Assembly: GCA_036924285.1 (NCBI GenBank)
Contig: JAYKYS010000005.1
Coordinates: 5,394,001-5,458,000 of the forward strand
DNA from: Asterella californica
Taxonomy: Eukaryota > Streptophyta > Marchantiopsida > Marchantiales > Aytoniaceae
Direction: 5' to 3'
DNA length: 64,000 bases
Below, piece by piece: positions 1 through 64,000 of the stretch. The translations under genes and the position numbers were made by a program. The notes below the pieces were generated by a model. The model made no database searches, had not been told where the DNA came from, and worked only from the letters and a program-made list of their open reading frames with translations. How positions within the stretch are numbered: position 1 is the first letter of the stretch; every line of letters begins with the position of its first letter.

Positions 1-99
1 AAGACAACGACGAGATCTTTCCAGCGCCACCTCAACTGTTTGATTTGGAGCCGTGGTTAGAGAAGTACAAATGTTTCAAATTTTACGGTGTACTTAGGG

Positions 100-900
100 G
101 CTGAACTTGAAAATTGCACGAGAACTCGTGCAGATTTATGTGGGAAAGACACTTAGGGACTAAGAGGTGACACTGTGCATGAGAGCTCACGTAGAGTTTC
201 TCAAGAAAAGACACTCAAGTGGTTGTAACTTAGGCTACATGGATCAGGTTGAGCCACAAAATGGTATTGTTGGAGAGATTTTCAAGAGCTTTTTTGTGAT
301 CAAGAACACCAGATTCTAAAGTTCGAAGTGAAAGTTACAGAGGTTTGAAGATGACAAGGTACCTTGAGACTATACGTCAAATATGTGCTAGGTCTCGCAC
401 ATATTTCAGTTGAAGTGTGAGTTTACACATATTTCTTTAAGGAGGGAGGGAAAAATTTAAGTGTCATAACTAAAGCTACAAATGTAAGTTTGGATCGAAA
501 TCAAAGCGAGCAAGTCTTCAAATATGTGGAAGGCTACTGAGGGTCTAAACTTCATATTTATGAGAGGGCTCGCGCAGATTCACAAAAGAGAAGAAATATG
601 ACGGCTTTGAACGACTGCAACTCGAGTTGTAGACCTCAGTTGGGACTGAAAGTGGTACCGTTGGAAAGAGGACGCAGATGGCTTTCTAAGGACACCAAGA
701 ACGATGTATTTGGATGTGTAAGGAGGAAACCACATGAGTTTGAAGCTAGAAAGACATTTTAGACTTGAGCGGTCAATATGCGTGAACTCGTGCAGATTCT
801 AGCTAAGGAGAAAACTTGAAACGCTCATAACTCTTTTCTGAGGTGTCCGGTTGGGACACAAGGGTACCTTTACAACCAGATTTTCACGAGGAGTCTATTT
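100..900. repeat. Degenerate repeat array, ~200-bp divergent units
   Basis: About four strongly diverged repeats can be aligned by eye. Each has a core like 'taactNNgNtac...ttgggNc..aaNtggtaccgttggaaag' (near 227, 463, 606 and 825) and a neighbouring 'ctcgtgcagatt' block (near 123, 567 and 787). No open reading frame of note lies in it. The wording resembles decayed LTR sequence, but no terminal motifs or target duplication were found, so the element type is open. Confidence 0.35.
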
Positions 901-1010
901 GGTTTATCAGATTTGGATTTTGAAGAGTTTGACTAGGTTTGAAGAGTTTGGGGATAGAAGACTCTCAACTTAGAAGTAAGATAACTTCTTCCACTGGAGT
1001 CCCTTAGGAA

Positions 1011-3633
1011 CATAGGATTCAGTTTTTCGAAGGCTGTGCAACTGTTGTCTTAAACTAAGGTTTTAAGAAGTTCTATAATGACTACATACGATTGAGTCTG
1101 TTTGTATTATTGGTCCAAGTAAAGAGTAAGATTTTAGATTAAAAGGTTGCACTCGTACGATGTCATTCTTGTTTCTCAAACTCCACTTGCTTTCCACAGC
1201 TTGATACCCTACACATTCTCAAATACATCTTTTGCACCTTACGATATGACATCAGTTTGTCCTATGTCTTCTTAAATAAGAATTATTACTGATGTCTTGC
1301 TGATGCCATGAGGATATACTCGTCAAACTTAGATTTTATTAGTGACTTTCAGATCACGAAGGTCAAGAAGATCAACCGTCGTCTTCTCTAGAAATTTAGA
1401 GAGACTATTTTCTCCCGTAGTTCCTCTAGAAAACAACATTGTCGTGGTACTTGAAATGTTGTAACGGTGAAAGAAAATAAGATGAGACACTTGATCATTT
1501 TCTCTCCATGCTATAAATCATTTTCCATCAACCGTATATACTTCATGATAATATAAAGCAAATGACAGTAAACAAGTTTACGATGATGTTCAGCTCTTGA
1601 TTTCACAAATATGAACTTATAGTTCTTATTAGATTTTTACTAATATCGAGAATGAGATGAAAGATGAATTTTCTAAAAGATGCTAAAAGATTCTAAAATA
1701 TGAATTGTTTATCCTTAAAATAATTCACATCACGAAACCAAAAACATATACGTTACACTCGTGTATCCATTATCACATAGATGCTAAGAAATCAACTCGA
1801 ATGAAAAATGATAGAACTTCTAAAGGCTGCATTGAAACTTCGATTTTCATTTTTGTTTATTCTTTTCTATTCAGGTGACGATATTTTTGACATGATAATT
1901 CTAGTGTAGCTTTTGGGTCATTTATTCAGTCAAGAGAATTTCCAAAACCCTTCTATCCAAGTATCTAATCTGAGCTGGTTCCAACGTTCTAGAACTTCAT
2001 CCCTAAACTCAACAATAAGCCCAGATCCATGCCACTTCTCGGATTCTGAAGATTTTATTTATAAGAGCTTTGACCCCGATAAACACATGAAGCAGAAGTG
2101 GTTGGCTGAAGTTGGTACAAGTACCGCAGGAGAAAAATACCCGATGTGACAAGATTCGGGAAACTGCAGAGGAGTGTGATTTGCAGCACAGCGAGAGAAA
2201 GAGTGCAAACTAGCCAAGGTCAGCAGCTATAATTCCTACAACAACAAGCTACTTTCGTAGGAACGAACCCTCGAGGTCTTGAGACAATGCCTGAGGGCGG
2301 GGTCCCCCACCGTTATCCAAAACCCTTCCTTTGACCGTAAGGACTAAGAGTAAGTTATTGCTAAAACTCGAGCAAACATGGAAGACTGTAGTTTGTTGTT
2401 TCTCCTTGCACCCAGACAAGAACTCACCCACAGAGAGAAAAACTTGATAGCACGAAGTTCAGTTGCAACACCTTGGATAACAAGAACTGAAGCACCGAGT
2501 CGCAACAACTTTCGCCGACAATGACAAAGAGAGCGATGTCGAAAACATGTATCATCGACATTCGTCATATCTTCTCGTGAGTAAGCATAGTATAGGTCAA
2601 CAAGACAACTGAGCTGATATTTCAACTGATTGTGTGTCTGGCCTTCATGGTGTGATTCCGTGTGACCTCAAGGTATCTTCCATTTCACCATAGTAAACAG
2701 TTTAGCTGGAACGGATCTGGATTATAGGAATCTATGGGAACGAGTGCTGACAATGTGTTCCTTAGTAGCACAATAATGGTTTTCTTTTGAAGTCTTCAAC
2801 ATTGGGGTTTGTAGCTCGATGTTGGTTTCCAGAGAACGAGGAGTGCGGGAAGGAGGAATTAAGGTGAGGTTGTAAGTTGCAATAACTGTTGCGGATGGAA
2901 GGGAATTTATCGCATGGGAATGAAACCACGCACCACAGTGCATAGAAGAAAAGGTGCAGCAGAAGGTACAAAGTTTGTGCACTTGAAACGAGATGTGCAA
3001 ACGCTCCATAAGAAGACTTTGGCAAGAGAAGGGGATCCATCGAGTGGCACGGTGGGAAACACTCTCGACGATCACTTACCAGAAAAGGAATTTCTTGAGA
3101 TATGAGGCTTGGTTTCCAGTTCTACCATCCGCTAAGGCACGGAAGCTGACTGATTAACGACGACTGTCTTCGTTCCCGACAATCTCTAATAAATGCTCTC
3201 TTGGCTCTCGGCCCCTTTCGATCACTCAAAGTCGAGAGGTCGTGGTGGGAGGGGAAGAGTATCATCTCGGAAAATCGTCGTTGATCGAGCGTGTACAGAT
3301 GACCACGCTCAAGCACAAGGTACAAGGCCTTTTGTACGTTGAATTGACATCTCCCAGCGGGGCAAATGCCGAAACATATATCACAGCAGACTTCTGCACT
3401 CCTCGAGTCAGCACCTCTGTTGACAACAGATCGAAGCATATTTCGCTGAAGAGGAGAGAGCCCGCAGAATTTTCGAGCCGGAGCTGGGGAGTGAAGCGCG
3501 AATCTTTCCTGTCTGGAATGATCGATAACAAAAACATCACGCTCGATTTTCTTTCCTGAACTCCTTACTTGTCCGCATGTAACGAGACGAGCAAGTGAAA
3601 GAAAATCAGCTGAGTGAGGCATATTCTCACACG
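1011..3633. other. Gene-free stretch downstream of CRY-DASH
   Basis: Only short open frames are present and none reads like a known protein. Positions 1100-1860 are AT-rich. The part next to 3633 should hold the 3' UTR of the CRY-DASH gene, which ends at 3634 on the minus strand. No polyadenylation site could be fixed with confidence. Confidence 0.5.
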
Positions 3634-6600
3634 TCAATTCCTCCGGAAAGCTGGCTTGCGCCCTCGGCCCTCGCCTGCAGGGTGATTTCGTGGCGCCTGG
3701 CCGAATCTTAACGGTACAATAGGTCTCAAATATGCGTCTTTCGGGTAGTGTCGGGCTGATCCTGGGAGCTGTCTCAGCTGAGGAAGCCAGTGGGCTACAT
3801 ATTCTCCATTGGGGTCGTAAGTCTGGGCCTGCAACTTTGCGCTTTTGCTGTTACTTCACGGAAGGGCTTTCAAATCGAGGGGGAGGGGGAGGAGGAAGAA
3901 TATAAGAAGATTAAGAAGGGGACATATCGACCAGATTTAACTGCTATAAGGTGTACACACTTCACAAACAAACGAGAGTGGGGGCATCATCGTGCGTCAT
4001 GTGAATCACAAATACCTGTTTCGGGATGCTGAAATAGCGGTCTTCTCGAGGATCGTTCCCAACCCCTGCAGCATCCAGATCATGCGAGACTAGGGAAACT
4101 CAGGAGGACCAAGGGTCACTACTTGACGCAAGGTAGGTAATATGGAAAAGCTGTAAACCGTGTAAACCGTAAAATGTTCTGTAAAGAAAACTCCCTCAAA
4201 TTCTTCTCAATCACATCAGACCAACGCGGCGAGGTCATCACCTGATCCGATTTTAGGTGCGCCGATTTTAAGTCTTGGAACTCCACAAGACTTTCTATAC
4301 TACTCGTAAAGAATGGCGTAAGTGGAGGCGGAGGATAGTCTTACCAGCGCCGTAAGTCCAGTTTCCATAGTTAGAACAAGGATCGTAGTCTAATAAACAG
4401 GTTTCAAACCACTCTGCGCCGAGTCTCCAGTCTAGTCCCATGTCCCTGACCAAGAACGAGCAAACTATCTGCACACAAGAAGGGCAATAGAGCACGTACA
4501 ACACCAAGGAATGCTCCAGTTGTAAGAACGAACGGATCAGGTTATCTACAAGTAAACGAGTCATAGAGTGAGTGCAGACGAAGGCAGTTAGAGATGGTGG
4601 AAATGTATGAACCTGTCGACCACGATTGGACATGAAACCGGTTGCAGCTAGCTCCTTCATATTGGCATCAATAAGAGGGTATCTGGATATGGCAAGGAGA
4701 AACTGTCAGCAGCTGGGAGGAACGGAATAAGTATATACAATGGAGACTGATAAGTATGGCTTACTATGATTTGATTCGCAGAGTTCAGAGGTAGAGCTAT
4801 ACCCTGTTTTCCCATCTCGCCACGCCTCAAACAGCAGTTTATCCTGACCCCATCTCAATCCTTTCACGTTCCGAGGACCTCCTGCAGATTCCACATTTCA
4901 GCAGTTTCTTCCCGACCATAACCATCTAAACGTCTAAAAGACACTTTCATTGCTAGCCTATCCAGACAATTCGTTTCAGTGATGGCCACAAAAGAAACAT
5001 TCCCAAGAAGTCGACCTGATCACAAGAATCTATATAGACAGACAAAGCACTCGATCTGTTCTTTTTACCAATGTGGAATATGGAGTTCCCGTATTTGATG
5101 GAGAGAAACCGGAAATAATCCCGCCACAAAAGCTCAAACAAAACCCTGCGATTTAGAGCCCACAGGACGCCCAGGTGAGGGATGCCCTATCGTTCATGAA
5201 CAACGACGAACTTCTGGAAACAGGAGACGAGAAATATGATGCTAAAATGTAGTGTCAAGTACTACACTTGGATGAACCCTCACACGGTAACCAGATGCAT
5301 ATGCAATGTGTAACAGTCTAGTACGACGTAAAGTCTAAACGAAACAGAAGTGAATCCTCAGTGATGCAAAGGAATTCCTCTGAAAGATGGAAGGAACCTT
5401 ACCAGTAGGTGGATTGGTTGGCCACTCTTTCCTCTTCATACTTCTTTAACTGCACAGATGATTGAGTCAAGACTACTGCTTCAGAGATCCCATCAGGTTC
5501 TTCTACCCTTTTCTCCAGCTTCATACTCCAGAAAAGAAACCCAAATTAGAAAATCGACAATTCTCGTTGCATGAAACACTGGATTGTGAAAACTTACCTG
5601 GTCGCAGATTATACGTGGTGTGATGCAGCCATGGGCCAGCCACGGTGAAAACTTGGTGGAGTAGTCTGCACCCAACATGCCATTTCGTGTCTCTTTGTAC
5701 TCACGAACCTTATCCTGATTCATAAGCAACAATTCCGGTGCTGAAGTATCAACCTAAACCTGATCGAAGTCAGTCAATCCTACTTAAGTTCGAGTACCGA
5801 CCGAAAGTTTTGTCCTGGAAGAAACAGTTGAGCACTTTTTAAGGCTTTAGAGTCCATATCTTCACGTACTTTTACCCAGAAGTAGTCTTGGAGGCGAGCT
5901 TGGGCTGCGGTCTCACCACCCACGAAACGCATAACTCCCAGAGGACTCTGCAGAAGTAAGGTTCAGGAAGGTAAGGAAACAATCTCTTCCGCTGCACTGC
6001 TGAGTTCATTTCCGCTGCTAACGAAGTAAGGTTCAAGCAAGTAAGTCAGAAGCACGGGTAACTACAGAACTAGCTACTGTAGCTCACTGACCGGGGTACT
6101 GACAGTAAATCAATCTCAGGGGATGGACACTGCTAGCACTGGGGAGCTAACTGCGGGTAAGCAAATGGTGAATTTAATACTCCCACTGTCACAAGTCTCG
6201 TGTAGGCACCATGTCTGAAGCTCAACACTCTATTGTGTTAAGAGATGCACCAAGAAGGACGACAAGAAACCTTTGCAGTTCTCTAGGCAAATATAACCTC
6301 TGATATGCAAGAAACGAACCAGAACAGGTCAAGAAGTAGCACCTGCTCCCGAACTGTAAGGCCAACATCAGCCAAGGAGGGAAGTGGACCACAACCGCCA
6401 ATCTTCTCCACAGTACCTGGTAGAGGTCCCATCTGTTGGGGCATTTTGGTTGCGGGCCTTATCTTGGATTTGGTTTCACATGCCTACAAAATCAAAGTAA
6501 TTCGTCAATGTGTGTACAAGTTCAGCATACCGTCCTAGCAGACATAACTTTTGAGTCGGAAAAACTACCAAGTCATTTCACACGAAAGCAAAGTTGCAAA

Positions 6601-8114
6601 ATCAGACTTCGCAGTCACGCTAGACCTGATCAGAGGAAGCGAAGGGAATCAGAGATCAAATAGGATACCTTTCGAAACTGAGTGTATACGTCTGGCAGTT
6701 GATTGAGCGTAAAAGGCAGGTCATGAAGATGGTATAGAGTTCCACCCCAAACCAGATCTAGCTCTGGGTGTCGAATAGATTTCCCTGAAACCTCACTGGG
6801 AACCTCCAGCTTTGCCAGACCACCTTTGAGACGTCCTTCTACCGTTGTCTCTTCGCTAGTAGTCTCTTTGTGCCCAAAAACCTGAACCATTCCACCGTGA
6901 AGCTCATGAAGGTCTGCCCCGGTATCGAACTGTATATTTTCCTACAAAAGTAATGCTGCTGACCAGAGTGCCAGAATTCATTCATGCGAGTGAGACACAG
7001 AAAAGAGTAGCACCAAGTACCCATAATAATTTATACTATCTGTCTTTTCTGGGGTTGAAGAAAGCATTCAGTTGCTGAGGTAGAATCTTCGAACAACAAG
7101 AAAGGAAAGGATGAGGACGAGGGTACTTCGTACGGTATGGGCTCCCACAGCTTCTGCTAGGTTGGGCACAACTTCCTCGGGCTTTCCAACTCGAATCACC
7201 AAATCTAAGCCACGCTTTTGCAGATTCTTACGCAAGTCCGCCACACTTTCCAGGATGAATTGGGCACGCAGTTCTGCAGAAGAGAAGAGAAACTGATACG
7301 GCTTTAGATCGACTACGTACACACGTGTGAAGGTGAGCATCTCATGGGTCAGAACTCCAAACAGGAGATAAAATGAGGGTCACAGAGTGATCACCTCCAG
7401 TTTTCGGAAAGCCAAACTGGTAAGTGGTAGAGAACAGTCTGGGGTCCAGGCAGTAAACTGGAAGCACTGCACTGGAAGCCTCCCAAGCTCGTAGTAAGGC
7501 CTCATTGTCTGCCACTCGCAAGTCATTCCGAAACCACATCAGAGCTGTGCCGGTCCCTTGCCTGCCCTTCTTCAGAGCTGTGCCGGTCCCCTGCCCTGTA
7601 CCATCCTTTGACGCCATCACTTGCATTGGCTGCCCACTCGCTCCAGCTTTGCTATGCACGCTCCCGCTAGCAATCAGTAACTGACCGCCCCCTGAACTTA
7701 AGAATTTGCTGCCTGCACGTTCCACAGAGCAGGAGAAGTTTACCAGAGCGACATCGAAACCAGTAATCTTTTAATAAGAGGAATTCCAACCGGAAGGCCA
7801 TACAAATTAGAGTAGGAAATTACTCATACTGCACAATGATCGTCTGTGCAAATTCGCTCTATTCTCGCGTAGCAAGTGAAGAATGTGCAAGAAAGTGAGG
7901 TCACATTGACGACATTCGATTGGGTTGTTCGAACGACACTCACTATTGACTGATGGACTATATATTCGGAGATCGTTTGCTCTTTCTTCTGTACGACGCG
8001 AAGGGATTGTAGACTACCAGACGTTGTGTTCGACTGTTGAACATGGATCGACATCATAAGACTAGCTAAAGAGGCTTCCTCAGCAGAACTTAACGATTCT
8101 ACCGACAAATGCAT
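3634..8114 (-). CDS. CRY-DASH: Cryptochrome DASH (plant CRY3 type), 14 proposed exons
   Basis: Blue-light flavoprotein of the photolyase/cryptochrome family. Plant CRY-DASH proteins act in chloroplasts and mitochondria and repair cyclobutane pyrimidine dimers, mainly in single-stranded DNA (family knowledge). Proposed exons on the minus strand: 8114-8018, 7712-7395, 7273-7134, 6881-6669, 6483-6343, 5947-5876, 5714-5598, 5449-5403, 5145-5069, 4881-4803, 4682-4613, 4468-4345, 4065-4016, 3828-3634. All introns are GT-AG and the exons sum to 1740 nt in one frame (579 residues), close to Arabidopsis CRY3. The photolyase domain starts near residue 91 (WFRNDLRV). The FAD-binding half shows YKETRNGMLG, TKFSPWLAHG, WRDYFRFL, TGFMSNRGRQ, GLDWRLGAEWFE and DYDPCSNYGNWTY. 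Two points are uncertain. The first exon and its ATG at 8112-8114 are inferred from splice phase and weak N-terminal similarity. The exon at 5714 could instead start at 5753, adding 13 residues. No frameshift was seen. Confidence 0.93.
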
Positions 8115-11100
8115 TGATACACACACAGTTATGCAGGGCCGGACGAGACGTGAGTAAGTGAATTTCGACAGTGTAATGCAGCGAGGATTAAGGTGAAGGT
8201 GCACATCAGCAGCTCGAACAGTTCGAAACACAACGTACCACGACTCGAAAGCATGAGAGCTTGTGGTGTTACGGGGCGCCAGAGAAATTCCTCCTAGAGA
8301 GGATACTCGGAAGGACGCTGATGATGATGACGACTCCAAAAATCCGACGAAGGTGAGGCCGCTGAGCTCGTTCGCTTACTCGGTGCACAGGACCTCGTAC
8401 TTAAGTCAGAAGGCGAGGACACTGAACTGAAAATAGTCTGAATTGTTTGATCTAGAGTCAGCTGCTGACGCGTTCGTTCATTTTCTCGTCATGGCTGCCG
8501 TGCTTCCACGTCTACCGTTTGGTGTCGCTGCTGCCCTCCACGACTACTGAATTCCACATCCACTGTGCCGGTATGGTAGAATCAGCAACCACTCTTCACT
8601 CACTTTCACGAGCCAAAGCGAAACCACGGTAGACACGCAGTCATGTCCCCTCTTCAACACCGCAACGCACATCCAGAAGAGGAACTGTGATTTGTAGTAA
8701 AGATGGTCGAAAAGAATCGGACCTTGCAGTTCGAGCTCTCTCTCGATTCAAATCTTCTTTTTCCGTCAACTCAAAGGACGCTTGAGGTCTTCCAGTGGAT
8801 AAATGCTTTGAGCACGCGAGGCGAACGACGCTAATGACCATCCTTCAACTGAAGTTCATTATTGCTCAATCGTTGTCCTTGCGTTCCAAATTACATACTG
8901 CAAATCGTTAAACGGCAGACATGTGCAATATGTTGCCATTCCAGCTTTACAGCTTTCTAGATCGGAATCTCGAGAGCGTAGAGGATATCAACCGCGCGGT
9001 AACCTTTCAGTGTGCGAGATCAGCCTCTTGCAGATCCCGGACTTGGAAGTGGTTTGATTCAAGCATCTGCAAATCACATAAGCAATGAATTGCTCTCAAC
9101 GCAAGGCGCGCAGATCGACATCCGTGGTGAACAGAATGGACCGTCATCGGCATCTTTTAATTTCGAATCCACATTCTCACCTCGTCTAACATTAACTTTC
9201 CTGGCTGACATCGATCGTCGGTGGCGTTCAAAATAGGGATGAACCACCTGAGAACTATTCAGTTTGTACTCTCCACTGTTTGAACCCGAGCAGAGTCTAC
9301 AGCATCAATGTTGGCAGTTCATAGCAGTCAGGAAGACACAGAGGACACGAAAGGTCCAAGTTGAGAAACGGCTGGTGGCGCAGCTTCTTTCACAATATTG
9401 TTTTGTAATCCCGAATAAATCGCGAGCTATGTTCCGGTTCACTCGCAATATATGCACGAAGTACCTTCACCGTTAATCTCGTGTATACAACCTGACAAAT
9501 CATCTAATCCTTTGGTAGCTTTGGTATTCGAGTCACGCATACTGTAGTTCATTTCACTGTGAGTGTCAGTTTTGACCCCAAGAGCTTTCCACAATTATCT
9601 CAGAACTTCAGGTAATTATCTCTTACAAGACCCTCAAGAATATCAGTGTTGCAGAATGAATGACAGGTCATTTACAGAAGGCTTTGTTAGTCAAGTGAAC
9701 TCCATGTGTTCGTATTTCCACCGAATCCGACTGTCATCGACAGGATGCGTATAATATACACGCACGTTTGACACCTAGAAATGAGCTGCAAGAGAAGCTG
9801 GGCTCTCATGCCGGGTTGATGGTCCCATAACATCCGGTCAGAAAAGAAGTTCACGGAAATTCATGTTCCACAGTCACAAAGTTATACATGATCCTGATTT
9901 CGTTTTCTGCTCGAGAACTTGGGAACTGAATGGATTGTAGACCTTAACTTTGCCCCAATCAGCTGTTGCACACAGTTTACTAAAGCCGTCTTGAATGCTC
10001 ACTCCTGCCTGCCGTCGTGATAGCATGCATAATACGTCTTTAGTTGAAGCCATATATGCTCCAAGCTTCCTCCATAGACAGCTTCATACTCCATACATCT
10101 GAGTATCACGAGATGCCAGCAACTATATCTCAGTCACTTTTCTCTCGAACGAGTTTGCGTCTAAGTTCGGTTGTACAGAAAACTTATGCGGCACATACGC
10201 AAATGACTGGATTAGGCAGAAGAAACTAGATGCAGAACTGTGAAGAGGGATAACCTACTTCTCTGAATGTCTTTCAAGAGCATCTGTTGAATTAACAATG
10301 ACAAAAGATTTCTTCCTAATCAGAAAGCAGGAATGCTCAGCTTTTCGTTACTTCAATAATTCAACATGACAACGTCAAGCAACTTTAGTGGGAGTAAATG
10401 TACAGTAGAAACGCACCAAACAAACGCTGATAGAGGCGGAAGACCACTTACTACATCACGAGCGATGGTGAGAGTCGTGACTGTGAGTTTGCCAGTTTAA
10501 CGTGATCGTGGCACTAGAATGGTTTCCTGAACCATGGTAGCTGCTGCTTGTGGTCCAAAGCTGCCTTAAGTCAACCTAAGAGCTGGGATCAAATCATAAG
10601 AACCAACACTAGAATTAAGCTTGGTTCATTTCACGACACACCTTATACTAGACAATAGGTTAACCCATCTTTAAGGAAGGTCTCCCAACAGCAAGAAAGT
10701 ACACTCGTACCATGAAAACATTTGCCGGTAATCAATGGCAGGATCCCATGTCTTCTCTGCTCAACTGGGGACAATTCAGTTATTCTCCTACGACATATAT
10801 GAGGTCCTAGGCTCTTCTTTCAAGCTCCTAATCGGCCTTTACGGAACAGACTTTACAGTCTCACGTCCAACTCCTACACAAAAAGCACTCATCGAGATGA
10901 AAAGGGATTGAGAACGGTACCTATCTTCTGTTGCTGGATCCTTTCTCGCTGGAAGGGCCGATGAAGGAAACACTGATACATAGATGATGACGAATGTAAG
11001 TCTTAAGGGCTGAATCAAGTTCTGCAAATCAAATCGGTTATGTCCGCGGCAAGCGTCAACATCTGTAAGAGTAGCGCAGGAGTTCCCAGTCTATTTCAGA

Positions 11101-11361
11101 AATCTATCGCGTTCAGTAATGGTTCTAATCTCACCACAATATATTCTGAATGTACCTGAAACAAAGAAGTTGTTCGGACGACTTAAAATCCATATCCACA
11201 CTGCAGCAAAGTGATGTCTGGTCATGAATCCGCAACATGTGCACTAGTAAATCCATGGGGCCGCTTTCGTTCGCTTTTGCTTCGTGCAGGCCTGCACTCA
11301 TCCACCCAACCGGAGAATGACCCTGCGAGGACCAGCTGCTACAAACTACAAACGTCATATT
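8115..11361. other. Intergenic region between CRY-DASH start and PPR 3' end
   Basis: The proposed CRY-DASH start codon is at 8114, so its promoter and 5' UTR should lie in the first part. The frame remains open upstream to about 8370 and is Ser-rich (8230-8339), but has no in-frame ATG there; an extra upstream exon or a longer organelle-targeting peptide is possible. From about 8850 to 11361 I see no convincing gene, repeat or RNA. Confidence 0.45.
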
Positions 11362-13985
11362 TCATCCTGGTATGACAATGTCTCTATAGTGCTTGCTGTT
11401 CTGTTCACGCCGAAATTCGGAAAACTTCATCTCTTGGTTCACCATGGCTGCAAGTTCCATTTGTCCAGCACTGTTGTATATATCAATGACCGCTTTATAA
11501 GTTGCCATGCTGGGTTCAAAACCTGCCTGTTTCATCCGCTTAATATTCTGGTCACTCCCTCCAACGACCCACCTCTTCCGTAAACAGTAATAAGGGTAGC
11601 GTATGTCACGGCATCAGGTTCTAGACCTCGCGATTGCATCTCCATGAACATCCGCAGACTTTCATCAGATCGTCCAGCAGTTCCGTGGGCGAAAATGAGA
11701 GCGTTGTAAGCCGCAGCATCGAGGCTAAAACTGGCATGCCGAAGCTCGTTGCAAACTTCCAAGGTCTCCTGAAACAATTCAGCGCGAGCGTAAACACTGA
11801 CGAGGGTAGTGAGGGACTGGAGGCTCTCAGAATGACCTGTCGTCGAAGCTTTAGTGAGCAGGTCTATTGCCTCCTGCACGGAACCAATTCGCTTCAGGAT
11901 ACCGGCCATCATGGTGTAGGTCCGGATGTAAGGACTTATATTTCTCGTCTCTAACGATTTGAACACCTCCATCGCCTCAGTCACTCTTCCTAGTGACGCA
12001 TACAAACCCAGAATGCTGTTGTAGGGGGCAATGTCCGTGATAGAGCTCATATTCAACATTCTCGTTGCCATTCCCAAAGCTCGGTTTACTAAACGTGCTC
12101 TTTTGTACATTTCCAACATCGTCGTCAACGTTACTTCATTGACACTGGTTTTGTCTTCCAGCTGCTTGTACACAGTTTCAGCCTCCGTAATCATCCCCTC
12201 TCTGGCATAGAGATCGATGAGAAAATTAGTGGCATACAGGTCTGGTCCACCACTTTGTCTTCCTATGTCCCTGAAGATTCTTCTGGCCTCTTCCAGCTTC
12301 CCTGCTCTAGCATAAGACTTCATGAGGGTCGTAAGCACAACCTCATTATCAGGAAATCCCGCCTCTTTCATGTCGGCCAAGACCTTCCGAGCTTCTTGCA
12401 CCAAGCCCACTTCTGCATATGCATTCAACAGGGCCCCGTATGATCCTGCATCTACTGCCACTTCGTCTGCCTCCATTTGTTTGAAAGTCTCCTCGGCCTC
12501 TTTGAGTAGTCCAAGATTAGAATAAACTCCTATAAGCACGTTGGATGTTGAACGTTGAAGCTTGCAGTTCATACTCCGCATCCTTAATAGGACTTGCTGG
12601 ACCTTGTCCACGTTCGAAGGTACCATGGCCACTAGAGAGTGAATCAGTGTGTTAAATGTGGTTTCATCTGGAACCAGGCCATTTCCTCCAAGCTCCTCAG
12701 CACCTCAACAGCCCTATCGTGCAAGCCAGTCAACCCGTAGGCTTTCCCCATTGTGTTATAAATCTCAACAGTCCACTTCGGTTGGCAACCCACAAACATC
12801 ATCTGTGCTTCGTACCACAATTTCTGCTCACCGTATGCATCTATGATAGCAGCATAACTTGCACTACCAAGAAGTCCTTCCTCCTGTAACTGTTACGTTT
12901 TCAGAGGCCGTGTCCAGGAGACCTAACCTTACGTACATTAAAACTAATCCAACCCTGACGCTCTCCTCAGGGGCTAAACCCACTTCCTGTATCTCTTGCA
13001 AAATCAACTCTACGTCCTTCGCCTGATACCTCGACGCTAAAGGGCTAAGAAGAGTGTGGTAAGTCACTACATCTGGCACTATCCCTTTTGCCTTCATTCT
13101 CCAGAATGAAGGCAAAAGAAACTCCATTGCAATCTGCAAACTTCCTTCCTCACAGAAGTTGGCGATCAGAATTTATATGTACCCAAATTAGGAACTATTC
13201 TTCTTTCCTCCATCTTCACATACATGGCCTCTGCTTCCTGTATCCGCCCCGCTAAGCCACATACTTTGATCATTGTGTTCAAGGTAACAGTGTCAGGGGC
13301 GATGCCAGCCTCGATCATATCCGAGAAAATTCTGGAAGCGTCTGCAAAGCGCCAAGTCTCTAAAAATCACCTCGGCTGCAGCGACATTCCCATGTCTTTT
13401 GTGAAAGTTTATGGCCGTGTTGGTGATCGCAGTATCTAACTGTAACCCTCTTGATTTCATAATTTCTAACCACTGTCTCTGTCCTCCCAGCCCTGTCATA
13501 AACATTGACCAGAGCTCTGAATGTGATACTGGTGGGTAGGATCTTCTCTTGCTGCATTTCAGCCCAAGTCTCTTCGACAAGTTCCCACTGCTGTGCCCTC
13601 CCAAGAATCCTTAGCATTATATTGTAATGGATGCTATATGGAGCTTTCTTGTTTCTTGAACAAGGAGTATATCGCCAGAGCCCTTATCCACTTTCTGCTC
13701 ATTTAGGATGACGGATTGCTCCCTGCTGTTCAGCTTTACTTTAAGGGAGTCCAAAGCGCTCTCTACGTTGGCTTCCGAATTCAGAGCTTCCAAAATGGAC
13801 GTCATCCGATCTCCGTACTTTTTCGACGCATTTCTACCCGTCCGACTTGTCCAAGATTTTCTCGGTGACCTCCGCAGCTCTTCCACTTGATAATTCTGCT
13901 GATTCCTCGAAGTGGACCCAGAACTTTTCTCCAAGTTTCCAGATGGAGTGTCACGGAGGGACAGCGGATCAGAGTCTCTCCCCAC
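11362..13985 (-). pseudogene. PPR protein (At1g73710-like), frameshifted copy
   Basis: P-class pentatricopeptide repeat protein; such proteins bind organellar RNA. The translation, pieced from several frames, runs from a leader (YGDRMTSILEALNSE) through many 35-residue repeats (for example ITFRALVNVYDRAG, VTLNTMIKVCGLAGRI, VTYATLITVYGRGG) to a stop at 11362-11364. It follows the repeat order I recall for Arabidopsis At1g73710. The block 11532-12632 is open for 366 codons, but the frame shifts near 11545, 12685, 12890, 13170, 13370, 13470, 13640 and 13670, mostly as apparent one-base losses. A 34-bp palindrome at 13085-13118 sits inside the coding part. The neighbouring CRY-DASH gene is free of such errors, so decay of this copy is more likely than general sequencing error. 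The start codon is not resolved. Confidence 0.8.
13085..13118. repeat. Perfect hairpin inside PPR coding sequence
   Basis: Two 16-bp arms (13085-13100 and 13103-13118) are exact reverse complements with a 2-nt spacer (cc). It lies within a PPR repeat and adds residues where the repeat pattern expects a continuous helix, so it looks like a small inverted duplication rather than an original part of the gene. Confidence 0.85.
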
Positions 13986-13989
13986 AAAA

Positions 13990-14039
13990 CAGCTGTTGTA
14001 GCCTACTCTCGAAAATTCGAGAGTAGGCTACAACAGCTG
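13990..14039. repeat. Perfect 24-bp-arm hairpin upstream of PPR copy
   Basis: Arms 13990-14013 and 14016-14039 are exact reverse complements around a 2-nt spacer (aa). It lies immediately upstream of the recognisable PPR leader, where the 5' UTR or start region would be. Confidence 0.9.
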
Positions 14040-14226
14040 CTCGCCTCCCACAACCAAGATTCGAGAGCTTGCAGTAATTAAGGCCAGCTGAGCTCTAGCA
14101 GAGCTCCAATACACCGGGAGTTTCAATGCAGAAAGCGGCGCCACGCACCAAGCAGCGCTGGTCGCGGGAAACGCCATCTTTGACTGAACTTATAAAAGTT
14201 CACAGAGAGCAGTGTTAACATTTGTT

Positions 14227-14265
14227 TAGCCTTGTTTCATCTCCACTCGAGATGAAACAAGGCTA
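14227..14265. repeat. Perfect 17-bp-arm hairpin
   Basis: Arms 14227-14243 and 14249-14265 are exact reverse complements separated by 5 nt (cactc). It is the third such structure within 1.2 kb. It is not followed by a T-run and is not a bacterial-type terminator. Confidence 0.88.
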
Positions 14266-15217
14266 CCCGAGTTATGAACGAATTCATGCATCTCCGAGCT
14301 AACAATTACTCCATACAACTCGCATAAGATCTCTCAAGTCTTCCCTTAGAACTCTTGTAGACTCTTCACCTTGTTGATTTGCACATCTTGATAGTTCTTT
14401 TTCAAACACGGGAAGAATTGAATCACGAGGTTAAACTCTGGTTGTATCTCGCTCACACTACCACCTGCTCCACTACTACTGGATGCACCGTTGGTAGTAT
14501 ATATTCCGCCATCTGTGGATGTATCACTGCTACTGGCATCCGAACTCGTAAGTGTTACGTGTGATGCTCACAATTTACAAAATTGGAGATCTTTTGAAAT
14601 TTTTAAAGTTAATAACATGTCTATGTAATTGAAATAACTTTATTACTTAAGATTACACCTTGCTTAGTGAGAAGAAGATCTTAAAGATTTTTTATAAGTC
14701 GACTTCTTCCGAAGTCGAAAGACGGACATCTTCCGGGAAGACGTCTTCTCGATCGTGTCTTTCAGAAGATAGCAGATGAAAGACGGTGACTGTGTCTTTA
14801 GAGATACCAATCGCGCGTCAAGTAGGTGAGGGTAGGTATACCAGCCAGGTAACCACCATAGTAGTAGGTAGGCCAAGGTAATCGAACCTCTAATCACGTA
14901 GGGAAGACACGAGCTGAAGACGCATTAACATAGAATCAATCGTCTGCTTCCCGCACTGAAGGACGACTGCGCCTTGGGCATCCATTGCAACCGGGGTATC
15001 GAAGTAGGTCATGGAAGCAAGGAGAGTGAAATTGAGAACACCCAGGATCGAATTGAGGCAAAAGAGAAAGCGAGACCGATTTTACCAGCTAGGAGCACAT
15101 TCGAGCTGAAGGAATCCTTGAGGATTTCAAGAAGCAGACATGAGGGTCGATTAGGAACTAGAGAGAAGTTTCGAGACAGAAGCGAGAATCGATTGTAAGA
15201 GCAGAGGGACGCAATTC

Positions 15218-16132
15218 TGTAAACCCTCCGCGGTCCTATCGATCAACTACCCCCTCCGATCTCTCAACCTCCACGATCGTCATCGATGAATCTGTAACAT
15301 GTCGAGCCTGTCTCTCACTCAGGTGTCGCCTCTGATGACTTTGATAGAAGCACACCATGAACTTGAAGAGAAAAATGTTAAGTTCACTCATTCATACACC
15401 CATAAACTCATCAACTAAAATTCTCCATAAACTCATCAACTAAAAATCCTCCATTCTAACGACGTCTCTCAAGTTCTCACATGCTAAAATATCACACACA
15501 CTCTATATTACTCAAGTTGTCATTACGACAATGTGAAAACAAGGATGAGGAGTTCTTCTCTATTTCTCTATTTATACATTCTAGATTTCTATTTTGGTAT
15601 CCTCCGGTAACTCAACCGTAACTATTTTTATCGGGTTTTATTAAGATATTACTTAAGGTAAAAGCATTAATCACATGAGCTTCTTATCTTTTCACATGGA
15701 CTTATTCCTTCAAAGTCAACAACTTCTACAAAGATTCTAGAATATTCTTAAGGAATCTCAAATTTCTACCCCCTCTCTACACTAGGACCCACTAAAATGA
15801 AAACATGTGAAATCTCTTCTTGTTTTTAATGCTCACAAAGTTCACAACTTTAATCCCACCACTAATATCAAGTCAAAAAGGAGGTAAGGGATACTTTCTA
15901 CCTCCTTTCTACCTTTTAGACAAGATGACAAGATAGTAGTGTTTACTCATTAAGAAATATCTGAATTATGTCAAAAGTACAACTAAGTTTAACCATAATT
16001 AACTTTAGCTAGTCATGACTAACTTGATACCTCTTTAAAGTACTTGGGCAACAAATAAACATTATCCACACTTAGTTATAACTAAAAATCTTACTAATAG
16101 ACAACTTACTATGTGTAACATAGGTCGTTATA
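15218..16132 (-). repeat. LTR of G1
   Basis: This 915-bp LTR is clearly homologous to the two LTRs of G2 (43842-44756 and 51678-52590), sharing the TGTAAACCCTCCGCGG start and the block ending in AGGTCGTTA. It is more diverged from them than they are from each other. Confidence 0.9.
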
Positions 16133-16145
16133 TTTTACCCCCGGA

Positions 16146-19100
16146 CTAAATTTTCACTCCGTCTTCGGAGTGAAGAGAGAACTTTCGTCGATGAAACAAC
16201 TTCAACTTGTCATGATTTACTCGATCGAATCTCCTTTCTCCTAGCTCCTGAATGTCATATGTGAAGTTGCTCCACACCTTATCTACAACAAAAAGACCAA
16301 AATATCTAGGAAGAAACTTCTTCCTAGCCCTCTTGAATCTGATCGCATAATATAACATTACCCAATCTCCGACTTGAAAATGTTTTACCTCCCTCTTGTC
16401 CAATCGTTTGTCGTAACTCTTCTTTTGATACGCTTGAGCTCGTTCCATCCAGATCATTGCTACCGCTCGGGTCTCTTCCAACTCCATGAGTTGCTCCCTT
16501 CTTGATCTGACCATGTCTTCTCTCCTTGACCTCTTCAACTTTCGTTGAATAGTTTGAAAAGTATCCAATTCGAATTGGATCGGCAACTTGGACTCCACTT
16601 CATAAACCAATCGAAATGGAGAGTACCCAGTAGAAGTCTTTGTTGTCGTTCGATACTCCCATAAGATGACATGTAGTCTCTTATCTCAAGTATGTTTCGT
16701 AGTCTCAACACCAGCATCTTTGACTAGCATCATACAAAGTGTAAGATTGATCTTCTCCGCAAGACCATTAACATTTGGTTTGTATGAGGTTGTTACTCGT
16801 GGCTTGATAGAAAAGTGTTGTAGCATAGCAGTAGTCATGCTCCCTACAAACTCTCCTCCTCTATCTGAGACCAACTCTAACAGACATCCAAATCTTGTGA
16901 TGATCCTCTCCCATAAGAATCTACTGACTTCCGTTTCATTAGTCTCCCTCAAAGGTCTAGTCTCTACCCACTTGGTACAATAGTCAATGGCTACTACAAT
17001 GTATCTATTGTCTCAAGGTGTTTTATTAAGAGGACCTACAAAGTCAATACTTCACTTCTCAAATGGTCCTAACACTAGAGTTGATCTTAACGGCGGTGTT
17101 CTAGTAGACTTCAGAGCAAATGCTTGACATACGTCGCAAGTTTTGCAATAGTCTAAACATTCTTTGAAAATCTCTCTCCAGTAATAACTCGCATCCAAAA
17201 TCTTGAAGACTGTTATCTTACCGGCAAAGTGACCTCCGCAAACAGTTCCGTCGTGAAACTCGTGCATTAGCTTGAACACCTCCTTCTGACCAACTGCTCT
17301 CCTTAGTAACCCATCTGATCCTTGATGAAACAAAATTCCCTCCATCATGGTGTAAGGTTTGCATCTCTTGATCAACGTGTTACGTTCTCGGGTATGCATA
17401 CCTTCTGGAAAAGAGCCATCTGCAAGAAAACTCCAGATTTCCTTGTACTCGTCTGGTATCTTTTCAATGCTTGTGATGGTCATCAGATGTTCGTTTGGAA
17501 ATGAATCATCAAACGGTTCTTCCCCCTCATCATCATAAGCCCTCGACAAAATATTAGCATTTGCCTGTTTTTTCCCTGATCTATCTTCGATCACGTAATC
17601 ATATTCTGTTAGAAGGATCTTCCAACGAGCAATACGACCTTCGGCATTAGGCTTATTAAAGATATACTTTAAAGCCTTGTGATCTGTGACTATGGAAAAT
17701 TTCCCTCCTAGCAAGTAGTGTCAAAATTTCTTCAATCCAAAGATCAACGCTAATCCTTCTCATTCAGTCACGAAATAATTCTTCTCCGCTAGAACCATCT
17801 GCCTTCTAGCATAAGCTATAGGATGATCATGCCCATCTCCATCTAATCGACTTAATGTACAACCGATTGCTACATTGGAGGCATCCGTATACAAAATAGA
17901 TGCTTTACTCCACTCAGGTTTAGCAAGTATAGCAGTTGTCACCAATGTCTTTTTCAGCTCCTCAAATGCTTTCTTCGCCTTTTGATCATGCACTATCAAG
18001 TCAAAATCAACTCCCTTCTTCATATACATAGTCAAAGCTATTGCTTTGTTTGAGAAGGAAAAGATAAACCTACTATAATATCCAACTATGCCAAGAAACT
18101 GCTTCAACTTTGTCAAGTTGATCAGAAATAGAAGATCCACAATCTTCTTCACCTTCTCAGGATCTATCGCAATCCTATTCTTGGAAATGATGTGTCCTAA
18201 CAGCAGACCTTTTTGCAGCCAAAGATGCACTTCTCTGGATTTAGAGAAGCGTTGGTTTGCTCCAACCGATGCAAAACTTTGATCACATGATCAAAGTGGT
18301 CCTCCTTTCTTCCGTATACACAGAAATCGTCAGTGAAATCACGAACAAACTTCCTTATGAATGATTCAAACACCTTGTTCATGAACATCTGAAACGTGGC
18401 CGGAGCATTATATAGTCCAACTAGCATCACTCGAAATGCAAATGTTCTCCAAGGAGTAGTGAAAGTAATCAACTGCTGGTACTCCTATGCTATCTTGATC
18501 TAGTTATACCCACTATAACCATCACCAAAGCTGTACCACTCATGACTAGCAACTTTCTCCAAAATCTCATCTATAAATGATAGAGGATAATAATCTTTCT
18601 TGGTAACTGCATTCAGCTTCTTATAGTCTATGCACACTCGCAGCTTACTATTCTTCTTCTTGACAATCACAACGGATGAAACCCATTCTGAGTTCTCCAC
18701 CTCGTAGATGAAACTCGCCTCCTTCAACTTATCTATCTCCTCCTTGACCATCATTGCTGTTGTAGGATTGACCCTTCTCTGCTTCTGTCGAACTAATCTT
18801 GCGTTCTCCTCCAATTCGATTCGATGAATCTTTAGAGTTACCTCCTTCAAATCCTTGTAGCTGAAAGCAAACACATGGATATATTTTAGAAATATATCTA
18901 GGAATCTACTTTTCTCCTCTTGAGTGACATTGATACCAAACTTCAGGGCAGAGAGTCTTCTCATGATCTCTGTCTCACTCAACTCCTCTTTGTCAGGGTC
19001 TTTTTCCACTACTTGTCGAGACAACAAGTCAATAGCACTAAGCTGTTGTAATGATTCATCTCGATCAAATCCTTCGTCCTCAGTCGAGGATTCTTGATCG

Positions 19101-20549
19101 TAAGAATCTCCGGTATCTACTTCTGAGACACTATGATCATCCTCCGTATCAGATTCTCTGTAGTCACTAGTGGGTCTATCAGAGTCAGAAGTCACAACTC
19201 TAACACCCGAGAGAGGTACTATCATTCTATGATCTCTAGGTCCAATCCGTAAATATCCCTTGTGCCACCTATCTGTGGTGCGCACAGCTCTCAACCAAGG
19301 CCTACCTATGAGCAAATCATAACTAGAGTTAACACTTGAAAGGACATCAATGTTTAAACTCCCATCACAAACACGACCACCTTTTCCAACACACCAAGAG
19401 GTCTTACCCGTTGCTTGTTAGCTATCCCCACGACAATGCTAGCCGGGCGAGTTGGTTCCATCCCCAACTTCTTCATCAATCTCTCTGATATGACATTTAC
19501 AACCGACTCTCCATCCACCAATACGTCAGAGACGTAGTGACCATTCAATCGGACTTCAATCTTTGAAGCCATAGTGCATACCTCTGAAGCATGCACATCC
19601 ACCACACCAACTCCCATAGATTTTGATGTCTTGCTCTTGAGTTTCTTCTTTTTGCTTCTCTTACAACTCAGTCCTCCTTTGAGTTCTCTTCGTAAACTGG
19701 AATTAAGTGCGATCAGTTGTCCAACAGTGATGTTGGCTTTCTGAGCACTCACATCTTCAACCACATCATATCTCGCTTGAGAAGATGAAATGGTGAAATC
19801 AGTCATCCTCAACTTCTTTCTTGGCTCCCTTGGTGCACTAGAAACAGTACTTGAACGAGTACTTCTACTTGGTGACTCCTCCATGAAAACTGGTTCATCA
19901 GAAAATCGAGTTCTTTCTTGAGCTAAAAGCTCCACCGGTGCATGAGATGAGTTTGAGCTCTCTCCCTTCTCATAGATGGGATCTCGCACTACATCGATAG
20001 TAGTCACTCTTGTGCTTGTGATGGATTTTCTCCACCAACATTCATTTTGATAGCTTCAGCACCCCTTGCTCCGTTGTTAGGACAGTTTTGTTGGAAATAA
20101 GAACCTCCACAAGTCCAGCATGCGATTCCTCCAAAGTTATCTTGGTTGCTTCGAAAGTTATCTTGATTTCTTCGGTTGGGATTGTTGTCGTAATCTCTTT
20201 GACTTCCTCCTCCACCTTTGTTCCTCCATTCTCGTAACTGCACTACGTTTATCTTGAGATCCGCAAGAGTATTGATGATGCTTTTCAACTCAGCATGAAA
20301 ATCAGAGATGGTAGTAGACATCGCTGTAAGGACAAATGGTCTTGACACCACCGTTGGAATAGGAGCTGACTTTGAAACGATCACCAATTGTGATGGTGCA
20401 GATGTTATCGTTGTGGTTAAACCAAGAGTCGGAGTCGACACCAGAGCGACATGATGAGGTTGGATGATATCCTCTTCATCCAAACTCTCTTCCATATTTG
20501 TCGTGATCTTGATGACCTCCGCTTTGGTTGCTGGTTTCTTGCACCTCAC
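16146..20549 (-). pseudogene. G1 gag-pol remnant (CCHC, protease, RT, RNase H, integrase)
   Basis: Read from 20549 downwards, the remnant contains: the gag C-terminus with a zinc knuckle (CWTCGGSYFQQNC, near 20060-20110); a retropepsin-like region (VLVDGESVVNVIS, near 19490), in which the usual D-[ST]-G has become D-G-E; RT with the F-T-D-D catalytic box (near 18330); RNase H (LYTDASNVAIG, near 17880); an integrase zinc finger (HEFHDGTVCGGHF, then CKTCDVC) and part of the core; and the C-terminal tail. At least seven frame breaks separate these parts. Domain order protease-RT-RNase H-integrase identifies Ty3/gypsy. The sequence resembles the Tat/Athila group more than chromoviruses, and no chromodomain was recognised. 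Confidence 0.85.
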
Positions 20550-22222
20550 TTGGGTTCAAATTAAAGGTCTCAATCCTCCCACCACGTTCTTGGTCAACAC
20601 TGCTTCAACGACGAAAAAGCTATCTTTTGAAAGACTAGATTCGTCTTCTGAGAGTGGAAGCTAGACTGTGAAGACTTGGGAAGGACTGAGCCTTCGACTC
20701 ACAACAAGTACGTGTGGCTTAGTGTAATAGAGGCTCGAAGCATGTCGATACATCCTCAAGGGTTGGTGTTACCTGCTGCAAGATTGACAACGGCCAAACC
20801 CTTCATCAAGGAGTTGGGTCTCGACTTCTTCTTGTGGGAATGGAACCTCACGGACTAAGATCTTCTGGAGGAGGTTTGGACAACACTGCCTCCGCGCAAC
20901 CTTGTATCTGTGAAGGCAAGGGTCGCTCGAGAAAGACCTTCTTCCTGGACAGTGGAGTGGTGACGCATGGCTTTTCACATGTCGGAATCTGAGAATCGAG
21001 GGTACGAGCTCGAGAAGAAGATCTTATCGATGATCTCTAGGAAGTGACATGTGCCTGGAAGCACGACTTGTCTCTTCCTGGAAGATAGACATGGGAGGAA
21101 TGGTTGGAAGGTCGAAGCTTACCGGGAGCCGCGGAAGCGTCTTCTGACGAAGCTGTTTCTTCATCTCTTCCCCAAGGAGAAAGCGCAGAAGACGAGATAC
21201 CTTGGAGATCATGACGTGGAGTTCCTGGAAGCCATCTGAGAGGGACTGTTCGTCAATTGGGGCGCCTTCTTCCACGATTACATCCAGATCGAGTTGGTGT
21301 ACTTGGGCATCCCAGCAGAAGAGCACCTCATCCCGTTCTTCTGCTATCTGTACGTGTCCAAGAGGGATCTGACAGAAGACCAGTTGGCGAGGTATGGACC
21401 AACTGGACAGTGCAAGGTGAAGGAAGAAACCTCAGGAGAAGAAGACCAGGCAGCGGCTATGACTCCCCCTCCCACTTTAGTGTCTTAGACGAGACCAGCC
21501 ACTCATCAGAAGATGCTTTTGGTGCGAGAAGACGACTCCAGTGGTACAGAAGACGCATCATCGCCGAGGAAGATGGAGCCTCAGAGTGTGTCTAAGAAGA
21601 GCACCTCTTTCTCGATCATTCATTTTGGATCGGAGTCGTATTCCCAAGAGGAGACGCTGAGCACCACGATCGCACAGAAGACAGCTTCTGCAACTACAAG
21701 GAGTCTTCCAAAGACTCCAGAAGCCGAGGTATGGTTTGACATTCCAACTGCGACTCGAGGAAGCGCAGCGAAGAGAACCGCTCCTGTAGTGGGAAGAGAT
21801 CTTCCACCTTGGAAGATAGAAGAATAGCGTCTTTCCGTGCGCAGAAGCAGAAGACCACAGTGGTAGAAGAGGCATCTTTGCCTATAGAAGACAAGGAAGA
21901 CACCTCCAATCAATTGGTGGAGATGAACTTGTCTTCTGCGAGAACAAGGTTGGAGGAATTCAGCGCCTTTTTCCATTCGGAGATCCAATCAGTTATGAAG
22001 TTGGTGGAGAAGCGTGCGATGGTTCAAGAGAAGTCACTGCTACTAGGATTCGATCTGCGGACACTGATGCAGCAGGAAGAGGTCCAGAAGAAGGTGGACA
22101 CGCTGGAAGCCAACCTCCACACCACAGAGAAGCTTACAGCGAAGTACAGGACGGAAGCAGCCGCTTCTGCCGAGGAGTCAACGCAGTTAAGGAAGAGCAA
22201 TCAGGAGCTGCAGGCACGTCTA

Positions 22223-22451
22223 TGTAGAAAGATCGATACTTCGAGGACACTCCAAGAAGAGAGAGAGCGAGTAGACAAGGAAGTAAAATAGGAATGAGAT
22301 GAGAGAGGCTTTGCCTCTCTCTGTATATATAGTGGACGTGAGTACAAGGGAAACCCTAATGGTGGGTTAGCCCTCTAACTAACTCTAACAACCCTAACCA
22401 CTCCGGCTAATGATAATCGTCGATCTACTAGAGCTTCGGACTATATCAACA
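22223..22451 (-). repeat. Copia 3' LTR
   Basis: Direct repeat of 27333-27560. It starts tgtagaaagatcg and ends atatcaaca on the plus strand. Since the element reads on the minus strand, this is the 3' LTR. Confidence 0.95.
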
Positions 22452-22462
22452 CTCCCCTTCAA
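22452..22462 (-). promoter_or_regulatory. Copia polypurine tract
   Basis: On the minus strand this reads TTGAAGGGGAG directly before the 3' LTR (TGTTGATATAG). It is the expected plus-strand primer for reverse transcription. Confidence 0.85.
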
Positions 22463-25400
22463 GCTCATCTCTACATCATGTACTCCTAGACAATGTCTGA
22501 AAGCATCCAACTTATCTCTAGGTAATGCCTTAGTGAAGATATCGGCAACCTGATCTCCTGTGCTCACATAACTGAGCTCAATCTCTCTTGCAAGGATCTT
22601 CTCTCTAATAAAGTGATAGTGCACCTCAATGTGCTTCGTCCTAGCATGGAAAACATGATTACTAGTTAACTTCATGCTGCTAATGTTGTCTGTATATACA
22701 ACAACATGATCTGTACACTCCACATCAATATCAGATAGCAGACATCGAAGCCAAATCGATTCGCATGTTGCGTTCGTTGCTCCTCGATACTCTGCTTCCG
22801 TGGACGACAAAGCAACTATGGGTTGCTTCTTAGAAGCCCAGCTTATAGCAGCGCTTCCAAGTCCAAAAGCGTAACCTGACGTGGATCTCCTGTCGACACT
22901 TCCTACCCAATCAGCATCTGTGTAGCCATGTAACAACAATGGTCCACCGTATCGATAGTGAAATCTGTACTGCATCGAGAACTTCACGTAACGGAGGATC
23001 CGCTTGACAACCTCAAAATGTGATATCCGTGGTGACTGCATGAATTGACTAATCAGACCGACAGCATAGCTCAAGTCTGATCTGGTGATGGTCAAGTAGA
23101 TAAGACTCCCAATCATCTGTCTGTACATGCGTGGATCATCCAGCAACTCACCATCTTCTGCTCCTAGCTTTACCCCTTGCTCTAATGGTGTAGCAATGGG
23201 TTTGCAATCAAGCATACCAAATCTCTCAAGCATACTGAGAGCATACTGTCGTTGTACAAGTCAAACATCCTTCCCATCTCTAATGAACTCCACAGCAAGG
23301 AAGTACTTGAGTTCTCCTAAGTCCATCATCTCGAACTCGGATTTCAAGTGATCCTTGATCTGGGAAATAAGCTCCTCAAAGTTACCGGTAATGATCAAGT
23401 CATCAACATAGATGGTGATCACAACAATCCGGTCTCGTATTCTCAATGAATACAAGGTAGAGTTTGAACTACAAAGATGGAAACCAAGAGACTGCAAGTA
23501 AGAATTGATCTTTGCATACCATGCTCTTGGTGCTTGTTTCAGACCATAGAGAGCCTTCCGTAACTTACATACACGAGAAGGGAACATAGGATCCTCATAA
23601 CCAGGAGGTTGCTGCATGTAGACCTCCTCCTCAAGATCGCCGTTGAGGAAGGCGTTCTTGAAGTCCATCTGGTGCATCTTCCAACCTTTTTGAGTTGCAA
23701 CTGCAACTGCTGTTCGAATAGTCACCATCTTCGCAACAAGAGCAAAGGTCTCCTCAAAATCCACTCCATGTTGCTGTGCGTAGCCCTTAGCTACCAATCT
23801 GGTCTTGTACCGACACACGGTACCATCCGAGTTGCGCTTGACCTTGAAGACCCACCTGCAACCAATCGCTTTTTTACCATGAGGTAAGTCTACCAACTCC
23901 CAAGTCTACCAACTCCCAAGTCTGTTGGTGATGAAGCGCAGCAAGTTCAGCTTCCATAGCACTTACCCATTGGACCTTGTGCATCGCCTCCTCAAGCGAA
24001 CTCGGTTCTTGTTCCTGAAGAACATTGGTCATATATGCATGGTGCACAACAAGAAAATCTTCATGCATATACCTATTCACTGGATGTTTTGCCCGCTCAG
24101 ATCTGCGAGAGATAATCGGTGCACTAGTCACCTCTCCTTGCAACTGATCTGACGTAGACGCCAAGGTCTGGGACAAAGTATCCAGTGGATGTGGAAGATC
24201 CACATATCTGGATGAGTCAAACATACGCTACAATAGCACGCGCTCATCCTGTGTAGAAACTACACTAGTTTCACTAGGCTGTGTTACGTGGACTCCAGCG
24301 TTAACAACAACTCTATGTGTAACAAATTCTGATCTAGAATCAGTGACTTCTCCAGATCCTCCACTCAACGTACTACTCTGAGGTACTACAGTGGACTGAC
24401 TCCTTGGTTCTACAGTAGGTACAGGAATGGCTACGACAGGTACAGGTGCAAACCAAGACTGTAGCTCATAAAAAACGACATCTCTACTGATATAGAACTG
24501 CTTGGACGAAGGATTGTAGCACCTATATCCTTTCGTATCAGATTTCTTACGTCTTTCATCAGGTATGTGCACATAACAGATACATCCGAAAACTTTAAGG
24601 AAAGAGTAATCAGACTTACTACTTGTGAAGACCTCCATCGGTGTCTTGTTGTGGACGACCGCAATAGGCGTCCGGTTCATCAGATACACCGCACATGAAA
24701 CAGCTTCCGCCTAGTAAGGTCTAGGCATGGTCTTCTCGTTCAACATCGCACAGCAGCTTCTGCTATGTGTCGATTCTTGCGCTCCGCAACCCCGTTCTGC
24801 TGCGGACTGTAACTGCAGGTCTTCTGGCGTCGAATGCCATGCTCACGCAGATATGCATCGAACTCTCCAGAAAGAAACTCGCCTCCTCCATCAGATCTCA
24901 GACAGAGGATAGATGCTCGAGACTGTTTCTCCACCAACTTGCGAAAAGTCTGAAATGCTGACAGTACTTCGGCAGAGGACTTGTTTCTCAACAAGTAGAT
25001 CTAAGTATAACGCGAATGGTCATCAATGAACGACACGAAGTACTGGAAACCGGTCATACTTGGCTGAGAAGCAATCCATACATCAGTGTGAACAAGCTCC
25101 AGAAGCTTGTTCGCTCTACTACCTGATCCCTTAAAGGGCTGTCTAGCTTGCTTGCCGAATTGACATGCTGCACAGACTCCAGTGGGCTCACTGGATTCGA
25201 ATTTGGGCAGACCTGTAACCAGGTTAGAACTCGGAAGGCTTTTCAGCCTCTGAAAGTTCATGTGCCCAATTCGCTTGTGCCAGATGTCAATGTTAGACAC
25301 TACTGGACCACTCTGTCCATACATGGCAGCCTGTAACTTAAGCGCAGATGCATCTAGTTTAAACAGCCTACCACTCTTGATACCTCGAGCTATGACAGTG

Positions 25401-26659
25401 TCATTCGAATCTTCAATAAAGCATCCATCTTTATTGAAGCGCACTTGCAGACCCTGCACAATCAACTGTCCTACAGATAGCAGGTTTCTAGTCAATGTGG
25501 GTACATGTAAGACATTCCGTATACCCATAAACGTTGAAGCAGGAATGTCAAGTGGAATGTTACCCTTGTGCTGGATCTTGTGCTTGGTGTCATCTCCTGT
25601 CACCATAAACTGTGGAGTCTCCACAGGCTCGAGTGAACTAAATCACTCCCGATGGAGAGTCATGTGATCGGTGGCACTGGAGTCGATCACCCAGTCAGTC
25701 TGTGGCTCGAAAGCCGCATAAGTCTGATGCGTAGTAATCAGCAACTGCTCCGAATAGACATGCTCAGTGACTGCATAGCCTTGCTGGTTGCTGTTACCTT
25801 GTTGGGGGTTGTTGTCGTGTTGTCTCTGATCGTTCTGCTTCTTGTAGCACTGATTCGCATTGTGGCCTTGCTTCTTGCAGTAGTTGCAGGAACTAGGCGC
25901 TCTTCTCTGATTGTTGTTGGAACCAGACTGTTGCTGGTTCTGCTGGTTCTGCTGATTCTGCTGCTGCTGCGATTGCTGTTGCTGTCCGTGACTCCGTCCA
26001 CGTCCAGCACCTTTGCCACGACCCCTACCTCGAGGTCCTCTAGAACCTGCAAAATAGACAGATTCTTGCTGACCCGTTGAAGTAGAACTCCCCAGTAGGC
26101 GCACCTCCTCTCCTAACATCATAGGAACAAGCTCATCAAACCGCGGAAGAGGTTCTCTGGTCGAAATTGATATTATGAACTGTTTGTACTCTGCAGGTAG
26201 TCTCTGCAATGTGGCTCCGATCAAGATAGTGGGATCAATCTCGACTTTGACAGAAGATAGCTGATCCGCGAGCTGCTTGTTCACGTAGTCGTTGATGCAC
26301 ATCGACCCCTTCTTCACGGTGTTGAACTGCTGCAGCAATTGCAGCTTCCGCGTCTCTGTTTCGGATTGAAATAGACGCGCGAGTGCATCCCAAGCTTTCT
26401 TGGGCGTATCGCAGTCCTGAATGTGACCGATCATCGATGCTGAGACTGTCAATGCGATGTAGTGAATAGCCTGATATGAGCGCTTCTTCCACTCCTTGAA
26501 TTTCGGATCAAAAATTGACACTTCAAGCGCTTTCTCCTTCTCAGTGATAAGATCTCATAGATCTTGTCCCTGCAGGAAAGTCTTCATCCGGAACTTCCAC
26601 ACTTGATAGTTGTTCTTGTCGAGCTTCTCTCCAGTGATCAAAGACACGGACTCCGTCAT
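22463..26659 (-). pseudogene. Copia Gag-Pol, broken
   Basis: Gag starts at ATG 26657-26659. It has an in-frame TGA at 26555-26557, where related elements have Trp (QDL-stop-DLITE). The zinc knuckle is CNYCKKQGHNANQC (near 25870). The protease box reads VIDSSATDHM, with Ser in place of the catalytic-motif Gly. Integrase shows the HHCC finger (HKRIGH...CAACQFG) and the core aspartates, then a stop near 25001. The remainder of the core (RSDGGGEF, QQNGVAERKNR) is open at 24740-24994. RT shows YGLKQAPRAWY and the YVDD box (near 23400). RNase H shows GYTDADWVGS and STEAEYRG and ends DIFTKALP. A 16-bp tandem duplication at 23887-23918 shifts the frame at the start of RT. Confidence 0.9.
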
Positions 26660-27314
26660 AGCAGCAATGTCGAAATTGCGTTGTTTTGTACGCGAAAAAT
26701 CTCATAGAACCTTCACGAAACTCTTCTCTCCACACCGCACGATCAAGAGTTTTCACAAGTCACAACGAGGCAACTCCGCGAACTCCTCCTGCAGCAACAA
26801 TGAAGAAAAAAACTTTCCGCGAACTGTAGGTGTACAAAACACGACGAAAACGTCGAAAGAACACACCAAGAAAGGTCGAAACTGGACCAAACGAGGTCAG
26901 AAATGGATGTGCGACCCCTCAAAATTTTCCAAATTCTTTCAAATTGCTAGGGGTCGGCCTACCCATATTCGGAACAGGATTTGTTTTAGGGTCAAGTCCT
27001 AAAACTTTTGTTTTGGTCGAAAAAGATCCGATTGAAAATCTACCGCTGGAAACCTCCAAATCGACTGAAACTTGGCCCAGTACACAATTCGCACCTTCTG
27101 ATCAAGACAGCCTTTGATGGGCTGGTCGACAAATTTTAGCGAGAAAAAATCGTCTAGGCCTCCGAAATTGCGTTCAAAGTTTCTGGTGGCGAAAAAAACG
27201 ATTTCGCCTCACTCGAACGCATCAGCAGGATAGTGCTCGACATCAGGCACAACTCCGGCTGCTCTCTCCTGTACTCCAATCTCCATCTTGCTCATCAACA
27301 AGGGACACACGCTC

Positions 27315-27332
27315 TCACCAGCTCTGATACCA
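27315..27332 (-). promoter_or_regulatory. Copia primer binding site (initiator Met tRNA)
   Basis: Immediately next to the 5' LTR the minus strand reads TGGTATCAGAGC. This is complementary to the 3' end of plant initiator methionine tRNA, the usual primer of plant copia elements. Confidence 0.95.
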
Positions 27333-27560
27333 TGTAGAAAGATCGATACTTCGAGGACACTCCAAGAAGAGAGAGAGCGAGTAGACAAGGAAGTAAAATA
27401 GGAATGAGATGAGAGAGGCTTTGCTCTCTCTGTAAATATAGTGGAGGTGAGTACAAGAGAAACCCTAATGGTGGGTTAGCCCTCTAACTAACTCTAACAA
27501 CCCTAACCACTCCGGCTAATGGTAGTCGTCGATCTACTAGAGCTTGGGACTATATCAACA
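27333..27560 (-). repeat. Copia 5' LTR
   Basis: Direct repeat of 22223-22451, followed at once by the GTCTA target duplication. The region 26660-27332 between this LTR and gag is the untranslated leader, in which I see no gene. Confidence 0.95.
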
Positions 27561-29839
27561 GTCTACAACAGCGTGATCAGGAGGTTCTCGACTCAGAGAT
27601 AAGATCACCTCTCTCGCAAAAGAAGAGACGACATGGAAGGCACTGCGGGAAGCCGCGGAAGCACAAGCCGTAGCAGAGAAGACGCAACGAGAAGAAGCAG
27701 AAGCCCGAGTAAAGGGACTTATGATGCAGACGGTGGAAGCACTTCGTAAGAAGTTCACGTTCACCGCGGTCAGTAGCTACATCTTCCCATGCTCCAGGAC
27801 CAGCGATCGAGAAAGATTTGGAGAAGGAGGAGTTCGACCTCGCTGTCCACTTGGTAGTGATAGTGCTGGAAGCCGAGAAGATCTCTGAAGAAGCCCGGGA
27901 AGACAAGGTGTCTTCTGAGAGACAAGAAGCAGAGTTGTCTTCTCAGGTGTTTCGACTGGAAGAAGTGACTTCCTCTAACCATTGTGAAGTCACCTCAGCT
28001 CTCAGCGTCAAACCAGTGGCGCAGAAGAGCAAGGAAGCATAAGTGGACTCAGCTTCCCAGAAGACACTTTTGTCTTCTGAAGCCGCACCAGAAGTCCACA
28101 TCAAGAATGTCGAGGAGGAAGCCACCTCAGTCACACCCGAGGTACCAGCAGGACTTCCCACTTTATCAAAGGTCGATTTAGGAGTTCAGGTAGGAGAGGA
28201 TCCAGTAAGGATAGCACCCGACGATCAAGAGTAGGCAACAAGTTAAGAAGACAGTTGACTTGCTAATTTTGATAAGAAACGAAGTATACTATTTTAGGGA
28301 GAGACAACTGCCCTTGTAATTTTAGATGACTGTCCATGTGACAAGGTAGGCAACGATAGGAGCAGAAAGTAAGTTTCCAAACTGAGAAGGGAACCGACTA
28401 CATGTGAGGTGGTGGCCTTCTGACAACGTCTCATAACCCTTGGCTGCGAGTGAGGATTGGAGGAGAACTCCCTCTTACGACTTAAGTACAGGAGTATAAA
28501 GTAGGACACAAAGTAAGATTTTACACACATGTGGTTACGCATAGATACACATTACACGTTCTACAGTGCACATTACACACATTATGTCTGTTGCTAGAGA
28601 CATACGAATAGATTTTGGAGTACATAGGAGGGGTATGCATTCCCGCTTCCAGCAGTGGATCGAAGATGTAGACAACAGTAGTGGACAGCCTAGAACAGAG
28701 AACGACATCATCGTGTAGTCTTGTTTCTAAGCTGATGTGTCGAGGGGTAGGAACAGGAAGTGGATGAAGTGAGCTTCCAGAAGCCAATGTACCTTCTTCT
28801 CGAGGAATTGATTTCAGATTTGAGTGCAGAAGCTTTGTCTGTGTCTTCTGGGCAGTGGGTTTCCTTGAATTCACACCCAATTGTGCATGGGAAGTCTTCT
28901 TCTTGAGTGACGGTGATTGTTACAAGTTGTGCAGAGTCGAAGCTTGTCTCATTCAGTGGAGCACTTCGGATCCACGTACGGATTGGCATAGGGGAGATTG
29001 GTCCTTGACGCCAGAGTAGTCGGAGCAACCACAGAAGAAGAAAGAAGCCTTCTTTTCACAGCAGAAGACGACATCCTCAAGTAGAAGACTGTGTAACTGT
29101 AAGCAAATTTGTGGTCTTCTTCCTCAAATTATTACAATCAGGGATGGCTTGTTAGTCAGGATCCGAACTAGAAGTCTGTCGGAGTCTTAATTTCTCATTT
29201 TCATCTTCGTTCCTCTTGTTTGGATTTTCTCTTCTTCCTCATCTTCTCTCACCTCCCATCTTCCTATCGTCTTCTAGTGAGCTTTCGAGACTTCTATTGA
29301 GCTTCCGTGAAGGTGAATGTCGTTGTAGTGCTGCAGGAAGACCGTTTCCGTAGACAGAAGCCTGAGAAGGCTACAAGGAGCATACACCCTGTGATTGATC
29401 TAACCCCGTTGGAAATTGAAAGAGCAATGCGTTATAAACAATGATAATTTGATGTCTATGAAGCAAGAGCAGTCTTATGGAGGTGGGAGAAGCCGAATTG
29501 AACTCCCAGAAGCCGAGAATTGCTTCGAGAAGACTATCGTGAGAAGACTGGAAGCCGTGACCTGGAAGCAAGAAACGTCTTCCCGAGTTTCTTAGTAGAT
29601 ATCTGTGTGATATTTTAGGTTGTAGTTGTTTGTTTAGGTCCAGAGCACCTTCTGAAGGATCTGGAAGCCGTGTGGTTTTGTGAGAAGACTGGATTTCTAG
29701 GTAAAACTTGTGTGTTTGTGTGTTTGAACAAATCTTAGAACTTAGAGCAGCGATACTTGTGCAAATCCTCTATGAGAACGATATCTTTTATGTAAATGGG
29801 CTAAAGGAAAAATCCTAAGACACTACATATAGTAGCACT

Positions 29840-29853
29840 CGGCGCCGCTGCCG
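29840..29853 (+). promoter_or_regulatory. Candidate primer binding site after giant LTR A
   Basis: CGGCGCCGCTGCCG matches the tRNA-Asp-type primer site of plant Tat/Athila elements (TGGCGCCGTTGCCG) at 12 of 14 positions, and both differences are C versus T. It begins 12 bp after the CACTACA end of giant LTR A. This supports A being a 5' LTR, although the spacing is longer than usual. Confidence 0.5.
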
Positions 29854-30358
29854 AAGATTTCATCTTAGTAACGATTGTTCTAAGCTTCTTGGATCAGTAG
29901 TTAGTTGCATTTTGAACTAACTTGGATTGTAGTTGAGTGTGTTGTGGAACTCTATCTTGCTAGAAGACAGAACCGCAGCCAAAAGCTGATGAGACACATC
30001 ACAGAGAACTGGAGAAGCCGCTTCCCTGCTTCCAAGAGCTTCTTGGAAGACTAGATCTTGGAAGATTGCAGTGAGTGCAACATGAAACAAGAGAAGAAGA
30101 CGTTTCGAACCTGTGACATGTTGTTCAGATCTCCAGTCTACCAGATCGAGTATTAGAAGAAGAGAGACATCTCTTCTCAACACTCTGGTGGATGCCTCCA
30201 ACTAGAAGAAGAAGCAGAAGACGCATGGATAAAGACCCTGAGTGGATACATTCACCCAACAAACCGCTTCTAGAGAGCAGCGCGTATCCCTGAGACACCA
30301 AAAGAAAGAAGAAGAGCTCATCTGATCAGTAGATTTGGAAAAGCCTTCCATCTCGAGC
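29854..30358 (+). other. Probable internal leader of the giant-LTR element
   Basis: The sequence lies between the candidate primer site and the cut end of the minus-strand D element. It is rich in GAAGA/TCTTC. A short open stretch begins at an ATG near 30220 (MDKDPEWIHSPNK) but stops after about 20 codons. No gag, protease or RT of this element was recognised, so its coding part is absent here or was displaced by the D insertion. Confidence 0.35.
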
Positions 30359-32918
30359 ATTATCTTACGGATCGCACTACATCAGACCACAACCCAGTAG
30401 TCCCTTTCTCTCTCTCCATCTCCACTTTCACTCCACAGGTAGCAGCATTCACAAGAGAAACAGCATGTGATGCTGATATCTCATTCACAAGTCTCTTCAT
30501 ACCACCCTTGCCAAAGTTGGTTCCCAACATCATCCCAGTCTCTCTCAGATGGATCTTACCATCTTTGAAGAAGATGAGATCCTTCCTCAATGCATCTGAA
30601 AACTCCCCACAATCTCTTCTTACATGGTCTAGGCTATCACACCATATACAACGATGAACAAAGCCTTCCCTCATCTGAGGTCTCTGCATAGCAGGCTGTA
30701 CATTCTGCTCCTTCTCTTCTAACCTAGTGAGCTTAAGCTTAAGCTCCTTCATACCCTTAATCAACTCATCAAGCGGTGAGTCTTCCTCTCTAGCAATTAC
30801 CACAGCGGGCTTAGTAGGCAACTGCTTGACAGGAATTATCAGAGGTGCTGCTTCACTTACCACCACCTTGTCTCTTCTTCTCTGTCTCTTGGCCAGCAAA
30901 GAAACAGCCTCTTCGACCTCCTTCCAATCAGTCTTCAATCCTCTCTCCTCACTCTTGTCTTCTAGCAACAGCTCAAGCTTCTCTTGAATAGTCACGTCCG
31001 CTGCCTGTAGGAAAAGCTCGGTCTTCTCCACCTCTAGTGTAAGCTTCTCTGTCCTAGAAAGCTGAGCATACTGACGATCAAACTCCCTTAACAACTCATT
31101 TACAGACAAACCTTTGTTAGGCTTCACCACCCACTCCAAGAACGTTCTCTTGGTCACCCTCTCTGAATCTTCAGTGTAATACTCCTCCTTCAAAGCTCGC
31201 ATAAAGCTCTCCCAACTCTGTCCTTGCTACTGCTTGAGCTCCCTCACACGCCCACGAATCTCAGGGACAACAGCAAGCTCAAAGTTCTCCACCATCTCCT
31301 TCTCAGGCACCTTGTTCACCTCCATCTCCCTAGCATAGTATCGCACATACTTGGAAATATCTGTACCCTTGAACTGGTCCATCTGGTGCACCACAGATTG
31401 CAACGCCTTGGTTGCTAACACCTCCTTCCTCTCTGTGCTCTGCTGCTGCTGCATAAACATGGAAAAAGCTTGGAACATCTTCATCGTAGCAGCATCAAAC
31501 TGAATAGGTTGCTGAGCAGCAGCAGCACCTCCACTTGATGATCCTTGGTTGGCCATGAGATTTGATCCTGTAACACTCTCAAGAAAACTCCCACCCTAGG
31601 TGTTTCACGTCGAGTTCACCAAAAGATAGTATGTCGGAGTGTGATCCGTCTACCTAGGAAAGCGCCAGGCTTCTGGCTGTGGTTGTTCACTCAAGAGGTT
31701 GGCTTTCAAGTTACAACAGGGGTTATAAACACTCACACAGATGTGTAAGATCTAGTAATATACCCAGAAGGCGAAATTCAGGTCTAGCTGGCAGTAATAG
31801 GATCCGGCGGTGAACTTTGACACTCACGGAGAGGAAAACTATGAAGGTTTAGACTTCTAAACTTCCCCTACATGCAAATGAGGTACTACTGAACTCACAG
31901 ACGAAGTTTCAGCCTGAGATCAAATTCTGACACAGAGATATGAACTGAAAAGTTTTGAGCAAGAAAACTACGGCAATTTCTGGTACCTAGATGGCTATTT
32001 CGACCTATAACAGGAGTTTGGCTCGATCAATTTTGAAGTTTCTTACAGGATTTGCAGTTCACAGCTTGCTGAACACTCCTGTGAAGTTGGGACTCCTGAT
32101 TGTTTGTAGAACTCCAGATCTCCTTCCTTGAAGTCGTTGCTCTAGATTAAGAGCTTTTCAGACCCCTTCGGCTTCAGCGGTCGCCCTGAATTACTCAGTC
32201 ACTCAATCGATGCGAAACTTTTTGGGAAATCGTAGCCCTGCTGGCAGAGAACACAACCTCGAAGTTTTGAAGCAATTTCCTCAAATCTGCTGCGAGTGAC
32301 ACTGAAAACCCTAAATCCAACAAAAGTGATTCAATTCTAGCACAATTCGAACTTCAATTGGTCATAACTTCGTCTTTATTGCATCAAATCGATCGAAAAT
32401 TTCACTGGAAGTGCTTGGCATGATGAGCTCTACCCTCCTGTGCTCTCAGATTTCAAAGATCTCCCACCAAATGCTCGAACTCCACTCTAGAGCTCTGTTT
32501 CTAAATTTAGAGTTTAACAAAAGACAAAAACAGACCAATGGGAGTTCATAGCTCCACTTGGTTGTCCTTTAGTACCATAAACCACGTGGAAACTTAGTTT
32601 TACTCATAGGCTACCACGTCAAGCCCCTTAGAGTGCCAGCGTAAAACTTAAATTACTTAAAACGACACGTAGCCCCGAAAAATAACTTAAATCAGCTAGA
32701 AAGCGTGCATGGGCGACACGCAAATACAACCCATGAGCTTAAGCCCTATCAACATGGTAATCAACCTACTAAGACTCAAAATAGTGTTAACACCGTATGC
32801 AAAGGTGTCAAACATATACATAAACGACTAGAAGTAATATAAGCTAACTTCTAGAACTACTAAACTCAAGCGTCGGAGTAGAAATATAACATATAGCCGC
32901 CAAGTAGCGCAACAACGA
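30359..32918 (-). mobile_element. Family D gypsy element, minus copy (gag plus leader/LTR)
   Basis: Contains gag (31556 to 30360) and about 1.3 kb of leader/LTR (32918 to about 31590). The leader/LTR is a reverse-complement match to the plus copies at 33034-34500 and 58100-59356. Protease and pol are missing: the element ends at 30359 against giant-LTR internal sequence. The first ~130 bp of the LTR, as seen in the plus copies, are only partly recognisable here. Confidence 0.75.
30360..31556 (-). pseudogene. Family D Gag, one amber stop
   Basis: Retrotransposon capsid protein. It starts at 31556 (MANQGSSSGG) with a Q/A-rich head and a helical capsid part (FKGTDISKYVRYYAREMEVN) close to the plus D copies. 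The zinc knuckle CIWCDSLDHVRRDC (CX2CX4HX4C) lies near 30600-30645. A single TAG at 31227-31229 interrupts an otherwise continuous 398-codon frame in a CAG-TAG-CAA context, so a CAG to TAG change is likely. The C-terminal end (LWSDVVRSVR) corresponds to GWRDLVDAASMR in the plus copy, which continues further. Confidence 0.8.
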
Positions 32919-33033
32919 GAAGCTTCTAGGTGAACGCGTTGATGCTTCTCAGGAGCAATTTTCTGATATTTTCAGTTATTGAGCGTGAGATCTACTATCT
33001 GAATGATATGGAGTTGAAGATTTACTTGCACGC
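32919..33033. repeat. Short block shared with 42857-42964
   Basis: About 110 bp from 'aagcttctaggtgaacgc' to 'gaagatttacttgcac' separates the two head-to-head D copies, and the same block with scattered changes lies at 42857-42964. It is probably old target sequence (leader of a G3-like element) into which the D element was inserted. Confidence 0.6.
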
Positions 33034-36000
33034 TGTTGTGATATGAATCATTTCACATAGTGAATAATTCATTTCTCTATCACGAGTTAGTCTCTCTGAG
33101 TGAAGTTAAGAGTCAGAGAAGACGATTCTAGAGATTGTGAGCATTGACGGCTACGTGTTATGCTTCTACTTCGACACTTGAGAGTTAGTAGTCGTAGAAG
33201 TTAGCTTAATATTACTCCTAGTCCTTTATGCATATGTTGACACCGTTGTGTTATTTGTTTTGAGTCCGAGTAGGTAGATAGTATGCTATTTATCTTGTTC
33301 AAGTATTTGCACGCTTGTACAAGTGAATTCATACTTATCTTTGATGTTCAAAGTACATAACTTAGGTTTACCATGTTGATAGAGTTTAAGTTCATGGGTT
33401 GTATTTATTTATCGCCTATGCACGCTTTCTAACTGGTTTAAGTTTTATTTCAGGATTGCGTGTCATTTTAGATAGTTTAAGATTTACGTTAACACTTTAG
33501 GGAGCTGACGTGGTAGCTTATGAGTGAAGTTAAGTTATTACGTGGATTAGGGCACTAAAGAACAGCCAAGTGGAGCTATGAACTCCCATTGGTCCATTTT
33601 TATTTTTGTAAAACTCTAAACTTAGAAACAAAGGTCTAAAAGGGAGTTCGAGCATTTGGTGAGGACACTGCAAAATCTGAGAGCAGAGGAGGATAGAGCT
33701 CGTCGTGCCAGTCATTGTCAGTGAAATTCTTGATCGATTTGGAGCAATAAAGAAGGAGTTATGCCAAATTGAAGTTCGGATTGTGCTAGAATTGCATCAC
33801 TTTTGTTGATTTTGGGGTTTTCAGTGTCAATTGCAGCAGAATTGAGAAAATCGCTTCAAAGCTTTGTGGTTGCGTTCACTGTCAGGAGGGCTACAACTGT
33901 CCAAAAAGTTTCAAGTCATTTGAGTGAGTGAGTAATTCAAGGCGACCGCTGAAGCAGAGGGGGTCTGAAAAACTCTCAATCTAGAGCAGCAACTTCAGAA
34001 TTCGAGATCTGGAGAACCGTGTACAACCACCAAGCCCAACTTCACAGGGGTGTTCAACATGCTGTGAACTCCAAGTCCTGTAAGAATGAGTGAAGGTGAT
34101 AGAGCCAATTCTCTGTTCTAGGTCGAAATAGGTATCTGGGTACTAAAACTACCGTAATTTTTTTACTTAGAACTTTTCTGTCCACATCTCGGTGCTAGAA
34201 TTTGATCTCATGCTGAAACTTCGTGTGTGTGTCCAATGGGACCTCTTTTACATGTAGGAGAAGTTTAGAAGTCTAAACCTTCACATATTTCCTATTCTTG
34301 AGTGTCAAAGTTCACTGTTTGACTTTATCATTACTAGTTATCTGATTTTTGTTTCCTGAACATATCAGAGGAGCCAAGAGACCTGTATGAGTATTATACA
34401 GTGCCAACTTGTAACCTGAAGCCTACCCTTTGAGTTAGCAACCACAGCTAGAAGCCCAACGTTTCCTTGAGTAGACATATATAGTCTTCACGGTCATCCC
34501 ACAGTCAGAAGGTTCCATCTTTCTTAAGCCGTACAGCGACATCTGCATCTTGTCTAGATACGGCTGAAATCTTGAAGACGCTTGCGGCCTTGGTCCAACA
34601 ACATCCGATTGTTGGACGGGGTGAGTTAAAATCCATCAAGGCTTTGCAAGCTATTGTGAACAGATGTGGAAGGTTTGAAGGTAGAGATATTTCTAGATAT
34701 CTGCGTGAGTGTAGAGGAGAGATGAAACTGGTTAGAGTTACTGATGTTGAGATGATAGCAAGTTTTGAGTTAGCTGTCATTCCTGAGTTGCGAGGACCAA
34801 GTTAGGGATGTACAGAGAAGAAATCTCGGAATCTGGAGAGTTTTGAGCGATCTCTTCGAGAGGAGTTTCTGGAAGAAGATTCAGAGAGAGTTACTAGGAG
34901 GACGTTTTTGGACTAGGTTGAGCAACAACCTGGTCACATGATGAGCTTGAATGGGTTGCTGAGAGAGTTTGATCGGAGATACCGGCAATTTTCAACTCTT
35001 GAGCGCATAACCGTAGATGCTAGGAGGACAGAGCTTTTCCTGCAAGCTACCGATGATGCTACAGCAGATCGATTATGCTTTATGTTAGCATATTGATCTG
35101 CTGAAGGAGGTGTAGTGACGAAGGATTTCTCCTTTTGCCCATTTAGTATACAAGATATCGTTCCCACAGAGGATTTGCACAAGTAACGCTGCTCTAAGTT
35201 CTAAGATCTGTTCAAACACACAAACACACGGGTTTTGTCTAAAAAGCCCGTCTTCTCACAAAACCACACAAACCAACACGTCTTCCAGACACGCCAAATG
35301 GTGCTCTGGACCTAAACAAACAACTACCAATTACAATATCACACAACTATTCACAAAGAAGCTCGGGAAGACGATCTTCCTGCTTCCAGGTTGCTTCTTC
35401 CGGTCTTTTCGATACCGTCTTCCCGAAGCGATTCTCGTCTTCTGGGGGTTTAGCTCGTCTTCTCACACCTCCAGAAGGCTGTCTTGCTTCGCAGAAGTCG
35501 ACTAGTAACAGTCATTACACCTTATTCTCACACTCACATTTCAATCGGGTTAGATTAATCACAGGGTGTATGCCCCCTGTAGCCTTCCCAGGCTTCTGCC
35601 TACGGAAGTTGTCTTCCTACAGCACTACAACGGCATTCACCTTCACGGAAGCTCAATAGAAGTATCGGAAGCTCACTAGAAAAAGGTAAGAAGATGAGGA
35701 AGATGGGAGAAGATGGGAGAAGATGGGAAGAAGAAGAAATCCAAACAAGAGAAACCAGGATGAAAAAGGGCAATTAAGATTCCGACAGGCTTCTAGTCCG
35801 GATCCTGACTAACAAGCCATCCCTGCTTGTAATAGTTTGGGGAGGAAGACAACAAACGTGAGTACTGTGGCACCGTCTTCTACTCGAGGATGTCGTCTTC
35901 TGTTGCGAGAAGAAGTCTTCTTTCTTCTTCACTTCGCTGCTCTGACTGCTCTGTCTTCTGTGATCACTTACCCAGAAGACCGTTCGTACGTAGATCCCAA

Positions 36001-36750
36001 ATGCTCTACTGAACGAGTCAAGCTACACTCCACAACTGTTGACATTCACCGCCACTCAAGAAGAACACTTCTCATGCACAATTGGGAGCGAATTCAATAC
36101 ATTCCACCACCCAGAAGACATGAGCGAAGCTGCTGCACTCAAATCCACAATCTATTCCCTGAGAAGAAGTCACAATGGCATTGGGAAGCTCACTCCCGCT
36201 ACTTCCTGCGTCTACTCCTCGACACACCAGCCTAGCTAACAGGACTGCACGAGGATGCCGTTCCCTGTTCCTGGACTGTCCACTACCTCTATCTACATCT
36301 TCGAACCACTGCTGGTGCGAGTATGCAGACCCCTCCTGTATATTCCAAGACTATTCGTATGTTTCCAACAACGGGTGTAGTGTGCTAAGACTATCTCTGC
36401 TCTAATGTGTCTCGCCTGCCTGTAGAATCGGTGTGTATGTTCAGTTACTGCCGAATTCTACAGTACTGGCAGAGCTCTCAGAGAGATTTTCTCCTACCCT
36501 GCTATCCTACTTAACCATCTGCCTCGAGAGTCAGGGGAGGCAACCACCAGGGAGAGAGAGAGAGGCGCTGACAAGAGGTTGTCACCTCACATGCATGCGG
36601 TCCCTCTTCCCAATTAGCCCTCCACTGTGTTACTCCTACGCTACCTATGCTGCCACATGGGGTCCTAACTATTTTTACATAGAAAACTGCCACCCTTAAG
36701 ATAGCATGTCCAATCCTACTAAATCTGGAAGTGTCAATTGAGTTTGCTAA

Positions 36751-38235
36751 CTACTCTGATTGCTCGGTGGCAATCTCTACATGATCTGCTCCTACCGGAG
36801 CTACTACCTCGACTTCTGATGGGCTGGGAAGCCCTGCACTTACCTCGGGTACCACTGAGGTAGCTTCCCTCTCCTCGCTCTTCGCTGGCCCTGCTGTTTC
36901 TGCGGCTGCGTCTTCCTCGGCTTCGACTTCGGAAGACGGAATGGTCTTCTGGGAAGACGAGTCGAATGGTGCGTCTTCGGTCTTCTGAGGCACAGATGCA
37001 GTACTAGGGACCATGGCGATCTCATAGGGGTCCAGGGAAGTCGCTTCCTCCACGCGGAATACTTGGGAAGACGGCTCGTCTTCATGTCTTCCAGAAGACA
37101 TCATGTCTTCCGGGGCGTCTTCTGGAGTCTTCTCGTCTTCCAACGCTGTCACCACCAAGTGTACAGCGAGATCGAACTCCTCCTTCTCCATTCCGGATCC
37201 AGTCGAGGGTGCTGGGCTTGGGAAGATGCGGTTGCAGGTGTCGGAAGTGAGGGAAGACCATAAAGTGTCTTCACTCCTTCTATCTGTCTATCCAGGTACC
37301 TGAACATGCTATCTCTGCATTCCACCAACCTCGTCTTGGACCCGCTGTCCCATTCCCTAGCTAAGGTAAGTAACTTCTTACCCGCGGTGAAGTGAACTTC
37401 TTCCGAAGCGCTTCTACCGACTAAGCTAGCATCTTCCGAGCACGAGCTTCCGCTGCTTCCCTCTGCGTCTTCTCCACTGCAGCTCGCGCTTCTGCGGCTT
37501 CTCGCTGCATCTTCCAAGTGGTCTCTCTTCTGCGAGGGCAGTGATCTTCTCCCATACTCGGAGAACTTCCTGATCATGCTGCTGCACTCGCGTCTGCAAC
37601 TCCTGGTTGCTCTTACGAAGTTGCATCGACTCCTTGGCAGAAGCGGCTGCTTCCGCCTTGTACCTGGCTGCAAGCTTCTCCGTGGTGCGGAGACTAGCTT
37701 CCAGCGACTCCGTCTTCTGCTGGCTGTCTTCCTGTCTCAGCAAGGTGCGCATGCCGAATCCAGGCTGTAAGGGCTTCTCCTGTGCCCTCGCTCTCCTTTC
37801 CAGCAACTCCATAGCGGGCTGGATCTCCTTCTGGAAGTAGGCACTGAACTCCTCCAGTCGTCTTCCTGCAGAAGACAAGTTCATCCCCACCACTCGCTCG
37901 ATGGTGTCGACTTTGTCTTCCAGAGGCAAGGGAGCCTCTTCCACCACTACGGCCTTCATCTTCTGCGCACGAGAAGAAGCTACTCTTCTCATCTTCCGGG
38001 GTGGAAGACTCCTTGTGGCAGGAGCGGCTCTCCTCTTTGCGCTTCCTCGCATCGCAGTAGGAGTACCCATCCATCCTTCGTCTTCTGGAGTCTTCGGAAG
38101 ACTCCCAGATGTTACAGAAGCTGTCTTCTGCTCCGATCGGGTACTCAGCAAGTCTTCCTCCGAGTCCGACTCCGATCCTGAATGGATGAGGGAGATGGGT
38201 GTCCTCGGTACACTTCTGTGACCCATCTTCCTCAC
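36751..38235 (-). pseudogene. Giant-LTR protein B, linker, coiled coil and C-terminal domain
   Basis: Continuation of the gene that starts at 39041. From 38235 the frame carries an acidic Ser-rich linker (SGSESDSEED), a basic patch (SAKRRAAPATRS, PPRKMRR) and a long coiled coil (about 37560-37900; LEASLRTTEKLAARYKAEAAASAKE). The frame shifts near 37540. The conserved block FTAGKKLLTLAREWD...FRYLDRQIEGVKTLYGL follows in another frame (37250-37400). It then shifts again into MEKEEFDLAVHLVVTALED (37191) and an E/P/S-rich tail that stops at 36751. Copies A and C show the same order, so this is one protein broken by indels. The architecture (helical domain, acidic linker, coiled coil) recalls plant proteins annotated as putative gypsy-type transposon (Transposase_28), but that family link is only a suggestion. 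Confidence 0.7.
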
Positions 38236-39041
38236 TGGCGTGGCGTCTTCCGACCCACTAGACTCGTCTTTTGGTGAGAGCCGGGTCTCAGCTGTGGCAT
38301 CAGAGTGGGAGGGGGCGTTGCTGCTGTCTCTCGGTCATCGTCTTCTGAGGTCTTCTCCTTCACCTCCTGTCGCTCCGTTGGCCCATACACTGCCAGCTGA
38401 TCTTCCCTAAGATCCCCCATGGCTACATACAAGTAGCAGAAGAAGGGCGTCAGATGTCCTCCCGCCGGGGTACCTAAGTATGCTAGCTCCGTCTGTACAT
38501 AGTTGTGGATGTACGCGCCCCAGTAGATTGGCACTCTGTCATCCCACACTGATTCCAGGAACTCCACGTCCTGATCTCCTAAGTACCTCGTCTTCTGCGC
38601 TTTTCCCTTGGGGAAAAGATGCAGAAACAACTTCGCTAGAAGTCGCTTCTTCGGCTCCCGGTAAGACTCTATCTTCCAACCGTTCCTCCCCTGCCTGTCT
38701 TCCACGAAAAGGCAGGTGGTACTCCCAGGCACATGCCATGAACTCACAATCCTAGGCAAGATCTTCTTCTCGTACCAATATCCTCGGTTCTCGGTCACAG
38801 GCCTGTTAAACGCCTTACGCCACCAGTCTTCTGTCCAGGAAGATGGTCTTCTCCGAGCAACTCCTGCCTTTGCAGGTACACGGTTACGCGGTGGTAACGC
38901 GGCCCATACCTCCTCCAGAAGCCCTTGATCTGCGAGGTTCCAGTCCCACAGGAAGAAGTCGAGACCCAACTCCTTGAGGAAAGGAGTGGCCTCGGCCAAT
39001 TCTGTCGCTGGTAACACCAAACCTCGTGGATGCATCGACAT
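38232..39041 (-). CDS. Giant-LTR protein B, N-terminal domain (269 codons open)
   Basis: Starts at ATG 39041 (MSMHPRGLVLPATEL). It is a single globular region rich in Trp, Leu and charged residues, with motifs FFLWDWNLAD, SSWTEDWWRKAFNRP, GRNGWKIESYREPKKRLL, LFLHLFPKGKAQKTRYLGD and HLTPFFCYLYV. No signal peptide or membrane segment is evident. It ends in an acidic, Pro-rich stretch at 38232. Alignment with copy A (near 21510-21535) shows that B lacks about 19 bp between two AGAAGA-like repeats; this deletion throws the frame into a stop and separates it from the linker/coiled-coil part. I do not recognise its function. Its position inside what appears to be an LTR is unusual. Confidence 0.7.
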   Translation of the reverse strand: MSMHPRGLVLPATELAEATPFLKELGLDFFLWDWNLADQGLLEEVWAALPPRNRVPAKAGVARRRPSSWTEDWWRKAFNRPVTENRGYWYEKKILPRIVSSWHVPGSTTCLFVEDRQGRNGWKIESYREPKKRLLAKLFLHLFPKGKAQKTRYLGDQDVEFLESVWDDRVPIYWGAYIHNYVQTELAYLGTPAGGHLTPFFCYLYVAMGDLREDQLAVYGPTERQEVKEKTSEDDDRETAATPPPTLMPQLRPGSHQKTSLVGRKTPRQ

Positions 39042-39934
39042 ACCTGGAAGATCTGCTGCACTAAATCACAAGCACCTACTAGGAGCTGAAGGCTCAATCC
39101 TTCCCGAGTGCCCACAGTCTAGCTTCCACTCTCAGAAGACGAAACTAGTCTTCCAGAAGACAGCTACTCCGTCTTCCGGGATTCTAACAGTACTTCCTAG
39201 ATAGCTCTCGTCTTCCGAGCTATATCTAAACAATCCTATCTAAGCAAGGCCTCGCATGGATTACCAAGAAGACAACCCACCTTGCATTACATCCTACTTC
39301 CTATCAGAAGATACAAGATATGCGAGAAGTAGAGTATGAGAAAGGTTCAGAAGATGGTTGCGGGCTCCTGCGGTGACAGTGGCCTCTGGGAAGACACTTG
39401 GGACAGCTTCCGATTCAATGTCGTTCTCGGAAGACCTCCCGAAGTCAGACTTTCCTTCACTGGTCTCACCTGTCTTCTTCTTCCTACGCGCAGTCTATCC
39501 TCACAACAGACTCAAGACATGTGCACTCTGTTCTTCTGACTTCTCACCTCTCATACGCACTCAGAAGAAGTTTGCTGCATGATGGGAAGACATGACCCTC
39601 GACCATTCTCTCCGGATTCTGCCAGCAATACTTCTCACAACTCTCTTCTAAGTTCGGGAAGAAGAAGGAATAGGCTGCTAGAGGTCGGACAGAAGAGACC
39701 CGAAATGGACCCTCACGTATTCTCGCTCATCTTGCCAGCCTTTCAGTCTTCTAGTCTCTCTAGGAAGATGTGGAGTTGAGAAGCTTGGAAGATCGGGAGG
39801 CACAGGCCTAGTTCCAAAGTTCCAACTTCTCGAAATAACACAACAACTCACCACACCACTCAGGCTTCGTACCAAGGCGCTCTAAACACAAAAGCAAAGC
39901 AAATCCACTCTTGATACGAATTATGTTCAGTCGA

Positions 39935-40020
39935 CTTCCGAAGACAGTCTTCCGAAGATGTCTTCCGAAGACAGTCAAGTTCAAGAAGCGTCTTCCGAAG
40001 ATGTTCCCATCTTCCGAATC
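39935..40020. repeat. Array of CTTCCGAAGA palindromes in giant LTR B
   Basis: Four exact CTTCCGAAGA motifs start at 39935, 39949, 39962 and 39992, with a partial fifth (CTTCCGAATC) at 40011. They lie in the non-coding leader of the giant LTR. A related cluster of GTCTTCCGGAAGAC-like motifs is at 40815-40910, near the 5' end of the unit. Copy A has CTTCTTCCGAAG and CTTCCGGGAAG in the matching place (near 14703-14745). Confidence 0.85.
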
Positions 40021-41749
40021 GTCTTCTATTCCAAGTTTCGGGGGTAGAGAGGTAAGGGGGTAGAGAAATTGATAGTTGGGTTCGCCAATTTGAAGACTAG
40101 GGGTAGGGAAGCTCGAATTGAGCTCGGGAAGAAGCAAGGAGATATCTTGACAGAAATTGGGCAGCGCTTCCGCGCCCAATGTCTCAACCAGAAAGAATGG
40201 GGGGTGAGGTAATCGATCAGACTGCCTGCACACAATCAAGGAAGCGCTGGGAGTACCAAGAAAATGACGAGAAGAAGTGGGAAGGGGAAAAGAACAGGGG
40301 GAAGAACCTCTACAGTCTTCTTCTGCTCCCGAGTTGCCTTCGACCTCCGCGCGCTTCTGGCTCTTGTACTAGCTTTAAATGCGACTCCTCTCGAATGCGC
40401 CTGCTGTCAATTTCGGTCCACACCTCGATTCTACCTTCGCTTCTACTCGCCACTCTCCACTGTCAACTTCTCGGAAGCTCCACAGAAATGCCTTCGCTCT
40501 CTCTGCTGTTTGTGCTCCCGCAATCCGATTTCACCTTTCGCCTAGCTGCCAACTTACTCTCTCCTACCTCGATGTCTTACTCGATTCCTCTCTCAATGCT
40601 AGCTCGAAGTTCACTCTCTCAATCGATCTTCTTCAGGCGCACTGTGCTGCGGGAAGTTGGAAGGTGGTTAATGTGCTTCCTCACGCATCTTCCCCGCAGA
40701 TTAGGGGTTTCGACCCTAGGTGTCTTCTTCGACCTACCTACCACCTGGGTGCTTACTTAGTAGGTACACCTACTTGTTTACCTGAAAACTCGTGGTCAGG
40801 CCTTCGTGATCGCTGTCTTCCGGAAGACAGGTGTCTTCCGTCGTCTTCCCATCTTCTGAAGACGCAACTGAGAAGATGATCTTCCGAAGACGGTCGTCTT
40901 CTGAAGAAGTCAACTTCTTATTACAAACAGCTCTTAAGATCATCTTCCTGTTAAGGAAGACGTAACCTTAAGTAACAACGCTTCTTCAGTTATATAAACA
41001 AGTCATTATTCTTAAAAATTTCAAAAATTGTGCATCCTGTAATTTGTGGGCACCACAGGAGGTGTTACTATGGACTGGGGGAGAGTTGAGGATGCCGTGG
41101 CTGTTCTAACAAGGCAGAGACGCGAGAGATAGTGGCTGTAGGAGGACGACCGTTTGTGGACGTGATCACTCAACTTTATGCTGCTCCTCAAGTATAGTAG
41201 CCTCTAGCTCCTGCTCCCAGACTTGTTGTCCGGGCTGCAATTCCTTTGATGCTAATTGTGTCAGTTTCTACACAAAGAGCACCTGTTTAGAGACCCGCGG
41301 AGAACCATGATCAGCAGAATCAGATCGAAGACCTTATCTAGCAGATGCGTGAGTTGAAGGTGGAGCTAGTTGGCTTGCAGAGGGAACAGCCACCGGCGCT
41401 TGCTGTTGCACGTCCAAGAGGTGCTCTTGTTCATAGATGTATATCGCTGATCATCGTGGTATGTTCAAAAGTTGCAAATAGAGTTGCAGGCGAAAAGTTA
41501 CTTGGGGTTCTTCTACAAGATTTTTGATACCGAGAAATTTACCATAAATCTGAGTGACTTCCAAAAATATGTTTTAGATTTTTTTCATGTAGATTGTAGT
41601 ATATAGTATTTGTTTGCATTTTAAATGCACAAGAGAGCATGTCTAGAGAAAGTTATGGCACTTCATGTTAGCAAAGAAAAGATGAAATACCGTAGTTTTC
41701 TAGCATATCAGCTTAGAAACTGGTCTCTAGAACCAGTTGTGAGATCGGC

Positions 41750-41815
41750 TTCCGTGGTGTAACTAAGCAAACCTGTAAGGAGGAGGTCTCTGGATCAAAT
41801 CCCCTCAGACTCACA
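41750..41815 (+). repeat. tRNA-like segment, possible SINE head
   Basis: The text 'cgtggtgtaactaagca' resembles an A box, and 'ggatcaaatcc' 30-40 bp later matches the B-box consensus GGTTCGANNCC at 9 of 11 positions. It does not fold into an intact tRNA. It precedes a GC-richer segment with a tandem repeat, which would fit a tRNA-derived SINE, but no target duplication or A-rich tail was fixed. Confidence 0.35.
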
Positions 41816-42002
41816 ACCGGCTTGGAGTAGGCTGACCTCTTCGAAGGAATATGAGGGGCACCAAGTTGCCTAGGGACGGGACACTAGATGTCCCTTAAAC
41901 GTACCGTGAATGTGGGACGCCTCCGTCTACCCTTGCACTAGTGCAGTCACCTGGTGTGGATGCTAGAGGAAGTTTACCATCAGATTTTGAAATGGATCCT
42001 AC

Positions 42003-42225
42003 GCTAGAGGACTAAGCTCGCCTTCGGGTTGTCAGGGTCACTAATACGAATTCGGTTGCGGCCCTCTAAGTCCTGAGGTAGCAAGATGACATCAAAGATA
42101 CTCCAAGTCGAACCTTATGCTAGAGGACTAAGCTCGCCTTCGGGTTGTCGAGGTCACTAGTACGAATTCGTTACAGCCCTCTAAGTCATGGGGTAGCGAG
42201 ATGACATCAAAGATACTCCAAGTCG
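42003..42225. repeat. Tandem repeat, 116-bp unit, about two copies
   Basis: 'gctagaggactaagctcgcc' starts at 42003 and again at 42119, and both are followed by nearly the same text up to 'actccaagtcg'. The copies differ by a few bases and a small deletion. No coding frame spans the array. Confidence 0.85.
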
Positions 42226-43059
42226 GTACCAAATCTTTGTAGAAAAATGTACATCTCGTCATATTATTCACTTGGGTCAAAAAACCAAGTGAAACTGATA
42301 CCTGAGACAATACTTATAGCACTTCAAAGTTTAAGGGGGCCGGAAAATGACAATGGTGATAATCGAGCTCCACGTGTCAGAACAAGGTGATTCCGGTGGT
42401 CAGAGGTAGCTGTGGTGGAGTTACTTCGGGTGGAGGTGTCAAATGCTGACTGTAGGACCGAATCGGTGACCGTCCGTACAGATGAACCTGCGAAGGCTTA
42501 GTGAACTAGTTTTCTTACGTGTAGATTTATTATCAGTGATTTATTTTTCTGCTGCCATCTATTAAAGGCATCTTTTACCCCTGCCAGGTGACATTGAAGG
42601 TTACATAGGGTGGAGGAAAACCTAGAGGGGTGTACTCTAGAGCGAGAGAATTCCAAGGACATTGTCGAATTATCGAGATACCGTGCAGAGACTATCGAGT
42701 AGAGAATCGAAGAGCTAGGAGAGGATTTTACAGAGGTTACGCTTGGAGAGATTTCTGACTGATCAGAGTTTTGACATCTAGAGACTGAGAGTAGAGGACA
42801 AAAACGAGTAGAGAGGAGACTTACAACTTGTACGCACATTTTTCTGAATAGAAAACGGGAAGCTTCTAGGTGAACGCACTAGTGCTTCACATGAGCAGTA
42901 TTCTGAGTTACTAAGCGTGAGATTCACAGTCTGAATGATCTAGAGTTGAAGATTTACTTGCACCATGTGTTTTATCTTGGCCGGATCGAAACCGTGGTGA
43001 TGTGTTTTCTTGCGATCCGTATTCTGTGTGTGGTTTTCATCGTCCTCTTCACAATCGTA

Positions 43060-43841
43060 TCACAGCTAGAAGGTTCCGTCCTTCTCAAGAAACTCTCGCC
43101 TCGACAACGCCTCCTGCTCAATATAATCATTATACACCTAGAGACATGCTAGTAATGTACAGATCAAGACGCCCTGGCAACCTTCTTCATCACAATGACC
43201 TCTAAATCCTCTTCCTGGAGCATGTAACAATTGTAGAGAGATAGGACACTGGTGGTCCACCTGTCCTCATCTGAGAAGACAGAGAAGATAGATTGGGCAA
43301 GTGCCCTTGTGTGAGAATTGTAAGGAAGCATGACATTTCATAGGAAATTGCTCTCAGATCCTACGCCCACGACAAATGGTTAGACTTGCAGATACCACAG
43401 CTCCTGCAGAAGCCGCATAAGCTTCTAAGCTCGAGCTAGCAGTGGTACAACATATCTCTGTAGAAGAAGAAGATCTTGGAGATTGCACGGATTGTCTACA
43501 CATAGAGGAAGACGAACCAGACCCTGAGAAGCGCACAAGAAAGGAGCCTCAGTTACAGAAGACGACTGCAGCTTAGAAGACGAAGCCACTTGAGGAACCG
43601 TCATCTTTTACTTTGGCGGATGGCACTGTTTGGAGCCTTTGCCCGGATTCAGATAGCTAACCTCCAGAAGAAGTCATGGATGAGGTAGTATTCAAGGTGA
43701 GTACTAGAAGTAGAGGGAAGTCAGAATCTCGTCGGAAGGAGACTAAGAAGAAGAAGCGATCATGCAAGAAGAGCTGGAGAAGCGATGGAAGAGTACAGCA
43801 GCTTCTTCCACCGACCACGGCAGCTCCCGTCCCACGGGAAC
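43060..43841 (+). pseudogene. G3 Gag C-terminal remnant with two zinc knuckles
   Basis: A CX2CX4HX4C knuckle (CNNCREIGHWWSTC) is encoded near 43228-43270. A second one (CENCKEA-stop-HFIGNC) follows near 43312-43356 with a TGA inside it. Several stops and frame changes lie around them. The frame then enters an acidic, Lys-rich stretch (EEDEPDPEK..., near 43465-43760) before the G2 insertion at 43842. Confidence 0.65.
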
Positions 43842-44756
43842 TGTAAACCCTCCGCGGTCCTATCGATCAACTACCCCCCGATCTCTCAATCTCCACGGTC
43901 GTCATCCACGAATCTTTAACATGTCGGGCCTGTCTCTCACTCAAGGGTCACCTCTGATGGCTTTGATGGAAGCACACCATGAATCTTGAAGAGAAAAATG
44001 CTAAGTTCACTCATTCATACACCCACAAACTTATCAACTAAAAATCTCCTTAAACTCATCAACTAAAATCCTCCATTCTACCGACGTCTCTCAAGTTCTC
44101 ACATGCTAAAAATATCCCACACTCTCTATATTACTCAAGTTGTCATTACGACGATGTGAAAACAAGGATGAGGAGCTCTTCTCTACTCCTCTATTTATAC
44201 ATTCTAGGTTTTTACTTTGGTACCCTCCGGTAACTCAGCCGTAACTACTTTTACCGAGTTTTACTAAGATATTACTTAAGGTAAAAGCATTAATCACATG
44301 GGCTTCTTATCTTTTCACATGGGCTTATTCCTTCAAAGTCAACAACTTCTAGAAGGATTCTAGAATATTCTCAAGGAATCTCGAATTTCCACCCCCCTCT
44401 ACACTAGGACCCACTAAAAAGGAAACATGTGGAATCTCTTCTTGTTTTTAATGCCCACAAAGTCCACAACTTTAATCCAACCACTAATATCAAGTCAAAA
44501 AAGAGATAAGGGATACTTTCCACCTCCTTTCTACCTTTTAGACAAGATGACAAGATAGTAGTGCTCACTCTTTAGCAAATATCTGAATTCTACCAAAAGT
44601 ACAGCTAAGTTTAACCATAACTAACTTTTAGCTAGTCATGACTAACTTGATAACTCCTTAAAGTACTTTGGCAGCAAATAAACATTCTCAACACTTAGTT
44701 ATAACTAAACACCTTACTAATAGACAAACTTCCTATGTGTAACATAGGTCGTTACA
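43842..44756 (-). repeat. G2 3' LTR
   Basis: Direct repeat of 51678-52590. It is 915 bp, with TGTAAACCC at one end and GTCGTTACA at the other. Because the element reads on the minus strand, this is the 3' LTR. Confidence 0.95.
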
Positions 44757-44768
44757 TTTTACCCCCGG
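44757..44768 (-). promoter_or_regulatory. G2 polypurine tract
   Basis: The minus strand reads CCGGGGGTAAAA directly before the 3' LTR start TGTAACGACC. The position and composition fit a polypurine tract. Confidence 0.7.
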
Positions 44769-44825
44769 ACTAAATTTTCACTCCGTCCTCGGAGTGAAGA
44801 GAGAACTTTCGTCGATGAAACAACT

Positions 44826-46568
44826 TCACTTGTCATGGTTGACCCGATCGAATCTCCTTCCTCCCAACTCTTGAAGGTCATATGTGAAGTTGCTCCACAC
44901 CTTATCTACAACAAAAGGACCAAAATATCTTGGAAGAAACTTCTTCCTAGCCCTCTTGAATCTGATAGCATCATACAACATAACCCAATCTTCAACTTGA
45001 AAAGGTTTTACCTCCCTCTTGCCCAACCGTTTGTCGTAACTCTTCTTTTGATACGCCTGAGCTCGTTCCATCCGGATCATTGCTATCGCTCGGGTCTCTT
45101 CCAACTCCATGAGTTGCTCTCTTCTTGATCTGACCACGTCTTCTCCCCTCGACCTTTTCAACTTTCGTTGAATAGTTTGAAAAGTATCCAATTCGAAATG
45201 GATCGGCAACTTGGACTCCACTCCATAAACTAGTCGAAATGGAGAGTACCCAGTAGAAGTCTTTGTTGTCGTTCGGTACTCCCATAAGATGACATGTAGC
45301 CTCTTATCCCAAGTATGTTTCGCAGTCTCAACACCAGCATCTTTGGCGAGCATCATACAAAGTGTAAGATTGGTCTTCTCCGCAAGACCATTAGCATTTG
45401 GTTTGTATGAGGTCATTACTCGTGCCTTGATAGAAAAGTGTTGTAGCATCGCAGTAGTCATGCTCCCTACAAACTCTCCTTCTCTATCCGAGACCAACTC
45501 TAACGGACATCCAAATCTGGTGATGATCTTCTCCCATAGGAATCTACCGACTTCTGTTTCATTGATCTCTCTCAAAGGTCTAGCCTCTACCCACTTGGTA
45601 CAATAGTCAGTGGCGACTGCAATGTATCTATTGTCTCGAGGTGTCTTATTAAGAGGACCTACAAAGTCAATACCCCACTTCTCAAACGGCCCTAATAATG
45701 AAATTGATCTTAAAGGAGGTGTTCTAGTAGACTTTAGAGCAAATGCTTGACATACGTCACAAGTTTTGCAATAGTCTAAACACTCCTTGAAAATCCCTCT
45801 CCAGTGATAACCCGCATCCAAAATCTTGAAAGCTGTTATCTTACCAGCAAAGTGACCTCCGCAAACAGTACCATCGTGAAACTCGTGCATCAGCTTGAAT
45901 GCCTCCTTCTGACCAACTGCTCTCCTTAGTAAGCCATCTGCTCCTTGATGAAATAGAATTCCCTCCACCATGGTGTAAGATTTGCATCTCTTGATCAACG
46001 CGTTACGTTCTCGGGTATGTATACCTTCTGGAAAAGAGCCATCTGCAAGGAAACTCCAGATTTCCTTGTACTCGTCCGGTATCTCCTCAATGCTTGTGAT
46101 GGTCATTAGATGCTCGTCTGGAAATGAATCATCAAACGGTTCTTCTCCCTCATCATCATAAGTCCTCGACAAAAGATCAGCATTTGCATGCTTTTTCCCT
46201 GGTCTATCTTCGATCACGTAGTCGTATTCTGTTAGAAGGATCTTCCAACGAGCAATACGACCTTCGGCATTAGGCTTATTAAAGATATACTTTAAAGCCT
46301 TGTAATCTGTGACTATGGAAAATTTTCCTCCTAGCAAGTAGTGTAGAAATTTTTTCAATCCGAAGATCACTGCTAATCCTTCTCGTTCAGTCACGGAGTA
46401 ATTCTTCTCCGCTGGCACCATCTGCCTACTAGCATAAGCTATAGGATGATCATGCCCATCTCCATCTAACTGACTTAATGTACACCCGATAGCTACATTA
46501 GAGGCATCCGTATACAGAATAAATGCTTTACTCCACTCAGGTTTAGCAAGTATAGGAGCTATCACCAA
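44826..46568 (-). CDS. G2 RNase H and integrase, open for ~580 codons
   Basis: Part of the pol polyprotein. RNase H comes first (LYTDASNVAIGCTLSQ, NYSVTEREGLAVIFG). The integrase zinc finger follows (HEFHDGTVCGGHF, CKTCDVCQAF), then the catalytic core with D in GIDFVGPL, D in AVATDYCTKWV and ELVSDREGEFVGS, and the glutamate expected near PNANGLAEKTN. The C-terminal part has WVMLYDAIRFKRARKKFLPRYFGPF, as in plant gypsy tails. No chromodomain was recognised. The frame is intact here; just upstream, a GAG to TAG change near 46583 separates it from RT. Confidence 0.88.
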   Translation of the reverse strand: MVIAPILAKPEWSKAFILYTDASNVAIGCTLSQLDGDGHDHPIAYASRQMVPAEKNYSVTEREGLAVIFGLKKFLHYLLGGKFSIVTDYKALKYIFNKPNAEGRIARWKILLTEYDYVIEDRPGKKHANADLLSRTYDDEGEEPFDDSFPDEHLMTITSIEEIPDEYKEIWSFLADGSFPEGIHTRERNALIKRCKSYTMVEGILFHQGADGLLRRAVGQKEAFKLMHEFHDGTVCGGHFAGKITAFKILDAGYHWRGIFKECLDYCKTCDVCQAFALKSTRTPPLRSISLLGPFEKWGIDFVGPLNKTPRDNRYIAVATDYCTKWVEARPLREINETEVGRFLWEKIITRFGCPLELVSDREGEFVGSMTTAMLQHFSIKARVMTSYKPNANGLAEKTNLTLCMMLAKDAGVETAKHTWDKRLHVILWEYRTTTKTSTGYSPFRLVYGVESKLPIHFELDTFQTIQRKLKRSRGEDVVRSRREQLMELEETRAIAMIRMERAQAYQKKSYDKRLGKREVKPFQVEDWVMLYDAIRFKRARKKFLPRYFGPFVVDKVWSNFTYDLQELGGRRFDRVNHDK

Positions 46569-46583
46569 TGCCTTTTTTAGCTC

Positions 46584-48511
46584 CTAAAATGCTTCCTTTG
46601 CCTTCTGATCATGCCCTCTCAAGTCAAAATCAACTCCCTTCTTCATGTACATAGTCAAAGCTATTGCTTTGTTTGAGAAGGAAAAGATAAACTTACGATA
46701 ATATCCAACCATGCCAAGAAACTGCCTCAACTTTGTCAAGTTGATCAGAAATGGAAGATCCACAATCTTCTTCACCTTCTCAGGATCTATCGCAATCTCA
46801 TTCTTGGAAATGATGTGCCCTAACAGCAGACCTTCTTCGCAGCCAAAAATGCACTTCTCTGGATTTAGAGAAGCGTTGGTTTGCTCCAACCGCTGCAAAA
46901 CTTTGATCACATGATCAAAGTGGTCCTCCTTTCTTCCGTACACACAGAAATCGTCAATGAAATCACGAACAAACTTCCCTATGAATGGTTCAAACACCTT
47001 GTTCATGAACCTTTGAAACGTGGCCGGAGCATTACACAATCCGAATGACATCACTCGAAATGCAAATGTTCCTCAAGGAGTAGTGAAAGTAGTCAACTGC
47101 TGGTACTCCTGTGCTATCTTGATCTGGTTATACCAACTATAACCATCACCAAAGCTGTACCACTCATGACCAGCAACTTCTTCCAAAATCTCATCTATAA
47201 ATGGTAGAGGATAATAATCCTTCTTGGTAACTGCATTCAACTTCTTATAGTCTATGCACACTCGCAGCTTACCATTCTTCTTCTTGACAATCACAATGGG
47301 TGAAACCCATTCTGAGTTCTCCACCTCATAGATGAAACTCGCCTCCTTCAACTTGTCTGTCTCCTTCTTGACCATCATTGCTGTTGTAGGAGTGACCCTT
47401 CTCTGCTTCTGTCGAACTGATCTTGCGTTCTCCACCAATTCGATTCGATGAGTCTCGAGAGTCACCTCCTTCAAATCCTTGTAGCTGAAAGCAAACACAT
47501 GGATATATTTTTGAAATATATCTAAGAATCTACTTTTCTCCTCTTGATTGACATTGATACCAAACTTCAGGGTAGAGAGTCTTCTCACAATCTCTGCCTC
47601 ACTCAACTCTTCTTTGTCAGGATCTTTCTCCACTGCTGGTCGAGGCAACAAGTCAATAACACTAAGCTGATGTAATGATTTATCTCGATCAAATCCTTCG
47701 TCCTCAGACGAGGATTCTTGATCATAAGAATCTCCGATATCTACTTCTTAGACACTTTGATCATCCTCCGTATCAGATCCCCAGTAGTCACTAGTGGGTC
47801 TATCAGAGTCAGAAGTCACAACTCCTACACCCGAGAGAGGTACTATCACTCTATGATCTCTTGGCCCAATCCGTAAGTATCCCTTGTGCCACCTATCAGT
47901 GGTGCGCACAGCTCTCAACCAAGGCCTACCCAGGAGCAAATCATAACTAGAGTCCTTTAACACTTGAAAGGACATCAATGTTTGAACTCCCATCACAGAC
48001 ACGACCACCTTCTCTAACACACCAAGAGGTCTTACCCGTTGCTTGTTAGCCATCCCCATGACAATGCTAGCCGGCGAGTTGGTTCCATCTCCAACTTCTT
48101 CATCAACCTCTCCGATATGACGTTTACAGCCGACCCTCTATCCACCAATACGTCAGAGACGTAGTGACCATTCAACCGGACTTCAATCTTTGAAGCCCTA
48201 GTGCATACCTCTGAAGCATGCACATCCACCACACCAACTCCCACAGACTTTGATGTCTTGCTCTTGGGTTTCTTCTTCTTGCTTCTCTTAGAACTCAGTC
48301 CTCCTCTGAGTTCCCTTCGTAAGCTGGGATTAAGTGCGATCAGTTGTCCAACAGTGATATTGGCTTTTTGAGCACCCACATCTTCAACCACATCATATCT
48401 CTCTTGAGAAGATGAAATGGTGAAATCCGTCATCTCTAACTTCCTTCTTGGCTCCCTTGGTGTACTCGAAACATTACTCGAACGAGTACTTCTACTTGTT
48501 GATTCCTCCAT
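46584..48511 (-). pseudogene. G2 protease and reverse transcriptase, frame broken
   Basis: The retropepsin-like region reads VLVDRGSAVNVIS near 48115-48150, so the usual D-[ST]-G is D-R-G. A linker rich in acidic residues follows (DSDRPTSDYWGSDTEDD). RT then reads HEWYSFGDGYSWYNQIK, and the catalytic box is F-I-D-D (FVRDFIDDFCVYG, near 46955). The thumb reads LLGHIISKNEIAIDPEKV. Frame breaks lie near 48040, 47735 and 47060, with a TAG near 46583. RT residues are otherwise well conserved with G1. Confidence 0.85.
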
Positions 48512-48532
48512 GAAAACCGGTTCATCAAAAAA

Positions 48533-49564
48533 TCAAGTTCTTTTCCTTTCTTGAGCTAAAAGCTCCACCGGTGTATGAGAAGAGTTTGAACTCTCTCCTT
48601 TCTCGTAGATGGGATCTCGCTCGACATCGATAGTAGCCACCCCCTTGTCTTGTCCTTGTGATGGATTTCCTCCACCCACATCCATTCTGACAACTTCGGC
48701 ACCTCTTGCTCCGTTGTTAGGACAATTTCGCTGGAAATGAGAACCTCCACACGTCCAACAAGTGATTCCTCCAAAGTTACCTTGGTTGCCTCCAAAGTTA
48801 CCTTGATTTCCTCGGTTGAGATTGTTGTCGTAACCTCTTTGACCTCCTCCTCCACCTTTGTTTCTCCATTCTCGTAACTGCACCACATTTATCTTGAGAT
48901 CCGCAAGAGTGTCGGTGATGTTCTTCAGCTCGGCATGAAAATCAGAGGTGGCAGTAGACATCGTTGTTGGGACAAACGGTCTTGGCACCACCGTTGGAGT
49001 AGGAGCTAACGTTGAAACAATCACCAATTGTGATGGTGCAGGTGCGATCGTTGTGGCTACACCAGGAGTCGGAGTCGACACCAGAGCAGCATGATGAGGT
49101 TGGATGATATCTCCTTCATCCAAACTCTCTTCCATATTTGTCGCAATCTTGATGGCCTCCGCTTTGGTTGTTGGCTTCTCGTACCTCACTTGGGTTTGAA
49201 TTGAAGGTCTCAACCCTCGCACCAAGTTCTTGGTCAGCACTGCTCCAATCCCCTCCATCGTTAGCTCCACATTGTCTCCACTCTTCCGTAGGACCGTTCG
49301 AAACCGTTGCTCCAACTTATCCACCCTTTCGGCATACTGCCGAACTTTCTTGTCGTCTCGTTATCTCAAATGAGTAAGCTCCATCATGAGCTTCTCATAA
49401 CTCTCTTCTGGAAGAAATTCTTCGATGAGTGCATTACTCAACGTCTCCCATGTGTCTTCAACTGCACCAGGTGTCTTGCTCTTCACTCGGTCTTCATACC
49501 ACGTAAGAGCAAAATCTTCTAAAAACTCGGGTAGTAACAACACCCATTCTTTCTTCCTTCTCAC
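48533..49564 (-). pseudogene. G2 Gag with CCHC zinc knuckle
   Basis: The capsid-like part begins near 49564 (EFLEDFALTWYEDRVKSK, SNALIEEFLPEESYEKLMMELTHLR), a typical gypsy gag domain. It shifts frame near 49340 and continues from 49324 (MDKLEQRFRTVLRKSGDN). A Pro/Thr-rich stretch and a Gly/Asn-rich stretch follow. The zinc knuckle CWTCGGSHFQRNC lies near 48740. The equivalent part of G1 is 20004-20549. Confidence 0.8.
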
Positions 49565-49866
49565 GTTGTTTCCGATGCAACCCTTTTGAAGTCTCGTACA
49601 AATGGTTCTACATCTTCATTGTCCTTCTCATGAAACACTGGTAACTTCCCCATCTTGTAACTATTCTTTCTACCCTTCTAATTTTTGTGCAATAACTACT
49701 CGCTAAAAGAGTACGAACATCACCAATTCCATTCGCGAATAATCTACCATAGATAAAATGAAAGGAAATGGTTGTAACAACACCTCTTGTGTCATCTCTT
49801 CTCCCAAGGTAATCATGAGCTTGAGTCGCATCACCGTCTTCTCCACCATCCGAATGACGATCTCCA

Positions 49867-50358
49867 TCACAACTCAGCCGAGTCCTCTTTTGAAGTCGAC
49901 AATTTCTCCGTCTCAGCTCTTTGAGTCTCGTCTGACTTCTCGACTATTGACGTAAGTAGGGCGGCCACATCGATGCACTTGTGTCCTCTTGATAGATCAC
50001 CCACTCCACAACTTGGACAAGGATCTTCTCCTAGAAGATGAATTGACGTTGGTGACGATGGACCCACTCGAAGACTTAAATCAGTAAACTCTCGCTTCCC
50101 TTTAGCTCTCTCGGTTCTGATTCTAGTTGGACAATTCACTACTTTATGTCCCAACCCTCTACAGAAATAACACCACAAGTCAGTTTCTACTCTTCTCCTC
50201 GGAGACTCTACTTGAGGTTTTGTACTAGGGTTCTCAAACTCAACGATAATCTCTTTCGAGCTCTCTCTGACGCTTACTATGACATCTAAACCTTGAGGAA
50301 GGTTTCTAAGTCTAACTTTCCAATCTTTTGAACTTCCATTCATGTTGCACCTTCTCAA
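49867..50358 (-). CDS. G2 upstream ORF 1, zinc-knuckle protein (163 aa)
   Basis: An open frame on the element's sense strand, upstream of gag. It encodes a short N-terminal domain (WKVRLRNLPQGLDVIVSVRE, KEIIVEFENP), then a CX2CX4HX4C knuckle (CYFCRGLGHKVVNC) preceded by an Arg patch, then a second cysteine group (CPSCGVGDLSRGHKC). It is not the gag knuckle, which lies 1.5 kb downstream. Extra frames upstream of gag are known in Tat/Ogre elements, but I do not recognise this protein. The start codon is uncertain. Confidence 0.65.
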   Translation of the reverse strand: MRRCNMNGSSKDWKVRLRNLPQGLDVIVSVRESSKEIIVEFENPSTKPQVESPRRRVETDLWCYFCRGLGHKVVNCPTRIRTERAKGKREFTDLSLRVGPSSPTSIHLLGEDPCPSCGVGDLSRGHKCIDVAALLTSIVEKSDETQRAETEKLSTSKEDSAEL

Positions 50359-50553
50359 CCATTAAGTGGACAAAATATCTTTGAAGAAAATAACTTTACA
50401 TCACTTTCTTAACTCTTTCGAGCTTTATACTAAAAATCGTGTATTATACATGCTATACACGAATTAAAATCCAATCTAAAATTAAGAGTCCATGATAATA
50501 TCCTCATGACCATCATCTGTATTGATCCTAGCAGACATCTTAAAGTCACTTTT

Positions 50554-50799
50554 TTAAAGATCACACTCTACTTCGCCAGGAGCATTCGTGGCCTCCACAG
50601 TGAATGATACTTTGAACTCAACTTTCTTCACATCTGCGCTGATGCTCGCAGAAGCTTCTTTATATAAAGCAAAAATGGCACCCCAACTGCAATAGATGCT
50701 TGATCGCAACGCCTCTATACTTAACGTTGGCCTTTTCGTCTCCGTTCTAACTCCCAAACGTCTCTTCTTCAACCTTGGCACTCGAACTGGATTCCTCAT
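50554..50799 (-). CDS. G2 upstream ORF 2 (81 aa), hypothetical
   Basis: A small sense-strand frame between the 5' LTR and upstream ORF 1. It begins with a basic stretch (RVPRLKKRRLGVRTETKRP) and then a region with alternating hydrophobic residues (VEFKVSFTVEATNAPGEVE). No family is recognised. It could be the N-terminal part of the zinc-knuckle frame, separated by indels, or chance coding. Confidence 0.35.
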   Translation of the reverse strand: MRNPVRVPRLKKRRLGVRTETKRPTLSIEALRSSIYCSWGAIFALYKEASASISADVKKVEFKVSFTVEATNAPGEVECDL

Positions 50800-50949
50800 G
50801 AGGTATCGTCAAGACCTCCTTGTATGTCGAACCGTATATCTCTTAATCGGTAAGAGATCTCTCCAAGATTTTTGTGATCTCCAGTAGCTCAATCTCCAAG
50901 CTACTAACTAATGAAGTTTCAATAGAAAATTCTTTAATCAAAAGAGATG

Positions 50950-51390
50950 GTGATGACTGTATAAATTTCCAGAGAACTGAAATTTGTATATTTTCACTTC
51001 TCTTATGGTTGTCAACCCCCTCCACTTTGAAAAATTCTTTCTCCCTCTTCAGACCTCATCTTCTCATGATTTCTTTTGTCTTGGATAGCTTATCAGCCAC
51101 TCTAAAACACTGGAAAGTTTCTTAGGAAAATAAAATTCACAGAAAATCTGACACTGACTGTAAACTTTTTTCAGAGAACAGAATTCCTCAACTCTCACGA
51201 ATAAACCCCCTCAACTTTGAAAATTCATTGCTCCTTCTCTAGACCACCTTTTCCTATGATTTCTTTTGTCCTAGATAGCTTATCAGCCACTCTAAAACAC
51301 TGGAAAGTTTCTTAGGAAAATAAAATTCACAGAAAAGTTGACAGCGACTGTACAAATTTTCTAGAGAGCAGAATTTCTAAACTCACAAAT
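50950..51390. repeat. G2 leader tandem repeat, ~190-bp period
   Basis: 'atgatttcttttgtc' and the following ~80 bp up to 'aaaattcacagaaaa' occur at 51066 and again at 51256, almost unchanged. A partial third unit ('actgtataaatttccagaga...') lies upstream near 50955. The array is between the 5' LTR and the upstream ORFs. Confidence 0.85.
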
Positions 51391-51657
51391 TTCTCTCCTC
51401 TAATAACTTTTCTCTCCTCCTTTCTCTACAACTCTTGTTGCATCCTCTCCTCAAACCCTTTCTAAGTGAACAAGATGTAAAGAATGACTTCGAAGGCGTC
51501 ATATATCACTACGGGATACACGAAAGGTTCTAATGTTGGTAACATCACGTTAGCTCTCTCTCCTCCCAACGTTCTCTCCATGTGTTCTCTCATAATCTCT
51601 TTTTGTCTAATATAGAACTGAACTCTAAACATTTTCAATGATCTCTTCAAGTGAGGT

Positions 51658-51673
51658 CTCGGCAATAGAACCA
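51658..51673 (-). promoter_or_regulatory. G2 candidate primer binding site
   Basis: Four bases inside the 5' LTR the minus strand reads TGGTTCTATTGCCGAG. It starts TGG, as complements of a tRNA CCA end do, and partly resembles the Asp-type site (TTGCCG core). I do not assign the tRNA with confidence. Confidence 0.5.
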
Positions 51674-51677
51674 AAAA

Positions 51678-52590
51678 TGTAAACCTTCCGCGGTCCTATC
51701 GATCAACTACCCCCCCATCTCTCAATCTCCACGATCGTCATCCACGAATTTGCAACATGTCGGGCCTGTCTCTCACTCAAGGGTCACCTCTGATGGCTTT
51801 GATGGAAGTACACCATGAATCTTGAAGGGAAAAATGCTAAGTTCACTCATTCATACACCCACAAACTTATCAACTAAAAATCTCCTTAAACTCATCAACT
51901 AAAATCCTCCATTCTACCGACGTCTCTCACATTCTCACATGCTAAAAATATCTCACTCTCTATATTACTCAAGTTGTCATTACGACGATGTGAAAACAAG
52001 GATGAGGAGCTCTTCTCTACTCCTCTATTTATACATTCTAGGTTTTTACTTTGGTACCCTCCGGTAACTCAGCCGTAACTACTTTTACCGAGTTTTACTA
52101 AGATATTACTTAAGGTAAAAGCATTAATCACATGGGCTTCTTATCTTTTCACATGGGCTTATTCCTTCAAAGTCAACAACTTCTAGAAGGATTCTAGAAT
52201 ATTCTCAAGGAATCTCAAATTTCCACCCCCCTCTACACTAGGACCCACTAAAAAGGAACCATGTGGAATCTCTTCTTGTTTTTAATGCCCATAAAGTCCA
52301 CAACTTTAATCCAACCACTAATATCAAATCAAAAAGGAGATAAGGGATACTTTCCACCTCCTTTCTACCTTTTAGACAAGATGACAAGATAGTAGTGCTC
52401 ACTCTTTAGCAAATATCTGAATTCTGCCAAAAGTACAGCTAAGTTTAACCATAACTAACTTTTAGCTAGTCATGATTAACTTGATACCTCCTTAAAGTAC
52501 TTTGGCAGCAAATAAACATTCTCAACACTTAGTTATAACTAAACACCTTACTAATAGACAAACTTCCTATGTGTAACATATGTCGTTACA
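51678..52590 (-). repeat. G2 5' LTR
   Basis: Direct repeat of 43842-44756, 913 bp, about 98% identical by eye. Its outer end is followed by GAAC, which also precedes the other LTR. Confidence 0.95.
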
Positions 52591-52716
52591 GAACAACTTC
52601 AAGTGAAGGGAAGACACCATTCAGGTCTTCCACCCAAAAAAGCAGCTCCTACATCTTCCATGTTGGAAACACAAGTCACTCTTTTGAAGTGATCCCCTTA
52701 TGACTTCTTATGAGAT

Positions 52717-55436
52717 TTGTGGAATCAGAAGGCGGATGTAACCTTCCAACAGCTTTTGGATGACAATGCTGGTTACAATAAGCTGTTACAGTCTGTCCTT
52801 CGAGGATCGAGGAAGAGGAGAACAGCGAAATTTCTTCAGAGTACCTCGATCCTTAAGAAAGAGCATGAGAACTTTGGAGCCTCAGAACTTGATATGGAGA
52901 TCCATGGTTGTCTTCTGACGAAGATACCTATCTATTCAGGCTCCGGAGTTAACATCATGACGGAAGAGACTGCGCATGCCCTAGGCTTCACTGAGTTCCA
53001 ACCTACTCTGAGGATTCTCAGAATGGCGGACCAGACCAGAAGATGACCTTTGAGGTAACTACAAGATGTCTTGATGATAATTGAGGGAGTATCTTTCTAC
53101 CTCACTTACATTATTTTGCGATCTGTAGTTAAGGTTGGATATCAAGTTTTGATAAGAAGACCTTGGTTGTATGCTGCAAATGTAAATACCGATTGGAGAA
53201 GACATCGTTTGAGGTTTCCCAATCCTACACCCAAGCCGGGCGAGAAGTCCAAAGTCTCACTCTCTTGGATGAAGATTGGACATCAAGATGAAACTCCCTC
53301 TACGACTGAGGAGTACATGTCAGAAGACTCAGCTGCGTCTTCTAACAGTGATGGAAGATATGATGAGTTTGTGGTGAATAACTTGTGTACTACAGATGCA
53401 TCAAAAGAAGCAGAAGAAGTGATTTGTGGATGCATTGAGTGCTACGAAATTACGGAAGAAGAGCTTCCAGAAGACGAAAGTACTGTCTTCTCTTCAGAAG
53501 ATCAATTAGTTAGTCTTCCAGAAGACGAAAGTACTATCTTCTCTTCAGAAAGAGTAACCGTTTGGATAGAGAGCATCGTTTGGCTCTTCACCCTGAGAAG
53601 TGCTTATTTGGTATGTCAGAAGGGATTTTGCTAGGACATAGGATTCCTGGAAGAGACATAGAAGTAGACTGTACTAAGGTGGAAGTTATCATGAAACTTC
53701 ACCCACTTGGTAACCTGACTCAGTTGAGAAGCTTCCTGGGCAACATAGGATACTACAAGAGGTTTATTGATAAGTATGCAGAGGTAGCAAGAAGACTTAC
53801 CAAGTTGTTGAAGAAGGATGAACCTTACATCTGATCTTTTGAACAGCAGGAAGCTTTCGAGGAGATGAAAAGATTTCTGTCAGAATCTTTGATCTTGAGG
53901 CCACTTGATTGGGAAAAGATCTTCCACATTTATGTGGATGTTTATGCTTTTGTCATAGGGGTGGTACTGAGCCAGAAAGACTATGCGAGAAGACAACTCA
54001 GCGATGCAGAGAAGAAGTACTCGACAACTGAAAGGGAGTGTCTTGGCATGATTTACTCCTGTAGGAAGTTTAGGCACTATCTTCTAGCTAATCCATTTGT
54101 CTTCTATGTGGATCATTTTTCTTTGAAGCATCTGGTGAAGAAAGCAGATTTGTCTAGTATGATAGCTAGGTGGATTCTTCTACTCCAAGAATTTACTTAC
54201 ACGGTTGAGTACAGGTCTGGAAGACAGCATGTCAATGCTGACTACCTATCCATATTGGAGACAGAACGTCGAGAAGACGAAGTGGAAGACAAATTCTCTG
54301 ATGAGAAGCTATTTCAAGTTTCTCCAGAAACGCTACCATCTGAGGAGTGTGCGTACCGTCGGTTCCCCAGAAGTCGAGACTAGATCTTCTGATCCGGTTT
54401 ACGTGACTTCCACATAGGAATCTATCTTCAAGGACATGAGGAAGTTCGTGAAAGACCAATAGTACCCTGAGGGAGTGGATGCCGAGTAGAAGACTGTCTT
54501 CTTACACAAGGCAGGCCCCTACGCCATCTTCTAGGATATTCTGTTTAGGAAGAGACATGACGAGAAGTTGAGGAGATGCCTTGAGCCTTCAAAGATTAAG
54601 TCAGTGATCACGGGTCCTCACTACGAAGATGCTGGGGGTCACTATGGACTGAAGACAATGGTGAAGAAGATGTTGGACGCCAGCTATTGGTGACCAACCA
54701 TGTACAGAGACACTTTTCAGGAGATCAGAAGATGTGATGCATGCTAGAGGGTAAGAAGACCGACAGCTACTACCAGGTGACCTCTTACTCCCATTTTGCC
54801 TCTCGCTCCTTTTGAAAAGTGAGGGATCGACTTTGTTGGAACAATCGCTCCTGTAGCTAGAAGAACACGAGCACGGTACATCCTGATAGCTACAAACTAC
54901 GCCACGAAGATGGTAGAAGACGAAGCCACAAGGAAGAACAACGTTGCAGTGGTGACCAGATTTCTTTGACACAACATCATCACCCGATACGGATGCCCGC
55001 TAGAACTAGTGTCAAATAGAGGTACTCATTTTCTAAATGAGACTTTTCTCTCCTGATCCAATACTTCAAGATCAAGCATAGGAAGACGACACCGTACAAT
55101 CCGAAAACTAATGGATTGACAAAGAAGTCGAATGATCTTCTTTGTAATATTTTGAATAAGATAACTGTTAATCATGCATATGATTGGGACACGAAGATGC
55201 CATCTATGTTGTGGACTTTTAGGATTTCACCTAAGGTCACCACCCAGAAGACACCCTTCTACCTAACTTATGGGATGACATCCGTTGTTCCCATCGAGTT
55301 AGAGGTCCTTACTTATAAGTTAGTTATTATCGAACGCATGAAAGAAGAGGAAAGCTAGGAGCAGCGTCTTCTGAACTTTGTGGAGTTCGAAGAAGACAAG
55401 AATGCAACTCTAGAGAAGACTTACGAAGTACAAGCA
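52717..55436 (+). pseudogene. G3 Pol remnant lacking the RT catalytic core
   Basis: The protease region reads IPIYSGSGVNIMTEETA, with Tyr where the catalytic Asp is expected. An acidic linker contains a 36-bp segment repeated at 51-bp spacing (53464 and 53515). The sequence then jumps to the RT thumb (HPEKCLFGMSEGILLGH, near 53595), so the fingers and palm, including the [FY]xDD box, are deleted. RNase H follows (HIYVDVYAFVIGVVLSQKD, YSTTERECLGMIYSCRKF), then the integrase finger and core with many stops (54400-55110), and a final open piece (LNKITVNHAYDWDTKMPS..., 55116-55358). Giant LTR C cuts it at 55437. Confidence 0.8.
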
Positions 55437-58099
55437 TGTAGTGTCGCAAGATTACTCCTTTTGTCCATTTAGTATACAAGATTTGTTCCCACAAAGGATT
55501 TGCACAAGTAACGCTGCTCTAAGTTCTAAGATCTGTTCAAACACACGGATTTTGCCTAGAAATCTCGTCTTCTCACAAAACCCACACGTCTTCCAGACTC
55601 GCCAAAAGGTGCTCTGGATCTAAACAAACAACTACTAACTAAAATATCACACAACTATTCACGGAGAAGCTCGGGAAGAAGCGCTTCCTGCTTCCAGATC
55701 ACTACTTCCGGTCTTCTCAGTATCGTCTTCCCAAAGTAATTCTCGGCTTCTGGGGGTTCAACTCGGCTTCTCGCACCTCCAGAACACTGTCTTGCTTCGC
55801 CGAAGTCGACTAGAATCGGCTGTTACACCTTACTCACTCTTACATTCCAACGGGTTAGATTAATCACAGGGTGTATGTCCCCTGTAGCCTTCCCAGGCTT
55901 CTGCCTATGGAAATGATCTTCCTGCAGCACTACAACGACATTCACCTTCACGGAAGCTCAATAGAAGTCTCGGAAGCTCACTAGAAGAAGGTAAGAAAAT
56001 GAGGAAGATGAGAGAAGATGGGGAAGAAGAGAAAAATCCAAACAAGAGGAAACAAGATGAAAAGGAGAAATTAAGATTTTGACAGGCTTCTAGTCCGGAT
56101 CCTGACTAACAAGCCATCCCTGCTTGTAATAGTTTGGGGAGGAAGACAACAAACGTGTGTACAGTTGCACCGTCTTCCACTTGAGGATGTCGTCTTCTGC
56201 TGTGGGAAGAAGGCTTCTTTCTTCTTCTCTTCGCTGCTCCGACTACTCTGTCTTCAGGGATCCCTTATCCATCCGACCGTCCGTACGTAGATCCGAAGTG
56301 CTCTATTGGACGAGCCAAGCTGCAATTCCACAACTGCTGACAGTCACCGCCACTCAAGAAGAACGCTTCTCATGCACAATCGGGAGTGAATCCAAGAAAA
56401 CCCACCACCCAGAAGACATGGACAAAGCTTCTGCACTCAAATCCGTAATCCATTCCTCGAGAAGATGTCACATCGGCATTGGAAAGCTCACTCTCTCTAC
56501 TTCTTGTGCCTACTCCTCGACACAACAGTCTAGTCAACAAGACTGCACGAGGATGCCGTTCCCTGTTCCTAAACTGTCGACTACCTCTATCTACATCTTC
56601 GAACCACTGTTGGTAATGAACATGCAGACCCTTCCGATATAATCCTAGTCTATTCGTTTGTCTCTAACATCGGGTGTAGTGTGTGTGTAACTAACTTTCC
56701 TACTCTTCGATCATACTTATGTCTTCTACCACGAGAAAAACAGAGGAGATGACCACCAGAGAGAGATGGGCGTTGTCAGAAGGCTGCCACTCCACATGCA
56801 AGCCATTTCCCTTCCTGATTAGCCATCCACCTTGTTGTTCCTACGCTACCTATGCTGCCACATGGTATCCTAACTAATTTTACACTGAAAACTGCCACTC
56901 TTTAGATAGCATGTTCGGTCCTACTAAGTTTGGAAAATGTCTCCGTCGGTTGCGTGTACTTTCTACTCTGATTGCGAGGAGGCAATCTCTACCTGATCTG
57001 CTCCTGCCGGAGCTCCTAACGCGGCTTTTGATAAGCTAGAAAGCCCTGCAAACACCTCGGGTAACACTGATGTGGCTTCCTCCTCATCGTTCTTTACTGG
57101 CCCTGCTGTCGCTGCTGCTGCTTCTGCTTCGACTTCTGCTTCGGCTTCGGCTTCTGCTTCTGCTTCTGCTTCGGAAGACGGAAGCGTCTTCTGGGAAGCG
57201 GAGTCGAGTGGTGCTTCCTCGCTCTTCTGGAGCATTGGTTTGGTACTAAGGACCATGGCGACCTCATAGGGGTCCGGAGAAGTCGCTTCCTCCACGCGGA
57301 ATACTTGGGACGACGGTTCTTCTTCCTGTCTTCCGGGGCTTCTTCCGAAGTCTTCTCGGCTTCCAACGCTGTCACTACCAAGTGCACAGCGAGGTCGAAC
57401 TCCTCCTTCTCCATGTCGGCACCGATCGATGGTACTAAGGCTGGGGAAGATGTAGTTACCGGTGGCGGAGTCGAGGAAAGTCCATAGAGTGTCTTCACCC
57501 CCTCTATCTGCCTATCCAAGTACCGGAACATACTCTCCTTGCACTCTACCAACATCTCCTTGGACTCATCGTCCCATTCTCTAGCCAAGGTAAGCAACTT
57601 CCTACCCGCGGTGAAGTTGAACTTCTTTCGAAGCGCTTCCACCGACTGTGCTAGCATCTCCTGTGCACGAGCTTCCGCTGCTTCTCGCTGCATCTTCTCG
57701 GCTGCAACTCGTCGGCTTCTGCGGCTTCCCGCTGCATCTTCCATGTTGTCTTCTCCTCTGCGAGGACGGTGATCTTCCCCCGCACTCGGAGGACCTCTTG
57801 GTCGTGCTGCTGTAAACGTGCCTGCAACTCCTGGTTGCTCTTCCTCAGTTGGGTCAGCTCCTTGGCAGAAGCGGCTGCTTCTGCCTTGTATCTCGATACG
57901 AGCTTCTCCGTGGTGCGGAGACTAGCTTCCAGCGCTTCTGCCTTCTTCTGGTCTTCTTCTTGACGCATCAAGGTGCGCAGACCGAATCTAGGCGGTAAGG
58001 GCTTCTCCTGAGCCTTTGCTCTCTTCTCCAGCAACTCCATAGCTGGCTGGATCTCTGAGTGGAAGAAGGCGCTGAACTCTTCCAGTCTTCTTCCTGCGG
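55437..58099 (-). mobile_element. Giant LTR copy C (continues beyond the window after D copy 2)
   Basis: Begins TGTAGTGTCGCAAG, as copy B begins at 35111. It follows B through 3' non-coding sequence (55450-56960) and into the C-terminal and coiled-coil coding part. At 58100 it is interrupted by family D copy 2 (TGTCGTGATGTG), so its 5' half should lie to the right of the window. The left flank is AAGCA inside the G3 integrase. Confidence 0.8.
56963..58090 (-). pseudogene. Giant-LTR protein, copy C, coiled coil and C-terminus
   Basis: Homologous to 36751-37870 of copy B. The coiled coil (about 57740-58040; LEASLRTTEKLVSRYKAEAA) is followed by EALRKKFNFTAGRKLLTLARE, FRYLDRQIEGVKTLYGL and MEKEEFDLAVHLVVTALEAE. 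The E/P/S-rich tail ends at 56963. The frame changes near 57710 and 57320. The tail contains an Ala-Glu run encoded by a repeat of gcttct/gcttcg hexamers (57112-57178) that is much longer than in copy B. The N-terminal part lies beyond the D insertion. Confidence 0.7.
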
Positions 58100-59356
58100 T
58101 GTCGTGATGTGAATCATTTCACATAGTAAATGATTTACTTCTCTGTCAGACGTTAGTCTCTCTGAGTGAAGTTAAGACCTCAGAGAAGTCCATTTTTGGA
58201 AGATTTTAAATATTTTGAGTCTTAGTAGGTTGATTACCTTGTTGATAGGGTTTTAGCTCATGGGTTGTATTTGCGTGTCGCCCATGCACGCTTTCTAGCT
58301 GATTTAAGTTATTTTTCGGGGCTGCGTGTCGTTTTAGGTAGTTTTAGTTTTACGCTAGCACTCTAGGGGGCTTGACATGGTAGCCTATGAGTGTAGATAT
58401 GTTACCATGTAGTTTAAGGCACAAAATGACAACCAAATAGAGCTATGAACTCCCATTGGTCCATTTTTGTCTTTTGTAAAGCTCTAAGTTTAGAAACAGA
58501 GCTCTAGAGTGGATTTCGAGCAATTGGTGAGGGTACTACAAAATCTGAGAGCACATGGAGATAGAGCTCGTTGAGCCAAGCACCGTCAGTGAAATTCTTG
58601 ATCGATTTGGATCAATAAACAAGGAGTTATGCCCAATTGAAGTTCAGATTGTGCCAAAACTGCATCACTTTTGTTGATTTTGGGGTTTTGAGTGCCTGTT
58701 GCAGCAGAATTGACGAAATCACTTCAAACCTTCGTAGTTGCGTTCATTGTCAGCCGGGCTACGACTGTCAAAAAATTTTCAAGTGATTTGAGTTACTGAG
58801 TAATTCAGGGCGACCGCTGAAGTAGAGGGGGTCCGAAAAGCTCTCAATCTAGAACAACAACTTCAGAGAGCGAGATCTGGAGTTCTGTGTGGAATCAGGA
58901 GGCCCAACTTCACAAGAGTGTTCAGCAAGCTGTTTACAGCAAATCCTGTAAGAATTTCCCAAATTGATGGAGCCAATTCTTTGTTCTAGGTCGAAACAGC
59001 TGTCTGGGTACCAGAAATTGCCGTAATTTCTCTACTCAGAAAGTTTCTACTCATATCTTAGTGCTTTGAAGTGATCTGAAGCTGAAACTTCGTATGTGTA
59101 TCCAGTAGGACCTTATTGACATGTAGGAGGAGTTCTGAAGCCTGAACCTTCACATATTTCTCAATCTTGAGTGTCAAAGTTTGCCATCTGATCTTATCAT
59201 TGCTAGTTAAGTATGAACTTTACTTCCTGAACATATCAGAAGAGCCAAGAGACTTATATGAGTGTTTTTCAGTATCACCTTGAGACCTGAAGCCTATCCT
59301 TTGAGTAAACCAGCCACAGCCTGAAGCCCAACGCTTCCCTGAGTAGATTGAACACA
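58100..59356 (+). repeat. Probable 5' LTR of D copy 2
   Basis: Homologous to 33034-34500 (same strand) and to 32918-31590 (opposite strand). The start is defined by the jump from giant LTR C sequence. The end at ...GAACACA is a best guess from where the three copies diverge and from the CA ending. Confidence 0.6.
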
Positions 59357-59486
59357 GCCTTCAAGCTCTTATCACAGCCAGAAGGTTCGCCCTTCCCAGG
59401 AAGACTCTCAACCCGACATCTAGTGCTTCCACTGAGAGATCTTGGGGTGATTGATTGAGAAGGTTGAGTTATTACAAGGAGAAGAG

Positions 59487-61126
59487 ATGGATCGCAAGAG
59501 CGGAGCTGCTGCTGCTTCTAAGACTGGAGCATCAACGTCTACTGCTGCACCGTCAACTGCACATGCGTCTTCTACAACGACATCTGCATCTGGTCTGGAC
59601 ACGGCTGAGATCTTGAAGACGCTTGCGGCCCTGGTCCAACAACATCCGATCGTTGGAAGGGGTGAGTTAAAGTCCACCAAGGCTTTGCAAGCTATAGTGA
59701 ATAGGTGTAGAAGGTTTGAAGGTTTGAAGGAAGAGATATTTCTAGATATCTGTGTGAGTATAGAGGAGAGATGGAGCTGGTTAGGATTACTGATGCTGAG
59801 ATGATAGCAAGTTTTGAGTTAGCTGTCATTCTTGAGTTGCGGGACCAAGTTAGGGATGTACAGAGAAGAAATCTTGGAATCTGGATGAGTTTTGAGTGAT
59901 CTCTTCGAGAGGAGTTTCTTGAGGAGGATTCAGAGAGAGTTACTAGAAGGACATTTCTAGACTGGGTTGAGCAGCAACCCGGTCGTATGATGAGCCTGAG
60001 TGAGTTGCTGAGAGAGTTTGATCGGAGATATCGACAACTTTCAACTCTAGAGCGAATAACTCTATATGCTAGGAGAACAGAGCTTTTCCTGCAAGCTACC
60101 GATGATGCTACGGCAGAACGGTTATGTTTTATGTTGGCTGATCGATCTGCTGAGGGAGGTGTTACTATGGATTGGAGGAGAGTTGAGGATGCTGTGGCTG
60201 TACTGACAAGGCAGAGGAGAGGAAGAGTGGCTGTGGGAGGACGTCCGCTTGCAGAAGTGGTCACTCCATCTTATGCTGCTCTTCAAGTACAGCAGCCTTT
60301 GGCCCCTACTCCCAGACCTGTTGTCCCAGCTGCAGTTCCTTTGATGCCAGTTGTGCCAGCTCCGGCACAAACGGCACATGTTCAGAGACCTGCGGAGAAC
60401 CATGGTCAACAGAACCAGATTGAAGACTTAATTCGGCAGATGCGAGAGCTGAAGGTAGAGTTAGCTGGATTGCAGAGAGAGCAGCCACCGGCGCCTGCTG
60501 CTGCACGTCCAGGAGGAGCTCTTGTTTGTAGATGTATCTGGTGTGACAATCCTGATCACTTCCGGGGAGACTGTCAAGAGCTCACAGCTGCTTTGCAAGA
60601 TGGTGTGGTTCGCTACCAGAACGGTAGGCTGCACCTTTCTTCTACTGGAGAGCCGTTGAGCACGCAGTTTGGACGAGGAGGTATGAGGAGTCTACCTCAG
60701 ATTGCTGCGGCTGCAACAGCCACTGCGTTAATGGCACCGCTGGTAAATTCTGATGTATATGCTGGGCATATTGAGGTCTCTTCTAGTCCTACATTGCTAG
60801 ATAGGACTGCAGAGAAGAGTGTGGCTCCAGTTCCTTCTGAGATACTGAAGAGAGGAGCCGAGTCTATTCGTAGGGTCACAGGATGGAGAGATCTTGTAGA
60901 TGCTGCTTCTATGAGAGCATTCCTGGATGTAGATAGACATGTTCATTGGCAGGATGCTTCTGTGGAAGAAAAGAGGCGGCGAGAAGCCTCTGAACTTGAT
61001 ACTGGAGTTCCTGAGGAGACTGAGGATAGACGGAGAGTCACAAGGAGACGAGCGGCTCTTCCTGAGGACATCCTGTCTACTTCTGCAGCTCCTCCACCTG
61101 CACCAGGTCCTATGGAGGACGTGTAG
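59487..61126 (+). pseudogene. Family D Gag, copy 2
   Basis: ATG at 59487 (MDRKSGAAAASKTG) follows a purine-rich leader. An Ala/Ser/Thr-rich head precedes the capsid part (ILKTLAALVQQHPIVGRG). An 8-bp net insertion formed by repeating GGTTTGAA near 59715 shifts the frame, and a CGA to TGA change gives a stop near 59898 (compare 34838 in copy 1). From 59987 the frame is open for 379 codons (SLSELLREFDRRYRQLSTLE) and includes the zinc knuckle CIWCDNPDHFRGDC near 60533-60575. It ends at TAG 61124-61126, in the same frame as the protease that follows. Confidence 0.8.
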
Positions 61127-61903
61127 AGATCCCAGCAGGAGCCAACGACTGCTGGTAGGCAGTTTACTGTCCAAGAGAAAGAGAAGAGACCGGCTTATAA
61201 ATTGGCAGCTAATATTGAAACTTCTACTGATCTGAAGAGCATCTTGGAGCAGAGGATCCTGGATGCGCGAATCGAGTTTTCTCTCCAGGAAGTTCTTGGT
61301 ATTGCAAAGAGGGAGTTTCACGAGCTGATCATCGACATCATCAAACGCAAGAGACAGGTGATGTCTGAACAAGTGGAAAACCAAATGATAGATGTGGTAG
61401 GAACTTCTCTGAATGATGCAGAGTTTGGAAAGGTGCATTTTCAGGAAGCTGATGACAAGGGATACCAGCAAGAAGCGTTGGTTGCTGGTACCAACACTAT
61501 TGAGTTTGATGATGAGGAAGCTGGCGAGGAGAGTCCAGCTACTGATAGTGATTTCAGAAGGAGACAATGGGCTCGTGCTACAACTGCTACACGAGTTCGT
61601 CTTGGAAGTTTGGCTGAACCTGTTGCTGCTTTAGTTGATCACGGATCTGAGATCAACATCATGTCACGGGAGGTGTATGAGAAAGGTCAGTGGCCTATCG
61701 AGCTTAACCATGGTTGGGTGTTACGTGCTGCAAACAATCAGAAAGGTGAGCTATACGGCGCTTGTCCTAACGTGAAGGTGAAGATAGGTGATGTAGATGT
61801 AGATCAACATTTCTTCATGCAGTCTTTTGCTTCGTATCTTGTGATTCTTGGTCAGCCTTATATCACTGCGGCTCGAATGGAGACCAAAGTGATGGATGAC
61901 TGA
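61127..61903 (+). CDS. Family D protease region, copy 2
   Basis: Continues in the Gag frame after one TAG. A charged helical part (LKSILEQRILDARIEFSLQEVLGIAKREF) precedes a retropepsin-like fold: VAALVDHGSEINIMS, with His between the Asp and Gly of the active site, and YLVILGQPYITAARME as the second conserved strand. It ends with TGA at 61903. Between 61904 and 62706 the sequence carries stops in all frames but still shows pieces of the connecting region (for example FVRWLDDVDRLMDQMGGRV near 62360). Confidence 0.7.
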   Translation, partial: RSQQEPTTAGRQFTVQEKEKRPAYKLAANIETSTDLKSILEQRILDARIEFSLQEVLGIAKREFHELIIDIIKRKRQVMSEQVENQMIDVVGTSLNDAEFGKVHFQEADDKGYQQEALVAGTNTIEFDDEEAGEESPATDSDFRRRQWARATTATRVRLGSLAEPVAALVDHGSEINIMSREVYEKGQWPIELNHGWVLRAANNQKGELYGACPNVKVKIGDVDVDQHFFMQSFASYLVILGQPYITAARMETKVMDD

Positions 61904-62706
61904 TCTCATTATGCTAGGATCCGTAGTCCAGAATGATAGACGTTCTGTTAGTTTCTGACCGTTCGTATGAACCACGAACGAAACCGGCAGACCTTGAGGG
62001 ATTCTCCTATCTGTAGGAGAACCCTAAACCCTTTTTCAGAAACCACTCTCGTAGGACGGGATAGCGAGAGTGAATGATCTACTGCTACTATGATCCCGCT
62101 TGAGCAGCCTGAGGGATCACAGGAGGCTGATGGAGAGGCTGCTCAAGATTCAGAAAGTAGTTACACTGTACATAGTTGGAAATTTGGTTTGATGACTTTC
62201 AGTTCTGATGATTGGAGTGAGTTCACGCGGATAGAGGATTTGATTGAGAAGAGTAGAAGATAGATGGAGAGGTGTGCAACAAATCTGCGTTGTATAGGAG
62301 TTCTGAAGGAAGATGAGACGATTTTTGGTGTTTATGAGGAGTTTGTAAGTGTACAGTCTTTTGTTCGTTGGCTGGATGATGTAGATAGGTTGATGGACCA
62401 GATGGGAGGTAGGGTGGTGATCCCATCCATTCTCGTGAAGTCTATGAGGAGAATGGATGGAAGGATGTAGTCTGTTGGTGTGGCTTACATCAGGAAGCGG
62501 AAGTACACGCCAAGTATAAAGCTGTAGCGAGGAAGGTGAGACATGTGGTGATCCAATTACCTGTTGATTCTCAGCAGCAGATGGAGTTAGCGGCTGCTGA
62601 GCCTGTGCTTAGAGATCCTACACAGGTAGGACACAAGTTTACTCAAGAGACACTCGAGCAGCTCCAGATAGGAGGGGGTGGCTTCTTGATTGAAGAGGAG
62701 AAATGA

Positions 62707-64000
62707 GCTTTTGAACAGATGATAGTTAGCCATGGTAAGGCATTTTCTTTCTCGGCTGAGGAGATAGGTTGTGTGGATCCTAGTGTGATAGCTCCGATGG
62801 TTATCTTCACTGTTCCTCACCTACCTTGGGAATTGAAGCCGATTCTAGTCCCTCGTGCTTTACTACCGAAGGTCATTGAGTTGCTGAAGGAGAGGGTACG
62901 AATGGGTATTCTTGAACCATCTATGGCTCCGTACTCTAGCCGATGGTTCACAGTACCTAAGAAGACAGGAGCACTGCGCTTCATCCAAGACTTGCAGCCT
63001 GCCAACAACATCACGATTCGAAATGTCGGGACAGGACCTGTGGTTCATGAAGTAGCTGAGGCGTTTGCTGGAAGGTCAATCTATTCTATTGGAGATCTGT
63101 TTTTAGGTTATGAACAGTTTCAGCTTGCTTTGGAGAGTAGAGACTTGACTACCATGCGTACACCTTTGGGATTGATGCGGATGTGTACTCTTCCTCAGGG
63201 TGCGACAAACTCAATAGCCCATATGCAAAATGCGATGCATAAGGTGTTACGAGAGTTTGTACATGAGGTCACTATCCCGTTTCTGGATGATATTCCCATG
63301 AAAGGCTGTCCGGTGGAAGACAAAGACGAAGCTGTGACTTCTGATGGATGCAAAAAGTTCGTTGCAGACCACATTCGGGATGTGGAGAAGATTCTGATGC
63401 GTTTGGAGGAGGTACACCTCACTCTATCAGGTACCAAATCTCGTTTTGGTATGTCAGAGATTGTGGTGGTGGGTCATTTGTGTGGTACTTTTGGGAGACG
63501 TCCGAACCCAGAGAAGGTAGATGCTATAGCAAGGATAGTTGACTGCACCAACATCACTAAGGTTCGACGGTTCTTGGGAGCTTGTGTGTTCTTTCGTGTG
63601 AGTATTCCTCATTATGCACACATTGCCGAGCCTCTTTATGCCCTTCTGAGAAAGGGAAGGAGGTTTACTTGGCGGCAAGAACATCATGAGACGAAGGAGC
63701 AGCTGAAGGAGATTCTGAAGTCTCCACCTATACTAAGGAGGCTTAGCTACAAGAGTGGGAGACCTGTGGTACTGACTGTTGATACGAGTCCAAAGGCGAT
63801 TGGATGGGCAGTTGGCCAAGAAGATGCAGAAGGTGTGCGGGTTGTTTCAAGGTTTGGAGCTCGGATCTTAACAGATAGACAACGTAACTATCCTCAAGTG
63901 AAGCGTGAGTTGTGGGGAGCTGTTACTGCTATGAAGGTAGATCGAGAGTTCTTGATAGGAGCTCGTGTGATACTAGAAACAGATTGTTTGTCTTTGTTGG
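62707..64000 (+). CDS. Family D reverse transcriptase-RNase H, open to window end
   Basis: Open for 431 codons without a stop from 62707 to the window edge. The N-terminal RT part reads PHLPWELKPILVPR and SRWFTVPKKTGALRFIQDLQ, then SIGDLFLGYEQFQLALESRD, RTPLGLMRMCTLPQGATNS, and the catalytic box F-L-D-D (PFLDDIPMKG, near 63281). The thumb has VVGHLCGTFGRRPNPEKVD and RRFLGACVFFRV. RNase H begins at VVLTVDTSPKAIGWAVGQ and includes RNYPQVKRELWG. The phrases IQDLQP, SRDLTT, LPQG/LPMG-TNS and FLDD-PxKG are features I associate with fungal Ty3 elements. The in-frame TGA just before 62707 separates it from upstream sequence. Confidence 0.9.

What the first reader, a model, noticed from the sequence alone, without database searches (positions are those of the whole stretch)
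35111..41057. A ~6-kb LTR that appears to carry its own protein-coding gene
Copy B has TG...CA ends, a perfect GGAGG duplication, and no pol, primer site or internal terminal repeat, so it looks like a solo LTR. Copy A ends at the same base and is followed 12 bp later by a 12/14 match to the tRNA-Asp primer site, as expected for a 5' LTR. The unit holds a long gene (39041 to 36751) conserved in three copies. LTRs that encode a protein are rare; the superantigen of a mouse retrovirus is the textbook case. I know of no plant example with a coiled-coil protein of this kind. The LTR interpretation is inference; the boundaries and duplication are seen directly.
Basis: partly seen in the sequence, partly recalled or inferred. 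Interest (0 to 1): 0.88.

Follow-up and report, generated by a model that had tools for sequence, protein, structure and literature searches.

The report
Retrotransposon LTR carrying a conserved gene
A many-copied jumping element in this genome keeps a large, selectively maintained protein gene inside each of its two repeated ends, a place that is normally non-coding, so that even a lone end left behind in the genome still carries a copy of the gene, intact or broken.

Summary
Unit B (35111-41057) is a solo LTR: an unfilled paralogue of its insertion site (about 60155) has GGAGG once. Of 30 genome loci read at each end, 9 continue into a tRNA-Asp-type primer site and gag, and 7 are preceded by pol and a G-rich tract. 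Five of five solo units and two full elements with readable flanks have perfect 5-bp duplications. On C71 two 5842-bp LTRs, 4 differences apart, flank Ty3-type gag-pol. Copy A is the 5' LTR of an old nested copy.

The gene lies in sense at LTR position 2017-4307. B's copy is frame-broken; five other copies, chosen for openness, each hold a 770-codon ORF. Differences between copies favour third codon positions (dN/dS 0.24-0.38 in eight of nine comparisons); non-coding LTR parts, and the two LTRs of one element, show no such bias. Selection seems to act while the element replicates. No protein relative was found. Transcription, function and host are unknown, and no solo LTR with an open gene was shown.

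The parts
35111..41057 (-). Unit B, a solo LTR of 5947 bp; sense strand minus, LTR 5' end (TGTGGTGCC) at 41057, 3' end (CACTACA) at 35111
   Evidence: ends and duplication; empty paralogue; orientation from genome copies
35106..35110 (.). target-site duplication GGAGG, left copy
41058..41062 (.). target-site duplication GGAGG, right copy
36751..39041 (-). the LTR gene in B, sense with the LTR (LTR positions 2017-4307); frame-broken here, 770 codons in five open copies elsewhere
38235..39041 (-). N-terminal ORF of the gene in B; no Pfam, PDB-sequence or large-database relative found
37429..38334 (-). middle ORF of the gene in B, with a basic stretch and a predicted 75-residue helix (pLDDT 89-96 over most of it), coiled-coil type
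35111..36281 (-). 3' part of the LTR, without a long ORF but well conserved in A, C and C71
14560..29827 (+). Copy A, an old 5' LTR of the family (pieces 14560-14772, 20610-22213, 27564-28221, 28683-29827) split by a gypsy-type and a copia-type insertion
29840..29853 (+). primer binding site of copy A, 12/14 to the recalled tRNA-Asp-type site
   Evidence: family site
29841..30366 (+). start of copy A's internal region (82% to L023), breaking off at 30366
43107..43841 (+). family internal region continued (end of gag and start of pol by position), 83-86% to L076
52591..55435 (+). pol pieces of a family internal region, 82-85% to L076, breaking off at 55435
55437..58097 (-). Copy C, truncated LTR in antisense to the preceding pol, holding the gene's C-terminal part and the LTR 3' part
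59573..60537 (+). paralogue of the sequence that B inserted into, with a single GGAGG (empty site)

Best explanation
Unit B is a solo LTR of a many-copied Ty3/gypsy retrotransposon (18.1 kb on C71 and 18.6 kb on C102; a third, on C313, spans 24.2 kb) whose LTRs, about 5.9 kb, each contain in sense orientation a gene for a 770-residue protein. SHOWN from sequence: LTR boundaries, 5-bp duplications, primer site, flanking gag-pol, near-identity of one LTR pair, the gene in both LTRs of a TSD-bounded element, an open frame in five copies at separate places, and codon-phase bias between copies but not between the two LTRs of one element. INFERRED: the protein is an accessory factor that helps the element replicate, probably self-associating through its coiled coil, perhaps in the nucleus; the well conserved 3' part of the LTR is the regulatory core (R-U5), so that in the genomic RNA the gene would sit downstream of pol, the place of env-like ORFs in other plant elements; and the gene came to lie in U3 when plus-strand priming moved upstream of it, after which reverse transcription copied it to both ends. 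Loss of the interior by LTR-LTR recombination then leaves solo LTRs such as B that keep the gene, which decays without selection.
For: Empty-site paralogue and duplication. Genome searches with the two 500-bp ends: 40 rows at 98-100% and 41 rows at 94-100% (one 50-bp piece 92%), the scored part of 2579 and 3512 unvetted first-look candidates. Of 30 LTR 3' ends read, 9 continue into the same internal sequence with the primer site; of 30 LTR 5' ends read, 7 are preceded by the same G-rich tract. Just inside lie gag (PF03732, L023) and, by eye, the integrase end of pol, whose frame in L045 runs to about 60 bp before the LTR. C71: LTRs 5842 bp each, 4 substitutions, internal 6423 bp; its interior has gag, RT, RNase H and an integrase zinc domain. 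Duplications: 5 of 5 solo units with both ends in hand, and 2 full elements, C313 (ACCAA) and C102 (CTATA). Gene over its whole 2313 bp in both LTRs of the C102 element, with 0 and 1 gap positions, both with stops. Of 143 scored matches to the N-terminal ORF, 94 had no stop inside and 22 had no stop plus an open frame of 796-800 aa. Five chosen open copies: 770 codons each; third codon position most changed in 10 of 10 pairs. dN/dS against L073: A 0.24 and 0.32 (dS 0.80, 0.73), C 0.27, B 0.32, L069-L072 0.30-0.38. Controls: no phase bias in non-coding LTR parts (4 of 4 comparisons, p 0.18-0.61) or between the two LTR copies of the C102 gene (17/15/16). Long helix in B's middle ORF.
Against: No RNA, protein or functional evidence; U3, R and U5 were not mapped. 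A TATATAA-like motif lies at LTR position about 62 in B and C71 but not in A; if it is the promoter, the gene lies in R or U5, at the 5' end of the genomic RNA, against my placement. The G-rich tract (GTGAGGGTGGGCGTA) is not a classical polypurine tract. The C71 copy has dN/dS 0.68, as a decayed copy would. Two of four young-copy comparisons show no significant phase bias alone (L069 p 0.09, L070 p 0.27). The five open copies were picked for openness, and only for L073 did another call place it inside a unit (LTR end at C1:34403195). None of the five solo LTRs was shown to hold an open gene: B's is broken, one on C313 has an open frame of 334 aa, the other three have no match among the 143 listed. 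For four of the five full elements whose outer edges I fetched, the far LTR end was not at the predicted place. No relative with the gene outside the LTR was found or could be searched for, so the origin story is untested.
Confidence: 0.8

Rival explanations
1. The gene lies in R/U5, at the 5' end of the genomic RNA: transcription starts near the TATA-like motif at LTR position about 62, and the protein is translated first, before gag, somewhat like the ORF0 of Retrosat2.
For: TATATAA-like motif at about 62 in B and C71; the first 210 bp of the LTR align with copy A while the next 1.7 kb do not, as would be expected of a leader followed by an intron-like spacer. Retrosat2-type elements with long LTRs have an ORF0 upstream of gag-pol (passages of PMC3485330).
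Against: The motif is not conserved in copy A. A leader of about 1.9 kb before the ATG would have to be spliced or bypassed. The 3' 1.16 kb of the LTR is well conserved without a codon-phase signal, which fits a regulatory core there.
Confidence: 0.3
2. A neutral passenger: a host or other sequence captured in the LTR and merely copied along.
For: No recognised domain; many copies are broken: 49 of 143 scored matches have a stop inside the match.
Against: Codon-phase bias and low dN/dS between copies as far apart as dS 0.8, with flat controls in non-coding parts and within one element.
Confidence: 0.05
3. A DNA transposon or other cut-and-paste element with TG...CA ends and its own gene.
For: Imperfect inverted ends (TGTAGTG / CACCACA) and 5-bp duplications alone would allow it.
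Against: Units occur in direct pairs with gag-pol, a primer site and a G-rich tract between them, with 4 differences in 5842 bp in one pair. The pieces of the gene product that were scanned match no transposase family.
Confidence: 0.02
4. The gene is kept by the host: a domesticated gene family spread by the element.
For: Open copies are many among the best-scoring matches, and solo LTRs keep the gene, if broken.
Against: Differences between the two LTR copies of one element, that is, mutations since insertion, fall evenly on codon positions, 17/15/16: no sign of selection after insertion at that one locus.
Confidence: 0.05

Closest known systems
Mouse mammary tumour virus sag (superantigen gene in the LTR)
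   Same: Protein-coding gene inside the LTR of a retroelement, so present at both ends; sag genes were mostly found in solo LTRs, and LTRs are called ordinarily non-coding (passages of PMC4667437).
   Different: Here Ty3/gypsy gag-pol, probably in a plant, and a 770-residue coiled-coil protein against a smaller membrane protein (recalled). No Pfam match for the N-terminal domain at E up to 10. Position relative to U3, R and U5 not mapped here.
Additional (extra) ORFs of plant LTR retrotransposons: env-like ORFs, Grande gene23, Retand ORF4, PvRetro13 ORF2, Ogre and Athila ORFs
   Same: An accessory ORF beside gag-pol; one product is nuclear and one has an SMC domain (PMC7264820, parts 1 and 2 of 3 read). 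Non-chromovirus elements with extra ORFs also reach LTRs of about 5 kb (passages of PMC6317226).
   Different: [quoted passage not shown] here the ORF is in the LTR, and the internal region (6.4-6.7 kb) is filled by gag-pol, with pol ending about 60 bp before the LTR in L045. No match to the Pfam models of plant mobile domain, Transposase_28 or Athila ORF1 (N-terminal part).
Retrosat2 family of grasses (long LTRs, ORF0)
   Same: LTRs over 3 kb and an extra ORF in a large plant LTR element (passages of PMC3485330).
   Different: ORF0 lies upstream of the gag-pol ORF and is not described as lying in the LTR in the passages seen.

Membership tests
LTR of an LTR retrotransposon | TG...CA ends and short target-site duplication | tested here: met
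   5 of 5 solo units with both ends in hand (B included) and 2 full elements have perfect 5-bp duplications
LTR of an LTR retrotransposon | direct pairs flanking gag-pol | tested here: met
   pairs on C71, C43, C102, C313; internal 6423 bp on C71 and 6714 bp on C43; Pfam gag, RT, RNase H, integrase zinc domain on C71
LTR of an LTR retrotransposon | primer binding site just inside the 5' LTR | tested here: met
   9 of 30 LTR 3' ends continue TATAGTGAGGAA(C/T)CATTTT plus TGGCGCCGCTGCCGGGGAT or a variant; the tRNA-Asp identity is recalled, the genome's tRNA was not searched
LTR of an LTR retrotransposon | polypurine tract just inside the 3' LTR | tested here: inconclusive
   7 of 30 LTR 5' ends share GTGAGGGTGGGCGTA, G-rich but not a classical run
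LTR of an LTR retrotransposon | U3, R and U5 with start and polyadenylation sites | not testable with these tools
   needs RNA data
Ty3/gypsy retrotransposon | gag then pol in the order RT, RNase H, integrase | tested here: met
   on the C71 interior: gag in the first ORF; RT 712-871, RNase H 960-1064, integrase zinc domain 1195-1250 in the second
OTA (Athila/Tat) clade | phylogenetic placement of RT, RNase H, integrase | not tested
   no reference set here; a tRNA-Asp-type primer and no second RNase H among the Pfam hits of the piece scanned only suggest Athila (recalled)
MMTV-like LTR superantigen | gene product related to Sag | tested here: not met
   Pfam scan of the N-terminal 254 residues at E up to 10: no family; B's middle ORF and C's C-terminal piece at E up to 1: only two matches far below cut-off, AvrM-A E 0.033 and LSU E 0.041
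Plant extra-ORF families (plant mobile domain, Transposase_28, Athila ORF1) | Pfam match | tested here: not met
   none at E up to 10 for the N-terminal 254 residues, none at E up to 1 for B's middle ORF and C's C-terminal piece; a distant kinship below hmmscan's reach is not excluded
DNA transposon | transposase and no paired copies around gag-pol | tested here: not met

The most novel reading that the evidence does not exclude
A plant-type Ty3/gypsy element has moved a needed accessory gene wholly into its LTR, so that it is duplicated at every insertion and outlives the loss of gag-pol. Solo LTRs would then form a large population of self-contained genes that could act in trans, helping or interfering with their parent elements: a second, protein-coding mode of life for solo LTRs. 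(Lowered from a first estimate of 0.35 because none of the five solo LTRs in hand was shown to hold an open gene.)
Probability: 0.3. Interest if true: 0.88.

Novelty: new variant of a known kind. Interest (0 to 1): 0.78.

Why it matters
LTRs are treated as non-coding regulatory ends. Here a 2.3-kb gene under selection makes up about 40% of a 5.8-5.9-kb LTR, and one full element carries two copies. If the protein is made, solo LTRs need not be inert scars: some could be gene copies, which would change how relics influence living elements, and reverse transcription would have a built-in second copy of an accessory gene. The contrast between codon bias among copies and its absence after insertion makes the idea testable by sequence alone in other genomes.

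Tried and rejected
Orientation is ambiguous in the window alone (TG...CA on both strands); I first took the plus strand as LTR sense and corrected it from the genome copies. I first noted copy A as lacking a duplication and lying next to a foreign gag; it reads better as the 5' LTR of an old element whose interior is cut up by later insertions. Protein searches: N-terminal ORF of B, residues 1-260 and residues 535-665 of the L073 protein, with 1102, 2385 and 1786 candidates, none at E up to 0.001. PDB by sequence with B's N-terminal ORF: none at E up to 5. AlphaFold of the N-terminal ORF without an alignment: pLDDT 35, not used. Rfam on 35000-41200 at E up to 0.1: none. ARAGORN: no tRNA gene in the window. 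Literature searches for an ORF inside a plant LTR (open-licence PMC only; lists capped, for example 25 of 506, 15 of 49 and 12 of 90; for most hits I saw only title and start of abstract): no plant case seen. Two papers opened for the phrase 'LTR-encoded protein' or 'LTR ORF' used it for something else (passages, PMC13195028, PMC4016481). Counts of LTR-primer-site junctions and a search with a copy-A peptide for distant subfamilies could not be run; the genome search machine stayed busy.
Full report
WHAT WAS CLAIMED AND WHETHER IT IS THERE. Unit B, 35111-41057, has TG...CA ends and GGAGG on both sides. The flanking sequence on the left (34532-35113) and right (41058-41442) matches, at 89% and 83%, one continuous stretch at 59573-60537 of the same window, which carries GGAGG once. 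B is therefore a 5947-bp insertion with a 5-bp duplication. The primer-site match near copy A is at 29840-29853; by itself it is near chance expectation, and it became convincing only with the genome copies.

IT IS AN LTR. The window lies in a 516.7-Mb genome held without a name. Searching that genome with the two 500-bp ends of B gave 40 rows at 98-100% and 41 rows at 94-100% (one 50-bp piece at 92%); the tool's first-look candidates, not vetted, were 2579 and 3512. Thirty loci of each end were read. Among the 30 at the 35111-type end, 9 continue into one and the same sequence: TATAGTGAGGAACCATTTT (one base different in L026), then TGGCGCCGCTGCCGGGGAT or a variant, a primer site of tRNA-Asp type (the tRNA identity is recalled). 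Among the 30 at the 41057-type end, 7 are preceded by one and the same G-rich stretch ending GTGAGGGTGGGCGTA. Inside the first junction lies gag (PF03732); inside the second, by eye, the integrase end of pol, whose frame in L045 runs to about 60 bp before the LTR; both read in the same direction. That fixes the sense strand: minus for B, plus for copy A.

Five single units had both ends in hand with no family interior on either side, B among them; all five have perfect 5-bp duplications. Two full elements had readable outer flanks, C313:7466022-7490177, 24.2 kb (ACCAA), and C102, 18.6 kb (CTATA); both have perfect duplications. I fetched outer edges of five full elements; in four (two on C1, one each on C52 and C43) the far LTR end was not at the predicted place, so those LTRs differ in length or carry insertions. 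On C71 the two LTRs are 5842 bp each and differ at 4 positions; the 6423 bp between them hold gag, RT, RNase H and an integrase zinc domain in Ty3/gypsy order. Upstream of the first C71 LTR the same G-rich tract occurs, which suggests an LTR-internal-LTR-internal-LTR array. On C43 the internal region is 6714 bp (coordinates, junctions).

THE WINDOW RE-READ. Copy A (14560-29827, plus strand) is a 5' LTR broken by a gypsy-type element (about 15217-20608) and a copia-type element (22222-27563). Its interior starts with the primer site and matches the family up to 30366; family interior continues at 43107-43841 and 52591-55435, always on the plus strand. That these pieces belong to one element is inference from order and strand. 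Between them lie other elements, one of which received B. Copy C (55437-58097) is a truncated LTR in antisense that starts where the family pol sequence breaks off, at 55435.

THE GENE. In B it spans LTR positions 2017-4307, in sense, but its frame is broken. A protein search with B's N-terminal ORF scored 143 matches of 10165 unvetted candidates; 94 of 143 had no stop inside the match, and 22 of 143 had also an open frame of 796-800 aa. These are the best-scoring, hence probably young, copies. Five of them, chosen for openness, were read: each has an ATG-to-stop ORF of 770 codons. For one of the five, L073, an LTR end of the family lies about 3 kb away (C1:34403195); for the other four I did not read the LTR ends. 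Both LTRs of the TSD-bounded C102 element carry the gene over all 2313 bp, with 0 and 1 gap positions and with stops in both. None of the five solo LTRs was shown to hold an open gene: B is broken, the one on C313 has a 334-aa open frame, and the other three have no match among the 143 listed.

SELECTION. Third codon positions are the most changed in 10 of 10 pairs of the five open copies. Against L073, dN/dS is 0.24 and 0.32 for the two parts of copy A (dS 0.80 and 0.73), 0.27 for C (dS 0.48), 0.32 for B, 0.30-0.38 for L069-L072, and 0.68 for the C71 copy (a simple counting method). Phase tests: A p = 4e-12 and 0.008, C p = 6e-6, L071 0.007, L072 0.0003; L069 and L070 not significant (0.09, 0.27). 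Non-coding LTR parts show no phase bias in 4 of 4 comparisons (p 0.18-0.61). The two LTR copies of the gene within the C102 element, taken to be identical at insertion, differ by 17/15/16 in the three phases. The simplest reading is that the gene is needed while the element replicates and drifts after insertion.

THE PROTEIN. Residues 1-230 or so: a domain of unknown fold; no Pfam match at E up to 10, no PDB sequence match, no relative at E up to 0.001 in three searches of about 5.8 billion proteins, which find only relatives sharing short exact words. B's middle ORF has two Pfam matches far below cut-off, AvrM-A (E 0.033) and LSU (E 0.041), which I take for coiled-coil noise. Then comes a charged linker with a basic stretch (RKMRR near residue 355, with KRR before it by eye), possibly nuclear, and long helices: AlphaFold on B's middle ORF, without an alignment, gives helices of 47 and 75 residues, the longer at pLDDT 89-96 over its last 60 residues. 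A home-made, uncalibrated heptad score is high in windows starting at 470-505, which hold no proline or glycine; it is nearly as high near residue 722, where proline is frequent. The C-terminus looks acidic. The N-terminal model was useless (pLDDT 35).

HOW IT MOST LIKELY WORKS. Shown: position, sense, conservation, codon bias. Inferred: an accessory protein, self-associating through its coiled coil, that aids a step of the replication cycle. Two layouts are possible. In the first (my choice) the well conserved 3' part of the LTR holds the start and R-U5, the gene is in U3, and in the genomic RNA it follows pol, the place of env-like ORFs in plant elements (PMC7264820). It would have entered the LTR when plus-strand priming shifted upstream of it. 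In the second a TATA-like motif at LTR position 62 starts a transcript with the gene in front of gag. Only RNA can decide.

COMPARISON. The nearest analogue in position is MMTV sag; PMC4667437 (passages) says that LTRs are ordinarily non-coding and that most sag genes found were in solo LTRs. [quoted passage not shown] passages of PMC6317226; Retrosat2 ORF0, passages of PMC3485330). In the searches I saw no plant LTR with a conserved gene inside; that covers open-licence PMC papers only, and capped lists.

Noticed in passing
30363-34918 and 58211-64000: A second Ty3-like element (gag-like ORF with a CIWC zinc knuckle by eye, a weak protease match below cut-off, RT and RNase H at 62707-63999), present as inverted arms (31129-32903 against 33144-34918) next to B and again after copy C; B inserted into its gag-like part.
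   Followed up: partly
35111-36281, 28683-29827, 55437-56578: The 3' 1.16 kb of the LTR has no codon-phase signal but is less diverged (C71 against A: 200 of 1137) than the gene (L073 against A: 353 of 1455): strong non-coding constraint or mosaic ancestry.
   Followed up: partly
22222-27563: Copia-type element nested inside copy A's gene, LTRs of about 232 bp differing by 3.0%.
   Followed up: no
43839-52590 and 15217-20608: Gypsy-type elements of one family (92% alike); the first has LTRs of about 0.9 kb differing by 2.3%.
   Followed up: no
L074, L076 and L075 (C71:484930-503440): Possible tandem LTR-internal-LTR-internal-LTR arrangement with 4 differences between the two LTRs read; the gag and pol frames are in register and separated by a single stop.
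   Followed up: no
G000:C32:1138537-1139325: One match to the N-terminal ORF lies in an open frame of 1200 aa, longer than the usual 796-800.
   Followed up: no
13990-14039, 13085-13118, 14227-14265: Near-perfect palindromes of 50, 34 and 39 bp shortly before copy A.
   Followed up: no
11532-12626: 364-aa ORF with PPR repeats, likely a host gene or part of one.
   Followed up: no
51014-51387: 190-bp unit repeated twice inside the gypsy-type element.
   Followed up: no
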